Source of the DNA: Gibbula magus | Taxonomy: Eukaryota; Mollusca; Gastropoda; Trochida; Trochidae | DNA length: 64,000 nt | Direction of reading: 5' to 3' | NCBI GenBank assembly: GCA_936450465.1 | Contig: OW388293.1 | Span: 83,970,134 to 84,034,133, forward strand | In this document: positions 1 to 64,000 of the stretch, one piece after another | Layout of the letters: the number at the start of each line of letters is the position of its first letter | How positions within the stretch are numbered: the stretch's first letter is position 1 | Notes under the pieces: model-generated | The model's input: the letters and a program-made list of their open reading frames with translations, nothing else | What the model was told of the DNA's origin: nothing | Database searches by the model: none | Translations under genes and position numbers: made by a program

Positions 1-194
1 CGGAACCGACTGACGTGCGTGTGGAGAATACCAACACACTGATGCCTCCTCCCTTTCCATGTTTTAGATACGTGACGACATAAAGTTTGTGAAAAAGAAT
101 TTAGATGATAGTTGAAAATATACCATGTGTATAGCTTAAAGTCAGAGGAGCCCTTGTTTTGCGCATTCTTTAGAGTTGAAATCCTGGAGTCACC
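1..194. other. Unassigned sequence, left edge
   Basis: AT-rich sequence with no supported gene, RNA or repeat. Confidence 0.4.
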
Positions 195-234
195 ATGTTG
201 AACACCTCGCACCTGTTTGTGTTTCTAACTGGGG
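195..234 (+). CDS. Possible signal-peptide first exon (weak)
   Basis: A good start context (CACC before ATG) opens a 13-codon hydrophobic stretch (MLNTSHLFVFLTG) that runs into a strong donor (G then GTGAGT at 235-240). The exon ends in phase 1, the same phase as the first exons of the secreted-peptide genes at 17-31 kb. No convincing second exon was found: the next acceptor-like site considered (7,258) would need a 7-kb intron and in phase 1 gives a hydrophobic tail. It may be chance. A short ORF this size is weak evidence on its own. Confidence 0.22.
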
Positions 235-2950
235 GTGAGTTGGCGCTACTGATAGTCCCTAAGAAACAGAAATATAATACGCAATCACTATCTTAGGCAC
301 AAAAATAGGCACGTTATGTCGTTATGGTTTGACAAAATTTATAAATATGTAAACTGCGACGTTATGGTATAAATTTTTCTGCCCTTTTGACGCAAATATG
401 GCATAGATCATGAACGTTTACATTTGATTTCATGTTATTGTTATAACTCGGAAGGTAGTTTATATAGGACAGGAATCGTAAACACGTTTAATAATAACGT
501 CTTAGGTCTTGTTACTCACGATTACTGACTATTCACAGAAGATGATATAATTTGATGCAAAGTTTAAATTTTCCCATCGTTGTCATATGCTAGCACTACA
601 TGTATCGAGTGGCGTTAGTACTGTTATAGTGAGTGAATCGAAGTTATTATCTAACGCCGTTTGATATAGAGGAGAGTAACGGAGCATATATAAAACCCTG
701 GGTAACCGAGGATGCTTCGGCAGTATCGTAGCCATTAGCGGTGACAGTAGCAGTGTTATAAGGTGCTTAGAGAAATACATACGAATCTATTGAGATACAG
801 ACGAACCTGTGATATAATTACTAAACTGTTTTAGTATAAGCACGGACTTAAATTACATAATTTAAGTCCGTGGTATAAGAAGCACCGGTTGCCGATGGAA
901 AAAAGTCACATGGTTTTAAAAGACTGACTACAGCCAACAAGGACCATCCTCAGTAATGTCGTCTGATGTCCTGACGTTCCCTTACACACCTATCTGGGTT
1001 CATGCTGCCTGTCTCCGGTTTCTTCAGCGAGCTATTAAACAGCACTGTGTTAAAGATCTGATGAAATGATTTTTTCTCAAGAATGACAGATGATTACCTC
1101 TACGTAAATTGTAAATCGGAATCAATTGAGCATTAAATCGAGACAATATACACTTGCAATTGGTAATTAAAACGATTTTTTAATTCACCCATTTTAACAC
1201 TAGCGCAATCAGTCGGGCGATTCATTTTGTAAATGCTCACTGAGGCGTGACTGTGATAAGCGACAGACAGCTACTCCGCCGAGTCTCGTTAATTAATTAA
1301 TGATGATTATCACTGCCGCTAAATGAATTCATAAGGTGTATTACATCGCCAAAAAGACATGTTTATGTAATAATTGTGTAATTGTCATCTGCGGATTTAC
1401 CTAGTTGGATATCTAAAATTCGATATATGGGAAATTTAAGTTGGTTTATTGAAGATTTCTTTGTGAAATTAACAATCAAAATGTTGCGAAATTACGTTGA
1501 ATTATGACTATCGCCGAAAATCAGATTCCTCCTGATACGTCACAGAAGTCATTCATTCAGGGGCCACAACCCCGCAGTCTTTCATTCTTGTCGCCGGGGC
1601 TAAATAAGGCGGTTTTAAAAAAAATCCGTATATAAGTAATTTATGGGCCGTTTTTAGAAATTTAAAATCGAGCAATTGTCAAATTGACATCCCATTTTAA
1701 TGAATCCGATTTTGACCATATGTCATTTCATAAATTATATCCTTTAAGCACTGCTATCATAGAGGCGCCCTGCACGTGATGCCGATGGTTCATTATTGAA
1801 GCGCCAGCACTCTTGAACACGGGGCGGATCGCTACACTGGCACGTTGAGCGTACCATTGAGATTTGATTGGCTCAGCGAGAGTAAAACCATAAGTGGCAA
1901 CAGACAAGACGAATGAAACATACGTGGGCCTCAACGAAGTTGAGCTAAAGGCAAGATATAATAACCCCAAAACCTCACTCAACAAGACCAGAAAAAACAT
2001 GCCACAGAGCAAAGTAAATACATGTGTCAACTAAAAGAAGAAACTGTGAACTGCAATATTGAACGGTCGATAATCAGTCAGGCCAAACCGTTCTAAAACA
2101 TAAACAAAACACGCAGCCTTAGCATATATGCATATATATCGCCATCATAAAAAAACCCAACATGGCCACCCTCATCGAAGGGAGTGATCTGGTAAACATT
2201 TGCAGGTATAGAACATCGCATTTTTGTTTGTTAAGAAACAGCCACACAGATACAGAAACAGCCACATATCCGGGAACAGCCAAACAGATCGAGAAGGAGC
2301 AAAACACATAGCCAAAACATCACAAATGCCATCAATCAGTCAGCAGTCAATGGGCACACACAACAAAAGTGGCCAGAAAACAATGCAAGTTGTTACTTGA
2401 GAATTGTTACACTTGAGCATGCGATGGTTGGAACTATTCAAAATTTAGTGTGACTTTGTAGCCAAACTTCTTTGGCCTCCCACGTAATATTATTATCCGT
2501 TCCGTTTCCAAATGTTGATCATTTTGCCATATTTCAGTTTTACCAAAGTACACAACACCGCTGGCTTATGTATTATATAACTCAGTAATAAATCTTTAGC
2601 AACACTAAATTTAACCGTGCAGTAAACCGTGGGACATTGCACAATGGAAAGCCTGTCCACTACAAACTGGAAGGGGTGAGTCAGTGAGATTCACCCCCGG
2701 GAGTAAACGTGTTCAGCATTATCTGCTTCTCACGGGCGATTGGTCCCATCATTTCCACTATGTTTATATAAATCAATTATTTTAATATGATAATTACTCC
2801 CTAATATTCACGCTCAATATATAGGTGATCTATGAGAAACATCGTGTTAGAGAGTCGAACTAAGTGCAGCACTTCAATGATCAGTGACTAAAGCAAATGG
2901 TTAAAACATCTGTTTAAATCTGGCTTCACCATCGCCTGTTGACGGGTACA
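235..2950. other. Gene-poor stretch, no supported gene
   Basis: About 2.7 kb of AT-rich sequence. Apart from the palindrome at 841-872 I see no gene, RNA or transposon domain. The short open frames here show no signal peptide, domain or splice context and are treated as chance. Confidence 0.5.
841..872. repeat. Perfect 32-nt palindrome (hairpin)
   Basis: Two perfect 15-nt arms (CACGGACTTAAATTA and its complement) are separated by CA. The next outward pair (G840 and G873) does not continue the palindrome. Perfect arms of this length are unusual for chance in unique DNA. There is no T-run suggesting an RNA-polymerase terminator and no flanking duplication that I can see. It may be a regulatory dyad or a tiny foldback remnant. 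Confidence 0.8.
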
Positions 2951-2958
2951 TACGTGAT

Positions 2959-4598
2959 ATACAGTAACATGAAGCCATGGTTAGCCGAGGATTGTTTACA
3001 TAATGATTATAGTTTATAGGATGGTAACATTAAGCCATAGTTAGCCGATAATTGTTTACATAATGAATATAGTTTATAGGATCGTTACATTAAGCCATGG
3101 AGGATTGTTTACATAATGAATATAGTTTATAGGATCGTAACATTAAGCCATGTAGGATTGTTTACATAATGAATATAGTTTATAGGATCGTAACATTAAG
3201 CCATGGAGGATTGTTTACATAATGAATATAGTTTATAGGATCGTAACATTAAGTCATGGAGGATTGTTTACATAATGAATATAGTTTATAGGATCGTAAC
3301 ATTAAGCCATGGAGGATTGTTTACATAATGAATATAGTTTATAGGATCGTAACATTAAGCCACGGAGGATTGTTTACATAATGAATATAGTTTATAGGAT
3401 CGTAACATTAAGCCATGGAGGATTGTTTACATAATGAATAAAGTTTATAGGATCGTAACATTAAGCCATGGAGGATTGTTTACATAATGAATATAGTTTA
3501 TAGGATCATCACACTAAGCCATGGAGGATTGTTTACATAATGAATATAGTTTATAGGATCGTAACATTAAGCCATGGAGGATTGTTTACATAATGAATAT
3601 AGTTTATAGGATCGTAACATTAAGCCATGGAGGATTGTTTACATAATGAATATAGTTTATAGGATCGTAACATTAAGCCATGGAGGATTGTTTACATTAT
3701 GAATATAGTTTATAGGATCATAACATTAAGCCATGGAGGATTGTTTACCTAATTGATATAGTTTATAGGATCATCACATTAAGCCATGAAGGATTGTTTA
3801 CATAATGAATATAGTTTATAGGATCATAACATTAAGCCATGGAGGATTGTTTACATAATGAATATAGTTTATAGGATCATAACATTAAGCCATGGAGGAT
3901 TGTTTACATAATGAATATAGTTTATAGGATCGTAACATTAAGCCATGGAGGATTGTTTACATAATGAATATAGTTTATAGGATCATAACATTAAGCCATG
4001 GAGGATTGTTTACCTAATTGATATAGTTTATAGGATCATCACATTAAGCCATGGAGGATTGTTTACATAATGAATATGGTTTATAGGATCATAACATTAA
4101 GCCATGGAGGATTGTTTACATAATGAATATAGTTTATAGGATCCTAACATTAAGCCATGGAGGATTGTTTACATAATGAATATAGTTTATAGGATCGTAA
4201 CATTAAGCCATGGAGGATTGTTTACATAATGAATATAGTTTATAGGATCGTAACATTAAGCCATGGAGGATTGTTTACATAATGAATATAGTTTATAGGA
4301 TCATAACATTAAGCCATGGAGGATTGTTTACCTAATTGATATAGTTTATAGGATCATCACATTAAGCCATGGAGGATTGTTTACATAATGAATATAGTTT
4401 ATAGGATCATAACATTAAGTCATGGAGGATTGTTTACATAATGAATATAGTTTATAGGATCGTAACATTAAGTCATGGAGGATTGTTTACATAATGAATA
4501 TAGTTTATAGGATCGTAACATTAAGCCATGGAGGATTGTTTACATAATGAATATAGTTTATAGGATCATAACATTAAGCCATGGCTAGCCGAGGATAG
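2959..4598 (+). repeat. 53-bp satellite, about 31 tandem copies
   Basis: Head-to-tail monomers of 53 bp, each containing TTAAGCCATGGAGGATTG, TTTACATAATGAATATAG and TTTATAGGATC. Most copies differ by only one or two bases. Variant monomers with TTTACCTAATTGATATAG followed by ATCATCACATTAAG recur at about 3,747, 4,011 and 4,329, that is five and six monomers apart, showing a higher-order layer of duplication. The outermost monomers at both ends are longer and carry an extra TTAGCCGA/CTAGCCGA block lost from the interior units, so the array probably grew from a longer ancestral monomer. Confidence 0.95.
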
Positions 4599-4927
4599 AG
4601 TGTGTAATGTACAGCAACTCATTCTCTTTCCAAAGAGGTTACTCAGTTTTTATTTTATCGTAGCCTCTGGTATATTTAAGCTACTTTTTCGGCTAGAAAT
4701 GGTAAGCTCTGTTTTTAGGCTAATTTCACGGCTTGGAATGGAGAAACCTGATTAATTGCATCCGAAGTTAGTTGTGGAGAAAGCGACCTTGTTTTAAACT
4801 GAATATTCGGTGATTCAAAACGACTAGAGTTCTAGCATCTGTGCAATATGCACTTATTGTTTACAAGACAAAATTAGGTCGCAGATTTAAAACTATGTTT
4901 GATTGGACAAAGATAAGGGAATGACCA

Positions 4928-5188
4928 GTGTCACAAACGATCACCGTCAGGGAACTTAGCGAGAATACTGAAATATCGCCTAAATATAACAGAGGTTACC
5001 ATATAACATCTGAAGGAAAGAGGATGATAGTAAATAGGATCAGAACATTAAGCCATGAGAAACCAAGAATAAACAACATTCAGTCACAGGTAGACCAGTG
5101 TATAACAGATTATGTAACAATTATAGTATATTGGACCGTGTCGCCGATGATTGAGGTTATTTTTATAGGAAAATTGTCTATAAAATAG
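4928..5188 (+). other. Open frame over decayed satellite; probably not a gene
   Basis: This 86-codon frame opens with GTG, not ATG. It contains a diverged monomer of the neighbouring satellite (AAATAGGATCAGAACATTAAG around 5,033-5,055). No domain, signal peptide or splice context is seen. Best read as an eroded outlier of the array. Confidence 0.45.
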
Positions 5189-5189
5189 T

Positions 5190-6925
5190 TCAGACGGTCA
5201 CTATTTAATGTCAGGTGAACTACAGTTATCACTTAAACCGTCAGCTCCCAACTATAGAATTTATCGGAAACCCTCCTTCTGAGTTGCAGTGGTGCTAGTG
5301 AGCCAAGGGGCGAGCCCACCTTCAAACAGCACAGAGCAGCTGGCAGGAGGGTGTAAATGTAGCAACAGGAACCTGGACTACAAGACTGCTCTAGGCGACC
5401 AGGATAAAGACTCACTCTGCAAGTGGGTCGTCACTGAATAAACATAAACTGATTATGGTTGTACACCTGCACTAGCAAACTTAAACATTTGTTTTGTAAG
5501 TAAAAGTCTAAGGCATGAATGACAATACTTTCTTAGATATCCGATTTATCTGTTGGTTAAGGTCCACAGCGTTGTTTGACCAGCACTTAATCTGGGCAGT
5601 ACAAACTGATATGTACATACAAATCTATAGCACGGACTGACCATCAGTTACTCTACGGAGTATAAATAATCTGAAAGTAAGTTTTAAAGTATGGTTGAAC
5701 CAGCACTTAATCAAGGAACTTATTTATTTTGCCTTGAAAGGCGTATTAAACTCGGTTAAATTTAGAGATTTAAAATAAAATTATGATCAAATTGAAATAC
5801 GGATTCAAGCGAAATATCTTTGCATGAATATGAATGTTGTTGCTGATATTGGTTGGTTGAAGTAAATTAGTTAGCGACATAATCTCAGTATACTTTGATA
5901 CATTTCGTCACAATAGAAGAAGTAAGGTCACACATGTCACTCAAATACCTATATGAGCACCCGTGTTTCTTTGTAATGCACATGTACAATGCACAATAAG
6001 AATAAAATGCTTTCTCTACCAGGTTCGGAAGCATGATACAAGAGTGTTTAAACGCTTGCGATCCCGAGATTGCCGACATGCTTAGCGTCGCCCTTATGAA
6101 GAATCCTTGTGAGTTTCAATACCAATAAATCATAAATGTAATTAACACCCGCCAAAGTTTCAACACCCATAGATAATATTTTATACATAATAGACAGACA
6201 AAACCCCCCAGAATAAACTGATTCTGGTCATGTCAAAACTATACATTATTGTGCTAATGATATAATATAATATATATAAAAGAGAGTGAAGTCATAGCAA
6301 GGAACAACATTGAAAAACTTCATTCCAAGTTGAATAAACATGCTAAATGCTCACATAGATGAATTGCTTTAGGCAACAAATTGTCTCCAAAATATGAAAC
6401 ATAAGTAACGAATTGTCTGTTTCATGATACATTTCTAGTTACGATGTTATGAGAGGAACACTCATTTTGTTATAATCCATATATTCCCAATATTTATAAT
6501 TGCTTGACTCTGTTCAGGATGGCAAGAACATTGCATATGTACCAGTATCGCTCAATACGTTACATGTCACTAAATATTTGATACCATAACCAACTCTGTT
6601 ATTTCGCGTGGAGCTGAATCATTGGAAGATGATCGGTTTAAATAAGTGGCATTTATATAATGTTTTTTAAATGTTAAACTGTCCACTTCAGATCAATATA
6701 TGTTTTATTCATATCCTGCTATTCATGCATTCAACATGCTCATGTAAAAGATGAAATGTAGCCATTGCCTTTTCGTATCCACTACAAAGGAGGTAAACTA
6801 ATTATAAGAATGAAACATAGACAAAGGTACTTCCGCAATCCTGTACCTGTTATAAACACTACATTCATATAATGATGATACACTAGTTAAGACACACTCT
6901 TGCCGAAAGGAAATAGTTTTCTTTT
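5190..6925. other. Gene-poor stretch
   Basis: AT-rich sequence without a recognisable domain, RNA or mobile-element hallmark. Confidence 0.4.
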
Positions 6926-6929
6926 AGTA

Positions 6930-7075
6930 TTTATGTGGCAGGGTGAGATCAAAGTTTTTCTACCGACTTCGGCTAGTGGGATATTCCTTTATCTCAACTG
7001 GTAGAGGTCAGGACTTTCACCAGATTCCCACTGGAGGTGATCTCACAATCGCCTCTGTTACATTCACATACACAT
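6930..7075 (+). mobile_element. tRNA-derived SINE-like fragment
   Basis: The segment around 6,990-7,030 reads like the D-arm and anticodon arm of a tRNA (TCTCAACTGGTAGAGGTC followed by AGGACTTTCACCAGA). It lies in a body that begins with GGCAGGGTGAGATCAAAG and ends near a repeat of the GTGATCTCAC motif. The T-arm B box is degenerate, so this is a SINE relic rather than a working tRNA. The boundaries are approximate. Confidence 0.4.
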
Positions 7076-7258
7076 GGAACTTGACCCATTTAGAATGAGT
7101 CACCTTTATCTTTATACATTCTCATAATAATAACATTCAATAGCGTTTACAGTAACACGTACCATCTTAACTGAGAAATATACCGCTGCATCCAGTGTTG
7201 AATTCTACCACTGTGATGAATATACCGTAGTGTGAGTGCTGTTGGGTGTATGTTGCAG

Positions 7259-7388
7259 GTGTGTCGTGTGGAGCAGTGCGGCTTCTCACCTCCCTCCTGT
7301 GTGTCCTCCTCCCCACCCTGCACGTGCTGCTATAGATGCACGGTCGAGGATCGGACCCGAGAAGAAAGAGTCGATGTGCAAAAATGAA
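7259..7388 (+). CDS. Possible terminal exon of a cysteine-rich peptide (weak)
   Basis: After an acceptor-like TTGCAG, one frame reads through 43 residues with seven cysteines (C-x4-C-x6-C-x6-C-x-C-C-x2-C) followed by an acidic/basic tail and a TGA near 7,387. The GC content and cysteine density are unlike the flanks, and the spacing resembles small secreted cysteine-rich peptides. The other two frames are also partly open, and the exon phase (0) does not match the candidate exon at 195-234. A fortuitous GC-rich patch cannot be excluded. Confidence 0.22.
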
Positions 7389-7651
7389 ATCATCCTCAGT
7401 AAACTCCAGGATATACGTTCCGATTAATCTCTATTTCTACACGTGTACCCAAAGTTCATCTCCGACTAGGTCCGATAATTTTATAATTTTTTAATGAAAT
7501 AGCTTCAGCTAGCCAAACGATTATGTCTTTAAACAAGTTTATCCGAGAGGGATCTACGAGCGTTACTGAATAATCGAGGGAGTGAGCCATGTTGGAAGCC
7601 CTTTAATTGTTGATCTCAGCTTCCCCCATGTACACACCCATTAGATATATA

Positions 7652-7657
7652 CCACTC
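7652..7657. repeat. Target-site duplication, left copy (CCACTC)
   Basis: Six bases directly outside the left TIR, identical to 16,077-16,082. Read directly from the sequence. Confidence 0.9.
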
Positions 7658-7857
7658 TGTTGTATAGGGAGGGGTTGTGGAATTTTAGGTCGGCCATTTT
7701 GTTTTTTAAAATAGCCTTGACATGACCTTTAAGTGACCTTTAATTAAGGTAGAAGGTGACCTTTAGGTCACCTGTACCCTCGCACATGTTATGTAGCTGA
7801 CCTTTGATTAATGGGGGTTCAAGTGACCTTTAGGTCACCTGTACCTTCACACATGAA
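7658..7857 (+). repeat. Left terminal inverted repeat, 200 bp
   Basis: Reverse complement of 15,877-16,076 with no mismatch that I could find. It contains a TGACCT direct pair (TGACCTTTAAGTGACCT) and two everted TGACCT-TT-AGGTCA palindromes. The first has full 9-bp arms, AGGTGACCTTTAGGTCACCT at 7,754-7,773, and the second is near 7,821-7,841. A third copy lies just inside the TIR near 7,862-7,881. These repeated dyads are plausible binding sites for the integrase or for host factors. Confidence 0.95.
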
Positions 7858-9890
7858 ATGAAGGTGACCTTTAGGTCACCTGTACCCTCTCGTGTGACTT
7901 GAGGTAACTTTGATTTGACAGGTGTGATCAATAACTTGAATGAAAATATTTTACAAGTTTTAACTATTTTGATTAAGAGCTTACTTAATGTTTTGATTAA
8001 GGTTTTTGATTTCTATCCATACTAATTCATAATTCATACAACAACATTTTACAGAAGTGTTTAAAATTGCCTGAAGATAACCGAGATGTCATTGACCAGT
8101 GGTCAGTAAGTGTAGAAATGCCGACGGAAGTGAACAGGATATAACATCTCAAGTACTCCTTCAGTTTGACCAGTCCCTATACTGAGCAGGAAGTTAGCAT
8201 GAGCTTTCTGTACGTGCATACACATCAACATTGATTCAATATTCAATCTGAAATAAAAGACTTGCACTCAGTCTGCGCTATTCTATATGGATACATATTG
8301 GGAACACATACTGACCATAATATGATAATAAAACAATAAAATCAACATTTTTCTTAAAAACTGAGAGTGACCCGGAACATGTTTTAAAAGTCTGGAATAA
8401 TGTAATGTTTTACTCCTATGTTAGTGACAAGAATGAAGGATAAAATATACCATATGACAAATCAATGTGCCATTTGTAGCTCTATTTGTAGATTTATTTG
8501 TAACTGTATTCATATTCATTCAAAAGGAGTTTTGGGGGAGAAAAGGACACAAAGCTTGATACGATAATATCAAAGTGAAGGACAATAATCAAGTCTATCA
8601 TTTGCCATTTAGCTGCTTACAAACCCATGGGGAGGGCAACACTGACACACTGAAACCTCAGTAGCCATTTCCTTAATTACATAATGCGTTCTTATGCGCC
8701 CAGATAAGAATGTGGCACAAGATTCATATAAATGAGCATACTTATAATACCCTAGACTTTGCACAAGTTTGCTTGAAAATGTCATTTACAAGTGATTAGC
8801 GATATGCTTTATTCTAAAACATTCAATTACTACATTTGCTCTAACATTTCTAGAAAAATGTCACTTTATTGGGGTGGGTACGCAATATTGTTATGGATTT
8901 GTTATGAGAGTAAGGTCTAAATATTTCTGACAATACAATCATTTTACATTATACATCTTTCATGTTTTCATTAAGATGAGAGACAAAGATGTGATCAACA
9001 TATAAACCTAAAAGTAGGCACATCCTGTCTGTGGTAAATTGTTTAGACAGGTGACCTTTTGGCCCGTCACAAACATTTTCAACTAACATACTTAAGTAGG
9101 AACATCCTGTTTTTTTGGTAAAAATATGACAGGCAGGTAGCTGGACTTTTGACCTGTCACAAAAATAGAATAACCTAAAAGTGGGCACATCCTGTCTATG
9201 GTAAATTGTTTAGACAGGTGGCCTTTTTCACCTGTCATCAACAGATGTCCTTAAGTAGACACATCCTGTATCACAGAAAAATATAGTCAGTTGACCTTTA
9301 GACCCTATCAAAAACACCTATAAAAGCCCATGCTTTCCCACAATGTTCATTTGTAAATCGTGGATTTTTTAATAATGTTGTATTAATTACCAGACTCTAC
9401 ATATTTTATAAATTATGTTAAATAATTTGTTTCCATATATTTTATAATACAGAGTGGTGTAAAATATTTAGTATCAAATATAATATTTATTTAATGTGTA
9501 CATCACAAGTTGAAGCTGCCAGCTTCTTAATGAATCTTCATCTTACAATTAAAATGTGTGAGAATGACCGGCCATCATTAATGACTTATTTGTTGAGGAG
9601 ATAATGAGGCAGCCGAGTGGTCACTCAAAGAGGTGTTCATCCTATTCAAACCAACAGTATAGTGGTCAAGTAGTTAATGAGAGCCAATTAGTAACCGGGC
9701 CATAAGCCTGTGTATGGGTGAACTGCTTGAGTAACAACTACTCAAATACTTCACACTTGAGTGATTCTCACTGGGGGCGGTCAAGATATTTCACTGTTGA
9801 TGGGGGTTCTATTACATCTAGCGGACCCTTTAAGGGATATGAGAGAGAGATGATGTATTATCTCTGAAAGAGTGTTCAAGTAGTGAAAGT
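7858..9890. other. Gene-free left part of the 8.4-kb element
   Basis: About 2 kb inside the element without a credible gene. It holds a third copy of the TIR dyad just inside the TIR and the 80-bp repeat array at 8,995-9,310. In related virus-like elements this space would be expected to hold capsid or polymerase genes. Its emptiness is a real oddity of this copy or family. Confidence 0.6.
8995..9310. repeat. Four diverged ~80-bp tandem repeats inside the element
   Basis: Each unit holds CATCCTGT preceded by a TAAGTAG/AAAAGTGGG-type block and followed by a TAGACAGGTGACCTTTT or similar segment and CCTGTCA. The CATCCTGT motifs lie near 9,021, 9,103, 9,187 and 9,262 (spacing 82, 84, 75). The units repeat the CAGGTGACCTTT theme of the TIR. 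A short minus-strand frame over the array (8,949-9,188) is a by-product of the repeats. Confidence 0.8.
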
Positions 9891-9893
9891 TTG

Positions 9894-10364
9894 TTAGTAA
9901 GGATTGTTTCGATTTGTTTGGCAAGTTAACATAGTTACATGCTGGGACAGTTGGTGAATGTTTAACAGGGTAAATTGGAATAACTTGGAATAAATTGAAA
10001 GTATTGTTTCAAGACAATGTGTGTATGTTATTGTAGTATTATTTGATGAAATATTGATAAATCGCATACAAACAGAGTGTATGTAAGAGTTAACACATTC
10101 ATGTATTTTAAAAATTGTCTCAATTGTACAATAACTAAGTAACCATCTGTTCAGTGAGTGTGTGAATGTATCACTTATAACAGGGTTGGCTACTTTTACT
10201 ACAGGAAGAAAAATCCCATCATCCAAGTGTTTGTAAAACTGAAATCTGGCACTGTACTGAAATTCAGTGTAGTATTTCATGCAAACTTTGCAGTGTGTAG
10301 AACAGTTGTTTAAACCAAGACATTTCAAAACGTTTATGTCATGAGTATCATAAGAAAATAACAA
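9894..10364 (-). CDS. Unrecognised ORF at the 3' end of the element gene block
   Basis: A 156-codon frame lying downstream of the ATPase gene, on the same strand. The first ATG in it is near residue 29 (starting MKYYTEFQYSARF), because the upstream limit is a TTG. It is rich in Cys, His and Tyr in its first half (CSTHCKVC), with no signal peptide and no domain I recognise. The length is more than expected by chance but not decisive in AT-rich DNA. It could be the tail of a decayed gene or a genuine small element gene. Confidence 0.35.
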   Translation of the reverse strand: MLFSYDTHDINVLKCLGLNNCSTHCKVCMKYYTEFQYSARFQFYKHLDDGIFLPVVKVANPVISDTFTHSLNRWLLSYCTIETIFKIHECVNSYIHSVCMRFINISSNNTTITYTHCLETILSIYSKLFQFTLLNIHQLSQHVTMLTCQTNRNNPY

Positions 10365-10393
10365 ATAATAAACTAGAATACAACATCAAACAT

Positions 10394-10401
10394 TTTTTAT
10401 T
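10394..10401 (-). terminator. Polyadenylation signal for the ATPase gene
   Basis: AATAAA on the minus strand (TTTATT on the plus strand within a T-run near 10,394-10,401), about 65 bp after the ATPase stop codon. Confidence 0.55.
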
Positions 10402-10464
10402 AGCCCTGTTTCAATGAGCAGATTTTAGGATAAGGAGCACTCCTATAAATCTGCTTTACAACGT

Positions 10465-12147
10465 CTATTGGCTTTCATCTTCATCCTCCGATACCTCACT
10501 CTCGTCATCAGATAGCGTTTCGTCGTCATCATCAATTAAATCTTCTATCCAAGATTTATATTTGTACAATTTAGAAAACACAGTGTGATATATATCATTG
10601 GTGTCTTCTACTTGATTCAAAAGTTCTTGTGTCTTTGGTCCCCATTGCAAATAGTGCAGATACATAATAAAGTGTGCATACATTTCTTTAAAAGCTCTCC
10701 ATGTTAACTTCTTCAGTTTATCATCTATCATTTCTTCAGTGAGACCTCTTTTCAAATAAAGTTGTCTTTTCTCTTCCAAAAAGTCTTTATTTTCCTCACG
10801 TACACTTTTATACATTTGTCTTATTCCTTGCTCCTCAAGATCACCTGCTTTCTGTGGTTTATCAGCATGGTTTGTAACACTATCATCATCATCGTCGTCA
10901 TCAGTAGCATTTTCCATTTCAGGACATTGTTTATCATGGAGATGTCTCTGCAAGTTATGACTATTACTGAACATTTGCCCACAATAAACACAATCCTCCA
11001 TTTGACGTGGCTTTTTCACAGTAATGAAATCCTCTTCCAATTTTCTTTTCATTCTCCCATCAGGTAATCCAGGAGGACTCTGTCTATAGCCTCCACTCTC
11101 TGGACACCAATTTTTTCTATGTTTTTGCAGATCAGAATGGTCCTGAAATACTATTCCACAATCATCACAGGAAGGCATGTTTGAGAGGTAATTTTCACAA
11201 GTCAGCACTCTGTGGAGATTTCGCTCCAAATGAATCTCTTTGGGGTTGTGTTCTCTTTTAATACTAAATACATTAGGACAGAGCCGATCAGAGTTGGGAG
11301 TAAATGGTTTAAGGTCGACAAGCAAATACCCATACGGTTTTTGAGTAGCCAACTGAAATTGATCCATGAAAAGGTGAGATCGGGTTGGATACATTTGCCT
11401 TGCTAAAGTCATGATAGGTTGTTGATCCACTGGATTGTTAAAAAGGATCAAATAGAGACAATTTCTCCGTTGTGTTGGGTCCCTATTATAGAAAAGGTTT
11501 TGATTGATGGCGATGACAGAGAGGTTGCGATGATGGGAACCTTCTGTAAATAGATCTGTTATGCGTGGGTCCTTACTCGCTGAACTCATTAGATCATCAA
11601 GAATGAGGACATTCACCATAGTAGGATCAAGAAAATCATCCTTTTCAAGGCCAGAAGGAATACCTTGGAAGAACTCAACATTTGGATAAACGTCTGTAAG
11701 AATTGTGTTGTACAAAGGCTGCCATCTCTTGTATAACCAGATAATTCGTTCTGGATATGGTTTAATCTTCATCCTCTCTAGAAACTGCTTCACTAATAAA
11801 CTTTTACCACTCGAAGTAGGCCCAGAAACTACCATTGTAAAGGGATGTAATAGCCTGAATTCTTCAGTCGAATGATGAGTAGCATCACGAGGAGGAGGAG
11901 GGCCATGAGGAGGGCCATGAGGAGTAGGAGGAGGGCCATGAGGAGGAGGAGGAGGAGGAGGAGGGCCATGAGGAGGGCCATGAGGGGACGGCGTCGGTAA
12001 TGGTTGCTGCCTGTAGTTGTCTGTCGTTGGCTGTGTATTTGTCTGTGACTGTGAATTTTCAAAAGCAGGTTTGTGTTTAGATCTCCTGTGTCTCAACATA
12101 TTGTCAGTTCTGGAAAAAACTTCCCCACACACTGGACACATCACCAT
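10465..12147 (-). CDS. Packaging-type (A32-like) ATPase with three C2H2 zinc fingers
   Basis: 560 residues from an ATG at 12,147. In order: a C2H2 finger (residues 4-25, CPVC...H...H); a proline/glycine/histidine low-complexity linker (50-86); an FtsK/HerA-superfamily ATPase with Walker A GPTSSGKS at 109-116, Walker B VLILDDL at 180-186, and the downstream HHRNLSVIAINQNLF block (205-219) typical of virus and Polinton packaging ATPases; two more zinc-finger motifs (327-348, CDDCG; 386-408, CVYCG); an Asp-rich run (416-422); and a helical C-terminal domain ending in an acidic tail. In the family this enzyme pumps viral DNA into a capsid. The fusion to fingers is unusual and suggests DNA-end or sequence recognition. 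The domain calls are confident; the packaging role is inferred from the family. Confidence 0.88.
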   Translation of the reverse strand: MVMCPVCGEVFSRTDNMLRHRRSKHKPAFENSQSQTNTQPTTDNYRQQPLPTPSPHGPPHGPPPPPPPPHGPPPTPHGPPHGPPPPRDATHHSTEEFRLLHPFTMVVSGPTSSGKSLLVKQFLERMKIKPYPERIIWLYKRWQPLYNTILTDVYPNVEFFQGIPSGLEKDDFLDPTMVNVLILDDLMSSASKDPRITDLFTEGSHHRNLSVIAINQNLFYNRDPTQRRNCLYLILFNNPVDQQPIMTLARQMYPTRSHLFMDQFQLATQKPYGYLLVDLKPFTPNSDRLCPNVFSIKREHNPKEIHLERNLHRVLTCENYLSNMPSCDDCGIVFQDHSDLQKHRKNWCPESGGYRQSPPGLPDGRMKRKLEEDFITVKKPRQMEDCVYCGQMFSNSHNLQRHLHDKQCPEMENATDDDDDDDSVTNHADKPQKAGDLEEQGIRQMYKSVREENKDFLEEKRQLYLKRGLTEEMIDDKLKKLTWRAFKEMYAHFIMYLHYLQWGPKTQELLNQVEDTNDIYHTVFSKLYKYKSWIEDLIDDDDETLSDDESEVSEDEDESQ

Positions 12148-12163
12148 GTTGACAGTTCAATGG

Positions 12164-12169
12164 TTTATT
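12164..12169 (-). terminator. Polyadenylation signal after the 123-aa gene
   Basis: AATAAA on the minus strand, 35 bp beyond the stop at 12,204 and just before the ATPase start. It supports separate transcription units rather than one polycistron. Confidence 0.5.
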
Positions 12170-12203
12170 TCAAACTAACTTTATAATTTGGTGTTGTTGG
12201 TAG

Positions 12204-12575
12204 TTAAAATATTGTTTTCATTCGTTTTCTTGGACCTCCTCTCACTTTGATTTCCTTTGACTGTTTTAAATTTGCCTGTACTCTTTTTTCCTGAGCTTGG
12301 GCTTGCTCCACGACGTGTTGTGTAGGGGAGATAAAGTTGAGTTTGGGTTGCTCAGAATAAGGCATGGTCAGTGCCTGTTCTTTTCGTTTCCTTTCTTCCA
12401 AAATTTTAGGCCACTCGGGATCGTACAGCTCCAATGTTCTGTCCACAGACATTATACCCTGCTGTTCCCCACCTCTCATGACAAAATTATATGGTTTCAG
12501 TTTACCCTGGACTTGTAACATATAATAACGAGTCCATTTCTCAGTGTCCGGGACAAATAGTTTGTATTGACTCAT
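12204..12575 (-). CDS. Small basic-tailed element protein, unknown function
   Basis: 123 residues from the first ATG (MSQYKLFVPDTEKW), chosen because the longer frame begins at TTG. The start follows CATCACC, a good context. The first half is mixed; the second half is charged and glutamine-rich (EQAQAQEKRVQANLKQSKE, probable helix or coiled coil). The C-terminus is strongly basic (GGPRKRMKTIF), as in DNA-binding core or virion proteins. It lies between the structural-like small genes and the ATPase. I do not recognise a family. Confidence 0.7.
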   Translation of the reverse strand: MSQYKLFVPDTEKWTRYYMLQVQGKLKPYNFVMRGGEQQGIMSVDRTLELYDPEWPKILEERKRKEQALTMPYSEQPKLNFISPTQHVVEQAQAQEKRVQANLKQSKEIKVRGGPRKRMKTIF

Positions 12576-12648
12576 GGTGATGCGTTCAGTTTGAATGTTC
12601 TTAAGCAAATGAGGTTAGTCATTATCTCGACCTATTATATATAATTTT

Positions 12649-13035
12649 TTAACCAGTAGCTCTGGCCCATAGTTCACTCATGGTCAAAGCTTCATGTCTA
12701 ACTTCAGGCAGATATTTTAGAATGAATGATATCAGAGGTGTATTTTGAATTAAGAGCCATTTCCGTACATCATCTGTGGTGACAGGGTCAGCCAAACGTG
12801 TCAGTACTATTAAATAGTTATTATTTGAATTGTGTTGAAGATATCGTCTTCTTTCGTGTTGTGTTACAGTAATGCGACCATCTAATAAGCGTCGAATAAT
12901 GGAGATCAAGGCTAACATTTGCTCACGATTCATCTCCATAATTTCTTCTATTGTGTATTCATAGTCATGAAATAAAACAAGACTCTGTAGAAAATCATAA
13001 TGTCTCAATACATAACGAGCCATTCTCAAAACCAT
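12649..13035 (-). CDS. Small element protein, unknown function
   Basis: 128 residues from ATG 13,035 (MVLRMARYVLRHYDF), or 124 from the second ATG at 13,023. The longer form overlaps the stop of the preceding gene by 10 bp. The protein is rich in Leu, Arg and Tyr and predicted helical, with no Cys, no signal peptide and no known domain. The tight packing with the 13,026-13,448 gene and shared orientation mark it as part of the element's core block. Confidence 0.68.
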   Translation of the reverse strand: MVLRMARYVLRHYDFLQSLVLFHDYEYTIEEIMEMNREQMLALISIIRRLLDGRITVTQHERRRYLQHNSNNNYLIVLTRLADPVTTDDVRKWLLIQNTPLISFILKYLPEVRHEALTMSELWARATG

Positions 13036-13448
13036 AAGGGGAGGGGTTTCAAGTGCAGGGTTACTGTGACTGGTCCAGTAATAAACGTAGCAGGTAGACC
13101 TCCTTTGTCTGCGATAGTAATATCCGTTATGGTGAGATCTCGTACTTTCATAGGAACATATTGGTACCTATTGAAAACAAATGATTTTTCATTGTTGAAA
13201 GAAAGACGTCTTAGTAAGGGTTCTTGATTTTCTCCCACATAAGTTGAATCACAGATGGAAGAGTATACATAAATCTCTTTGAATGTTTTGTTTCTTGTCA
13301 CACTGCCAAGACTGATTTCAGTGAGTGCTACCATCCATGGATGATCAAATTGTAACGGTTCATTCAATTGAACTCTAAAGCAATAAGGTTTGTTGTCAGG
13401 ATATCTGTCTTTACTGTCAGTGCTACGTAAAATCATGTATTTATCCAT
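13026..13448 (-). CDS. Small beta-rich element protein, possible minor structural protein
   Basis: 140 residues from ATG 13,448 (MDKYMILRSTDSKDRYPDN); the longer frame begins at GTG. Residues 20-46 contain a motif of the form FRVQLNEPL...HPWMVALTEISL. That resembles a short conserved motif (F-x-V-x-L ... W-x-V-A-L-x-E-I) that I associate with other integrase/ATPase virus-like elements of invertebrates. The protein is predicted mostly beta-strand and ends in LHLKPLPLWF. A single jelly-roll (penton-like) fold is a guess. It sits between the membrane protein and the 128-aa protein. Confidence 0.68.
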   Translation of the reverse strand: MDKYMILRSTDSKDRYPDNKPYCFRVQLNEPLQFDHPWMVALTEISLGSVTRNKTFKEIYVYSSICDSTYVGENQEPLLRRLSFNNEKSFVFNRYQYVPMKVRDLTITDITIADKGGLPATFITGPVTVTLHLKPLPLWF

Positions 13449-13450
13449 TG

Positions 13451-13699
13451 TCACTTTTGAGATTTTATTTTAGGATTCGGCAAAAGATAGCCAAGACTAC
13501 TACTCAACAATGCTGTCCATAAATTTGAATTTCCTTTTTCCAAGGACAAATTTACAATACAAGTAATAATCACTATGTAAATAATGATGATTTGAGAGAA
13601 AAACACTGTTTCGTTTTTGACCCCCGTTTTCCCAAGAAAACTCCAGGATTCACCTGATCTACTGCGTGCAAGAGGTTGTGCCTCAATGACTTCTTCCAT
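13451..13699 (-). CDS. Small single-pass membrane protein of the element
   Basis: 82 residues from ATG 13,699. An N-terminal soluble stretch (MEEVIEAQPLARSRSGES) is followed by a strongly hydrophobic segment (residues 34-52, SQIIIIYIVIITCIVNLSL), then a C-terminal block LWTALLSSSLGYLLPNPK. The last block resembles a motif I have seen in cnidarian and mollusc element ORFs (SS-x-L-G-Y-L-L-P-x-P-K), a recollection that needs a search. The stop lies 2 bp before the next start codon. A virion-membrane or release role is possible but not shown. Confidence 0.66.
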   Translation of the reverse strand: MEEVIEAQPLARSRSGESWSFLGKTGVKNETVFFSQIIIIYIVIITCIVNLSLEKGNSNLWTALLSSSLGYLLPNPKIKSQK

Positions 13700-13719
13700 C
13701 CTTATGACTATGAATTAAC

Positions 13720-13725
13720 TTTATT
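13720..13725 (-). terminator. Polyadenylation signal after the integrase gene
   Basis: AATAAA on the minus strand 9 bp after the integrase stop and 21 bp before the start of the membrane-protein gene. Confidence 0.5.
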
Positions 13726-13733
13726 TTCTTCTT

Positions 13734-14855
13734 TTATAGGATCTGATACTGCTTCATATCTTTCTCTAGAATCCATGAGTTATATTTCTTAGGCCAATGT
13801 AACCATTTTATTAATACTTCTTTTCGTTTGTTTCGTGTTCTCTTTTTAACTATGTCTTGTATTCTGTATTCTTCATCCGGATTTTCAGTAACTCGTTGAA
13901 GTTCAGCGGCATAGAATGAACCTTCAATAGGATCTCCTCCCCAATCTTTTAGCTTGTACAAGTCATTGTCTTGAGACCAATAGTGTCTTGTTATAGTAAA
14001 TATTTCACCACTCCATTTCTCTTGATACTCCCTATCAAATTTTCCTTTCAAATGACTTATGCGAACTTTATCTCCTACTTTAAATGTAAATCTTTGTTTT
14101 GTGTTCTTCTTTGTTGATTTATGCTGTTTGTTTTTGACCAAATATTGAGAGAGTCTGACTTCATCTGCGTTGTGATGGTTGACACTGGCAGGAGACTGTC
14201 CTAATGAACTGTGCTTAGTATTATTGTAGCTCTTGACAACTTCCTGTAAGATATTCATATAGTTATAGGTGAAATGTTTCAACATATATCGGTACAGTTT
14301 CATTTTAATGGTTTTAATGACTCTCTCCGCATAAGGAGCTTTGGTTTCATTCAGGGTAAAAAGTTGGGTTACATGATGTTTCTTTAGAAAAGCTTTCAAC
14401 CATTGATTCTTAAATTCTGAACCCATATCGGATTGAAATATACTTGGATGACGATCTTGTCTTTCCCATAAGTCTGTCAAGGCTTTTACCACTTCTTGAC
14501 CTTTAGTAGACTTGAGTGGATAGACCCATAGATAGCGTGAAAATAAATCGATAATAACTAACAAATATTTGACACCATCATTATACTTGGCCAATGAAAC
14601 CATATCGATAAGATCTGATTGCCAATGGCTATCAATACCTTCCACAACATATGTGTTTCTTGGAAACTTTCGTTTAACCTGATGTGTCATGGTGTAGATC
14701 TCTTGACCTTTCAACCATTTCCTGATGCGATGTAAACCAATCTTAAGCTGACCATTAGCTTTCACAGCTTCGTATAACTTCTTGGGTCCTGCATAACTAC
14801 CAGGATGTTTTGGATCATAATAAATCTTGCTCAAGTACTCTTCCCAAGGAGCCAT
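13734..14855 (-). CDS. DDE integrase with C-terminal chromodomain
   Basis: 373 residues from ATG 14,855 (MAPWEEYLSKIYYDPKHPG); the longer frame begins at TTG. Residues 10-60 form the N-terminal region typical of the Polinton/F54H12.3-like integrases (YYDPKHPGSY, then a KLYEAVK helix) rather than an HHCC finger. The RNase-H-fold core carries the triad D81 (HWQSDLID), D143 (QSDMGSEF) and E177 (NETKAPYAERVIKT). A small SH3-like part (KVGDKVRISHLKGKF) and a chromodomain (about 330-373, with VLIKWLHWPKKYNSWI) follow. It would cut and join the element ends; the 6-bp duplication outside fits this class. All catalytic residues are present. Confidence 0.93.
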   Translation of the reverse strand: MAPWEEYLSKIYYDPKHPGSYAGPKKLYEAVKANGQLKIGLHRIRKWLKGQEIYTMTHQVKRKFPRNTYVVEGIDSHWQSDLIDMVSLAKYNDGVKYLLVIIDLFSRYLWVYPLKSTKGQEVVKALTDLWERQDRHPSIFQSDMGSEFKNQWLKAFLKKHHVTQLFTLNETKAPYAERVIKTIKMKLYRYMLKHFTYNYMNILQEVVKSYNNTKHSSLGQSPASVNHHNADEVRLSQYLVKNKQHKSTKKNTKQRFTFKVGDKVRISHLKGKFDREYQEKWSGEIFTITRHYWSQDNDLYKLKDWGGDPIEGSFYAAELQRVTENPDEEYRIQDIVKKRTRNKRKEVLIKWLHWPKKYNSWILEKDMKQYQIL

Positions 14856-14927
14856 ATTGGCCAAGTGATAATATTACTCTCATGATATTGTTTATATACA
14901 CAACAACAAACACACATTATATCTTAA

Positions 14928-14936
14928 TTTTTTATT
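14928..14936 (-). terminator. Polyadenylation signal after BIR-1
   Basis: AATAAA on the minus strand (TTTATT at about 14,931) some 85 bp after the BIR-1 stop. Confidence 0.45.
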
Positions 14937-15019
14937 CCATAATATTTATAAGGCATTAAAAAAGCAGTTATAACATTGGTCTTGAATGGATCCTTTACAT
15001 TCAGTTGATTAGAGTAACA

Positions 15020-15361
15020 TCAGTCCTTTTTTCCATCAGAGTTCATCTTATTATACCACTTTGGTCTTCCTACCATTCTAAGATAGTGACAATCTGGGGA
15101 CCTTTTCCCGTGTTCTACCCAGGGATCATCTGTAGACATCCATCCCTTAAGACGAACTTGACATTCGAAACATACACACAAGTCTCCTCTGTTCTGGTAC
15201 ACAAGTCCTGCATGAGCCATATCTTCAGCACTCTGCTTCATTTGAATTGGCCAGTTCTTAAATGAATCTAGTCTTTCCTCAAACAAACTCCAGTCACATT
15301 TAGGTTGCAATGCACAGCAATCAGTAAAAAAAGTCTCATCAGGACATCCACACACATCCAT
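15020..15361 (-). CDS. BIR-1: single-BIR inhibitor-of-apoptosis-like protein
   Basis: 113 residues from the conserved ATG (MDVCGCPDE). The frame stays open 11 codons upstream through FIRSDT, but without another ATG. One baculovirus-IAP-repeat domain spans about residues 28-95: RLDSFKNW, AGLVY, then the zinc ligands C-x2-C (CFEC), H (DDPWVEH) and C (SPDC). There is no RING or CARD, so it would act by binding caspases or IAP antagonists and not as a ubiquitin ligase. It is a tandem paralogue of BIR-2, about 109 bp away. Carrying such genes suggests suppression of host cell death during element or virus activity; that role is inferred. Confidence 0.87.
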   Translation of the reverse strand: MDVCGCPDETFFTDCCALQPKCDWSLFEERLDSFKNWPIQMKQSAEDMAHAGLVYQNRGDLCVCFECQVRLKGWMSTDDPWVEHGKRSPDCHYLRMVGRPKWYNKMNSDGKKD

Positions 15362-15469
15362 AGTATCAGAGCGAATAAACACACGTCTGTACACTTCTGA
15401 GTCTAATGGTAGAATGGCCTCCTATGATCAGGATTACACAAATAATTACCAGTTCATGTACAGAAAAGT

Positions 15470-15832
15470 TTATACCCTATTTGATTTCTGATAAATGTCC
15501 TTTCTCCTTACTATCCCCACCATACGTAAATAGTCACAGTCTGGCGACCACTTTTCGTGTTCCACCCAGGGGTCATCAGTAGACATCCATTCTTTGAGAC
15601 GAATACCACATTTGAAACAAATACACGAGTCTCCTCGGTGCTGATAAACAAGTCCTGCTTGAGCCAAATCTCTAGGATTTTGCTTCATTTGAATAGGCCA
15701 GTCCTTGAACGATTCAAGTCTTTTCTCAAAAGAAGTCCAATCAGAATGTACTGAAGATCCAGTACAATCAGCAACAACAGAGTTGTCAAGATAACCACAT
15801 ACATCCATAGTATCAGAGCGAATAAACAACAT
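15470..15832 (-). CDS. BIR-2: single-BIR inhibitor-of-apoptosis-like protein
   Basis: 120 residues from ATG 15,832 (MLFIRSDTMDVCGY), or 111 from the internal ATG shared with BIR-1. The BIR domain has RLESFKDW, AGLVYQHRGD, CFKC, DDPWVEH and SPDC, so all four zinc ligands are present. The FIRSDTMDVCG segment is shared with BIR-1, arguing that the longer start may be used or that a conserved leader was duplicated. It is the outermost gene, starting 45 bp inside the right TIR. No RING domain. Confidence 0.87.
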   Translation of the reverse strand: MLFIRSDTMDVCGYLDNSVVADCTGSSVHSDWTSFEKRLESFKDWPIQMKQNPRDLAQAGLVYQHRGDSCICFKCGIRLKEWMSTDDPWVEHEKWSPDCDYLRMVGIVRRKDIYQKSNRV

Positions 15833-15876
15833 GACTTAACAGTTCAATGTCTAGAAGCACACTAAGCATTCACCAG

Positions 15877-16076
15877 TTCATGTGTGAAGGTACAGGTGAC
15901 CTAAAGGTCACTTGAACCCCCATTAATCAAAGGTCAGCTACATAACATGTGCGAGGGTACAGGTGACCTAAAGGTCACCTTCTACCTTAATTAAAGGTCA
16001 CTTAAAGGTCATGTCAAGGCTATTTTAAAAAACAAAATGGCCGACCTAAAATTCCACAACCCCTCCCTATACAACA
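15877..16076 (-). repeat. Right terminal inverted repeat, 200 bp
   Basis: Matches the left TIR in inverted orientation. It begins 45 bp beyond the start codon of the outer BIR gene, so it probably also holds that gene's promoter. Confidence 0.95.
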
Positions 16077-16082
16077 CCACTC
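16077..16082. repeat. Target-site duplication, right copy (CCACTC)
   Basis: Six bases directly outside the right TIR, identical to 7,652-7,657. Confidence 0.9.
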
Positions 16083-17275
16083 CGTTAAGCGCTTAGAGTC
16101 TGGTGAATAAGTTAAAGGAAATACGGTAACCCATAAAGTCGCGAGGCGGCGCAGTGTGAGTGGAGATATCGGAGGGTATACCCTGACTGGGGAAGATAAG
16201 AATAAGGTCCATCCATGTAACTTTCTTCCTACCATCTTCTTGTTATGTAACTGTAAACCTCTATCCATTTCATCTGTTGTGGTCATGCTGTAGTATGTTG
16301 TTATATAACTAATAAAGATATTTGCCTACAAACAGTCTGTCTTGTTTGAAACAATGATAGAAGTTAGAGGATTGGAAATATTTCTTATCGAACCATTCAA
16401 GAGTTTTCACTATTTGACAGTTTATATACAGCGATTTACAATTGAAATAAAAAACAAGTTTCAGGATTTAAACATTGTCGAATAAAAGCTTCGAAGTCGG
16501 GACTTGCCAGATTATTGATGATACACATATAATTGTGGCTATATGACACCATATGATAAATCTATATAACACTTACCAGTGATAATTGATCACCAGAGCA
16601 TTGTATAAATGTAGAGTGATCATCTCATCAATAGCGGCTGTGGACGGATTTGAGTAACTTTCCCCGAACAGGATACAAAGAAGATCCTTGCAGTGAGTAT
16701 TTTCTTAAAGCGAGGGTTCTATCGGGTATTTCTTGTGGAAACAGAATTCGTAGGGAGATTCATACATAATTGATCCATAGATATAATTAAATAATAACAA
16801 TAATATAAAACGGAATGTCCCTTCGAATTTCGTTTCGTTATACCATAATCGAACCCTTCCTCTAAATCATTGACGAGAAGTGGTCAAAGAGTTAAAAGTC
16901 AAAGAAGGTCCTGTCCGTATACGTACCTGGACATTAAGCAGGTAAATCTTCTGACATATTGTTCAGGCCCTGCACCATGACAACTGTTAAGCTGGGCACG
17001 TTTCTTTTATGAGCAGCATCGTCCTAATTAAGACTTTGAAATCACTAAATAAGTTGAGTTTTATGTAAACCTCGCTGTTATATTTCTAGACTCTAAGTTC
17101 AAGAGTGATTTGAGCTAAGGTGAAAATTGTGCAAACTAAGCAATGATAGCACAGAAATGTCCCAAGTCATCTAAAAATCCTCGGCCAAGCAGGTTTACCT
17201 CAGTAACGAGAACACATGCTCAAGGCAGGGCCTTTCTTTTGACGGAAACCTGAGGTAAAGGCTTGTTCCATCTTA
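16083..17275. other. Unassigned sequence right of the element
   Basis: AT-rich DNA without a supported gene or repeat. Confidence 0.4.
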
Positions 17276-17889
17276 TATATCTTAAACCACAACGTATATT
17301 CAGTTGTATTTATGGCTTGTAAAGTATCAGAGTCGTCCGTAAAATATCACTAAGTCGCTGTAATAGTCGTGTAGAGCAGTGTTAAGGTTTCTGGTTCGAG
17401 ACGGACTGTCGGCAAAACATTGCAGATAAGTACTTGCAATTGGAGTTATTGGTCAGTAACTAGTCAGTTAGTCATTATACACAACTTAAAGTAAACATCT
17501 CAGTGTTACAATATTTGATAGGGAGGGACAATCTTAGCTAATATCCCTGCTGGGAGGATCTTGTAAACTTAATCAGGTTCTTTTTTTAATGAAAGCATCG
17601 TACCCAAGAAACGTTAAGTGCCTTTTAAACAACGAACGACGTGAAACCATTGTGCAAATTAGCCCTGTTACTTTACCGTATAAACCGCAACAAATCAAAT
17701 CTACAATAAGTTACTATATTTATTGTTTATGTACACTGTCAGTGTGACTACATGGTAGCGCTGTAACGAGATTCATTTCCTCTTAGAGTGTAACTTTTAT
17801 TCAGACCTCCGTTTTAAATTTTTAGATTCCCACACATGCAATTTAATTAAAACTCTTAATAATTTATTTACCTCTGTTGATTTTACAAA

Positions 17890-18180
17890 ATGAAAAAATA
17901 TAGCTTTAACCGTACAAGTTATGTTTGTAAGACGTCAGTCTTTTATCTAATTTCCCCTTTTACATTTTACACTTTTATTGCTTTATTTCCTTTATCCCGT
18001 TTTACCATTTCATATCAATTTGTATGTTGTATATGTGTAATATTGTTTTTAACAGTGTCTCATAAGCCAAACAATGGCTGGTTGTCAAACATATTTTAGT
18101 TCTTACCACTGTTATATTCATGTACATGTTTATCTTGTTACACTTTAAATAAACTATTTCTGTCTGTCTGTAACTGTATT
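17890..18180 (+). mobile_element. Decayed LINE-type 3' end, present in both copies
   Basis: An AT-rich stretch ends in CACTTTAAATAAAC followed by a short CTGT run (TTTCTGTCTGTCTG). This is the arrangement of a non-LTR retrotransposon tail. The same sequence lies at about 26,300-26,590 in copy B. The 69-codon frame at 17,890 is disrupted in B and is not supported as a gene. Confidence 0.35.
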
Positions 18181-18220
18181 ATACCTAATTACAGTGTACT
18201 ATAGGTCTCCGGGCCGTATG

Positions 18221-18318
18221 CAACTTCCAAACGCAAGGCATAACTCTTGCCAGTCTGCCTAACCTAAATCAGCCAGTAATGGAGACTGGCAAGAGTTATG
18301 CCTTGCATTGGGAAGTTG
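18221..18318. mobile_element. 98-bp palindromic MITE with 9-bp target duplication
   Basis: The element starts CAACTTCC and ends GGAAGTTG, with nearly complementary arms (GCAAGGCATAACTCTTGCC and its complement). It is flanked by GGCCGTATG at 18,212-18,220 and 18,319-18,327. Copy B has a single, uninterrupted version of the site near 26,628. A 9-bp duplication is typical of Mutator-type elements. Confidence 0.85.
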
Positions 18319-19278
18319 GGCCGTATGTACATGAACCAATATTCTCTGTCTTTCTGTCTGTCAATAGGGCATCTTTACAAAGCCCTCTCATACAAAGAAT
18401 GGGATGTCCAACGGAGATAAGAACTGAACTGAAAGGGTGTTAAAACATCGTGAGGCATATTAATATTGATAATGCCCACGTAGGCGTCATTTAAAATATT
18501 AATTCAATAAACACTGTATCTTTACCTTAAAATTTAACATCTTAATTAATATTTGAAGAGTGACATTCCAAGGGAGATTAAGTTCATAAAAGTCCATATC
18601 AAAGAGACATAACTTGAATAATATAGCCCGGCCCTGTGACACAGCCGGTCATTATGAGAAATAGCGTCCCCATGAACAATAGCGTGACGTCACTGGAGGT
18701 TTAAAGATATTTAGAAACCTATCAGGGATTCTGTCTATTGTTTTGGAGGCATCTTGTTCTCCCGTAATAACCCCCTAGACGCCCTTTTCATTGCTAAAGT
18801 TGGATTTTATATACAAATGTAATACTTTGACAGCTAACTTAGTTTAAATTGTATATGTTGTTGAAATGTTTGTTATTAGACTACTAATGAAAAATATCTC
18901 TGAAAAATCCTCTGACCCGTAAGCAAACACACTAACCACTCCTCTAACGGACCAGACAGAAGAGTAGGGTTTGTTATAAAATCTATTGAATAATGTTCAG
19001 CCTTAAGTAAGTTTTTCCGCAGATCTTCCATTTTGTTATATAAATGACAACTTAAAATGTTTTAAATTATAAACAGTGCATTTTTTTAGCATTAAATATT
19101 TGTATCTGTGAAAACCAAAACCGAATCCAAACGAAATTCCTACCACGTGACTTGCCCATTGTCATTTGTAAAACCTCTGACTGATGTGCACGTGCTTTTC
19201 CTGAGATGTCAATAGCAGCCACGTGACCAGTAGCGTCTCATACATTGTGAAACTGTTGTTCTTTCTCAAGTTTCAATT

Positions 19279-19420
19279 ACAGGGATTCGATATCGTAATT
19301 AAATGTAGGTAAACCCCAGTTTAAACTCTACACCCTATACTATATAGAGTAGTATATAGGATGTAGAGGCTTTTTAAACTAAGTTTTACCTACGTTTTAA
19401 TTACAACATCGAATCCCTGT
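19279..19420. repeat. 142-bp foldback
   Basis: ACAGGGATTCGAT at the left is complementary to ATCGAATCCCTGT at the right, and inner arms (GTAATTAA...GTAGGTAAA; CTCTACA...TGTAGAG) continue the pairing. It looks like a non-autonomous DNA transposon. Confidence 0.8.
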
Positions 19421-19490
19421 GGTTTCAATGCTTGAACAGGATATTCCTGCATGTATTTCTTTCATAATCTTCCTTACGGTATCTAAGCTA

Positions 19491-19654
19491 GATAAAACAC
19501 GAGACGTAGGTTATGCTTGGGTGGGTAAAACCCTCGGAAAGAAAGCTTCGCGGAGAAGTAAGACCTCAAGCTTCGCTTTCGGTCTTACTTCTCGCTCAGC
19601 TTTCATTCCTCAGGTTTTACAATCCCAAGCATAACCTACGTCTCGTGTTTTATC
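19491..19654. repeat. 164-bp near-perfect foldback 21 bp before peptide gene A
   Basis: The arms are about 80 bp each, starting GATAAAACACGAGACGTAGG at the left with the complement at the right end. Only a few mismatches occur and the central loop is very short. It ends 21 bp before the start codon at 19,676, so it could form a strong hairpin in the leader or promoter of gene A. Absent from copy B. Confidence 0.88.
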
Positions 19655-19675
19655 CTACACGTAATTACTCATCAG

Positions 19676-19862
19676 ATGAGACGACTGATACTGTACGCGT
19701 GTGTGTGTGCTACCGTGCTGACCCTCACATCGAGCGAGGTGTACCATCCCCCGTGTCTGCGCTGGGGCAGGAGGAGGAGGAGGAGCTGTTTCAGGAGGGG
19801 GATCCTGCGTCCCTCCCGGGTGTTCTCCTCCCTGCGCCTGACTGTAGGAGGCAGAGGTACAG
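19676..19862 (+). CDS. Arginine-rich two-cysteine secreted peptide A, exon 1
   Basis: ATG 19,676 opens a signal peptide (MRRLILYACVCATVLTLTSS) followed by the mature part YHPPCLRWGRRRRRSCFRRG and a short Arg/Ser/Leu tail. Two cysteines ten residues apart could form one disulfide loop around five consecutive arginines. The exon ends at 19,862 with CAG/GTGAGA in phase 1. Joined in frame to 23,196-23,227 it gives about 72 residues. A cationic core with an acidic tail is a layout known in several invertebrate antimicrobial precursors, but I recognise no family and infer the role only. The ATG lies directly after CAG, so a 5'-UTR intron may end here. Confidence 0.72.
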
Positions 19863-19994
19863 GTGAGATACCCTCCATTGGCTTTTGAAATCCAAAATAC
19901 GAAAAAAGAGATAAATTGGAAATTGACAGTAAGTATCTCATAAACCGAGTCGAAACATTATCTTAGTGTTTTTGCACCGGTGTTTAAAGAGCCA

Positions 19995-20815
19995 TCAAGG
20001 ATGTTGATAAATATATAGGAAAATTGCCAAAAATCTAGCTCCGTGAAGTATATACACTTAATTTTCCCCAATTTTGTCGACCCAAAATAAGCCGAAAAAT
20101 TGCACTAATTAGTAAAGGTGTTTTCCAGTCTAAATGTAGATCCAGTCTATTATTTTCAAGCGCAAAGCATTATGGTCTAAGTCACACAATGTTTACAACG
20201 ACACGAAAGAATAACAAAGTTTATGACCAATGAAAGAAATTGAAATATATAATTGTTGGCGGTTATTTATTTACCATTGTATTTAATTATGTATTTGCTA
20301 CATAAATTTGAATAATTGTTTTACCCAACTAGGTATTTTGCTTGAAGTTTATAATTAATGAGAGTAAACATTTGTCATTATTTGCTGGTCTTATCTCAAT
20401 AAAAAGTACATTAAACAGGCAATAATTTAAGGTGCAAATTCTCAGGACATTTTAAAACATTGTTTATAAAGCAATCGTCACATTCAGTAATGTGTGACAA
20501 GGGTAACTTGCTAGAGAAGCACGTTCAGCACGTGCAGCACTTGCGGTACAGACCAGCCTTTAAAGTTTCGGAAGCGCTTGCTGTTTGTGTTGTACGTTTT
20601 ATGCAATAAAGGGGATTCTGTTTATATGACGTCAGATACTCTTAGCGCGCGCTACTTAAAAGCGTACTTCTCTTTGAAACCGGATTTCATTACATTGTCG
20701 TGATATGAAAATTATTTATCACATGTCATGTTGTAGATAAAATATTTCTCTGGCGATTGACGTTATAAGTATATTTTCCAAAATATTTTTTTATTTGAAA
20801 CACTAACATCCTTGA
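19995..20815. mobile_element. 821-bp insertion with 11-bp inverted ends in copy A intron
   Basis: Begins TCAAGGATGTT and ends AACATCCTTGA. The block is missing from copy B, where GTTTAAAC runs to the TTGAGAAAAATGC side with a short AT-rich filler. No coding domain. Probably a non-autonomous DNA transposon. Confidence 0.65.
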
Positions 20816-21780
20816 GAAAAATGCCAAAAGTTGACCTTGCTAGCGGTGCGAAGTCACGTGACACAGAGGAAACAATATAACACACATTAACCAACCAAAA
20901 ATGACGTGTCAAACGTCTGTAAATTAAACAAAACCCTTCGCAAACGGACACCAACGTTACAACAATCGCCATTATTTCTTTATTTCAATTTCCAATATTA
21001 CAGCGATGTTTGGGGAGTTGATTGACAAGCCGAGAATATATAAAACAATATTTCTTTGATGCTGGAAGACTGATACACGCTTTGATAAAACTATCACTAA
21101 CGTTGTCTCTAAATGCCGTCCGAGCGTCAAATACCTACTAACTCTGCGTTACGCTTACATGTACCATTAGACCTGACACATGTCCAATTAGGAATGTTCT
21201 ACTCCTCAATGGATCGCTACTGATCACCTTTGACATTTTGTTTATATCAAATGGCTGTGACAACGTCGGCTTTCGCCTACAACGTTTAAACTTAATAGTA
21301 ATAACTGGATCCTAAAGCGTGTAACCGATTGAAGAACACTGCACGTGGAGTCTAACCACACCCTACATACTCTATATGAACAACCGATGTAAGCAGCATT
21401 TACGGGAATTATTAAACAACTGTCAGTTCAGACAGTATTTTTGTATGATGCGTCAACACACGAGCTGAGTGAACATGGTACTCATCTAAGACACTTTACA
21501 ATTTGAAAGATTTTAAGTTAGAGTAAAGCATAAAAATGAACGTCTGAAAAAAATAGTTTGAACCTCAAGTTACTTTCCTGATAATGTGAAAAATGTGGTT
21601 GCATCGGTGCAACATTTCTGTGGTACAGAGTTAGTTATCCCAAAACTTCTACCAGGTTTTGTTGTATTATACGAGTTAATACAAGTTGGTGACAACCTTA
21701 TTTTTCCCGGTAGTTTATGGTTATGGCAAAATCCCTATTTGTTTTTATTTCAGTCTCACCTCAAAATGTTACAAACATAG

Positions 21781-22197
21781 AATTCATACTTCAATAGTAA
21801 AAAGGAAATAAAACGTTCAGCCATACGGTCCGGAATTATGAGAGACAATTGTCTCATGGAAATATTTGGACAATAAAATATTGGAGTATAACAGAATAAT
21901 AAAAAGGGTAAATTTAAAGATAAAAAGATGCAGTACGCCTTTTAAAGGGACAGGAGCACATATTTTGCAAATTTTATTTTTACAAATTATGTTAATAGTT
22001 TATGTCATTTATATTTACCTTAGAGATTAAAACATCTTGTTACACAAAGCCCATTAACCGTAGTGGTAATAATGGTGTTGCGTATAAAGCTAAAAATTCA
22101 TGGCGGCCATTTTATTGTGAACACGTTTTATTATTTCAAATGACAAAAACGATTCCCATGGCTTTACCCAACCATGTGCACTCATCTTAAACCTGAT
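21781..22197. other. 417-bp block present only in copy A
   Basis: Copy B joins ACAAACATAG directly to ATTTTCCAAAG. In A the two are separated by about 417 bp without clear inverted ends. It may be a deletion from B. Confidence 0.55.
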
Positions 22198-22364
22198 TTT
22201 CCAAAGAGAGAAGGGTGTTTTACTATTGATGATATTATTTTTCAAATAGTGAGCGTCAAAAACGTGCTACTGCCCCTTTAAGAATATGAAGACAGGTTTT
22301 CGAAGTTACATTAAACATAACTTGATCACCATCCTTCGGCATACAAAGGACAATGCATTGAAAC

Positions 22365-22795
22365 ATGATCTTAAGTTTTAATAAGTTATATACACTAATA
22401 GCTAGGTTTAGTAAAGGGACAATCAACGTACCGATCAGGTTCTATCTTTTAGCGGCGCTACTCCTCATCTTAACAATGCTAGTGATTTTCATTGAAGGAG
22501 ACATGTCAAAGTTGACATTCAATTCACAGCCAAAATCCATTTTGAAACTGCATTATGTGCATAACTCATAACTGATTTAAATAAGATTGAAAATGATCGA
22601 GCTTTCCGTCTGAAATCTGACTAGAACATTCAAATTCCGAACTATAATGTTACTGGTAACCCGATTAAGATCTAACTGACACAGACCTCTAAAGACTGGA
22701 CACTACCCTTCATTGACATCAACTGTTTGGGACCAACACATATAAATATTATTCGGGGCACACTTGCGAACACCAAGAAAAATAATGCATAGCTC
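22365..22795 (+). pseudogene. Type II membrane-protein pseudogene, copy A
   Basis: From an ATG, a 24-residue basic N-terminus leads into one membrane segment (FYLLAALLLILTMLVIFI) and a short luminal stalk (EGDMSKLTFNSQPKS). This is the layout of Golgi type II enzymes. In copy A a one-base loss after HYV shifts the frame and stops it at 22,569-22,571. The homologous downstream text (SKDWTLPFIDINCLGP) continues with stops. I cannot identify the parent family. The lack of introns suggests a retrocopy or fragment that predates the duplication. Confidence 0.45.
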
Positions 22796-23195
22796 TGTTA
22801 TTAACATCTTTGATAAACAATTATGTATAAGTACCCCATATTCAATAGTAGATCATACCATAGCCTGGTACAACCGAGGGTAAGTTTGATATTGTATACC
22901 TCCCAAAAGCTTGCACTTGCTTATAAGTAGACCTAAAGCCCTACCAGCTAAAGCGCTAAATTTTAGCCATAAGGCCATAATGGTCTGCTAAAATGCTAAA
23001 GTAAAGTGAACCAACTTCTAGTTGCACACAATAAACATCATAAGTTCTATCAACCGAATATCCTCTAAAATGTCTAAGAGTTTATTTTTTCACCAACATT
23101 TGTTTTGGCTTGGAATACCTTTACAACTTTGACATACTTTATAAATCCCAAATATGGCATGTGGAAGTAGTTATTTCGATGTTTCTTCTTTACAG

Positions 23196-23227
23196 ATGCC
23201 GCAGAAGATGATACAGACTTGATGTGA
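23196..23227 (+). CDS. Peptide A, terminal exon (acidic tail)
   Basis: A polypyrimidine tract and TTTACAG acceptor precede an exon that, in phase 1, reads DAAEDDTDLM and stops at 23,225-23,227. AATAAA overlaps the next bases (23,232-23,237) and a GT-rich stretch follows, as expected at a polyadenylation site. Phase agreement with exon 1 and conservation in copy B support the join. Extra internal exons in the 3.3-kb intron cannot be excluded. The predicted tail has five acidic residues, balancing the basic core. Confidence 0.6.
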
Positions 23228-23231
23228 TGTT

Positions 23232-23237
23232 AATAAA
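23232..23237 (+). terminator. Polyadenylation signal of peptide gene A
   Basis: AATAAA five bases after the stop, followed by GTGTTGGTGTG downstream. Present in copy B at 29,328-29,333. Confidence 0.6.
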
Positions 23238-24271
23238 ATCAATGAGTCTTCAGATGATGAACCAATGGTGTTGGTGTGTTTCTTTACTCAGAAATCAGAT
23301 GAAAAATAAGGATTAGCAAACCAATATGTTCGCTGTAGACCAATAGCAGCAACAACGTATCTTTTATTAAGATGCAGATATAAATAAAGAAAAAGGGTTA
23401 AGCAAGCCCTATATCTAAAACTGAAATGTGATGCTGTGGATATGTTACGGTGATTTGACCGGATTAATCTCTTTCGACATACAGGTTATGTGACTAATTT
23501 CCCCGAAGTCAAATAATTAATGTTGAAATTCTAATGAATTACAACTGAAGTTGGTTTGACCAAAAATGAACATTGTCCTTGTGAGGACACCATGTGATAA
23601 ACAAGAGGTCCAGATGACGAAAACAAGCATGTTGTAACAAGTAACTGGTGGTTAAATTCTATACTTTTTTTTAACAATTCAAACAATAATTGAAAAAAAA
23701 TCTGACATCAAGCGATTTTGCAATGCATTTCTATTCTCTTGAGATCAATCTGGTAATTAAACACTCTTCTATGCTTTAGAGGGGTCATATTACAGTAAAT
23801 GCTGGCCGGATTTCCTCATTATGAAACCTTTCTTTAATTGGCCTTTTTTCCAAAACCTGTATTTTTGAAAGAACATACTGATGGAACAGATGACACTTAA
23901 ACGGCAGTTACTAAAGGTGTGATCAGTTCTCTTGAAAAAGGGAATAATAAATCACATTAAATCATAACATAATACTGACTCTAAATACATATATATATGT
24001 CAGTATAACTAAACATCGGCACCATATTTGGACATATATACATATCTATCCATTTGAATTGGTACAGACACATTGGGAGACAACAATGTTATTATGATAC
24101 GTGTATTTGTTTCCCTGATGAAAGAGTGACTCATAGTCACCTGTACACTGTGATGCACGAGTGTGTCTATACGTGTTAAGTGCATATATTTGTGTGCCAC
24201 TTTCTGGATCCTGCTTCAAGTGTAGACCAGCCACCTTCACTGATTATTCCAACATACACCCAATCACACCT

Positions 24272-24356
24272 ATGCAGATGTTACTACTGATATCGACATT
24301 ATTTAATGTCGAGTGCAGCGTTGCATGTGAGAAGGGATACATCACTCTCACAAAAG
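24272..24356 (+). CDS. Signal-peptide exon of a further secreted protein, copy A
   Basis: ATG 24,272 gives MQMLLLISTLFNVECSVACE then KGYITLTK and a strong donor (AAAG/GTAAGT at 24,357) in phase 1. The first 14 residues are a plausible signal peptide and the exon is conserved in copy B with three or four replacements. No following exon was found with confidence. Alternatively the ATGCAG/ATG acceptor-like site inside it could make this a downstream exon of peptide gene A; in that phase it would read DVTTDIDII and stop, also acidic. Confidence 0.45.
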
Positions 24357-24901
24357 GTAAGTGGTACTGTTTCCATCGTCGTGCGTTAACATTACCGCTT
24401 GTAAACTTTGGTAATACGTCTACTTTATATATTCTTGATGGCATTTAACTACTTCATTAATTTATGAACAAAATGCCGGTTTAAAATATTTTATTTTTAA
24501 AAGGAGACTGTTAATGGTTATTATCAAAAACCCGTGATGATGACCTGTTACTAATTTTAAGATGTTTGGCTTTACATCTCCCTATTCTGAAGTGTAAACT
24601 ATTATGTCATTATGTATGGAAACTTACGATGATAAAGTTTGTTAGAAAAAAAGGGAACAACTTCAATTTCACAGTATTAAATATTAACTTCCCTTCAAGG
24701 GAAAACAGTGGACCAGCTGTTATAATCTAGCAACCCCCCTTATATAACAATTTTGTCCATATAAACCGAACACCAAGAGCATGTTACCTCTCTTTAAACC
24801 ATATAAAGTTATGTTCTCAGAGGAACTTGGTTTGATGGATTTTAACGTCTTATGAGTTCAGTCTTTTGTTCTTAAAAACCTAGAAAATTTACTGATAAGT
24901 A

Positions 24902-25431
24902 CACTGACGGGCAAAAGAAAGTATATGGATCAGTTGTATTTATCATATGTATAATTTTCAAATTCAAATATCTCGAGTTTTTGACGTCGTATTAAAAAAC
25001 CAACTAGTCTGTGAAATTAGTCCAAAAAATTCAATCATTCAAAAAATACCTCTTCCCGGTTTGATTTAAAAAAAAAAAAATTTAAAATTTAAATTTTGGA
25101 ATTCCCCCAAATTAATTTTGATAGAACACAACTGTTCGTCGACATGTAACACATTCTCTGTGTGAAAATCAATAAATGTGCTCCGTCCTGCAGACATTTA
25201 CAACATTTTGAACATGGTAGGGGTCATGTTGGTGTAAATTTCATTTCTTACCCCTGTCTACTTTAAATAATGATATTTTAGTTAAAAAATAGAACAGTCA
25301 CAAATTATGTCATTCAAACTATTGTCGAAAGATGTTATTGTATCGTTCCATAATCAAATGCATCTCATTTCTTTAAAATATTGAATTAATCGAAAACAAG
25401 TGAGTGTTATACTTTCTTTTGCCCGTCAGTT
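24902..25431. mobile_element. 530-bp TA-flanked MITE (Tc1/mariner-like), copy 1
   Basis: Inverted ends ACTGACGGGCAAAAGAAAGT sit within TA target sites at 24,900-24,901 and 25,432-25,433. The site is empty in copy B near 30,975. No transposase frame. A second copy lies at 39,104-39,627. Confidence 0.85.
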
Positions 25432-27051
25432 TATGTTATCGCCATGCTTTCATGGGTTGGGTCAATTTCCTATTTACGGTCATAGTAACATGGAAGGGAA
25501 ACTTGTTAAAAAGGTAAGAAAGTGAGCCAAAATGTTTTTGTCTACTTTGATAATGGATACAAACTTATAAAAATACAATCAGTTTTAGTTTTTGTATTAG
25601 CTGTATTCGTTATTTTCTAAAAACAATAACCAAATACTGAGATTAGTAATGTTTCTCATCTAAACACAATTCCACGATTCTATATTCGATTCTTATATAT
25701 CTAAAACCACAACGTGTATTCAGTTGTATTTATTGCTTGTCTAGTATCAGAGTCGTCCGTAAAATATCACTAAGTCGCTGTGATGGTCGTGTACAGCAGT
25801 GTTAAGGTTTCTGGTTCGAGACGGACTGTCAGAAAAACATTGCATATTAGTACTTGCAATTGGAGTTATTGGTCACTAACTAGTCAGCTAGTCATATATA
25901 CACATCTCAGTGTTAACATATTTGATATTTGAAGAGGGACAATCTTAGCTAATATCCTTGCTGGGAGGATCTTGTAAACTTTAATCAGACTCTTTTTTTT
26001 TATGTAAGCATCGTACCCAAGAAAAGTTTAGTGCCTTTTTAAAAACGAACGACGGGAAACCATTGTGCAAATTAGTCCTGTTACTTTACCTTATAAACCG
26101 CAACAAATCAAATCTACAGTAAGTTACTATATTTATTGTTTATGTACACTGTCAGTGTGATGCTTTGTCGTACAACATGGTAGCGCTGTAACGAGATTCA
26201 TTTCCTCTTAGAGTGTAGCTTTTATTCAGACCTCCGTTTTAAATTTTTAGATTCCCACACATGTAATTTAATTAAAACTCTTAATAATTTATCTGTTGAT
26301 TTTACAAAATGGAAAAAAAACATTTAAACATAAAAAGTATGTTTCTAAGACGTCAGTCTTTTACCTAATTTCCATTTCCATTTTACACTTTTATTGCTTT
26401 ATTTCCTTTATCCCGTTTTACCAGTACATATCAATTTGTATGTTGTATATATGAAATTTTGTTTTTAACAGTGTCTCATAAGCCAAACAATGGCAAGTTG
26501 TCAAACAATGGCAAGTTCTTACCACTGTTATATTCATGTACACGTTTATCTTGTGACACTTTAAATAAACTATTTCTGTCTGTCTGTAACTGTATTATAC
26601 CTAATTACATTGTACTATAGGTCTCCGGGCAGTATATACAAGCCAATAGGCTCTGTCTTTCTGTCTGTCAATAAGGCATCACATCAGGGTATTATAAGGG
26701 TTTACAAAGCCCTCTCACACAAAGAATGGGACGTCCCACGGAGATAAGAACTGAACTGAAAGGGTGTTAACACATCGTGAGGCATATTAATATTGATAAT
26801 GTCCACGTAGGGCTCATTTAAAATATTAAGTCAGTAAACACTGTATCTTTCACCTTAAAATTTAACATCTTAATTAATATTTGAAGAGTGACATTCCAAG
26901 GGAGATTAAGTTCATAAAAATCCATATCAAGGAGACATAACTTGAATAATAGCCCGGTCCTGTGACACAGCCGGTCGTTACGAAAAATAGCATCCCCATG
27001 AACAATAGCGTGACATCACTTGAGGTTTAAAGATATGTAATTATTCATCAG

Positions 27052-27241
27052 ATGAGACGACTGATATTGTGCGTGTGTGTGTGTGCTACCGTGCTGACCC
27101 TCACACTGAGCGAGGTGTACCATCCCCCATGTCCACGCTGGGGCAGGAGGAGGGGGAGGGGGAGCTGTTTCAGGAGGGGGATCCTGCGTCCCTCCCGGGT
27201 GTTCTCCTACCCGCGCCTGACTGTAGGAGGCAGAGGTACAG
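27052..27241 (+). CDS. Arginine-rich two-cysteine secreted peptide B, exon 1
   Basis: Paralogue of peptide A: signal peptide MRRLILCVCVCATVLTLTLS, then YHPPCPRWGRRRGRGSCFRRG and the same basic tail. The cysteines are 11 residues apart, one more than in A. The exon ends at 27,241 with CAG/GTGAGA in phase 1 and joins 29,292-29,323. Upstream, the sequence runs without the 940-bp block that separates gene A from its ancestral leader, so B may keep the original promoter. Antimicrobial or signalling activity is a guess. Confidence 0.72.
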
Positions 27242-28538
27242 GTGAGATACCCTCCATTGACTTTTGAAATCCAAAATACGAAAAAAGAGATAAAGTGGAT
27301 ATTGACAGTAAGTATCTCATAAACCGAGTCGAAACATTATCTTTGTGTTTTTGCACCTGTGTTTAAACAATATTCAATAAACAATAAACAATATATTTTG
27401 AGAAAAATGCAAAAACCTTGCTGGCGGTGCGAAGTCACGCGACACAGAGGACAAAATATAACACACATTAACCAACCAAAAATGACGTGTTAAACGTCTG
27501 TTAACAAAACCCTTCGCAAACGGACACCAACGTTACAACAATCGCCATTATTTCTTTATTTCAATTTCCAATATTACAGCCATGTTTGGGGAGTTGATTG
27601 ACAAGCCGAAAATTTATAAAACAATATTTCTTTGATGCTGGAAGACTGATACACGCTTTGATAAAACTATCGCTAACGTTGTCTCTAAATGCCGTCACGA
27701 GCGTCAAATACCTACTAACTCTGCGTTACGCTTACATGTACCATTAGACCTGACACATGTCCAATTAGGAATGTTCTACTGCTCAATGGATCGCTACTGC
27801 TCACCTTTGACATTTTGCTTATATCAAATGGCTGTGACAACGTCGGCTTTCGCCTACAACGTTTAAACTAATAGTAATAATTGGATCCTAAAGCGTGCAA
27901 CCGATTGAAGAACACTGCACATGGAGTCTAACCATACCCTACGTACTCTATATGAACAACCGATGTAAGCAGCATTTACGGGAATTATGAAACAACCGTC
28001 AGTTTCTAAATTCCGTTCAGACAGTATTTTTTTTATGATGTGTCAACACACGAGCTGAGTGTACATGGTACTCATCTTAGACACTTTACAATTTGAAAGG
28101 TTTTAAGTTTGAATAAAGCATAAAAATGAACGTCTGAAAAAAATAGTTTGAACCTCAAGTTACTTTATTGCTAATGTGAAAAATGTGGTTGCATCGATGC
28201 AACATTTCTGTGGTACAGAGTTAGTTACCCCAGAACTTCGACCAGGTTTCGTTGTATTATACGAGTTAATACAAGTTGGTGATAACCTCATCTTTCCCGG
28301 TAGTGTATGGTTATGGCAAAATCCCTATTTGTTTTTATTTCAGTCTCACCTCAAAATGTTACAAACATAGATTTTCCAAAGAGAGAAGGTTGTTTTACTA
28401 TTGATGATATTATTTTTCAAATAGTGAGCTTTAAAAACGTGCTACTGCCCCTTTAAGAATATGAAGACAGGTTTTGGAAGTTACAATAACATAACTTGAT
28501 CACCACCCTTCGGCATACAAAGGACAATGCATTGAAAC

Positions 28539-28965
28539 ATGATCTTAAGTTTTAATAAGTTATTTACACTAATAGCTAGGTTTAGTAAAGGGAGAATCAA
28601 CGTACCGATCAGGTTCTATCTTTTAGCGGCGCTACTCCTCATCTTAACAATGCTAGTGATTTTCATTGAAGGAGATATGTCAAATTTGACATTAAATTCA
28701 CAGCCAAAATCCATTTTGAAACTGCATTATGTGGATAAACTCATATCTGATTTAAATAAGATTGAAAATGATCGAGCTTTACATCTGAAATCTGACTAGA
28801 ACATTCAAATTCCGAACTATAATGTTACTGGTAACCCGATTAAGATCTAAATGACACAGACCTCTAAAGACTGGACACTACCCTTCATTGACATCAACTG
28901 TTTGGGACCAACCCATATAAATATTATTCGGGGCACACTTGCGAACATCAAGAAAAAGAATGCAT
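28539..28965 (+). pseudogene. Type II membrane-protein pseudogene, copy B
   Basis: The same reading frame as copy A but without the frameshift. It runs 86 codons to TAG at 28,797, then continues in the same frame through NIQIPNYNVTGNPIKI, a second stop, and MTQTSKDWTLPFIDINC to a third. Stops shared or in frame with the remaining homology mark it as decayed, with the copies broken differently. Confidence 0.45.
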
Positions 28966-29291
28966 AGCTCTGTTATTAACATCTTTGATAAACAATTATG
29001 TATAAGTACCCCATATTCAATAGTAGATCATACCATAGCCTGGTACAACCGAGGGTAAGTTTGATATTGTATACCTCCCAAAAGCTTGCACTTGCTTATA
29101 AGTAGACCTAAAGCCGTACCAGCTAAAGCACTAAATTTTAGCCATAAGGCCATAAGTTCTATCTAAAATGTCTTAGAGTTTAATTTTCCACCAACAGCTG
29201 TTTTGGCTGGGAATACCTACAACTTTGACATACATGATAAATCCCAAAAATGGCATGTGGAAGTAGTTATTTCGATTTTTCTTCTTTACAG

Positions 29292-29323
29292 ATGCCGCAG
29301 AAGATGATACAGACTTGATGTGA
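29292..29323 (+). CDS. Peptide B, terminal exon (acidic tail)
   Basis: TTTACAG acceptor, then DAAEDDTDLM and TGA at 29,321-29,323 in phase 1, identical in protein to the tail of peptide A. AATAAA follows at 29,328-29,333. Confidence 0.6.
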
Positions 29324-30371
29324 TGTCAATAAAATCAATGAGTCTTCAGATGATGAACCAATGGTGTTGGTGTGTTTCTTTACTCATAAGCCAGATGAAA
29401 AATAAGGATAAGCACACGAATATGTTCGCTGTAAACCAAAAGCATTAACAACTTATCTTATATCAATATACAGAAATACATAAAGAAACATGGTTAAGCA
29501 AGCCCTATATCTAAAACTGAAATGTGATGCTGTGGATATGTTACGATGATTTGACTGGATTAATCTCTTTCGACATAAAAGTAGGTTATGTGACTAATTT
29601 CCCCGAAGTCAAATAATTAATGTTGAAATTCTAATGAATTACAACTGAAGTTGGTTTGACCAAAAATGAACATTGTCCTTGTGAGGACACCATGTGATAA
29701 ACAAGAGGTCCAGATGACGAAAACAAGCATGTTGTAACAAGTAACTGGTGGTTAAATTCTATACTTTTTTTTAACAATTCAAACAATTATTGAAAAATAA
29801 TCTGACATCAAGCGATTTTGGAATGCATTTTCTATTCTTTTGACATCAATCTGGTAATTAAACACTCTTCTATGCTTTAGATGGGTCATTACAGTAAATG
29901 TTGGCCGGATTTCCTCATTATGAAACCTTTCTTTAATTGGCCTTTTTTCCAAAATCTGTATTTTTGAAAGAACATACTGATGTAACAAATGACCCTTAAA
30001 CGACAGTTACAAAGGATTAGCTCTCTTGAAAAAGGGAATAATAAATCACATTAAATCATAACATATTACTGACTCTAAATACATATGTCAGTATAACTAA
30101 ACATCGGCACCATATTTGGTCATACATACACACACAGTTGGTAACGGAGTCCATTTGAATTAGTACAAGTACATTGGGAATTTTTTTTTTATTATGATAC
30201 TTGTATTTGTTTCCCTGATGAAAGAGTGACTCATAGTCACCTGTACACTGTGATGCACGAGTGTGTCTATACGTGTTAAGTGCATATATTTGTGTGTCAC
30301 TTTCTGGATCCTGCTTCAAGTGTAGACCAGCCACCTTCAATAATTATTCCAACACACACCCAATCACACCT

Positions 30372-30456
30372 ATGCAGATGTTACTACCGATATGTACATT
30401 ATTTAATGTCGAGTGCAGCGTTGCATGTCAGAAGGGATACATCACTCTCACAAAAG
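30372..30456 (+). CDS. Signal-peptide exon of a further secreted protein, copy B
   Basis: Paralogue of 24,272-24,356 with the same length (85 bp), start, phase-1 end and donor (GTAAGT at 30,457). It reads MQMLLPICTLFNVECSVACQ followed by KGYITLTK. Conservation of the start, length and donor supports a real exon. The rest of the gene is not identified. Confidence 0.45.
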
Positions 30457-31459
30457 GTAAGTGGTACTGTTTCCATCGTCGAGCGTTAACATTACCGCTT
30501 GTAAACTTTGGTAATACGTCTACTTTATATATTCTTGATACTTCATTAATTTGTAAAAAAAAAATCCCGGTTTAAAATATTTTACAAGGAGAAAGTTAAT
30601 GGTTATTATAAAAAACCCGTGATGATGACCTGTTACTAATTTTAAGATGTTTGGCTTTACATCTCCCTATTCTGAAGTGTAAACTATTATGTTATTATTT
30701 ATGGCAACTCACGATGATAAAGTTTGTGAGAAAATAAGGGAACAACTTGAATTTCACAGTATTAAATATTAACTTCCCTTCAAGGGAAAACAGTGGACCA
30801 GCTGTTATATTCTAGCAAACCCCCTTTTATAACAATTTTGTCCATATAAACCGAACACCAAGAGCATGTTACATCTCTTTAAACCATATAAAGTTATGTT
30901 CTCAGAGGAACTTATTTTTTTGGATTTTAATGTTGAATGAGTTCAATCATTTTTTTCATTAAAACCTAGAACATTTACTGATAATTATGTTATCGTCATG
31001 CTTTCATGGGGTTGGGTCAATTTCCTATTTACGATCATAGTAAAATGTAATTCTCTACTTTGATAATGGATACAAACTTATAAACAATAGAATCAGTTAT
31101 GTTTTTGATTAGCTTTATTCGTTATTTTCTGAAAACAATGACCAAATACTGAGATTAGTAATGTTTCTCATCTAAACACAATTTCACAATTCTAAATTAC
31201 ATTTTCTGGTTAACATGTATTTCGACTGTTTTAGAAAGCTTTGACGCATGTGCAATCTGGTAAATGCACATAGCACTTCATTGAATCAAGGCGGCCTGTA
31301 ATTTTCAAGAACGTGACCCTACCAAACGACAGAAGAGAATCTTGAAAACGTCATACTGATGAAGAGTATTACGGAAGTGTAGAGTATAAAATGTTCAAAT
31401 ATTCGGAGCGGCAACCCAAAAAGTATTTTGAGCTTTGTTTCATTTTGTTTGCTCGGAGC

Positions 31460-31466
31460 TATATAA
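31460..31466 (+). promoter_or_regulatory. TATA box for peptide gene C
   Basis: TATATAA 118 bp before the start codon at 31,584, placing transcription start near 31,490. A CCCACAG acceptor-like site at 31,574-31,580 might end a 5'-UTR intron. Confidence 0.4.
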
Positions 31467-31583
31467 TGTTGATACAAAATTTTTCAAAAGTGCATGTCAC
31501 TAACAAAGCGGCTTTTATCGTGCATTTACCATTTGAAATCTCATATCAGTCCTATTAATCACGACGAGGTGTTCCCACAGACG

Positions 31584-31764
31584 ATGAAGCTGACTGTGTG
31601 TGTGGCGCTACTGCTGGTGGTGGGGGTGGTGTGGGGAGGGTACTGGTACAACGCTCCCTGCCCCGGCTGGTTGAGGAGGAGGGGCTCGGGAGGGAGGAAG
31701 AACTGTGTCAGACGGGGTGTCTGGAAGCGTGGACCCAAACTGCGTCTCGATCGCTTCATAAACA
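31584..31764 (+). CDS. Arginine-rich two-cysteine secreted peptide C, exon 1
   Basis: Signal peptide MKLTVCVALLLVVGVVWG, then YWYNAPCPGWLRRRGSGG and RKNCVRRGVWKRGPKLRLD. The pattern C-x2-W-x-R-R-R ... C-(V/F)-R-R-G-(V/I) is shared with peptides A and B, as are the phase-1 donor (A/GTAAGT at 31,765) and exon size. The cysteines are 14 apart. It lies just beyond the tandem duplication, so it is an older paralogue. The mature peptide is strongly basic, consistent with a membrane-active or ligand peptide, which is inference. Confidence 0.72.
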
Positions 31765-32114
31765 GTAAGTGTTTCGGCTAAAATATTTCCTATTTCGGTC
31801 CTACCCAGCACAAGATCACATCAATCATGCCAATGTCCTGCTCAACCATTGCTTGACTCAATTAGGGATGACGATACAAGAAACACCTACATGTACAGTC
31901 AACAGTAGTCCATTTCTCTGTGTGTCAGTAACGTTTGTTAAGACAAACAATATTCAGTTGCATAACTGCATTACTGCAATTTTACAAAATAAAATCAACG
32001 TAACATCCAATACACGCTTATAGTTAAGCACGCAGTGTTGAATATAACGGACCAATAAACGTAAAAACAACGCCCCTTGAGAAGCAATCAACTCATTGCT
32101 TGAAATACAACACA

Positions 32115-32513
32115 ACCTCAGAATCAAGCACTTTGGGAAGTTTCTCTTCAGAAACAAGCAGTTCACAATCTCCACTTCAGAAGTCACAAGCTCAGAATCA
32201 AGCACTTGGGGAAGTTTCTCTTCAGAAACAAGCAGTTCACAATCTCCACTTCAGAAGTCACAAGCTCAGAATCAAGCACTTGGGGAAGTTTCTCTTCAGA
32301 AACAAGCAGTTCACAATCTCCACTTCAGAAGTCACAAGCTCAGAATCAAGCACTTGGGGAAGTTTCTCTTCAGAAACAAGCAGTTCACAATCTCCACTTC
32401 AGAAGTCACAAGCTCAGAATCAAGCACTTGGGGAAGTTTCTCTTCAGAAACAAGCAGTTCACAATCTCCACTTCAGAAATCACAACCTCAGAATCAAGCA
32501 CTTGGAAAGGTTC
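32115..32513 (+). repeat. 74-bp minisatellite in intron 1 of peptide gene C
   Basis: About 5.4 head-to-tail units, each containing AGAATCAAGCACTTGGGGAA, CTTCAGAAACAAGCAGTTCA and CTTCAGAAGTCACAAGCTC. Interior units look identical. Because 74 is not a multiple of three and the unit lacks forward stops, all three plus frames stay open across it, giving overlapping 135-188-codon frames that are artefacts of the repeat. Confidence 0.93.
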
Positions 32514-33099
32514 GCGTCAGAAGTCATTACACTTGTTAAGCCACCATTTAAAAAAATCACAAGTACATGCGAAGGTCACCATTACCTTGATAACTCATCC
32601 TTGTATACACTGAACTCATTTGCTCGTCTTAATTGCATTTACTGTTGTAGTTTGCTTGGAAGATAAGATAGTGCGTGTCCTGCCGGCTAGCTGCTTCTCA
32701 ATATACTTGTACCAAAGTATAGTTATTTTCATTCAAGTCCGTCCTTCTGATCGTTTTACCAAATAAGTTAATATCTCATTAATCAAATAGTTTATTGATT
32801 ATTATGGTTAATTTAAACTTCAAATGTTATTTTTTTACCATTCAAGTTATCATGCAGATATTTAAACATTATATTTCATGATGTATGCATTAAAATATTT
32901 AAAGGATCTACTGGTAAGCAACTTCGAACACGCGTCTGATGGGCATTTTACAATGCAAGGGGCAAGTACAATTGTTTCGTTGGTCAAAGGAATGTATAGT
33001 GACAAGTTATATCCTGTTATTAATATGTTGAGTTGTAAGTTCTTTCGTTATCTAGGTAATTATATACAAGATTTAGCCATACTGTATGCTTAATTTCAG

Positions 33100-33143
33100 C
33101 TGGAAAAAGAAACAAACCGGCATCCTCAACAACAACCTAACAG
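33100..33143 (+). CDS. Peptide C, exon 2 with stop
   Basis: After TAATTTCAG, the phase-1 join reads TGKRNKPASSTTT and stops at 33,138-33,140; CAG/GTAGGA closes the exon at 33,143. The tail is basic and Ser/Thr-rich, without the acidic block of A and B. A third, untranslated exon probably starts at 33,372. Confidence 0.55.
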
Positions 33144-33371
33144 GTAGGACACTTATATTTCTGATATCTCGTCATGGCCTATCATATGTTAACAAAGGTG
33201 AGCATATATCGGCCTATTGAATTAAAGGTATACATTTACCTCTTGGATTAATCTTATTAACTTCCACACAACATATTATATGAATATCAATTATAGATTT
33301 GATGTTGTCACTCGAAAATAAGAATCATGAAGTCCTTTCCATTTATTTTAATATGTTCTTCTTTTTTGCAG

Positions 33372-33435
33372 GATTTGCATACAGAATGTCTGTATCCTGT
33401 ATAAGTGAAATAAAGCTGCTGCATGAGAGTTGTAT
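33372..33435 (+). other. Peptide C, probable 3'-UTR exon with AATAAA
   Basis: CTTTTTTGCAG acceptor ends at 33,371; AATAAA at 33,409-33,414 lies about 40 bp into the exon. Confidence 0.4.
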
Positions 33436-33762
33436 AGTGTTCATTCTGCTGAATCTACAGTTTGCTTCTCAGTGTAGTTAAACTACTTGTCACAAGGGAT
33501 TCATGCACTTAGTTAAAAGTTAAGCAATAAACCATTTTCAAAACTAGAACCTGAAGAGGTCAATACAATTAAGTGAATGAATCACTCCTGACTTGTCGTT
33601 ATCCAGTTAGAAATTTAGTGATATAAGACTAATTTATGTGGACAATGAATGAATTTGTGATGATACAGTCATTTTGACGAACATAATTATTGTCCCTGTG
33701 TTTGAATCATTTGTAACCAATTTACGCCATAACCGCATTTTTTATCATGCAATATAAGAGGT

Positions 33763-33830
33763 TAGGGTCAAGTCAAGTTTATTGTACTCAAGGCCTCCGG
33801 CCCCTATACATGTATTACACGTTTACATTA
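33763..33830 (-). mobile_element. Non-LTR retrotransposon 3' tail
   Basis: Read on the minus strand: GGGGCCGGAGGCCTTGAGTA, then CAATAAACTTGACTTGAC. A GC-rich hairpin followed by AATAAA and a CTTGA repeat tail is a typical LINE 3' end. The body is missing. Confidence 0.5.
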
Positions 33831-33925
33831 TGCATATGATGCATACATGTACATTTTAGAAAACAACATGAACAACTGATAATAGATTAAACTGTTTGAG
33901 AGGCATTCTAGAAGTTGGTGTGATG

Positions 33926-34892
33926 AAGAAGACAAATATTTATGGATGATCAACTTCTTTATTAACAATAGCGACGTTTCGGTATAGATCCTTATACCGT
34001 TATCAAGCATATGGGAGAGATGATAAAATCAGAGGTTATATACATGAAACATTTTTTGGTATGATAATGGGATAACAAAGACAACAAGATGAGATAACAA
34101 TAAGATGAAAGCTGTAACAAGCAGGTAGTGATAACATGGATACCAGTGGAAGGTAAGTTAATTAAGTTGGGATGGGGATACAATGCAGCAGTGAGGGTGA
34201 GCAATCAGTGGAGGATAATGAAGGAAGCCAGAGTGAGTAGAGTGGATTAATTATTTGTGGATTAAGTGGTTGTAAGCTGATGGGATGAAATAGCCTTGAT
34301 CTCTATTCAAAGAGGGGTTATGTCTCAAAATTTGTAAAGCTTCAGATAAACGGCGGTGGGTGTAATCATGTTTGTTGTTTGTGAGTGTTTTGACAGCGTC
34401 CCAATTGATGTTGTGTTGTGGAAATTTGGTGATGTGTTCTGAAATGGCTGATTTGTTGTCTGCCTTGATTGTGGATGTTTTGTGTTCTTTGATGCGTATG
34501 TTGAGTGGTCTGGCTGTTTCCCCAATGTAGTTACTGCCACAGTTGCAGCTGATGTTGTAAACTACGCCTTTAGGTTGTTGTTTAGCTGTGGAGTGTTTCC
34601 TACCATTAGCCCTAATGATGGTTTTGAGTGGGGTGGCCGTGGAGAAGTATGTGTCTATGCCTACTTGCTGCTTGAGTAGGCGGCTGATGTGATGTGAAGT
34701 TTTACCAATATAGGGTAGTGGGATGCGAATGGGGGCAGGGGTAGGCTTGGTAGTAGTAGGTTTAGGTGCTGGATTTTTAGTGCGGTTGATGACACGGTCA
34801 ACAAGATGAGTTGGGTAATTGTTGAGTTGGGTGAAGACATGCCGTAGGTGATTTAGTTCGGAGTCAGGGGAGTCAGAGGATAGGTTGATAGC
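33926..34892 (-). repeat. Penelope inverted repeat, 3' arm
   Basis: Pairs base for base with 36,532-37,498 (both 967 bp) as far as checked. It includes the coding end of the ORF and a hammerhead-like motif at 33,973-34,007. Confidence 0.93.
33973..34007 (-). ncRNA. Hammerhead-ribozyme-like motif, 3' arm copy
   Basis: Mirror copy of 37,417-37,451 within the inverted repeat, in the sense orientation of the element. Confidence 0.5.
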
Positions 34893-36521
34893 ACGGCGGG
34901 TTAGAGTGGAGATGATGCCGGATTTAGTTCTGAGTGGGTGGTTTGAGTCAAAGTGGATGTACTGGTCAGTGTGCGTGGGTTTGCGGTAAACAGAGGTTTG
35001 GATGGTATTGTTAGGTGTGCGAGTAACTAGGACGTCAAGGAATGGAAGTTGTGAGTCGGTTTCAGTTTCGAAGGTGAATTGGATACGAGGGTGTTGTTGG
35101 TTGAGGTGTTGGAGGAGTGCAGTGGGGTCGTTATTTGAAGGGAGTATGACAAAGGTGTCGTCAACCTTCCTGAACCAGCAGGTTGGTTGGATTAGTGAGG
35201 TGCTGAGGGCATGCTGTTCAAAAGAGGTCATATAGATTTCAGAGAGGATGGGAGAGAGAGGGGATCCCATGGGTAGACCATGGATTTGCTCATAGAGGTC
35301 ATCACCCCAGGTGAAGTAGGTGGAGGTGATGGAGTTAGAGATGAGCTGAACGATGGAGTCAGTAGTGAGGTTAGTGTCCAGGGGGGTGTCAAGGTTGTCA
35401 ATGCGATGGCGGAGGATGTGCAGGGTTTCATTAATGGGAACACTAGTAAACAGATCCACAACATCATAGCTAACAATTTGTCCTGGGGTAGTAACACATT
35501 TAAGTTTTTGACAGAATTCAGCAGAGTCTGATATATATGAGTCAGCAGTTTTGCCAAGCGGGGCCAGCACTTTGGTGAGGTGTTGGGCAGTGTTGTAGAA
35601 CACTGTGTCCCGGGAACATACTAAGAGTCTAGATTTAGGTGGGTCCTTGTGAATCTTAACGGTGGCACGTGCATATGGGGCTTGGGGATGAGAGACACAC
35701 AGTTTTTGATGGAGTTCGTGGCTGATCTCATAGTTGTCTCGGAGTTGTTTCAGGTGGGATTTATGTTGTCTCTGAAGCTTCTGGGTCGGGTCTTTCTTGA
35801 TTTTCTGGTATGTGGTAGTGTCGTCCAGGATTTTGTTGACCATGGTCTCAAAGTCGGGCGTGTTGAGGACCACAGTAGCCTTCCCCTTGTCAGCAGGAAC
35901 TATGGTGATGGAGTCATCTCTTCGTAGATCGGCGAGGGCTTGCTTCTCTTCTTTGGAGATGTTCGGTTGTTGTGGTTTGGACTTGTGCAGTATATCCGCT
36001 ATCTGGTGACGTAGGAAGTCGACGTTGCCACCTGGTGCAAGTTGCTGGAGGCCCTTTTCTATGTTGACGATGAAGTCATCATGGTTGCGTTGGGGCTGGG
36101 TCGGAACGAACTTCAGTCCTCTGGATAGTACGCTGATCTGGGGTTGTGTGAGTTCCTTGTCACTGAGGTTGACCACTGTTTTCTTCAGATATTCAGATTT
36201 GTTGTGGCGTTGGATATTGCGATCGGCTGGCTTGGGCTTGAGCAGTTCAAGTTTCTTCAGGTGGGTTGTCTTGGTCTTGGAGTCTAGCTGGTTGTTGCAC
36301 TTGATCTGGGCAGCACGGAGGGATGAGAAGGTGTCGGCGTCAAGAGAGGTGCTGAGGGTATCTAGGTGGTCGGTGATGTTGTTGAGGGTGATGGCCTTGG
36401 CTTTCCGGTGATGTCTAATGCGCTCCTTCACTAGAAGTTTGGAGGCAGTCTGGAGGATAGATCTGGCTGCAGGTGAGTTGACAGGTGTTGAGAGTTTGAG
36501 GCCCTTCGGGATGATGTCAAC
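34251..36521 (-). CDS. Penelope reverse transcriptase with GIY-YIG endonuclease (5' truncated)
   Basis: A single frame of about 756 codons, 726 from the GTG at 36,431. The N-terminal part carries the Penelope signature LSRGLKFVPT. The RT core has YDVVDLFTSVP, GLPMGSPLSP and VDDTF (catalytic Asp pair). The C-terminus has the GIY-YIG nuclease (GVVYNISCNCGSNYIGETAR and RIKEH), with the CxC linker typical of this class. The enzyme would nick target DNA and prime reverse transcription there. No internal stop or frameshift was found over 2.2 kb, but the start is missing, so this copy is probably not autonomous. Confidence 0.92.
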   Translation of the reverse strand, partial: VDIIPKGLKLSTPVNSPAARSILQTASKLLVKERIRHHRKAKAITLNNITDHLDTLSTSLDADTFSSLRAAQIKCNNQLDSKTKTTHLKKLELLKPKPADRNIQRHNKSEYLKKTVVNLSDKELTQPQISVLSRGLKFVPTQPQRNHDDFIVNIEKGLQQLAPGGNVDFLRHQIADILHKSKPQQPNISKEEKQALADLRRDDSITIVPADKGKATVVLNTPDFETMVNKILDDTTTYQKIKKDPTQKLQRQHKSHLKQLRDNYEISHELHQKLCVSHPQAPYARATVKIHKDPPKSRLLVCSRDTVFYNTAQHLTKVLAPLGKTADSYISDSAEFCQKLKCVTTPGQIVSYDVVDLFTSVPINETLHILRHRIDNLDTPLDTNLTTDSIVQLISNSITSTYFTWGDDLYEQIHGLPMGSPLSPILSEIYMTSFEQHALSTSLIQPTCWFRKVDDTFVILPSNNDPTALLQHLNQQHPRIQFTFETETDSQLPFLDVLVTRTPNNTIQTSVYRKPTHTDQYIHFDSNHPLRTKSGIISTLTRRAINLSSDSPDSELNHLRHVFTQLNNYPTHLVDRVINRTKNPAPKPTTTKPTPAPIRIPLPYIGKTSHHISRLLKQQVGIDTYFSTATPLKTIIRANGRKHSTAKQQPKGVVYNISCNCGSNYIGETARPLNIRIKEHKTSTIKADNKSAISEHITKFPQHNINWDAVKTLTNNKHDYTHRRLSEALQILRHNPSLNRDQGYFIPSAYNHLIHK

Positions 36522-36531
36522 CTATCCTCTG

Positions 36532-37498
36532 GCTATCAACCTATCCTCTGACTCCCCTGACTCCGAACTAAATCACCTACGGCATGTCTTCACCCAACTC
36601 AACAATTACCCAACTCATCTTGTTGACCGTGTCATCAACCGCACTAAAAATCCAGCACCTAAACCTACTACTACCAAGCCTACCCCTGCCCCCATTCGCA
36701 TCCCACTACCCTATATTGGTAAAACTTCACATCACATCAGCCGCCTACTCAAGCAGCAAGTAGGCATAGACACATACTTCTCCACGGCCACCCCACTCAA
36801 AACCATCATTAGGGCTAATGGTAGGAAACACTCCACAGCTAAACAACAACCTAAAGGCGTAGTTTACAACATCAGCTGCAACTGTGGCAGTAACTACATT
36901 GGGGAAACAGCCAGACCACTCAACATACGCATCAAAGAACACAAAACATCCACAATCAAGGCAGACAACAAATCAGCCATTTCAGAACACATCACCAAAT
37001 TTCCACAACACAACATCAATTGGGACGCTGTCAAAACACTCACAAACAACAAACATGATTACACCCACCGCCGTTTATCTGAAGCTTTACAAATTTTGAG
37101 ACATAACCCCTCTTTGAATAGAGATCAAGGCTATTTCATCCCATCAGCTTACAACCACTTAATCCACAAATAATTAATCCACTCTACTCACTCTGGCTTC
37201 CTTCATTATCCTCCACTGATTGCTCACCCTCACTGCTGCATTGTATCCCCATCCCAACTTAATTAACTTACCTTCCACTGGTATCCATGTTATCACTACC
37301 TGCTTGTTACAGCTTTCATCTTATTGTTATCTCATCTTGTTGTCTTTGTTATCCCATTATCATACCAAAAAATGTTTCATGTATATAACCTCTGATTTTA
37401 TCATCTCTCCCATATGCTTGATAACGGTATAAGGATCTATACCGAAACGTCGCTATTGTTAATAAAGAAGTTGATCATCCATAAATATTTGTCTTCTT
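36532..37498 (+). repeat. Penelope inverted repeat, 5' arm (with truncated GIY-YIG frame)
   Basis: Contains an open copy of the last 214 codons of the element ORF (36,532-37,173), without its own start. At the junction CAACCTATCCTCT occurs twice (36,518-36,530 and 36,537-36,549), a likely template-switch scar. Confidence 0.93.
37417..37451 (+). ncRNA. Hammerhead-ribozyme-like motif in Penelope arm
   Basis: CTTGATAAC, a perfect GGTATA/TATACC stem II with an AAGGATC loop, then GAAAC and GTC. The core is close to the hammerhead consensus (CUGAUGA ... GAAA ... UC) with a minimal stem III, as reported for Penelope elements. The first box deviates (TTGATAA), so activity is uncertain. The mirrored copy is at 33,973-34,007 on the minus strand. 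Confidence 0.5.
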
Positions 37499-37509
37499 GA
37501 TAATAGATT

Positions 37510-39100
37510 GCTTCAAAATATGAAAACATTTTTTACAAAGAATGCTAAATTGCGGATAATATTGTGTTTTTTTTTAAAGACAAAATGGAAACAAAGGCAG
37601 TTAAAGGATTTTAAAAGGTAATGAATTGTGATGTAAGTCAGTATCATGCGAAGTCAGCTACCAACACTTTCAACCAACATTATTATAACATCCTTACGTT
37701 ATTTGAATGGAGGTTTTGTTTTTAAATTGTTAGATGATAAAGCACTGCCACATTGTTCTACTTCCTTCCAGACATCCTTTACTGGTAGACAGGTGGTGCT
37801 CCCTAAATATATAAGTGTATAGGTTGAAGAAAATGTTAATAACATAAGTTGACGAAAGAGACATTTAATTCAAAGGTAAATTCAAATTATTTTCTAACGT
37901 CCACTTAATGCGTTTTTAAGCAAACATATGTGACCATCATTCGAACCTACACTTCTAAATTAATTCATGATTTCTAGATCGGCTCTGATTCTGACAATGA
38001 AATAAATTGCATGATTTAAAAAACACAATATCGATGAAAATGGGAGGATCTTTAAAACCAAAGTGAATAGATCATATAGGATGAGAGAAAACACATCCAC
38101 TGGTAACAAATGAATCTAATCTAATCAAGAAGCTGTATCCTGTTTGGTGTGAGGACTACCCGGACCTGACAGATATGTTAGGTGTGATCTACCTGCTGGT
38201 GATAATACATCTAACACTATCTGTAATACATCTGCACTGCACTGATTAGCATACAGCCTGTTGCCATCGCAGGAACGAGTAAGTATGGAATAGAAATGGG
38301 ATACAAACGTCTAAGTCAGTAGATTTTATTTCTTCTTTGTACAATTTAGGAAAACCCGAAACATTTAACATTTGTTTTATGTAGGACAACATTTCTGGTT
38401 ATCCCTTTTTAATGTGAGCATCGTTACGTGTGTGCTTACACCTTCATCAGAGCAATGAAGGTATATACATATGCCACTGTCAAGTGTAAACTTGAAACGT
38501 TTTGTAATCTATAGTATAGACGTTTCTCAAATGAAAACAACTAACACAACATTAGATAACTAGGTTTTTAATATTGATTTAATTCATTCAGCTTAACCGT
38601 ATATAGATCTTCCAAATGATGACTTATCTTTTAAAATACCGTGAAACGAAAAAGTAAAGTATATAAAACAATGTCAGCGTGAACTAACCTTTAAAGGGAG
38701 ACAACTTGTGAAACCTAACTGAGCGATGATCACGGATTGTGTGCAATATACAAAACCACTGGTCGGAGGTGACGTGTTGGCGGATTCCTTCCATGAGACA
38801 CTGAACAAATATGTACAGTAAAACGTGCCTCATTTAAAGAATTAATAAGACCGTCTATATATAATCGATATGATTTCTAAATTGATTTTTCTTAAATTAT
38901 TTCTGCTAAATGACATCAAGTTCTTAAAATATCAAACTTACAAGGTGGGCATAATGAGATCAAACCTCCGATATATCTTTGTTCAAGTGATGTTTCTCGG
39001 TATAAGCTATTCACTGTCTTTGCATTTTAAAAAACAGGTATTTTACATATTTACATCTCGTTATTGCTCTTTGTTAAATACTATGTTCCTTCTCCATTAA
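37510..39100. other. Unassigned stretch
   Basis: AT-rich sequence. A 76-codon frame at 38,870 has no recognisable feature. No gene supported. Confidence 0.4.
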
Positions 39101-39103
39101 ATA

Positions 39104-39627
39104 CACTGACGGGCAAAAGAAAGTATATCACTCAGTTGTATTTATCATATGTATAATTTTCAAAGTCAAATATCTCGAGTTTTCTACGTCGTATTAAAAA
39201 ACTGACTAGTTAGGGAAATTAGTCCAAAACATTAAAATCAGTCAAAGAATTCCTCTCCGCAGTTTTAAAAAAAATTAAAAAATTAAAATTAAAATTTTAA
39301 AATTCCCTCAAATTAATTTTGATAAAACACAACTGTTCATCGACATATAATCCTTTTTCTATGTGTAAATCAATAAATGTGTCTCGTCCCGCACATATTT
39401 ACAACATTTTGAACATGGTTGGGGTCATGTTGATGTAAAACTTATTTACCCCTGTCTACTTTAAATAAAGATATCTTAATTAAAAATAAAACAGTCGCCA
39501 ATAAAATCATTCCAACTGCTGTCGAAAGGTGTTATTGTATCGTGCCATAATCAAATGCATCTCATTCTTTAAAATATTGAATTAATCGAAAACAAGAGAG
39601 TGTTATACTTTCTTTTGCTCGTCAGTT
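39104..39627. mobile_element. 524-bp TA-flanked MITE, copy 2
   Basis: Same family as 24,902-25,431: ends CACTGACGGGCAAAAGAAAG and its complement (one mismatch, GCTCGTCAG), TA at 39,102-39,103 and 39,628-39,629. Confidence 0.85.
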
Positions 39628-39629
39628 TA

Positions 39630-39775
39630 GTTCAATAGTACATTGTGTTATTGATTCATTAATTCAACAGTACACTATATTCTTTATTCATTAGTTCTAT
39701 AGTACACTGTGTTCTTGATTCATTAGTTCAATAGTATACTATATTCTTGATTCGTCAGTAGTATACTATAAGAAT
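39630..39775 (+). repeat. 32-bp tandem repeats (about four copies)
   Basis: Units of the type TTGATTCATTAGTTCAATAG followed by TATACTATATTC. The same unit recurs at 40,165-40,215 and about seven times at 48,050-48,275. Confidence 0.8.
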
Positions 39776-39785
39776 AATCAACGAG

Positions 39786-40165
39786 TTGCGAGGAATTACG
39801 GATAATCTGTCCCGAGTTAATTATTGTGATGAGTTTGACATAATAATTCACGAGGGACAGATAATTCTTAATTCCGAGCACCGAGTTGGTTATTCTTTTT
39901 CTTCCCCAAGATTATTTCAATGCGTAAAAATACAAAAACAAGACAATTCACTATCTTTGATGTTAGACTGTAAAATACAAATTGTACTCAAACGCCATTG
40001 GCGTCTTGTTTTTTCGATTTTTACGCATTAAAATGTTCTTGGGGAAGAAAAAGAATAAACAATTCGTAATTCCGAGCACCGAGTTGGTTATTCTTTTTCT
40101 TACCCAAGATAATTTTAGTGCGTAAAATACAAAAACAAGAAGCGTATTCACTATAGTTGACTGTA
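39786..40165. repeat. Compound foldback: direct, inverted and direct copies of a 75-bp block
   Basis: A block starting ATTCCGAGCACCGAGTTGG and ending ACAAAAACAAGA occurs near 39,868, again inverted near 40,004-40,060, and once more direct from about 40,068. The alternation implies repeated foldback or template switching. Confidence 0.75.
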
Positions 40166-40220
40166 AAATGCAATAGTTCAATAGTACACAACGGTGTTGA
40201 TTCATCAGTTCAATAAGATG

Positions 40221-40378
40221 ATAAATAGTTTCATTTGTTCAATATCCGGAATTCATTGTTATTCAACATATACAAATTTAGTTTAAAACCGACGGCATCA
40301 CCCGGAGGTTTTAAACGCTTAAATTTGCCAACTTGAATAACAGTGAATCCCGGAAATTGAACAAATGAAACTATTTAT
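40221..40378. mobile_element. 158-bp foldback MITE
   Basis: ATAAATAGTTTCATTTGTTC at the left pairs with the right end at 40,378, with inner arms around TCCGGAATTCA. A half copy of the family lies near 48,280-48,365. Confidence 0.75.
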
Positions 40379-40790
40379 AGATATTGTAAACTTATCTTTA
40401 GTTAAAAGCTATTTTTTCAAGGAAGTCTTTGATGAAGCGAGATCATGTGTCTCAATATTATGCGGTCGAGTTCGCTATCGCCATAGTTACGAAACACGAG
40501 ACTACATGCATTGGTTATGGTACTAGATATTGGTATTTTACTCTTCATTTCGAGGAGACAAGGGTAACTAAGGAACAACACAACCACAGGGGCTTGTATT
40601 GTCGAAACTAGCAATTAAAACGAATATGAAGTCGACGATCCAGCCCCATATACTATAAAAAAGTAAAGGGATGTAACGGGGTCAACACCCCATGTCCGTT
40701 TGAAATTATATTTCAGAATGTTGTCATCATATTATCATTCAATGTTATATATCACGGCAAAGCCAATACATTTGTCTTTAAAACAAGCCA

Positions 40791-41480
40791 TCAAACGTAA
40801 AAATCGAACGGATAATAACAAGGATATGATTTTTCAAAGCCAAAAATATTAGCACATTGCTCATGTAAGCCATTTGCCTGGCCCACCAAAATAATAAAAT
40901 ATTCGCTTGAAAAAATTATTATTTTTCGTTTTCGCAATCGATACTTCCTGCAAAATTGCCGAGTTACACAGCTGGATTCGGTGCAGTATGATTTTAAACT
41001 TTGGTCATTTTTATGCCCAGTGATTTTACAAATTTCCCTATTTTCAATGCCGGCATGGGAGAGTAAAGTGACAGCAGTAGCGCGAAGACAGTGATTTGTA
41101 TACATTCGTGGCAATTTTGCATTCAGTGAAATGTTTATCATCATCTTGGAAAGTAGGTTTTTGCCAACGCACCGCGAGGTGTACCAAACTGAATCGGAGA
41201 TACGGAGATTTTGGATGCTGGAAAAAAAGCCTCATTATTTGGATTCATGTGTGATGTGTAGGCTTTGGAAAATGCAACCGGACAATGCGCGTCACCTGTG
41301 GCATTAATTCTTTTATTTGGTTCAATCGAATCTGTTCAACTGTCACGTTGATTTTTTTGGGAGTTCGGAGTTAGTGATTTCAATTTATTCATTGCCATCC
41401 TCGTCAACAGACACTTGGAAAGACGATGCGCGAAGGGATGTCTGATTTTCATTGCCTCGACGTGCGAAACCTATTTCTGA
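40791..41480 (-). pseudogene. Crypton-type tyrosine recombinase, C-terminal half (decayed)
   Basis: On the minus strand, residues matching the catalytic end of Crypton/DUF3504 recombinases are clear: VWYTSRCVGKNLLSKMM, then YTNHCLRATAVTLLSHAG and ITGHKNDQSLKSYC, with the expected H-x2-R, H and Y residues of the active site. The upstream part (to about 41,480) retains FPKPTHH and RFRTSRQ-type remnants but has stops. The element inserted by DNA recombination without inverted ends. This copy is dead. Confidence 0.75.
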
Positions 41481-41559
41481 TGGTCAATGGTCAGTTTTCA
41501 GTGTTTATAACAATCATTTAAAGATTTAAAGTGTTCATAGTTAAAATATCAAGGCATAT

Positions 41560-42090
41560 TTACAAAAGCTTGTCCTTTGACAGATTTTAGCGAAAACCTT
41601 TTTTAAAAAAAATGGTCTTTCTCCATAGTTGATAAATACCAAATAAGAGCCCGATAGCACAACAAAATTCTAAGTCTTTACAATAACTTTTGTAGTGATT
41701 TCAGCTCTCATGACCTTGACCTTTGATTATGAATGTGAACATGTCAAAATAATTCCCCATGTGTACAAGAAACAATATTAATATGTATTAAGACCTACTT
41801 TGAAAAAAGTTGTGACCTTGACTTTTGACCTTCAACGTCACACAATCTATGATAACTTTTCATTGCGTAAACCGATCATGTAATGATTCAAAGTGTTAAT
41901 GTTGAAATGAGGCATTTTCGCAAAATCTTAAAATCTTAGCCTTTCTCCATAGTTATTAGCACAAATGTTTTCGTGTTTACAAGGATCTCTTTGGAACTCG
42001 TGACCTTGACCTTGAAAGTAAACATATTAAAAAAGGTTCCCAGGAGTATAAGTAGGAGTTAGGCCTAAGAAATAAAAAAAATGTTTCTGG
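41560..42090. repeat. Diverged ~330-bp tandem pair with TGACCTTGACCTT blocks
   Basis: CCTTTCTCCATAGTT-type text near 41,612 and 41,940, each followed about 90 bp later by a TGACCTTGACCTT block (near 41,710 and 42,000). Two to three ancient copies. No coding potential. Confidence 0.5.
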
Positions 42091-42419
42091 TCTTTTCAGG
42101 CTGACAAAAATGATGCGATGACGCCAATTTTTTTAGTTTACGCCATTTCTTTTTGGAATGCTGAGATAAACACAGAAGATTTATACAATTATTTATATAA
42201 ATAAAGCACAAACCCTCTTAAATATGTATTACTATTCCAAATAGTCAATAATCTCACGGTTCTTATTATCAAACTCCATCACAGTATTTTATGTCCTCAA
42301 GCCACACACCAAATTTTGTTATCCTATTTTTAATAGTTTCTGAGAAAAGTTGTCCCTTTTTGAGATACCATGAACAGAGTCAAAAAAATAAATATAATAT
42401 ATAAACTTGAGGAGGGAGG

Positions 42420-43085
42420 AACATTTTATTTTTTCTCTCAGAACACAGTAGAATTCCTAGTGTTTTTTTAAAACAATACATAGCGAGATCTGTCAATCCA
42501 GTTTAAATTTTTTTTAATAAATACAATGTGGAAGATTGAATGAAGACTTCTCAATTAAGTTTTAACATCTTTCAAAATTCTTACTGGGTAGTAAAACCCA
42601 AGACTTTACAATGCAGATTCCATATCTTTCAAACAAGCAACAATGTAGGTTTTACACAATAAAAGGAGAAAGACATTGTCAATTAAGGTTTCACATCTTT
42701 CAAAAACACAACTTGGTAAAAACACACAATTAAATTGACAGAACACCTGTCAAAAATACAGTGGTAGTTTTTACTCCAAAATGGACAGAAAATAAGTCAA
42801 TTCAGTTTGTCTATCTTTCAAATTTACAACTGGGAATATTTAAAACAATTGAAGCAAATTTGTCAATTACATTTTCACATCTTTAAAAAATCTAACTGGG
42901 TAGTTTTTACACCATACATGGACAAAAAATCTGTCAATTTAGTTTAAAAAAATACAACTGTGATGATTTAACACAACACATCAAAAGAAAACATAATACG
43001 AATTCAGTTTTCAAAACTTTAAAAAAAACTACAACTGGGTATTCTCTACACAATAAATGGACAAAGGCAACATGTCATCAACTCT
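42420..43085. repeat. Diverged ~75-80-bp tandem repeats
   Basis: About eight degenerate units with GTCAATT-AGTTT, CATCTTTCAAAA and ACAACTGGGTAGTTTT themes. Separates the N- and C-terminal Crypton remnants. Confidence 0.65.
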
Positions 43086-43539
43086 CATCTGTTAGGACTT
43101 CTTTTTGGGGCTCTGTCTCCTCTTGTTTCCATGTTAATGAACATGAGAACAGGGGACACACATAGGGTAGCTCTCCCTCTCATCATCCTCACTAGTAAGA
43201 ACATTGCTACTTGCACAATAGAAACAGACGTCTGGGAATGCATTACTACTGAAGTGAGAAAGTACCTCAAAAGCTCCGTACATCTATATTTGGCAGCTGC
43301 ATGGTGAGTTTTGAATGTAGAAGATATATGCCCAATGCTGCGAGATTGCAAACGGAAGCACACTCGTTCTTACAGACCCATACTTTAGTGGACGAACGGA
43401 TAACTAGGTTAAGCAATGTTGGCATGGACATAGAAAAACATTCGTTTAGTAACGATATAATTATATGATGCGCACTGAAAAAAGAGAAGCGCCGAAGCCC
43501 GAGAAACTTTTTATGCAGCCTTGCACAAATTCGTAACGC

Positions 43540-43870
43540 ACCATGAAACAGTTTTACACCCCAGACTGTGTTACAGTTTGTTGCCTTTGAGAAGGGCCCA
43601 TCAATAATGTGTTGTAGGTCTCCATCATTGAGTTTTGCAAAGCGGGAGCTGCCTTTGCTCTGGTTAGCCTGTGCCGATGGACACTCGCCTCCAGAGTTGG
43701 AGACAGGTGCGGGGACCGGGGTAGCTACAGCGTTAGCGGCGTTTTCAGCTTTCATGCGTTTTACGGCGGGCACTTGGAGAAGATCAAAACCTATTTTGAA
43801 GCAAAACATACTAGTCCGGCAGCCAGCCCTTGTGACTGGGAAAGTGCGTCCATAGAAATTAGTTTTGTTC
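43540..43870 (-). pseudogene. Crypton-type recombinase N-terminal fragment
   Basis: The minus frame contains RFAKLNDGDLQHIIDG and ATNCNTVWGVKLFHGAL, matching the N-terminal SAM-like core-binding region of Crypton/KCTD1-type recombinases. A possible ATG is at 43,755 (MKAENAANAV). It is 2 kb from the C-terminal fragment on the same strand, so both may be halves of one element split by later repeats. No full frame survives. Confidence 0.6.
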
Positions 43871-44290
43871 CTGGTGAACCCTATGGGTATATACTTGAGG
43901 AAACTGTATGATGACACTTTGTCATCATTGAGAATTTTGAATAATTAATGTTTTAATTAGATAGGGTACACTCGTGATTTCAGTTATCCAGACACATCAA
44001 GTAATTATATTTTAGTGATCACAAAATTGAAATAAAATTAAGGCAGTTATATATCAAGTGTTGTCTATTAGTATTATGAAAATAAGTACACTTTTTTTGT
44101 TGAAAAAAACGAAAGATCAAAAGGTTGATAATGTGTCTGGATAAACGAGGTTTCTGAGCAAATTTGGTTTCCTTGCAGTAAAATTGGATTTATTGGTGTA
44201 ATAATTTACTTTTGATTATAATTACGATTATTGAATCATAGTCAAAAGAAATAGTGATAAAATTTCAGTTAGTATACGTTTACTTTTTGA
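43790..44290 (-). repeat. Large inverted repeat, left arm
   Basis: Diverged inverted copy of 47,310-47,800. Shared landmarks include TGATGACAAAGTGTCATCAT, GGGTACACTCGTGATTTCAG and GTGTCTGGATAA(AC). It overlaps the Crypton N-terminal fragment. Confidence 0.85.
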
Positions 44291-44379
44291 CAAATTCTGA
44301 AAAAAGACCCCCATGAAACCCAACATAGTTATGATTACTTGACATTAAAACAAGGAGATTTTCTGGATAACAACTTCTT

Positions 44380-46090
44380 TAATATGAATATACAAGACGT
44401 TTCGGAGTATATACTTACTCTATCATCAGTTGAAATGAAAGAAATAACAAAATGGTATACATTTATATATAGTAAAGAAACCAATGGCGAGAAAACTCAA
44501 TCAGATAGATTAAATTAAGTTTTTTAAGATGAATTCGCATGAGAGTGGTATACATTGATGATTTGTGATACAAACATGAGGAGCATTAATAGTTGATGTA
44601 AAATCAGCAATGGCCTGTGGGCTTTATTGAAGTAGTGATTGGACAACAGTAATACAAATTGGTAAAAGGAGGAAAGCCAATTGCCTTTATTGTAGATACA
44701 AGAACAGTTGACTGGATGTGAAATGCAGAAGACATGGTGATTGTATTAGGAGAGGCCAGTGATTTGGGTGTAAAGTGGTTGGGCGGTGAATGGTTCTGAT
44801 AGGCGTAGACTCCTCCGCGCTGACAAGAGTGTAGGTAGGGTGATGGTAGGGTGGGTGCTCCTCGGATTTGCCTCCGACAGAATATAGATGTTCGAGATGA
44901 GAGAATCCCCATGTACATGTGAGGAAGATGCTTTGGTCGCGGTTTATTGCAGATTGTTCCCATGTAATATCAATGGCTTATTGAAGTTTTCTTTGGCGCA
45001 AGTTGTTATTTGTTGACAAGACTGTGGTAGCCTCCCAGTTGATAGTGTGATCCTTGTTCAGAGTATGCTCAGATAGGGAGGATTTCTGGTCAAGTGTGTT
45101 GACATACGCTTTATGTTCCTTGATCCTTGTGTTGAAAGGCTGCAGCATTTCTCTGATGTCCACAGTAGCATGGCATTTTGAAGATGCATCCTCTTGTAGT
45201 GCTGGTTCGTCTGCTGTTTGCTTCTTTTTTGAGTAGCTGTTTGAGGATCTTGCACAGGGAAATGTAACATCAATGCTGACTTTGTTCTTGATGAGGCGGG
45301 CGATCTTGTAGCTGAGATAGCCGAAGTATTTAGGGAATTGTTACTCAAATGTCTCGGTTAAGGCTTGTGGGATATATCTTATGGTGAGTGTTTTCAGGGT
45401 AGTCTTGATGACTAGGCTTGCTGGATATTCATTGAGTGGGGGTAAATGTGTCCTTTCGATGTTTTGGTTCTTTATTGAGGGTATCAGGTTTACAGATGGA
45501 TTTTATCACATCTTGTGAGTGTGACTATGCTTGATTAGTGGATGATAACATAAACTGTATTGTGTGTACTGGTCAGTGTGTGTGTCACGGCGCCCGATAG
45601 ACAGATATTCTGGGTCCATACCCAGTAGTTTGCAAGGAGACATATGAGAAGGGAAGATTGTGGTTACTGGTACGTGGTTAGACTCTGTTTCCATGACCCA
45701 CTTGATTCTTGGATGCTTGGCGTTGAGATGTTGTAGGAGATGATGGCTATGGTGGTGAAAGTGTCATCAACCTTGTGGAACCAATAACGCGATTGAAAAG
45801 GAGCATTAGAGATTGCTGGTTCTTGGAAGGATGTCATGAAAATCTCTGTTATTAGGGAAGATTGTTGTGAGCCCATTGGAAGTCCGTGGATCGTGTCAGT
45901 GAAGATAAAATAGAAGTAGCCGATGGTTAACTTGGTGTCGAGCTGTTCAATGCGGATGTGGAGCTTGGTGGCTTCTAGGGTTTTCTGTTGAGGGATATGA
46001 TGGTGAAGAAATCGACGACATCGTAGCTGACCAAACTGTCTGTGAGACAAGTCCTACATCATCGACTCACCATCTTCTGCCAAAATGATA
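44380..46090 (-). pseudogene. Second Penelope-like element, heavily decayed
   Basis: Minus strand. RT pieces are IHGLPMGSQQSSLITEIFMT and RYWFHKVDDTFT (45,664-46,050). GIY-YIG end pieces are RIKEHKAYVNTLDQKSSLSE and INWEATTVL (44,978-45,163). They are scattered over several frames. The 3' end near 44,370-44,430 has AACTTCTTTAATATG and a hammerhead-like motif, as in the intact Penelope at 33.9 kb. Confidence 0.82.
44396..44430 (-). ncRNA. Hammerhead-ribozyme-like motif of the decayed Penelope
   Basis: On the minus strand: CTGATGA (exact consensus box), a GAGTA/TACTC stem, then CCGAAAC and GTC. It is closer to consensus than the motif in the intact element. Confidence 0.55.
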
Positions 46091-46302
46091 CCCTTTGGAC
46101 ATTAATTAATACTTGAAATCAACGTCATATCTTGCATCTGCAGCAATGTAAATCACTCAATGCTCCGTTGATTCGACAGAAAGACAGAACAGTGTTCTTT
46201 AAAATGAAACACATTATTGTCCGTACAATGTGCAATTTCTTTGGAGAAGCCGAGCAACTATTTGTGTTTGTTGTTTCGCTGTCTCTGTTATCCTTGTCTT
46301 TG

Positions 46303-46392
46303 CTGTTTTTATGTATAAATAGATACACATGACCTATGTGTTTGATATTTTTATGTATAAATAGATACACATGACCTATGTGTTTGATATTC
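46303..46392 (+). repeat. 42-bp tandem duplication
   Basis: ATGTATAAATAGATACACAT and GACCTATGTGTTTGATATT repeated twice, 42 bp apart, identical. Confidence 0.85.
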
Positions 46393-46421
46393 CTGATTAA
46401 AAAATGTGTTGCAACGTCTGG

Positions 46422-46890
46422 CCTACACCATTAGCAGTCTGATTAAAATCGACCTTGTTCCGAGGAATAAAATTTGCAAAATAATATATCTACCGGGATA
46501 CGAACAGGTTCTGTAGATTCCTCGCCACAAGGTCTGAGAACATCCCGTATAGGCGTGTATTCCGAACCAGTTTAGCGCAGCCAAAGCCCAGTCAAATAGC
46601 TGACCAATCACATCATAGTTTTTAAACGGTCGCTGTTTTGAAAGCATTTGGAACAGACAAAAGGATAGCTGTTTGGAGTTATCTGCCCCTAACTTCTCAC
46701 ACCGAAAGCATTTGTTTGGCATCTTTTGATTGGCTACCTGAATTGCGCTCGAACACGCTAGTCTACGGACTGTTTCCAGACGGTTTGGCGTGGAAACCTC
46801 CGAACGAGATGAGTTTGTATCCCGGTAGATGCACTATTTTGCACATTTTTTCCGTGGAATACCGTCAGTTTTAATCAGACTGACACCATT
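46422..46890. mobile_element. ~470-bp foldback element with long inverted arms
   Basis: CACCATTAGCAGTCTGATTA at the left pairs with TAATCAGACTGACACCATTA-type text at the right. Arms of about 100 bp share TTTGCAAAATA and ATCTACCGGGATAC. No transposase. Frames inside it are not supported. Confidence 0.8.
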
Positions 46891-47309
46891 AGTGTCATCT
46901 GAATAAGGGTCTGAATATGTGCACGCCCACACTTTTTAATGTCACTTTTCATGTCATTGCAGTTATACATTTAACGTTTAAGAAACATTTTTTCTTCTGC
47001 GAGACTACTCTTGTCAACCAATAACTTAACCTTCAAATTTCCCGATTTCAGTGCCAGCTTCGTGTTCGAATCTTGGGTCTAAACTTTGAAATTGACTATT
47101 TCCTGTTTTTGTCTTTTGTAAATTAACTCTTTGTGATAAATGTGTTGCTTGGTGAATAAAAAAAATCATTTCAGTACAAAATAAAAATGGTTAATTGTGT
47201 TGTTTTTTAAAAACACCATAAAATCGTCAAAAATCACCATTTTCTCTCCACAAGAACTGACATTGTTACACGAAGGCCTATTTCAGAATTTGGCAAAAGT
47301 AAACAAATA

Positions 47310-47800
47310 TAAACACTAACTGAAACTTTATCACCATTTCTTTTGATTATCATTCAATAATCGTAATTATAATCAAAAGTAAACTATTACAACATTAAAT
47401 CCACTTTTACTGTAAGAAAACCTAATTTGCTCAGAAACCTCGTTTATCCAGACACATTATATACATTTTGGACTTTCGTTTTTTTTCAACAATTTATTTT
47501 TACTTATTTTCATAATACTAATAGACAACGATTGATATATAACTGCCTTATTTTATTTCATTTTTATGAACACTAAAACATAATTACTTGATGTGTCTGG
47601 ATAACTGAAATCACGAGTGTACCCTATCTAATTAAAACATTAATTATTCAAAATGCTCAATGATGACAAAGTGTCATCATTCAGTTTCCTATAGTATATG
47701 CCCATAAGGTTCAATTTCTGTAAAAACATTTTCTATGGACGCGCTTTACCACCTAGGGTGAAAATCGGGGTTTGGCTGCCGGACTATACTGTTTTTAGAA
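47310..47800 (+). repeat. Large inverted repeat, right arm
   Basis: Partner of 43,790-44,290. Its outer end keeps TTTCTATGGACGCGCTTT and TGGCTGCCGGACT, matching the Crypton-associated text of the left arm, so a second, opposite-facing Crypton copy probably began here. Confidence 0.8.
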
Positions 47801-48049
47801 AAATAAGAACAAATTCAAGAAGTCCTCAAAATAGCATCATCTTCGAAAATTGCATCAAAGCAACTAAGAAAGAATATTTATCAAACAAATTAAAGTTTAG
47901 TCTCCATTATGCAAATGAATGAAGTGCATATTCTTACGTATCATTGGGTGGTTATTCGGCTGTGGTTCTTCAGGGAATCGAATGGTATTCGACAATGTTT
48001 CTCTACCAATGAAATTACTGAAAATACTCACTATTAGTTTACAATATTA

Positions 48050-48275
48050 TACTGTTCTTGATAAATCAGTTCAATAGTATACTATATTCTTGATTCATCA
48101 GTTCAATAGTATACTATATTTTTGATAAATCAGTTCAATTGTATACTATATTCTTGATAAATCAGTTCAATAGTGTACTATATTCTTGATAAATCAGTTC
48201 AATAGTGTACTATATTCTTGATTCATCAGTTCAATAGTATACTATGTTGTTGATTCATTAGTTCACTAGTACTAA
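48050..48275 (+). repeat. 32-bp tandem repeats (about seven copies)
   Basis: Units TTCTTGATAAATCAGTTCAA plus TAGTATACTATA, the same family as 39,630-39,775. Confidence 0.9.
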
Positions 48276-48399
48276 TATACGATAATTAGTTGCATTTGTA
48301 AAATTTCCGGGATTCATTGTAATTAATCAACCGAAAATTGAGTTTTGAAACCAACGGCGTCAGGAATTATCAAGTGATTGAAAAAAAAAAAATCAGAAA

Positions 48400-48860
48400 T
48401 TAAAAAATTCACAAAATTGCTTTCACTTCTGCACTGCACTTATCCAAGTAGTGAAACGAATCAGATGAATAGTATTTTTCTGTAATCGGTCGGACAGAAA
48501 AGTCTAAGGAAAAAATATATAAAAATCGAAATGCTGCATTCATCATATTATCATTTGACATGTTAATAATTCTTTCCATGACGAAAGTACAAAGCAAATG
48601 AGTTTTATCAACAAGGAGATGGTAACAAGATATTTGCCTTTTTCTATATGAATATTTGATAAGACTCTTTGATTTGTTGTGCAGCGGAAACTTTACAGCG
48701 GCAGCATGAGACAAAAAACTGTACCAGGGATGTTTGGTTATTTGATGATGAATAGAGATTACATAACGAGTGAGTTTGAATATCGAAAATATTCCAACGA
48801 GGTATGTTTAGATGTTGTGATTTATTCACAAGCGAAAGCATACATACGTGTTCTGAGTAT
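48400..48860 (+). repeat. Dispersed repeat block, copy 1
   Basis: Shares ATATGAATATTTGATAAGA, GATTTGTTG(T/A)GCAGCGGAAAC and ACAGCGGCAGCATGAGACA with 59,640-59,840, same orientation. A short frame starting MRQK-x-VPGM-x-GYLM is open in both but too short and diverging downstream to call a gene. Upstream text (TCTGCACTGCACTTATCC) belongs to the 58.7-59.6 kb repeat family. Confidence 0.7.
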
Positions 48861-48879
48861 CATTATGCGATAATTTTGG

Positions 48880-49760
48880 CTATTTGAAACAAATGTTGTG
48901 TAACTAGTTGAAAGTTATTTAACGAGTGTTGTGTAACCAAAACAAGTTATTCAAAGATAGTGACTTCCTAATGCCGTACTACTTCCGCCATCAACTGATT
49001 GAGTACAGGCGAACTCGCCACTTCAGATTTTCAGTTCATATCATTTTCCTGAACATATTTTGACTATTAATAAACTTGCATCATTGCAAAAATACATGTA
49101 GATGTGCACAATTAAAAATAGAGAATTCGGGTTTCGATCTCGAATATTTCATAATTAGATCACAATAATATTTTGCTACAATTTAGTCCAGGAAGAGTTA
49201 TCTCCCATTTGTTTACAATGGCCGAGATTTTGTCAACACGAATTCCGTGTTTAAGGAGTAAAATAATAAAGTTTATAAATGATTGCGTTTAGAATCGGCA
49301 TGCATAATCAGTTTTTGTTGTGATCAACGTTTAGATATACACATATGAAGTTCAAAATAAGAAACTTGCATGTAGAAACGTTCAGCAAGGACGGTTGTAT
49401 GACGACTTCCGTCGAGGTCAACAGCGTCAATGTTTGCTATTAAAGTGCTTCTTCATATCTTGATTCAGGACATTGATGACGACAAACATTGTGATAATGA
49501 TCGAGTAATATGATATTTTATGTAGATGCGAGCGAGAGCATGGCGGAAATCGGGACTAAATTTTGTTACTGTTTTACGGCTTGACCTAGATTAAGTACCA
49601 AGTATTAGTATTGTAACGCTAAGTAGGGTAGGGTATCATGTCCTACTCTATTAATAACTAACTACTGTATTTCCTAGTGTATGCAAACGTCTAAGTGTGT
49701 ATATTCTAATGGTAGCGCGACTTTGTTTACATAAACAACTATAAATACTTCGCCCCGCCC
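48880..49760. other. Unassigned stretch
   Basis: No gene or clear repeat. Confidence 0.35.
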
Positions 49761-49844
49761 ACTTGTGTTACGCTACAAGTTCGCTTGTCACTCCAAGAAA
49801 ATATACTCTGCTGATAACTAACGTGTAGAAATAAATGGCGATAA

Positions 49845-50155
49845 CTAAGTGTGTGTGCAGAAAACCATCTTGTTCATAGCACGTTCGGCTTTGGATCAAG
49901 AGGTCCGGGGTTCGAATCCCACCAGTCTGCAGTAGAGAACTGTTGTACACGCAGTAAGGTTTGGGTGCAATGCTACAAAGAATGTCAGCGTAGTACCACC
50001 CATGGTTCGCTAGTTCAAATTGATGCTCGCAGGTTTCACCGCAATGCATAGCCACATTGCGTTGCGGGCTTTCTCCCTGCCATAATACTAGCATCCGCGA
50101 TATAATTGAAATAATCTTGAAAGGGGCGTTAAACCCAAACTCACCTCAAATTAAT
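49845..50155 (+). mobile_element. tRNA-derived SINE
   Basis: An internal promoter B box is clear (GGGGTTCGAATCCCACCAG at about 49,909). The body contains CTCGCAGGTTTCACCGCAAT and CACATTGCGTTGCGGGC, and the 3' end is CTTGAAAGGGGCGTTAAACC then CAAACTCACCTCAAATTAAT. The last part matches the tail I know from gastropod SINEs. The A box is degenerate. Confidence 0.75.
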
Positions 50156-50404
50156 AAAAGGTAATGCCAATGTGCTAGATCACTGTGAACGTCAGCCATC
50201 TTAATTTATCTGAGATTTGCTAGCTCCTGATTGGTCAGATCCTGGCGAGACCACTCTTTGACCGCATTGACCTGGCATCGATGAATATTTAATGAGCTAG
50301 CTGACGTTAACTAATGGCTGGAACCTGGCATTGGTAAAGAAGCCCGCGAAACTTAAATCTTTCCAAACAACAAACATAGAACTTTATGAAAAACACACAA
50401 GATT

Positions 50405-50690
50405 TATATGAGCAACAGTCATAATTTATTCAGCCCCCCACCAATTTTAGGGAGAAATTTTGGTTTCAGCTCTCTATTCCAAAGAGTTTTTCAACCTGAA
50501 AGACATTGTAAATGACGTGAGAGAAAAAAAATAAAATGTTCACTTTCTGATAATGTACATAACGTTTGCATGTAAGTTACAAGTATCGTGTCTGACGTAT
50601 TTAAATAGACAATGACAATAAACACAACTGGCTCTATATACTTTGTAAGAAGAGAAGAAAATTCTGATGCTGCAAGTGGATGTTTGATTA
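50405..50690 (-). repeat. Repeat also found in the MITE at 52.7-53.0 kb (inverted)
   Basis: GAAAGACATTG, ACGTTTGCATGTAAGTTACA and ACTGGCTCTATATACTT match 52,735-53,000 in inverted orientation. Probably a half copy of that element family. Confidence 0.75.
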
Positions 50691-51349
50691 TAACGTATAA
50701 CATTTACCAAGCGTACCTTTTGAGTGAGTTTAGGTACAATTCCTTCCTTTGAGCCTACAAGCTTTGCAAGATGTTCAAAGAAAGGTTCCTTACCGTTCAC
50801 AAAGTGAAATAGAAACAGTAGTGCGAGAGACTTTCAGTCACACTGCGATGTTTTGATCTCAACGAAATAAATAATAGTTTTATTAACACAATAATTGTTT
50901 TTGAATCAACCTATTGCGCTTCAACTTTCCCCTCCTAAGATGATACGCCCTATAAGGTCACGTGATCCCGTATTTACCTAACCCTAAAGGACGATCTGTC
51001 TTCGGTTGTACGCCTTGTGATATGGATCTGTCTATGGTTGTACCAACATCACCTCCCTGAACACTACAAGACTGGAGCGAAAATCCATATAACCTAAAAA
51101 TCAAGTAAATGAAAAATAAATAAATAAATAAATAGAAATATAGATTCATTACATTAATAGAATTTTATAACAATATTTACATATTATATTAGCATCAATA
51201 TATAAATGTATCAGATAAAGTGTATATACAAATAATTTGATAGTTGATATAGAAATATACAATAGAATTGAGACATATACATTCACGATTGGGAAAAATA
51301 AAATGCTTGAATTGTTAGTTAGGAAGGGGAAGGATGGAATGGTGGCCAG

Positions 51350-52140
51350 ATTCCTACTCTTCTTTTACTGGCGTCCACCATTCCACTACCGACAGGGAGA
51401 TGTGTCGGTAGCCCAGGCCGCCAGGGATTTCTTTTCTCCTCTCCTCCTGTCGGTGACGCTTCGTCCCTGCCGGCCAGTTAAAAAATATGTTTGGGTCCTT
51501 CCTCTTGTTCCCTTTGCTCCGTCTTTCCTTTCCTTCTCTCTTCTTTCTCTTCTCTGTCGTCTTTCTATTTCCGCTTACTCCTCCTCCTCTGTGTTTTCCC
51601 CTCTTCCACGCCTCTTCTCTCTTCTTTCTCTCCTCTCTCTTCTTCCTCTCCTCCTCCCTCTTCTTCTCCTCATTATCCACTTCCTTCTTTCTCTTCTCCG
51701 TCTCTTTGTCCCCTTCCTTCTCTTCGCTCTCTTTCTTTACCTCTTTTCTTTCTTCTCTTCTTTCTCCTCTCTCTCTTCGTGCTTGTCCTGCTTCCTTCTC
51801 CTCTTGAAGTTTCCAGAAGAGGAGGAGGAAGTCCGGCTGCGGGAGTCTGACTCCGAACTCGAGCTAGAACTCGAGCTGGAGACAAACTCTCAAGACTTGA
51901 TCTTTAGCGTCTTCTGGGCTGACCGGAGTCGCTTCACATAGAGGTCTTTGTGAACCTATCTCTTGCGTGCGTTTAATTCTGACACCCAGTCAGCCATGAA
52001 CGAGCACTGGTCGCATTCTTCACCTGTCTTGTGGCTGCTCATCACATGATTTATCAGGCCACTGATTGTCATAAAGGTTTTACTGCACTTAGTGCATTTG
52101 GTAGTCTTTCATAGTGCGTACATGTTTTGTCCTGCAACAT
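51350..52140 (-). pseudogene. Gypsy pol C-terminal tail with C2H2 fingers and Lys/Glu-rich region
   Basis: Minus strand, 52,130-51,960: CTKCSKTFMTISGLINHVMS with SH following, and CDQCSFMADW, two C2H2-like fingers. This leads into a Glu/Lys/Arg-rich purine tract (51,820-51,490) and ends near YRHISLSVVEWWTPVK. Zinc fingers at the end of pol are seen in some molluscan Gypsy elements (from memory). At least one stop interrupts it. Confidence 0.55.
51487..51830 (+). repeat. Pyrimidine-rich low-complexity tract
   Basis: CT-rich on the plus strand (TCTTC/CTCC runs). Plus-strand Ser/Phe/Leu-rich frames across it are composition artefacts. Confidence 0.8.
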
Positions 52141-52239
52141 AATAAACTATTATAAATTATCTTTATACAAAACAATGACAATATTATTCTTCATGATGAT
52201 TATTCCATCCCTACTTCAGTTCTGTTGGTACTTAAGTGG

Positions 52240-53480
52240 TACTTATAGTATATAGTCTTTAAGGTAACTTGGGCGTCTACGGATGCGTTTTGACTCGTAC
52301 CAATCAATCTCTTCCATAGGTAAGTTATCCTCCAGCACAGGCAAGTCTTCAGCTAGATAAGGTAAGTTCTGCGTTAAAATGACGGTTGGCTCATATGATT
52401 CACCGCGAGAAATGGTCGCTTTCAAATTGTCGACATGTATTACTTGGGTTTTTCCTCTTAAACCACATTGAACACGGTAGTTATCAGGCCCATAGCACCA
52501 ATTTCGGGAGTGGGGTGGCTGGAATTTGGAATTTGTAAGCTAAGTGGTGGGGGGGGGGGGGGGGGGGGGGGGCTTCATTGTATTAGTTGTTATTCAGATA
52601 CTTGTTTAAATATTGCATACAGTAATACAGTACACATCTTCGTACTTAAACTTACTCATCCTCAAAAGCTCAAAAGGTACTTTGGGTAAACGTTGCAAAA
52701 CTTGTCTACGCAGTATGCGTTATACTCTAAAACATCCACTTGCACTATCAGAATGTTCCAAAAATTAACATCCTATCTTCACTTCTTACGAAGTATATAG
52801 AGCCAGTTCTGTTTATTGTCATTATTTGTCAATTTAGATGCGTCAGACACAATACTTGTAACTTACATGCAAACGTTTCGTACATCATCTGAATTTCCTC
52901 TCACAACGTTATTTGCAATGTCTTTCAGGTTGAAAAACACTTTGGAATAGAGAGCCCAAAAAAAATGTTCTCCCTAAAATTTGTGGGGGGGGGGGGGGGG
53001 GGGGGGGGCTGAGCCCCCCCTGTTGCTACGGGCCTGATATATTAACTTCACTGAGTTTGTCCATTATTTGAAATGGTCCTTTCCAAAAACATTGGAGTTT
53101 CGACATACTCCTACTTTCCTATGAGGAAAATAGACCTAAACATGGTTGCCTACATTGTATGTAGAAGATTGTGTATTTTTGTCATAGTACTCTTTTGTCT
53201 TAACTGATTTTGTTTCAGATTGTTCCTAATCAGAACAAATACATCTTCCAGGCGATCTTTTATATCATTTACGCATTAGTGAGTTGAAATGACTTCATCT
53301 AGGATCGGGAGTCCTACAAGCATATCATCTGGTAGATTGATTTCCCTCCCGAGCATTAATAAGTTTGGGGCGAGGTTAGTACTTTCATGTAGCATGGAAC
53401 GGTAAGCCATAGTTAAATAAGGTGAGTAGAAGTCCCAATCCCTCAGGTTTTATGGTTCTTTTACTGTTAACAGTTATCAG
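52240..53480 (-). pseudogene. Gypsy-type integrase remnant, split by a MITE
   Basis: Minus strand, 53,455-53,130: DWDFYSPYLTMAYRSMLHES, LAPNLLMLGREINLPDD and MLVGLP, the C-terminal catalytic region of Gypsy integrase. The frame resumes beyond the MITE (52,482-53,039) with YRVQCGLRGKTQVIHVDNLK (the GPY/F-like end) and RRIRRRPSYLKDYIL-type text. Stops and the insertion make it inactive. It continues into the zinc-finger tail below 52,140. Confidence 0.82.
52482..53039. mobile_element. 558-bp MITE with two poly-G tracts inside the Gypsy remnant
   Basis: Inverted ends TATCAGGCCC(A/G)TAGCA (52,482-52,497 and 53,024-53,039). G-runs of more than 20 lie near 52,549-52,572 and 52,985-53,008, each next to an inverted end. 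The interior matches 50,405-50,690. Confidence 0.85.
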
Positions 53481-53860
53481 ATCCCCGGAGTCAAACAGCC
53501 AGCTTAGTTTTATGGTTTAAACATAATTTATTTCAGAAAGAAAAGGGATTTGCAAACAAGTGCAATAAACTTATGTAAATGCCGCTCCCGAACATGTACG
53601 AAAGTTACACAATATTTTTCGCAGATCAGTTGCAAATTCATCAATTTAAACATATAACACCTTTTGTTGACATCGCATACATAGATTGAAAACATATTTG
53701 TTTAAACTGTAAAGAATTGAGCAACAACGCTACTCACATCAATCCTAACTGCTTCTCAAACATCTTGATGATAATGTTAAACATACATGGGTGTCTGATG
53801 TCTGTCACTTACTATTCATAACCGGTTTTTCATTTGTCTGGATGGCACAAGATGGTGGCA
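53481..53860. other. Unassigned stretch
   Basis: No gene or repeat recognised. Confidence 0.35.
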
Positions 53861-53869
53861 ACTTACAAT

Positions 53870-54360
53870 TGTTAAAATGGAGTTTATGCAGAGAGATAGT
53901 TATCTCCAGGTTCGGCAGGACTCGCTATATACATCCACTTTTCTGAAACATTATTCATCTTTTAAATCATTGTTGCAGCCTGAATTATATATTACAGCAC
54001 TGAGTGATAAATACGCTCATTTTGTAAATTACGCATCGCCTTGCACTCCTTTGAAGTAAACCTTGTTAGACCAAAAAAATGTGTTAGTGAAAAATTGAAG
54101 ATGAATATCATGTGTTGTGTGTATGTGAACGATATGGAAACCTCAGAAATAAGTATTTGGGTAATGTAAACAATAGCAATTTGTGTACTCTTGTTACTTC
54201 ATCACAAATTGTAATTGTTGCAATTTATATGAAACATGCATTTGCATTTAAAAAATGATTATGAACATTTCTGTCACGTGACGTGTTTATGGTGGTCACA
54301 TTCAATTGTACATGGCCAAAATACTGAATGAACTGATTTGATTTGATTTGATTTGATTGA
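53870..54360 (+). mobile_element. Probable LINE 3' end with (GATTT)n tail
   Basis: The tail near 54,330-54,358 is a GATTT repeat after TACTGAATGAACTGATTTGA. A short open frame (53,877-54,059) could be the last codons of the element ORF. No RT motif remains. Confidence 0.35.
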
Positions 54361-55065
54361 AACCATGTGTGTTATGTTCAGGTATGTGAGCGAGGTCTCA
54401 AGTTAGAGTTTGGGAACGGATCCGGATGTTTCGTTTGACTGTTAACACCAGATGGACATGGAACATATTCTACAGCATGACAGGTGTACGTCTAACAGAA
54501 AAAAATTGTTTTGTTAAATAATTGTTTTAACTCTCGTATTTCTTTGAAATTCAATGTTTCTCTTTAATTCTAGCTGGTATAAAAAAACATACCAAACATT
54601 TATTTTTTCATACAGTCACTGACCTCCTGAAGTCAGACCAGGTTGCTGCTAAATGACTCCTGAAAACCTCAAGAAAAGCAACGAAGATTTTGCTTTGATG
54701 TGTCCAGCACCTGTAAGAGATTATACTCAACAGGAAGTTGCATGATATATTTTCTCTTAGTTGACATGCATGTACTTTACATCAAAGAGAGAACTGATTA
54801 AAATTACTTGGACGTTTATAAAACAAATACAATTGATAAATCTCTCACAACATCAAAGAAGATTAATTAACAGAGTAAGATTATAAGAGTACCAATCAAA
54901 GCTGTGGTGTGAACTAGGATGACACTGACATTCTGTTCACTCTTTGGGTCAGCAGAAATCACCACAAACGCACAACAAAATGTGCGAGGGAATGATTTAG
55001 AGTTTTGTTAAAAACTGTAGTTTTCAACAAGATAATGTGTCATGGTTTTATCAGTTTGATACGAT
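54361..55065. other. Unassigned stretch
   Basis: AT-rich, no gene or repeat supported. Confidence 0.35.
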
Positions 55066-55081
55066 AATATGAGCCAGACGG

Positions 55082-57480
55082 GACTGGTTAGCTGATGGCA
55101 GACCAAGGGCAGATAACTCCCCGTTGTACTCTGATTATAAATCAGCTAAGAGAGAATTTAGACGATTACATTGTAAGTCTAAAAGGAAACAGCGATCAGA
55201 TATGAATCAAGAATTAGAAAGATGCTCCGATGCTGATATAGGTACCTTCTTTAAATCAGTTCGCAAAATGAGGCGACCGAGTCCTGTGGTTAAAGAATTA
55301 GTATTTGGAGATAAACGTGCAAACACAGCTGAAGATATCTGTGAACTATGGGGAAATTATTTTGCAGATCTCGCTAAGCCCCATTGCTCTCCATTATTTG
55401 ATAATAACTTCAAAATATCAGTTGACAGAAAAGTTTCAAGTATAAGTCAGGACCTCACCTGCGGTAACGACGATATTTTATGTAAATGTATTGAAGCAGA
55501 CGAAGTAAGGGAACACATTAGTAATCTCCATAAGAATAAATCCCCCGGCCCGGATTGTATTCACAATGAACACCTTATATATGGTAGTGGTACTATCATA
55601 CATGTGCTGACAGCGCTCTTTAATTCTGTCATAGAATCTGAATACGTCCCCAGCACATTTAGAAAGGGTGTAGTTATTCCAATTTATAAAGGAAAAAAGC
55701 AAAAAAATGATCCAAAAAACTATAGAGGAATAACCTTAACTTCCTGTATTGAGAAACTATTTGAGAAACTTATCCTGGCAAGACTGGAAAGCTGGGTGCA
55801 AAAGTATATGCCCACGTTTCCAGACAAACTACAATTTGGATTTAGAAAAGAACATGGAGCAACTACTTCAGTCTTTACTTTAAATGAAAGTTTATCCTAT
55901 TTTCTTAACAGGGATTCTCCTGTTTATACAGCCTTTATGGATAATGAAAAGGCGTTTGACCGCATATGGCATAATGGACTATTTTTAAAACTTTACGAAA
56001 TGGGCATCAAAGGTAATATCTGGCGGCTTCTTCACCAAAGCTATACATCAAGCTCTGCATTTGTGCAATATTGTGGCTTAAAATCAAATGAATATGCTAT
56101 AAAACAAGGTGTTGGACAGGGTAGAGTTTTATCTTCTTGGTTTTTATCAATGACCTAATATGTGAACTTAAAACTATGAAAAATGGTATCCATGTTTATG
56201 GTATTGACATTCCTTGCATCTTGCTTGCTGATGACACTACACTTGCCTTTACCTCCCCTAAAGGTCTTCAATCATCTCTTGATACTGTCCATAGTTATGC
56301 CTGTAAGTGGCGGTTAACTTATAACGGCTCAAAAAGCACATGTATCATTTTCAGCAAATCAAGAAAACGCCTGGGTAATTACTCTTTCAAATTTGGTGGC
56401 TCAACTATACCAATAAGTGATAGTGTAAAATATGGAGGGATACTACTTTCATCTGATTTATCCCCGAAATCTAGAGTGCATACATACTGTCAAAAAGCAA
56501 GGCAATCTGTTAACTCTCTGAATAGTCTCGGCCTTAACAGTAGAGATTTACATCCTACATCATCTGTAAAAATATGGAAGAGGATGATACTACCCACGAG
56601 TTTCTATGGCTGTGAACTTCTACCCATTCTACGGGGTAAAGACTTTGATATGGTAGAAAGCACTCAACGATACTTTGCCAAATGCATTCAGGGTTTCGGT
56701 AAACGTATCTCCTCTGCTTCTGTCTTAGGCAACCTTGGTCTGTGGACTATGGATGGATATATAGATAAATGTAGACTACTATTTCTTGGCAAGTTATGCA
56801 ACTGTCGGTGTAATTCTTTGTTTAAGGATGTATTCTGTGTTCAGTTAGCAACATTTCAACATAGAACAGCTGCTTTACATTGTATATGCGATACACTCAT
56901 TCAAACCAGTGTAAAATATAATCTTTTTAAGTACCTAACTGACTATCTTGACACTGGAAGGTTTCCATGTAAGTCGCTGTGGCGCAAACGAGTTATCAAT
57001 TCTATAAACGAAACTGAAACTGTACGATGGGCTACTCAAGTCTCTGTAAGACAAGATATGTCAAGATATCACACAACTCATAATACCTTTGGTGTACATA
57101 GATTGTATTATTTTATGCATGTATATCCACAATTTAAAGATATTTTACAATTTTGTGTACAAATCAACTCCAGGGCAAAATTTTCAAAAGATTGTGAACT
57201 CTGCGAAAGATATTGTAATGATTATGACTGCCACATAATTCTTCATTGTGAACTGTACATGTACAACAGAAACCAATTCTTCTCAAAACTCATAGATCTT
57301 TTTGATGTTAATGTTTATGTTGAAATAGAACTATTATCTGAAGATGAAATGCTGTCTCTCTTTTCTGGAGGTGAAATACCAATAACCAACCATATGGATG
57401 AAATGTCATGGAGATGTATGATAGTTCTCTTCTGTAAATATCTGTTTTCTATGAGAACATCACTGAACTGTACATTTTAG
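55082..57480 (+). pseudogene. LINE reverse transcriptase, split by one frameshift
   Basis: The first frame (to 56,158) has KSPGPDCIHNEHL, VIPIYKGKKQKNDPKNYRGI, FGFRKEHGATTS, FMDNEKAFDRIW and GVGQGRVLS. The second frame (56,137-57,480) continues with FINDL, the catalytic LADDTTL (usually YADD), the thumb, and a C-terminal cysteine motif CELCERYC...H...C. The shift lies at about 56,137-56,150, where LSP-type residues would be expected. A lone frameshift in an otherwise open 2.4-kb frame points to a young copy. No endonuclease remains. Confidence 0.88.
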
Positions 57481-57598
57481 ATATTTTCCTATTGTATTCC
57501 CTACCTGTATGATTATGTTATTGTGAAACTGTTGTTGTAAATATTTAATGTATTTATGTGTAATGATCTTCGGATCGCAATCTGGAGGAAATAAAGAG

Positions 57599-57643
57599 AT
57601 TCATTCATTCATTCATTCATTCATTCATTCATCATTCATTCAT
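57599..57643 (+). repeat. (ATTC)n microsatellite, LINE tail
   Basis: About ten ATTC units directly after the element's AATAAA. Confidence 0.95.
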
Positions 57644-57652
57644 TGTGTATAA

Positions 57653-58023
57653 CGTATTTCCTCTAATAGACACCCGGCCTCGAATTGAAGCCGGGTCTTG
57701 AATAGACATATGGGTATGACTGTTTGAAAGAAATAGACGCCGAGTATCGATTAGACGCCGGGTGATTAGATGCGCAAAGTTTAAAAAAAAATCAATGTAT
57801 TTATGACTCTTAAAGAAAACATTGTTCCCGTACAGTAATGAATAAATATATTCACCAAAACAAATTCATATTCAAGAAAGTTTGTCGTGATTGCATTTCT
57901 ATATGTTTGTTAGTCGGTTTTGTATAAGGCAAAAAATTAATAGACGCCAGCTCTCAAATAGAAGCCTGGGTTGAAGAAGGTGTGAAAAAATAAACGCTGG
58001 GGGCGTCTATTAGAAGAAATACG
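57653..58023. mobile_element. 371-bp MITE with imperfect inverted ends
   Basis: Left CGTATTTCCTCTAATAGAC and right GTCTATTAGAAGAAATACG pair with one mismatch. Internal AGACGCCGGGT-type motifs repeat. No coding region. Confidence 0.8.
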
Positions 58024-58680
58024 GTGTACACTACTTTAAAGACTGTCTTGGTTTAAACATGGGAAACATGGTATCAAAGTTAGGGCTCTGAAAGAATCTG
58101 CTAAAGTCAAACAGTTAAACATTTCGTGAAGGCAGCAAGACAGATGAGATTTTAGAAAGAAATATATCGAATCTTGTGGCGCCCCTAGCTTTGTTGGGTT
58201 GTTAAAGAAAGTATATGATTACTTTTCCGACAACAGACACAGACATTTATAGAGACTAGAGAGAAGTCCTTCCAAACAAAATGAACCCGAGGAGCTGACA
58301 CTTCAGACAATGCTGAAATATACGAGGTGTAAATATCTTTAATCTTTCAACAATCTATCAGCTTGGGACATTCTATTTTTATGGATTTAGTTTTATTGGA
58401 AGAGCAACCTACAGTGAGATTAGCTGAAATGTTTATTTGTTTTGAAGTGTCAATTCTGGGCAATTATTTTAAATGACCTCCATGCCAATAATTGAAGTCA
58501 ATCAAATCTCAAATAAACATTCTTTAAGGTAATCAGCAATATCCATATATTTAATATTTCTTGCATTACTTTGCTACAAAGCGAGCTTATGATCTATACA
58601 CTGTGTGTAACTTATTTACTTGCACACATATTCTGAATATCTTAATGAGATATTTTTGTTATACGAAAATACGATTAAGA
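58024..58680. other. Unassigned stretch
   Basis: No gene or repeat recognised. Confidence 0.35.
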
Positions 58681-58689
58681 ACAATATTG

Positions 58690-59600
58690 TAAAAAAAGAA
58701 AACACAAAAGAGAATGCAATTCAGCACTGAAACTCTCCTAATAATGTAAAAGATTTATGCACTGTTTGGAAAAAAACAAATGAATTATTTTTTGGCAATC
58801 GGTTGCACAAAGTGATATCTAAGAAAATGATTAAGTACAAAAAGAAGAATTCTGTATAAAATAATAAATTCACAAACTCGCTTGTAATTCAGCAATTCAT
58901 CTTTCCTTATAGTGTTGAAAATATTTGCAACGTTTAAAAATAGTCAGATGAATAGTTTTCCTGTAATCAGTCGGACAAACATTGCAAGTACAAATACAGT
59001 AATTCGTCAAAAATCCTGACATTCACAAAATGGCTTTCAATTCTGCACTGCACCTCTCCTGGTAGTGTTGATGATTTGGGCAAAGTTTGAAAAGAATTGG
59101 TCGGACAGTTCTTTAGATCTGAGAATATGATTAAGTAACATTTAAATAGAAAAATCACAAAAGAGATTGAAATAAGAACTGCACCTCAGCTAGTAGTGTA
59201 AAAGATATGTGCAGTGTTTGGAAAAAAATAATATAAATAGGTTTTCTGCAATCGTTTTGACAAATTGAGATCAAAGACCAAGTCCAAAAAGAGGAATGTC
59301 GTACAAGGATCATAAATTCACATAATTGCTTTTAATTCGACACTGCATCTCCCCTAGTAGTACAAGATTGGTGCAATTTGAAAAGAATCGGATGAATAGT
59401 TGTTCTCCAATGTGTTTGATAAATTTAGATTTCAGAAAATTAAATTCATAAAAAATCAAAAAAATCACAACATCGCTTGAAATTCGACACTGTACCTGTC
59501 CTAATAGTGTTGGAGATTTTTTTATTTATATTTTTGTCTGTAGTCGGGTGGGCAGAAAATGTCAAAGTAAAATTACAGAAATATCGAAAAATCACCTGGA
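58690..59600. repeat. Diverged tandem repeats, ~150-200-bp units
   Basis: Recurring blocks of the type ATTC(A/T)GCACTGCA(C/T)CTC, CCTAGTAGTG, GCAATTTGAAAAGAATCGG and ATGAATAGTTTTC, with about five degenerate units. A related single unit lies at 48,400-48,500. Confidence 0.7.
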
Positions 59601-59639
59601 CATACTGTGGTCAGACTATGATATGTAAATCATTATATC

Positions 59640-60020
59640 CATGACACAAGTACAAAACCAATTAGTTATATTAACAAGGAGTTGGTAAAGAAGATATTTG
59701 TCTTTTTCTATATGAATATTTGATAAGAATCTTTGATTTGTTGAGCAGCGGAAACCCCACAGCGGCAGCATGAGACAGAAAGATGTACCAGGCATGTTGG
59801 GTTATTTGATGATAAAAAATTATATCACATCAAAGAATCTCACAGAAAATTCATCAAAGAAGGCCCTTACACGCTGTCAAACTATACAAGTGGTCATTCG
59901 TCTTCCAAGATGTCAAAGAAATCTTTTTTTACCATTCAAAAAGAGAAATGGTGCGAGAGACTTTCATACACAATGCAATGTTTTTGATGTCAACGAAATA
60001 ATTAATTGTTAACGTTTTAT
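59640..60020 (+). repeat. Dispersed repeat block, copy 2
   Basis: Matches 48,560-48,790 in its first half. Its end (GGTGCGAGAGACTTTCA...CAACGAAATAA) matches 50,815-50,875. The 80-codon frame starting MRQKDVPGMLGYLMIKNYIT is open here, but the copy at 48.7 kb diverges after about 25 codons. Confidence 0.65.
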
Positions 60021-60602
60021 TTGAGTTTGTCATTTCTCATCTTAAGGACTTCTGAAATGTTTCTAAAAGTCTTATTTCTTTGAAAAAATGGAATAAGACA
60101 AGTAATTAAAAGTACAAAACTGGCATACACTGTATCATGTAGGAGATGAATAACCAAGACATTACAATAACTTCTGTACCACCTGGCATTTCATGCTGTC
60201 AAACTGTCAGAGTTGTTGACTGGAAAGTCTAACATGGTGAATATTTCATGAAGGTGAAATAATACGCTTGTCATAACAGATAGTCAATCGAAGAAAATAT
60301 TAATTGTTATTCATGTGATTTTTTTTTTTAAACTCGTAGGAATTGAAAACAAGCTTCTGCGCTCTAACATTGAACAAACATCGTACAGCATAAGTTGTAT
60401 GCTTGTCCCTCGGATAAAAAGTCTTATGTACCATCATGTGTAACAGTGTCCTCCCAGCCTTCAAACGTAATGGCTCTAAGACAGCTAAGCGAACTGTTAA
60501 CGACTCCATAAACTGCGTGCATCATTATATATATGAGGTAATAGGAGCATTATGAGACACCTACTTAGGAGATGTCAGTATGGCAACGGGGCATACAAAA
60601 TA

Positions 60603-60672
60603 TTTACACCGTGAGACTGTTTACACCTTGAGACTGTTTACACCGTGAGACTGTTTACAACGTGAGACTGAC
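60603..60672 (+). repeat. 18-bp tandem repeat (four copies)
   Basis: CGTGAGACTGTTTACACC-type unit repeated four times with single-base changes. Confidence 0.9.
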
Positions 60673-61033
60673 AGCGTATATAAGGAAAAATGCATTGACC
60701 ATCAGCCAATCAAAAACCAGTATTTCACTGCATGGAACGATAAATAGAGTATATTTGACATTTCTCGTCAAATACCATGTATATATCTCATCAAGTGAAG
60801 TAGACAATCGTAACCTACATGTTAAGCCTCATAGGTCTGTCAGTACGAACTTGACATTAAACTCTTAGGTTAAGTCAGTATTGAGAATATTTTTCACCAA
60901 AATTAACTAGAAATTGTTTTCAAATGTCACTTTTGAAACAAATCATCAAAAACGTGTCAATAAATACAAGATGATCATATTTCTGTTGATATCTGATATC
61001 CTAATATCTACGGCCTCTACTAATTCTATGTAT

Positions 61034-61381
61034 TTATATATTGATAACTTGCGGAGGAAGTCCTCTTAGCGACAATTGTTTGTCGTAGTTCTGTCTAAAA
61101 AATGTATAAATATTGCATAAATACATGTCCATATGGAAAAAAAAATAGATATAGACTTTCTTAACAATGATGATGTTATTTATTAACGATAAATGGTTCA
61201 TCTTTCTCGGTTTTATGCTTGGCATGTATCTGTCCAGGTTTGTTTTCAATATGTGGCCAGGAAACCACTGAGGTTCCTTATAGCGATATGTGTACTGGGC
61301 ATATGTGTAACAGTTATTTCGAGTGTTGGCGAGCATTGAAGAGTGTCCTGGCATAGAAGGGAAAATCGAGGTCCACTTCAC
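61034..61381 (-). other. Unrecognised open frame, possible exon
   Basis: 115 codons without an early ATG-based start (GTG). The first 70 residues are Tyr/Pro-rich (YAQYTYRYKEPQWFPGH) and look less random than neighbouring frames; the end is low complexity. No splice context or family was identified. Confidence 0.2.
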
Positions 61382-61471
61382 GAGAAGCTAAATTACGAGA
61401 ACAATAGGCTGTTTTTCTAAAGGATAAGTTGCATGTAATGGTTTATTTACGAAAAATGAAAACGAAACAGT

Positions 61472-61600
61472 AGTAGTAGTAGTAAAGCTTTTATTATAGA
61501 GTCACATGTAGAAGTAAATAACTGTATCCAAAAGATACTCTAAAATCTATTAGTCACAGAAAGTACCAGTAACCGTAATATCTTGGCAACAAATGTCTAG
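61472..61600 (-). mobile_element. LINE-type 3' tail with AGT/ACT repeat
   Basis: On the minus strand, CTATAATAAAAGC is followed by (TAC)n (ACTACTACTACT), an AATAAA and short-repeat tail as in non-LTR elements. No body recognised. Confidence 0.35.
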
Positions 61601-61610
61601 AAATTACTGA

Positions 61611-62195
61611 GTGAAAAATAGCTTCTTGTATGTGTGGGGAAAAAACACTATCGATCAATACATTCGAACTAAGTTTAAACAAAGACTAGTACATACTTTC
61701 AACAAAAAATGGAGAAGTGATATCGATGACAAATCTCTACAAATCAATGAAACTGATCTCCAATATGAGCCATATCTCGATATCACTTGTTTAAGACCCT
61801 GCAAGTCAATACTCTGTAAATTAAGAACATCTAGTCATCAATTACAAATAAGAGTTGACAGATATTCGAATACGTCAAGGTGCGAAAGATTCTGTAATTA
61901 TTATTTAAATGTCCTCAAAGTTTATGAACTCCATTATACCACAGTGAACGTTTTAATTGAATCAAATCCTACTGCTGGAGGAGACCAAGTCTATACAAGG
62001 TTTTGGAACTCCTCCCTTATTACTATCAGTAATTATATCAACTCCGGTAATGAAAAACGTAAGCATTTATATAAGTCTGTTCTTTCCCATTGCCATGTAC
62101 CCATACCCTAAATGGAATCAGTGACTACAGATAAGGGGTCTTCAAGGCCCCAGTCGTTAAGAAAGATTTTCTATCTGTCTATTATTATTTAAACA
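61611..62195 (+). pseudogene. LINE ORF C-terminal fragment and 3' end
   Basis: A 166-codon frame contains FNKKWRSDIDD and KLRTSSHQLQIRVDRYSN, then RCERFC, corresponding to the C-terminal SSH-x-L...GRY and Cys region of molluscan LINEs. The second Cys pair and His are degraded. A GGGTCTTCAAGGCCCCAG hairpin and a TCTATCTGTCTATT tail follow, a typical 3' UTR. The RT core is absent, so this is a dead 3' fragment. Confidence 0.7.
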
Positions 62196-62199
62196 GTGA

Positions 62200-62525
62200 C
62201 ATTGAGTGAACTGTTAACACGAATCATAACATCAATAGTGAACTATTATAACGAATCATAACATCAATAGTGAACTGTTAACACGAATCATACCATCAAT
62301 AGTGAGCTGTTAACATGAATCATAACATCAATAGTGAACTGTTATAACGAATCATAACATCAATAGTGAACTATTAACACGAATCATACCATCAATAGTG
62401 AACTGTTAACATGAATCATAACATCAATAGTGAACTGTTATAACGAATCATAACATCAATAGTGAACTGTTAACACGAATCATAACATCAATAGTGAACT
62501 GTTATAACGAATCATAACATCAGGG
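62200..62525 (+). repeat. 32-bp minisatellite (about ten copies)
   Basis: Units TGAACTGTTAACACGAATCA plus TAACATCAATAG, alternating with a TGTTATAACGAATC variant. Near-identical copies. Confidence 0.93.
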
Positions 62526-62529
62526 CAAG

Positions 62530-63415
62530 GGTGAGCTGTACAAATCATATTGAGTGACTAGATATATTTCCATTATATTAATTGCTTTGCATAAGATAGA
62601 GAACAACCTTCCGTTAATTATACATGTGAAAATAACATATGTATAAATATGTTTCCATTAGAAAGTTAAAATCTTTTCGTTGTTTATTTATCGTTAGAAT
62701 ATTTCCAACAATGTATTTCCAGAAAAAAACACTATTGGGCAACATAGAGAACAAATAGTTAAATAAATTCTTGGTACATAATCCGTCCTGTATGCTCTAC
62801 AATTCAGTTTTTCACAAAAACAGCATTTCAATCCCCTTCTGAAACAACGCCCCACTTCAAAGGCAGACGGCTGGTCCCCTTCAATTTTCAGAAAGTCGTT
62901 TAAGCGTGAAGACCCCTGTGGAACTTTCCAAAGCATCAAACGCATCATGTCACGCAGGACAAACCTTCTTATTCTTTTTAAGTTTGTTTTTACTGTTAAC
63001 TGATCACAATTATCAGATTCATGGAGTCAAACTGTTAATCAAGATAAGCTTTTTCCATATGATATTATTTATTCAAATATTAAAATCCACAAAATGGGCG
63101 ATATTATACAATCATAGTTTACACAAGTGTCAAACTGTCACCCATGAAGCAGAAGTATAAGCACATCATGTGACAACAGACGTAATGTGCAAACTTTCTT
63201 ACTGTAATTTTTTTAGCGATAAAATATTCGTTTACTGTTAGCTCCCCACAAATATTAAATCTCTTTAAGTCACAAAGTTAGTCAGGCTTTGCTTCATCCT
63301 TCTCATATCATTTATTCAAATATTAAATTTAGGACAAAATCGAAATGAGACAATCATGTATCACACAAGTGTCAAACTGTCACTAATCAAGTCAAAGGGT
63401 GTGGGCAAATGTCTT
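62530..63415. other. Unassigned stretch
   Basis: AT-rich, no gene or clear repeat apart from two related blocks with GTCACAA and TCAAACTGTCAC around 63,010-63,150 and 63,240-63,385, which look like an old ~230-bp duplication. Confidence 0.4.
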
Positions 63416-63419
63416 ATCT

Positions 63420-63602
63420 TCATACGTAATTCAAAATACGTTCTCGTGTTACATAACCTTTAAAAATCTCCAGAGGCAGGGAAAAGTCTATATGTTCCGA
63501 TGTATTGAATATTTGATGAAGATTATTGTCTGTATCTGTCATAACAGACTCGTCAAAACCATTCATAAAATCCGCAAAGCGTTTTTGAACATTGTTTGAC
63601 AT
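63420..63602 (-). CDS. Small unrecognised ORF, possible gene or exon
   Basis: 60 residues from an ATG in good context (GTCAACATG): MSNNVQKRFADFMNGFDESV then an acidic, mixed-composition sequence ending in GYVTRERILNYV. Composition is protein-like (Asp, Asn, Phe, no low complexity), unlike most neighbouring frames. No signal peptide, membrane segment or known domain. It could be a stand-alone small gene, a first exon, or a transposon fragment. Confidence 0.3.
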   Translation of the reverse strand: MSNNVQKRFADFMNGFDESVMTDTDNNLHQIFNTSEHIDFSLPLEIFKGYVTRERILNYV

Positions 63603-64000
63603 GTTGACTTCAGCTTATAAGCGAATCAGGTTGGCTGATCATGGCACAAGGAAGTATTTGACGATGTACAACACAACTGAAGATAACAACTTTTTGAAAA
63701 TGGTATGATTTAATATCAAAACTTTAATTACATAAGGGAAATGAATTGCTTTAGTATAGTTCAGTAAATTTAAACCCAATACCCATTCAAACATTGTTAC
63801 CAATGCGCAATATTTAAATAATTTGGGGGCTTTGAATAATAAATATGATAAATAAAATGATTTGGTTTAATCAATATTCATAACATTTGATGTTATCTGA
63901 AAGTGTTTCTAGCTATTGTGGTCTTTCATGTGCTGCCTTCTCTAATGTGATTTCCTTGTAAAGTTTTATCTAAAAAAAAAATATTTTGATTGAAAAATTT
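63603..64000. other. Unassigned sequence, right edge
   Basis: No gene or repeat recognised. Confidence 0.35.

What the first reader, a model, noticed from the sequence alone, without database searches (positions are those of the whole stretch)
7652..16082. Complete virus-like element with exact ends but no recognisable polymerase or capsid
The sequence shows 200-bp TIRs with no mismatch found, TG...CA termini and a 6-bp CCACTC duplication around a coherent set of minus-strand genes. The integrase and packaging-type ATPase point to the Polinton/adintovirus world, but polymerase B, protease and a known capsid are missing and the termini are retroviral/Ginger-like. This mix may be an undescribed lineage, or a satellite that uses another element's replication and capsid.
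Basis: partly seen in the sequence, partly recalled or inferred. Interest (0 to 1): 0.95.

Follow-up and report, generated by a model that had tools for sequence, protein, structure and literature searches.

The report
Probable satellite of a mollusc polintovirus
An 8.4-kb virus-like element in an animal (probably mollusc) genome shares its ends, integrase and penton gene with a resident 19-kb virus-like element that has the polymerase and capsid genes, but carries its own conserved DNA-packaging-type ATPase instead, so it looks like a small viral satellite that depends on the larger one.

Summary
The element is real: 203-bp perfect TIRs (7658-7860/15874-16076) and the duplication CCACTC. It is not an orphan. 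The same genome holds 18.9-19.3-kb elements with the same TIRs, 97-99% identical over an end block of about 1.7 kb and 99.3-99.6% over 3.8 kb at the other end. Between these they carry a capsid gene (double jelly-roll fold, modelled on a 63%-identical homologue), adenain-type protease, A32-type ATPase and a PolB frame of about 1,720 aa.

The window element is no plain deletion of them: it has a 2.9-kb module (about 9350-12275) with a 560-aa zinc-finger ATPase, 37% identical to the long form's. This ATPase was scored at 78 places, none within 20 kb of 72 PolB places. A second, diverged lineage has the same short gene set. ATPase dN/dS between lineages is 0.19-0.34. The 140-aa protein is a penton by fold.

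Best reading: an integrating satellite using a resident polintovirus for replication and major capsid, while supplying its own ATPase and, in fuller copies, integrase and penton. Dependence and packaging are inferred.

The parts
7652..7657 (.). target-site duplication CCACTC, left
7658..7860 (+). left TIR, 203 bp, exact inverted copy of the right TIR
   Evidence: shared with the long copies
7861..9352 (.). non-coding end block, 97-99% identical to the long copies
9353..10464 (.). non-coding part of the short-form-specific module (128-aa ORF 9894-10280 inside it is not supported as a gene)
10465..12147 (-). 560-aa ATPase: N-terminal C2H2 finger, Pro-rich linker, P-loop ATPase core (residues about 96-294), further C2H2 fingers, acidic C terminus
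12204..12575 (-). p123: N-terminal ~100 aa shared with long-form p161, different C-terminal tail; the short-form module starts within this gene (~12275-12370)
12649..13035 (-). p128, shared with the long form, function unknown (core protein is a guess)
13026..13448 (-). p140, penton-like single jelly-roll protein
13451..13699 (-). p82, small protein with a hydrophobic stretch, shared with the long form
13734..14855 (-). rve integrase with C-terminal chromodomain, 373 aa, identical to that of the long copy on C6
15020..15361 (-). BIR-domain (IAP-like) protein 1
15470..15832 (-). BIR-domain (IAP-like) protein 2, a duplicate (79% over 228 nt)
15874..16076 (-). right TIR
16077..16082 (.). target-site duplication CCACTC, right

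Best explanation
The element is an integrated satellite of a resident polintovirus (Polinton/Maverick-type dsDNA element). SHOWN: it has the same TIRs, end block, BIR genes, integrase and penton gene as the 19-kb long form; PolB, protease and major capsid were not found in it; it has its own zinc-finger ATPase, which is conserved under purifying selection and was never seen near PolB in this genome. INFERRED: when the long form is active, its PolB recognises the shared TIRs and copies the satellite; the satellite's ATPase (with p123) drives packaging of satellite DNA into particles built from the long form's major capsid; the integrase (own or supplied) inserts the copy, leaving a 6-bp duplication; the BIR proteins delay cell death, as the same genes presumably do for the long form.
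For: Same TIR on 18.9-19.3-kb copies, sharing element positions 7-1701 (97-99%) and 4623-8425 (99.3-99.6%). Long copies encode a major capsid gene, Peptidase_C5 protease, Pox_A32 ATPase and PolB with an open frame of about 1,720 aa; the capsid family has a double jelly-roll fold. 0 of 99 ATPase560 rows (78 places) lie within 20 kb of any of 88 PolB rows (72 places); 62 of 78 ATPase places have p123 within 3 kb. Of 73 integrase places at >=69% identity, 8 lie near ATPase560, 35 near PolB, none near both. A second lineage (L032, L033; ATPase about 62% identical) has the same order BIR-INT-p82-p140-p128-p123-ATPase; 0 of the 15 ATPase560-bearing loci examined match MCP, PRO or the PolB C-terminal part within the stretch held. 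ATPase dN/dS 0.19-0.34 between its three groups at dS 0.45-1.6. The eight satellite ATPases used form one group (92/96) and the long form's ATPase is far off. Short copies without an intact integrase still have matched 6-bp duplications (L017, L019), which fits supply in trans.
Against: No particle, transcript or helper assay. The ATPase family is not satellite-only in other animals: a Bathymodiolus-associated contig has one next to PolB pieces (L001), and two Mytilus relatives carry an adenain-like protease domain (P0041, P0111), so the gene may derive from another autonomous lineage. My idea that p123 is satellite-specific throughout failed: its first 104 residues group by lineage (17 sites against 2 for the window/L032 comparison), only the tail goes with the short form. 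The close pair L031/L034 has dN/dS 1.3 (3 synonymous, 15 non-synonymous changes), and 25 of 78 ATPase places have a stop inside the matched stretch (my count of the list). Many p123 places (54 of 114 full-tail) had neither an ATPase560 nor a PolB match listed, partly because hit lists were capped; 22 of 73 integrase places are near neither PolB nor a full-tail p123, and 1 (C17:13185743) is near both, its p123 match being a borderline one ending at residue 119. The ends of the L032/L033 elements were not resolved, and the L033 TIR did not match the one long lineage-2 piece read.
Confidence: 0.66

Rival explanations
1. A non-autonomous Polinton copy: internal deletion or recombination replaced the core, and the leftovers are mobilised in trans with no packaging or satellite life of their own. 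The ATPase is a passenger from another Polinton lineage.
For: Shared ends with the long form; many short copies lack integrase and penton; the ATPase family occurs beside PolB pieces or joined to a protease domain in other molluscs.
Against: ATPase560 is conserved across two lineages with dN/dS 0.19-0.34, and its divergence (dS 0.64-1.6 from the window copy) is as deep as that of the long form's own genes (0.50-1.66); 53 of 78 scored copies, the 10 best among them, have no stop in the matched stretch.
Confidence: 0.2
2. An autonomous element of unknown replication that merely shares an end and integrase module with the long form by recombination.
For: Coherent gene set and exact ends; one ATPase, integrase and penton present.
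Against: No polymerase or major capsid found; TIR and end blocks nearly identical to an element that has both.
Confidence: 0.06
3. A defence or interference element: ATPase560 and p123 act mainly to block the long form (host-beneficial), and spread is secondary.
For: ATPase560 is an alternative version of the helper's packaging-type ATPase (37% identical), as a competitor would be; short-form copies are numerous.
Against: Nothing here tests interference; 6-bp duplications and near-identical copies point to self-spread.
Confidence: 0.08

Closest known systems
Polinton/Maverick (polintovirus), the 19-kb resident form
   Same: TIRs, 6-bp duplication, rve integrase with chromodomain, packaging-type ATPase, penton
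   Different: In the window element PolB, protease and major capsid were not found; it is 8.4 kb instead of about 19 kb and has a different, zinc-finger ATPase
Adintoviruses (as described in PMC11071296; passages read)
   Same: Integrase with C-terminal chromodomain; adenovirus-like virion proteins in the long form
   Different: PolB OTU-like domain and hexon relationship were not tested; neither PolB nor hexon was found in the short form
Virophages such as mavirus
   Same: Small, integrating (mavirus), dependent on a larger virus; penton fold match to mavirus penton
   Different: Virophages encode their own major capsid and protease (recalled; a passage of PMC10120064 names the cysteine protease among their core genes); here these are missing and the proposed helper is a polintovirus, not a giant virus
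Phage satellites such as phage-inducible chromosomal islands (PMC6431247 passages)
   Same: Integrated, smaller than the helper, lack most structural genes, carry genes that could redirect helper packaging
   Different: No homology looked for or known to me; animal genome; capsid redirection not shown here
Ginger DNA transposons (recalled)
   Different: Virus-type ATPase and penton are present here

Membership tests
Autonomous Polinton/Maverick | rve-type integrase | tested here: met
   (rve 1.8e-15, Chromo 1.4e-6)
Autonomous Polinton/Maverick | long TIRs and 6-bp target duplication | tested here: met
Autonomous Polinton/Maverick | protein-primed PolB | tested here: not met
   not found in the window element; present in the long copies
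Autonomous Polinton/Maverick | adenain-like protease | tested here: not met
   not found here; Peptidase_C5 in the long copy
Autonomous Polinton/Maverick | double jelly-roll major capsid | tested here: not met
   not found here; the long-copy gene family folds as DJR (modelled on P0131)
Autonomous Polinton/Maverick | A32/FtsK-type ATPase | tested here: met
   37% identity to the long form's Pox_A32 ATPase; Pox_A32 itself just under cut-off (21.3 against 22.8 bits)
Autonomous Polinton/Maverick | penton (minor capsid) protein | tested here: met
Helper-dependent satellite | cis ends shared with a competent element | tested here: met
   that the long form is competent rests on its open frames
Helper-dependent satellite | no replicase or major capsid of its own | tested here: met
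Helper-dependent satellite | own genes kept by selection | tested here: met
   dN/dS 0.19-0.34 between ATPase groups; one close pair at 1.3 on 18 changes
Helper-dependent satellite | replication and packaging need the helper | not testable with these tools
   needs expression or infection data
[quoted passage not shown]
   definition read in PMC11071296
Ginger transposon | transposase-only element without virus genes (recalled) | tested here: not met
   ATPase and penton present

The most novel reading that the evidence does not exclude
A long-lived class of polintovirus satellites in an animal genome. They hijack the replication and capsid of a resident Polinton by swapping in their own zinc-finger packaging ATPase (and a p123 with a changed tail), perhaps redirecting assembly to a genome half the size, in the manner of phage satellites. 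They have accompanied at least two long-form lineages and appear to outnumber them.
Probability: 0.4. Interest if true: 0.9.

Novelty: new variant of a known kind. Interest (0 to 1): 0.78.

Why it matters
If right, animal genomes carry a two-part virus system, helper and satellite, both integrated in one genome with open frames and almost identical ends. Whether polintoviruses form real particles is a long-standing question (recalled). A satellite kept by selection for a packaging-type ATPase would be indirect evidence that packaging happens, and the pair gives defined genes (ATPase560, p123, penton, major capsid) with which to test it.

Tried and rejected
Tried without result: ATPase search of IMG/VR with one sequence and with an alignment, no relative. 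GTDB genome contigs gave one locus, L001. The whole-genome count of the major capsid gene did not complete, nor was the count with the long form's ATPase.

Rejected: (1) that the long copies' PolB was broken, which I first thought from ORF lists cut at a locus end; one search gives an open frame of 1,721 aa. (2) That p123 as a whole is satellite-specific; the quartet count says otherwise. (3) That a more distant Polinton in the genome (L036/L039) carries ATPase560; its ATPase is of the short kind. L037 and L038, two further PolB places, were cut too short to tell the kind of ATPase. (4) ORF 9894-10280 as a gene: its only Pfam match is below cut-off, it is partial in 9 of the 10 other lineage-1 loci and not matched in L031-L034.

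Rows dropped before a count: I entered 78 of 99 ATPase rows and 62 of 88 PolB rows; one search repeats the test with all 99 and 88, same result (0). In one search I took the 55 best-scoring integrase rows (of 112) as those of 69% identity or more, which left out weaker-scoring rows of that identity, and used 15 hand-picked p123 places; one search replaces it with 77 rows (73 places) at 69% or more and 114 p123 places.

BLAST's default composition correction missed one true ATPase match (L031); found with it off.

Literature: in the listings (open-access PMC only; titles and abstract starts) I saw no report of a satellite of an animal Polinton. Passages only of PMC11071296, PMC10120064 and PMC6431247; PMC11071308 was searched for six terms, none present; all others seen only in listings.
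Full report
OBSERVATION. The window holds an element bounded by 203-bp TIRs with no mismatch (7658-7860 and 15874-16076) and by CCACTC on both sides. The recognised genes lie on the minus strand: two BIR proteins, an integrase (rve, E 1.8e-15; Chromo, 1.4e-6), four small proteins (p82, p140, p128, p123) and a 560-aa ATPase with C2H2 fingers. No PolB, protease or major capsid was found in it.

HOST. The species was not given or determined. The genome has 1.47 Gb in 140 contigs. ATPase relatives are named from bivalves (Mytilus, Mya, Pinctada, Pecten, Ruditapes); the closest named capsid relatives are from gastropods (Gigantopelta, Haliotis), with bivalves and other animals further down. A mollusc is likely.

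LONG FORM. A search of the genome with the TIR scored 40 of 202 candidates. Opposed TIR pairs on one contig give eight elements: the window copy; one of 8.4 kb (C8, L016); three of 18.9-19.3 kb (C6:78530411-78549288; C5:87202527-87221781; C15:47252255-47271166); and three of 5.7-6.9 kb (L017, L018, L019). A fourth long copy (C5, near 20.39-20.41 Mb) is indicated by TIR, PolB, p161 and integrase matches but was not read. Seven of the eight paired elements have matched 6-bp duplications, all different; the right end of L018 is damaged. The long copies share element positions 7-1701 with the window copy at 97.3-99.2% and 4623-8425 at 99.3-99.6%. The integrase, p140 and p128 proteins of the C6 copy are identical to those of the window.

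What lies between differs. The long form has p161, a 432-aa capsid candidate, a Peptidase_C5 protease, p181, p109, a 309-aa Pox_A32-type ATPase and PolB, the last in an open frame of about 1,720 aa. The capsid family is the one annotated 'F54H12.2-like'. A model of its member P0131 (mean pLDDT 84), 63% identical to the long-copy protein, matches double jelly-roll capsids: grouper iridovirus 1.2e-15, Sputnik 2.3e-15, mavirus 2.1e-14.

SHORT-FORM MODULE. Identity to the long form stops near window 9350 on one side and fades between about 12370 and 12275, inside p123, on the other. The 2.9-kb module between holds the tail of p123 and the ATPase. The ATPase is 37% identical to the long form's ATPase over the core. 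In a tree of 35 ATPase cores, the eight satellite copies used form one group (92/96) among mollusc and unnamed relatives, while the two long-form ATPases sit on a separate long branch.

GENOME-WIDE PATTERN. ATPase560 was scored at 78 places (99 matched stretches; 78 of 8,257 candidates scored); 53 of the 78 have no stop in the matched stretch, 25 do (my count of that list). p123/p161 was scored at 150 of 469 candidates. 62 of 78 ATPase places have p123 within 3 kb. 0 of the 99 ATPase rows has any of the 88 PolB rows (72 places) within 20 kb. Of 114 p123 copies with the full tail, 59 have ATPase560 within 1.5 kb, 1 has PolB within 9 kb, 54 have neither listed; of 36 with the tail unmatched, 27 have PolB, 2 have ATPase560, 7 neither. 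Of 73 integrase places at 69% identity or more, 35 lie within 10 kb of PolB, 17 within 6 kb of a full-tail p123, 1 of these near both (C17:13185743; its p123 match ends at residue 119, so it is probably a long-form copy), 22 neither; 8 lie within 8 kb of ATPase560, none of these near PolB. Hit lists are capped, so copy numbers are lower bounds.

SECOND LINEAGE. L032 and L033 (ATPase about 62% and integrase about 80% identical to the window) have the same order: BIR, integrase, p82, p140, p128, p123, ATPase. L031 and L034 show only p123 and ATPase, plus an integrase remnant, with inverted repeats of 1.9 and 1.4 kb. A long element of a second lineage (L035, beside PolB at C8:41214398) carries ATP309, p109, p181, protease, capsid, p161, p128, p140, p82 and a broken integrase, with no BIR match. 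No match to MCP, PRO or the PolB C-terminal part was found in any of the 15 ATPase560-bearing loci examined; six of these (L021, L022, L024-L027) are 4.7-kb stretches only.

SELECTION AND AGE. dN/dS of the ATPase (NG86) is 0.21-0.24 for the window against L031/L034 (dS 0.64-0.75), 0.19-0.22 against L032/L033 (dS 1.4-1.6, near saturation) and 0.32-0.34 between L031/L034 and L032/L033 (dS 0.45-0.48). Close pairs are noisy: 0.22 to 0.55 against the window (L021 is identical), 0.37 for L032/L033 and 1.3 for L031/L034 on 18 changes. Long-form genes differ between the two long lineages at dS 0.50-1.66. The short form's own gene is therefore about as old as the split of the long lineages, with the caution that recombination can lower such values.

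A CHECK THAT WENT AGAINST ME. I had read as showing that satellite p123 genes form their own group. Site patterns in the shared N-terminal part say otherwise: 17 sites support lineage grouping and 2 support short versus long form (window/L010/L032/L035); the other 15 combinations tried lean the same way (12-21 against 1-2). For integrase, p82, p140 and p128 the count is 192 to 0. So the shared genes follow lineage, as expected if short and long forms recombine or if the short form arose beside each long form. Only the p123 tail and the ATPase go with the short form.

MECHANISM. The shared TIRs and end blocks give the long form's polymerase something to recognise (inferred). Missing major capsid and protease must come from elsewhere, and the long form is the obvious source (inferred). 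The ATPase is of the packaging type by homology; the zinc fingers may let it choose its own DNA (inferred). 11 of the 15 ATPase560 loci examined lack most of the integrase within the stretch held, and L017 and L019 still have clean duplications, so integrase supply in trans is likely.

AGAINST A SIMPLE STORY. Relatives of ATPase560 occur beside PolB pieces in a Bathymodiolus-associated contig, carry an adenain-like protease domain in two Mytilus proteins, and are joined to an integrase in Mya gene models. The gene may thus have been taken from another autonomous lineage, and other species need study.

KNOWN OR NEW. Polintons, virophages and phage satellites are known. I saw no report of a satellite of an animal Polinton in the open-access listings named under Tried and rejected. 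I rate it a new variant of a known kind.

Noticed in passing
window 34251-36521 (-), 55073-56158 and 56125-57480 (+): Open frames matching reverse transcriptase (RVT_1; two of the three below cut-off); the last two match consecutive parts of the domain and may be one element split by a frame change.
   Followed up: partly
window 3051-4584: Tandem array of a 53-bp unit, 28.9 copies, 96% matches, with strong GC skew.
   Followed up: no
window 7756-7913 and mirror at 15879-15978: Repeated palindrome-like motif GTGACCTTTAGGTCAC within and beside the TIRs; could be a recognition site for replication or packaging.
   Followed up: no
L036 (C11:44276000-44285900) and L039: A more distant Polinton in the same genome with PolB, integrase, short ATPase and a long (373-aa frame) relative of p140; part of L039 reads N.
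   Followed up: partly
G000, PolB matches at 81-83%: 21 copies of a second long lineage, 14 with open frames of over 1,700 aa, suggesting recent activity.
   Followed up: partly
L001: Zinc-finger ATPase beside PolB pieces on a contig labelled as a Bathymodiolus symbiont; probably host DNA in a bacterial assembly.
   Followed up: partly
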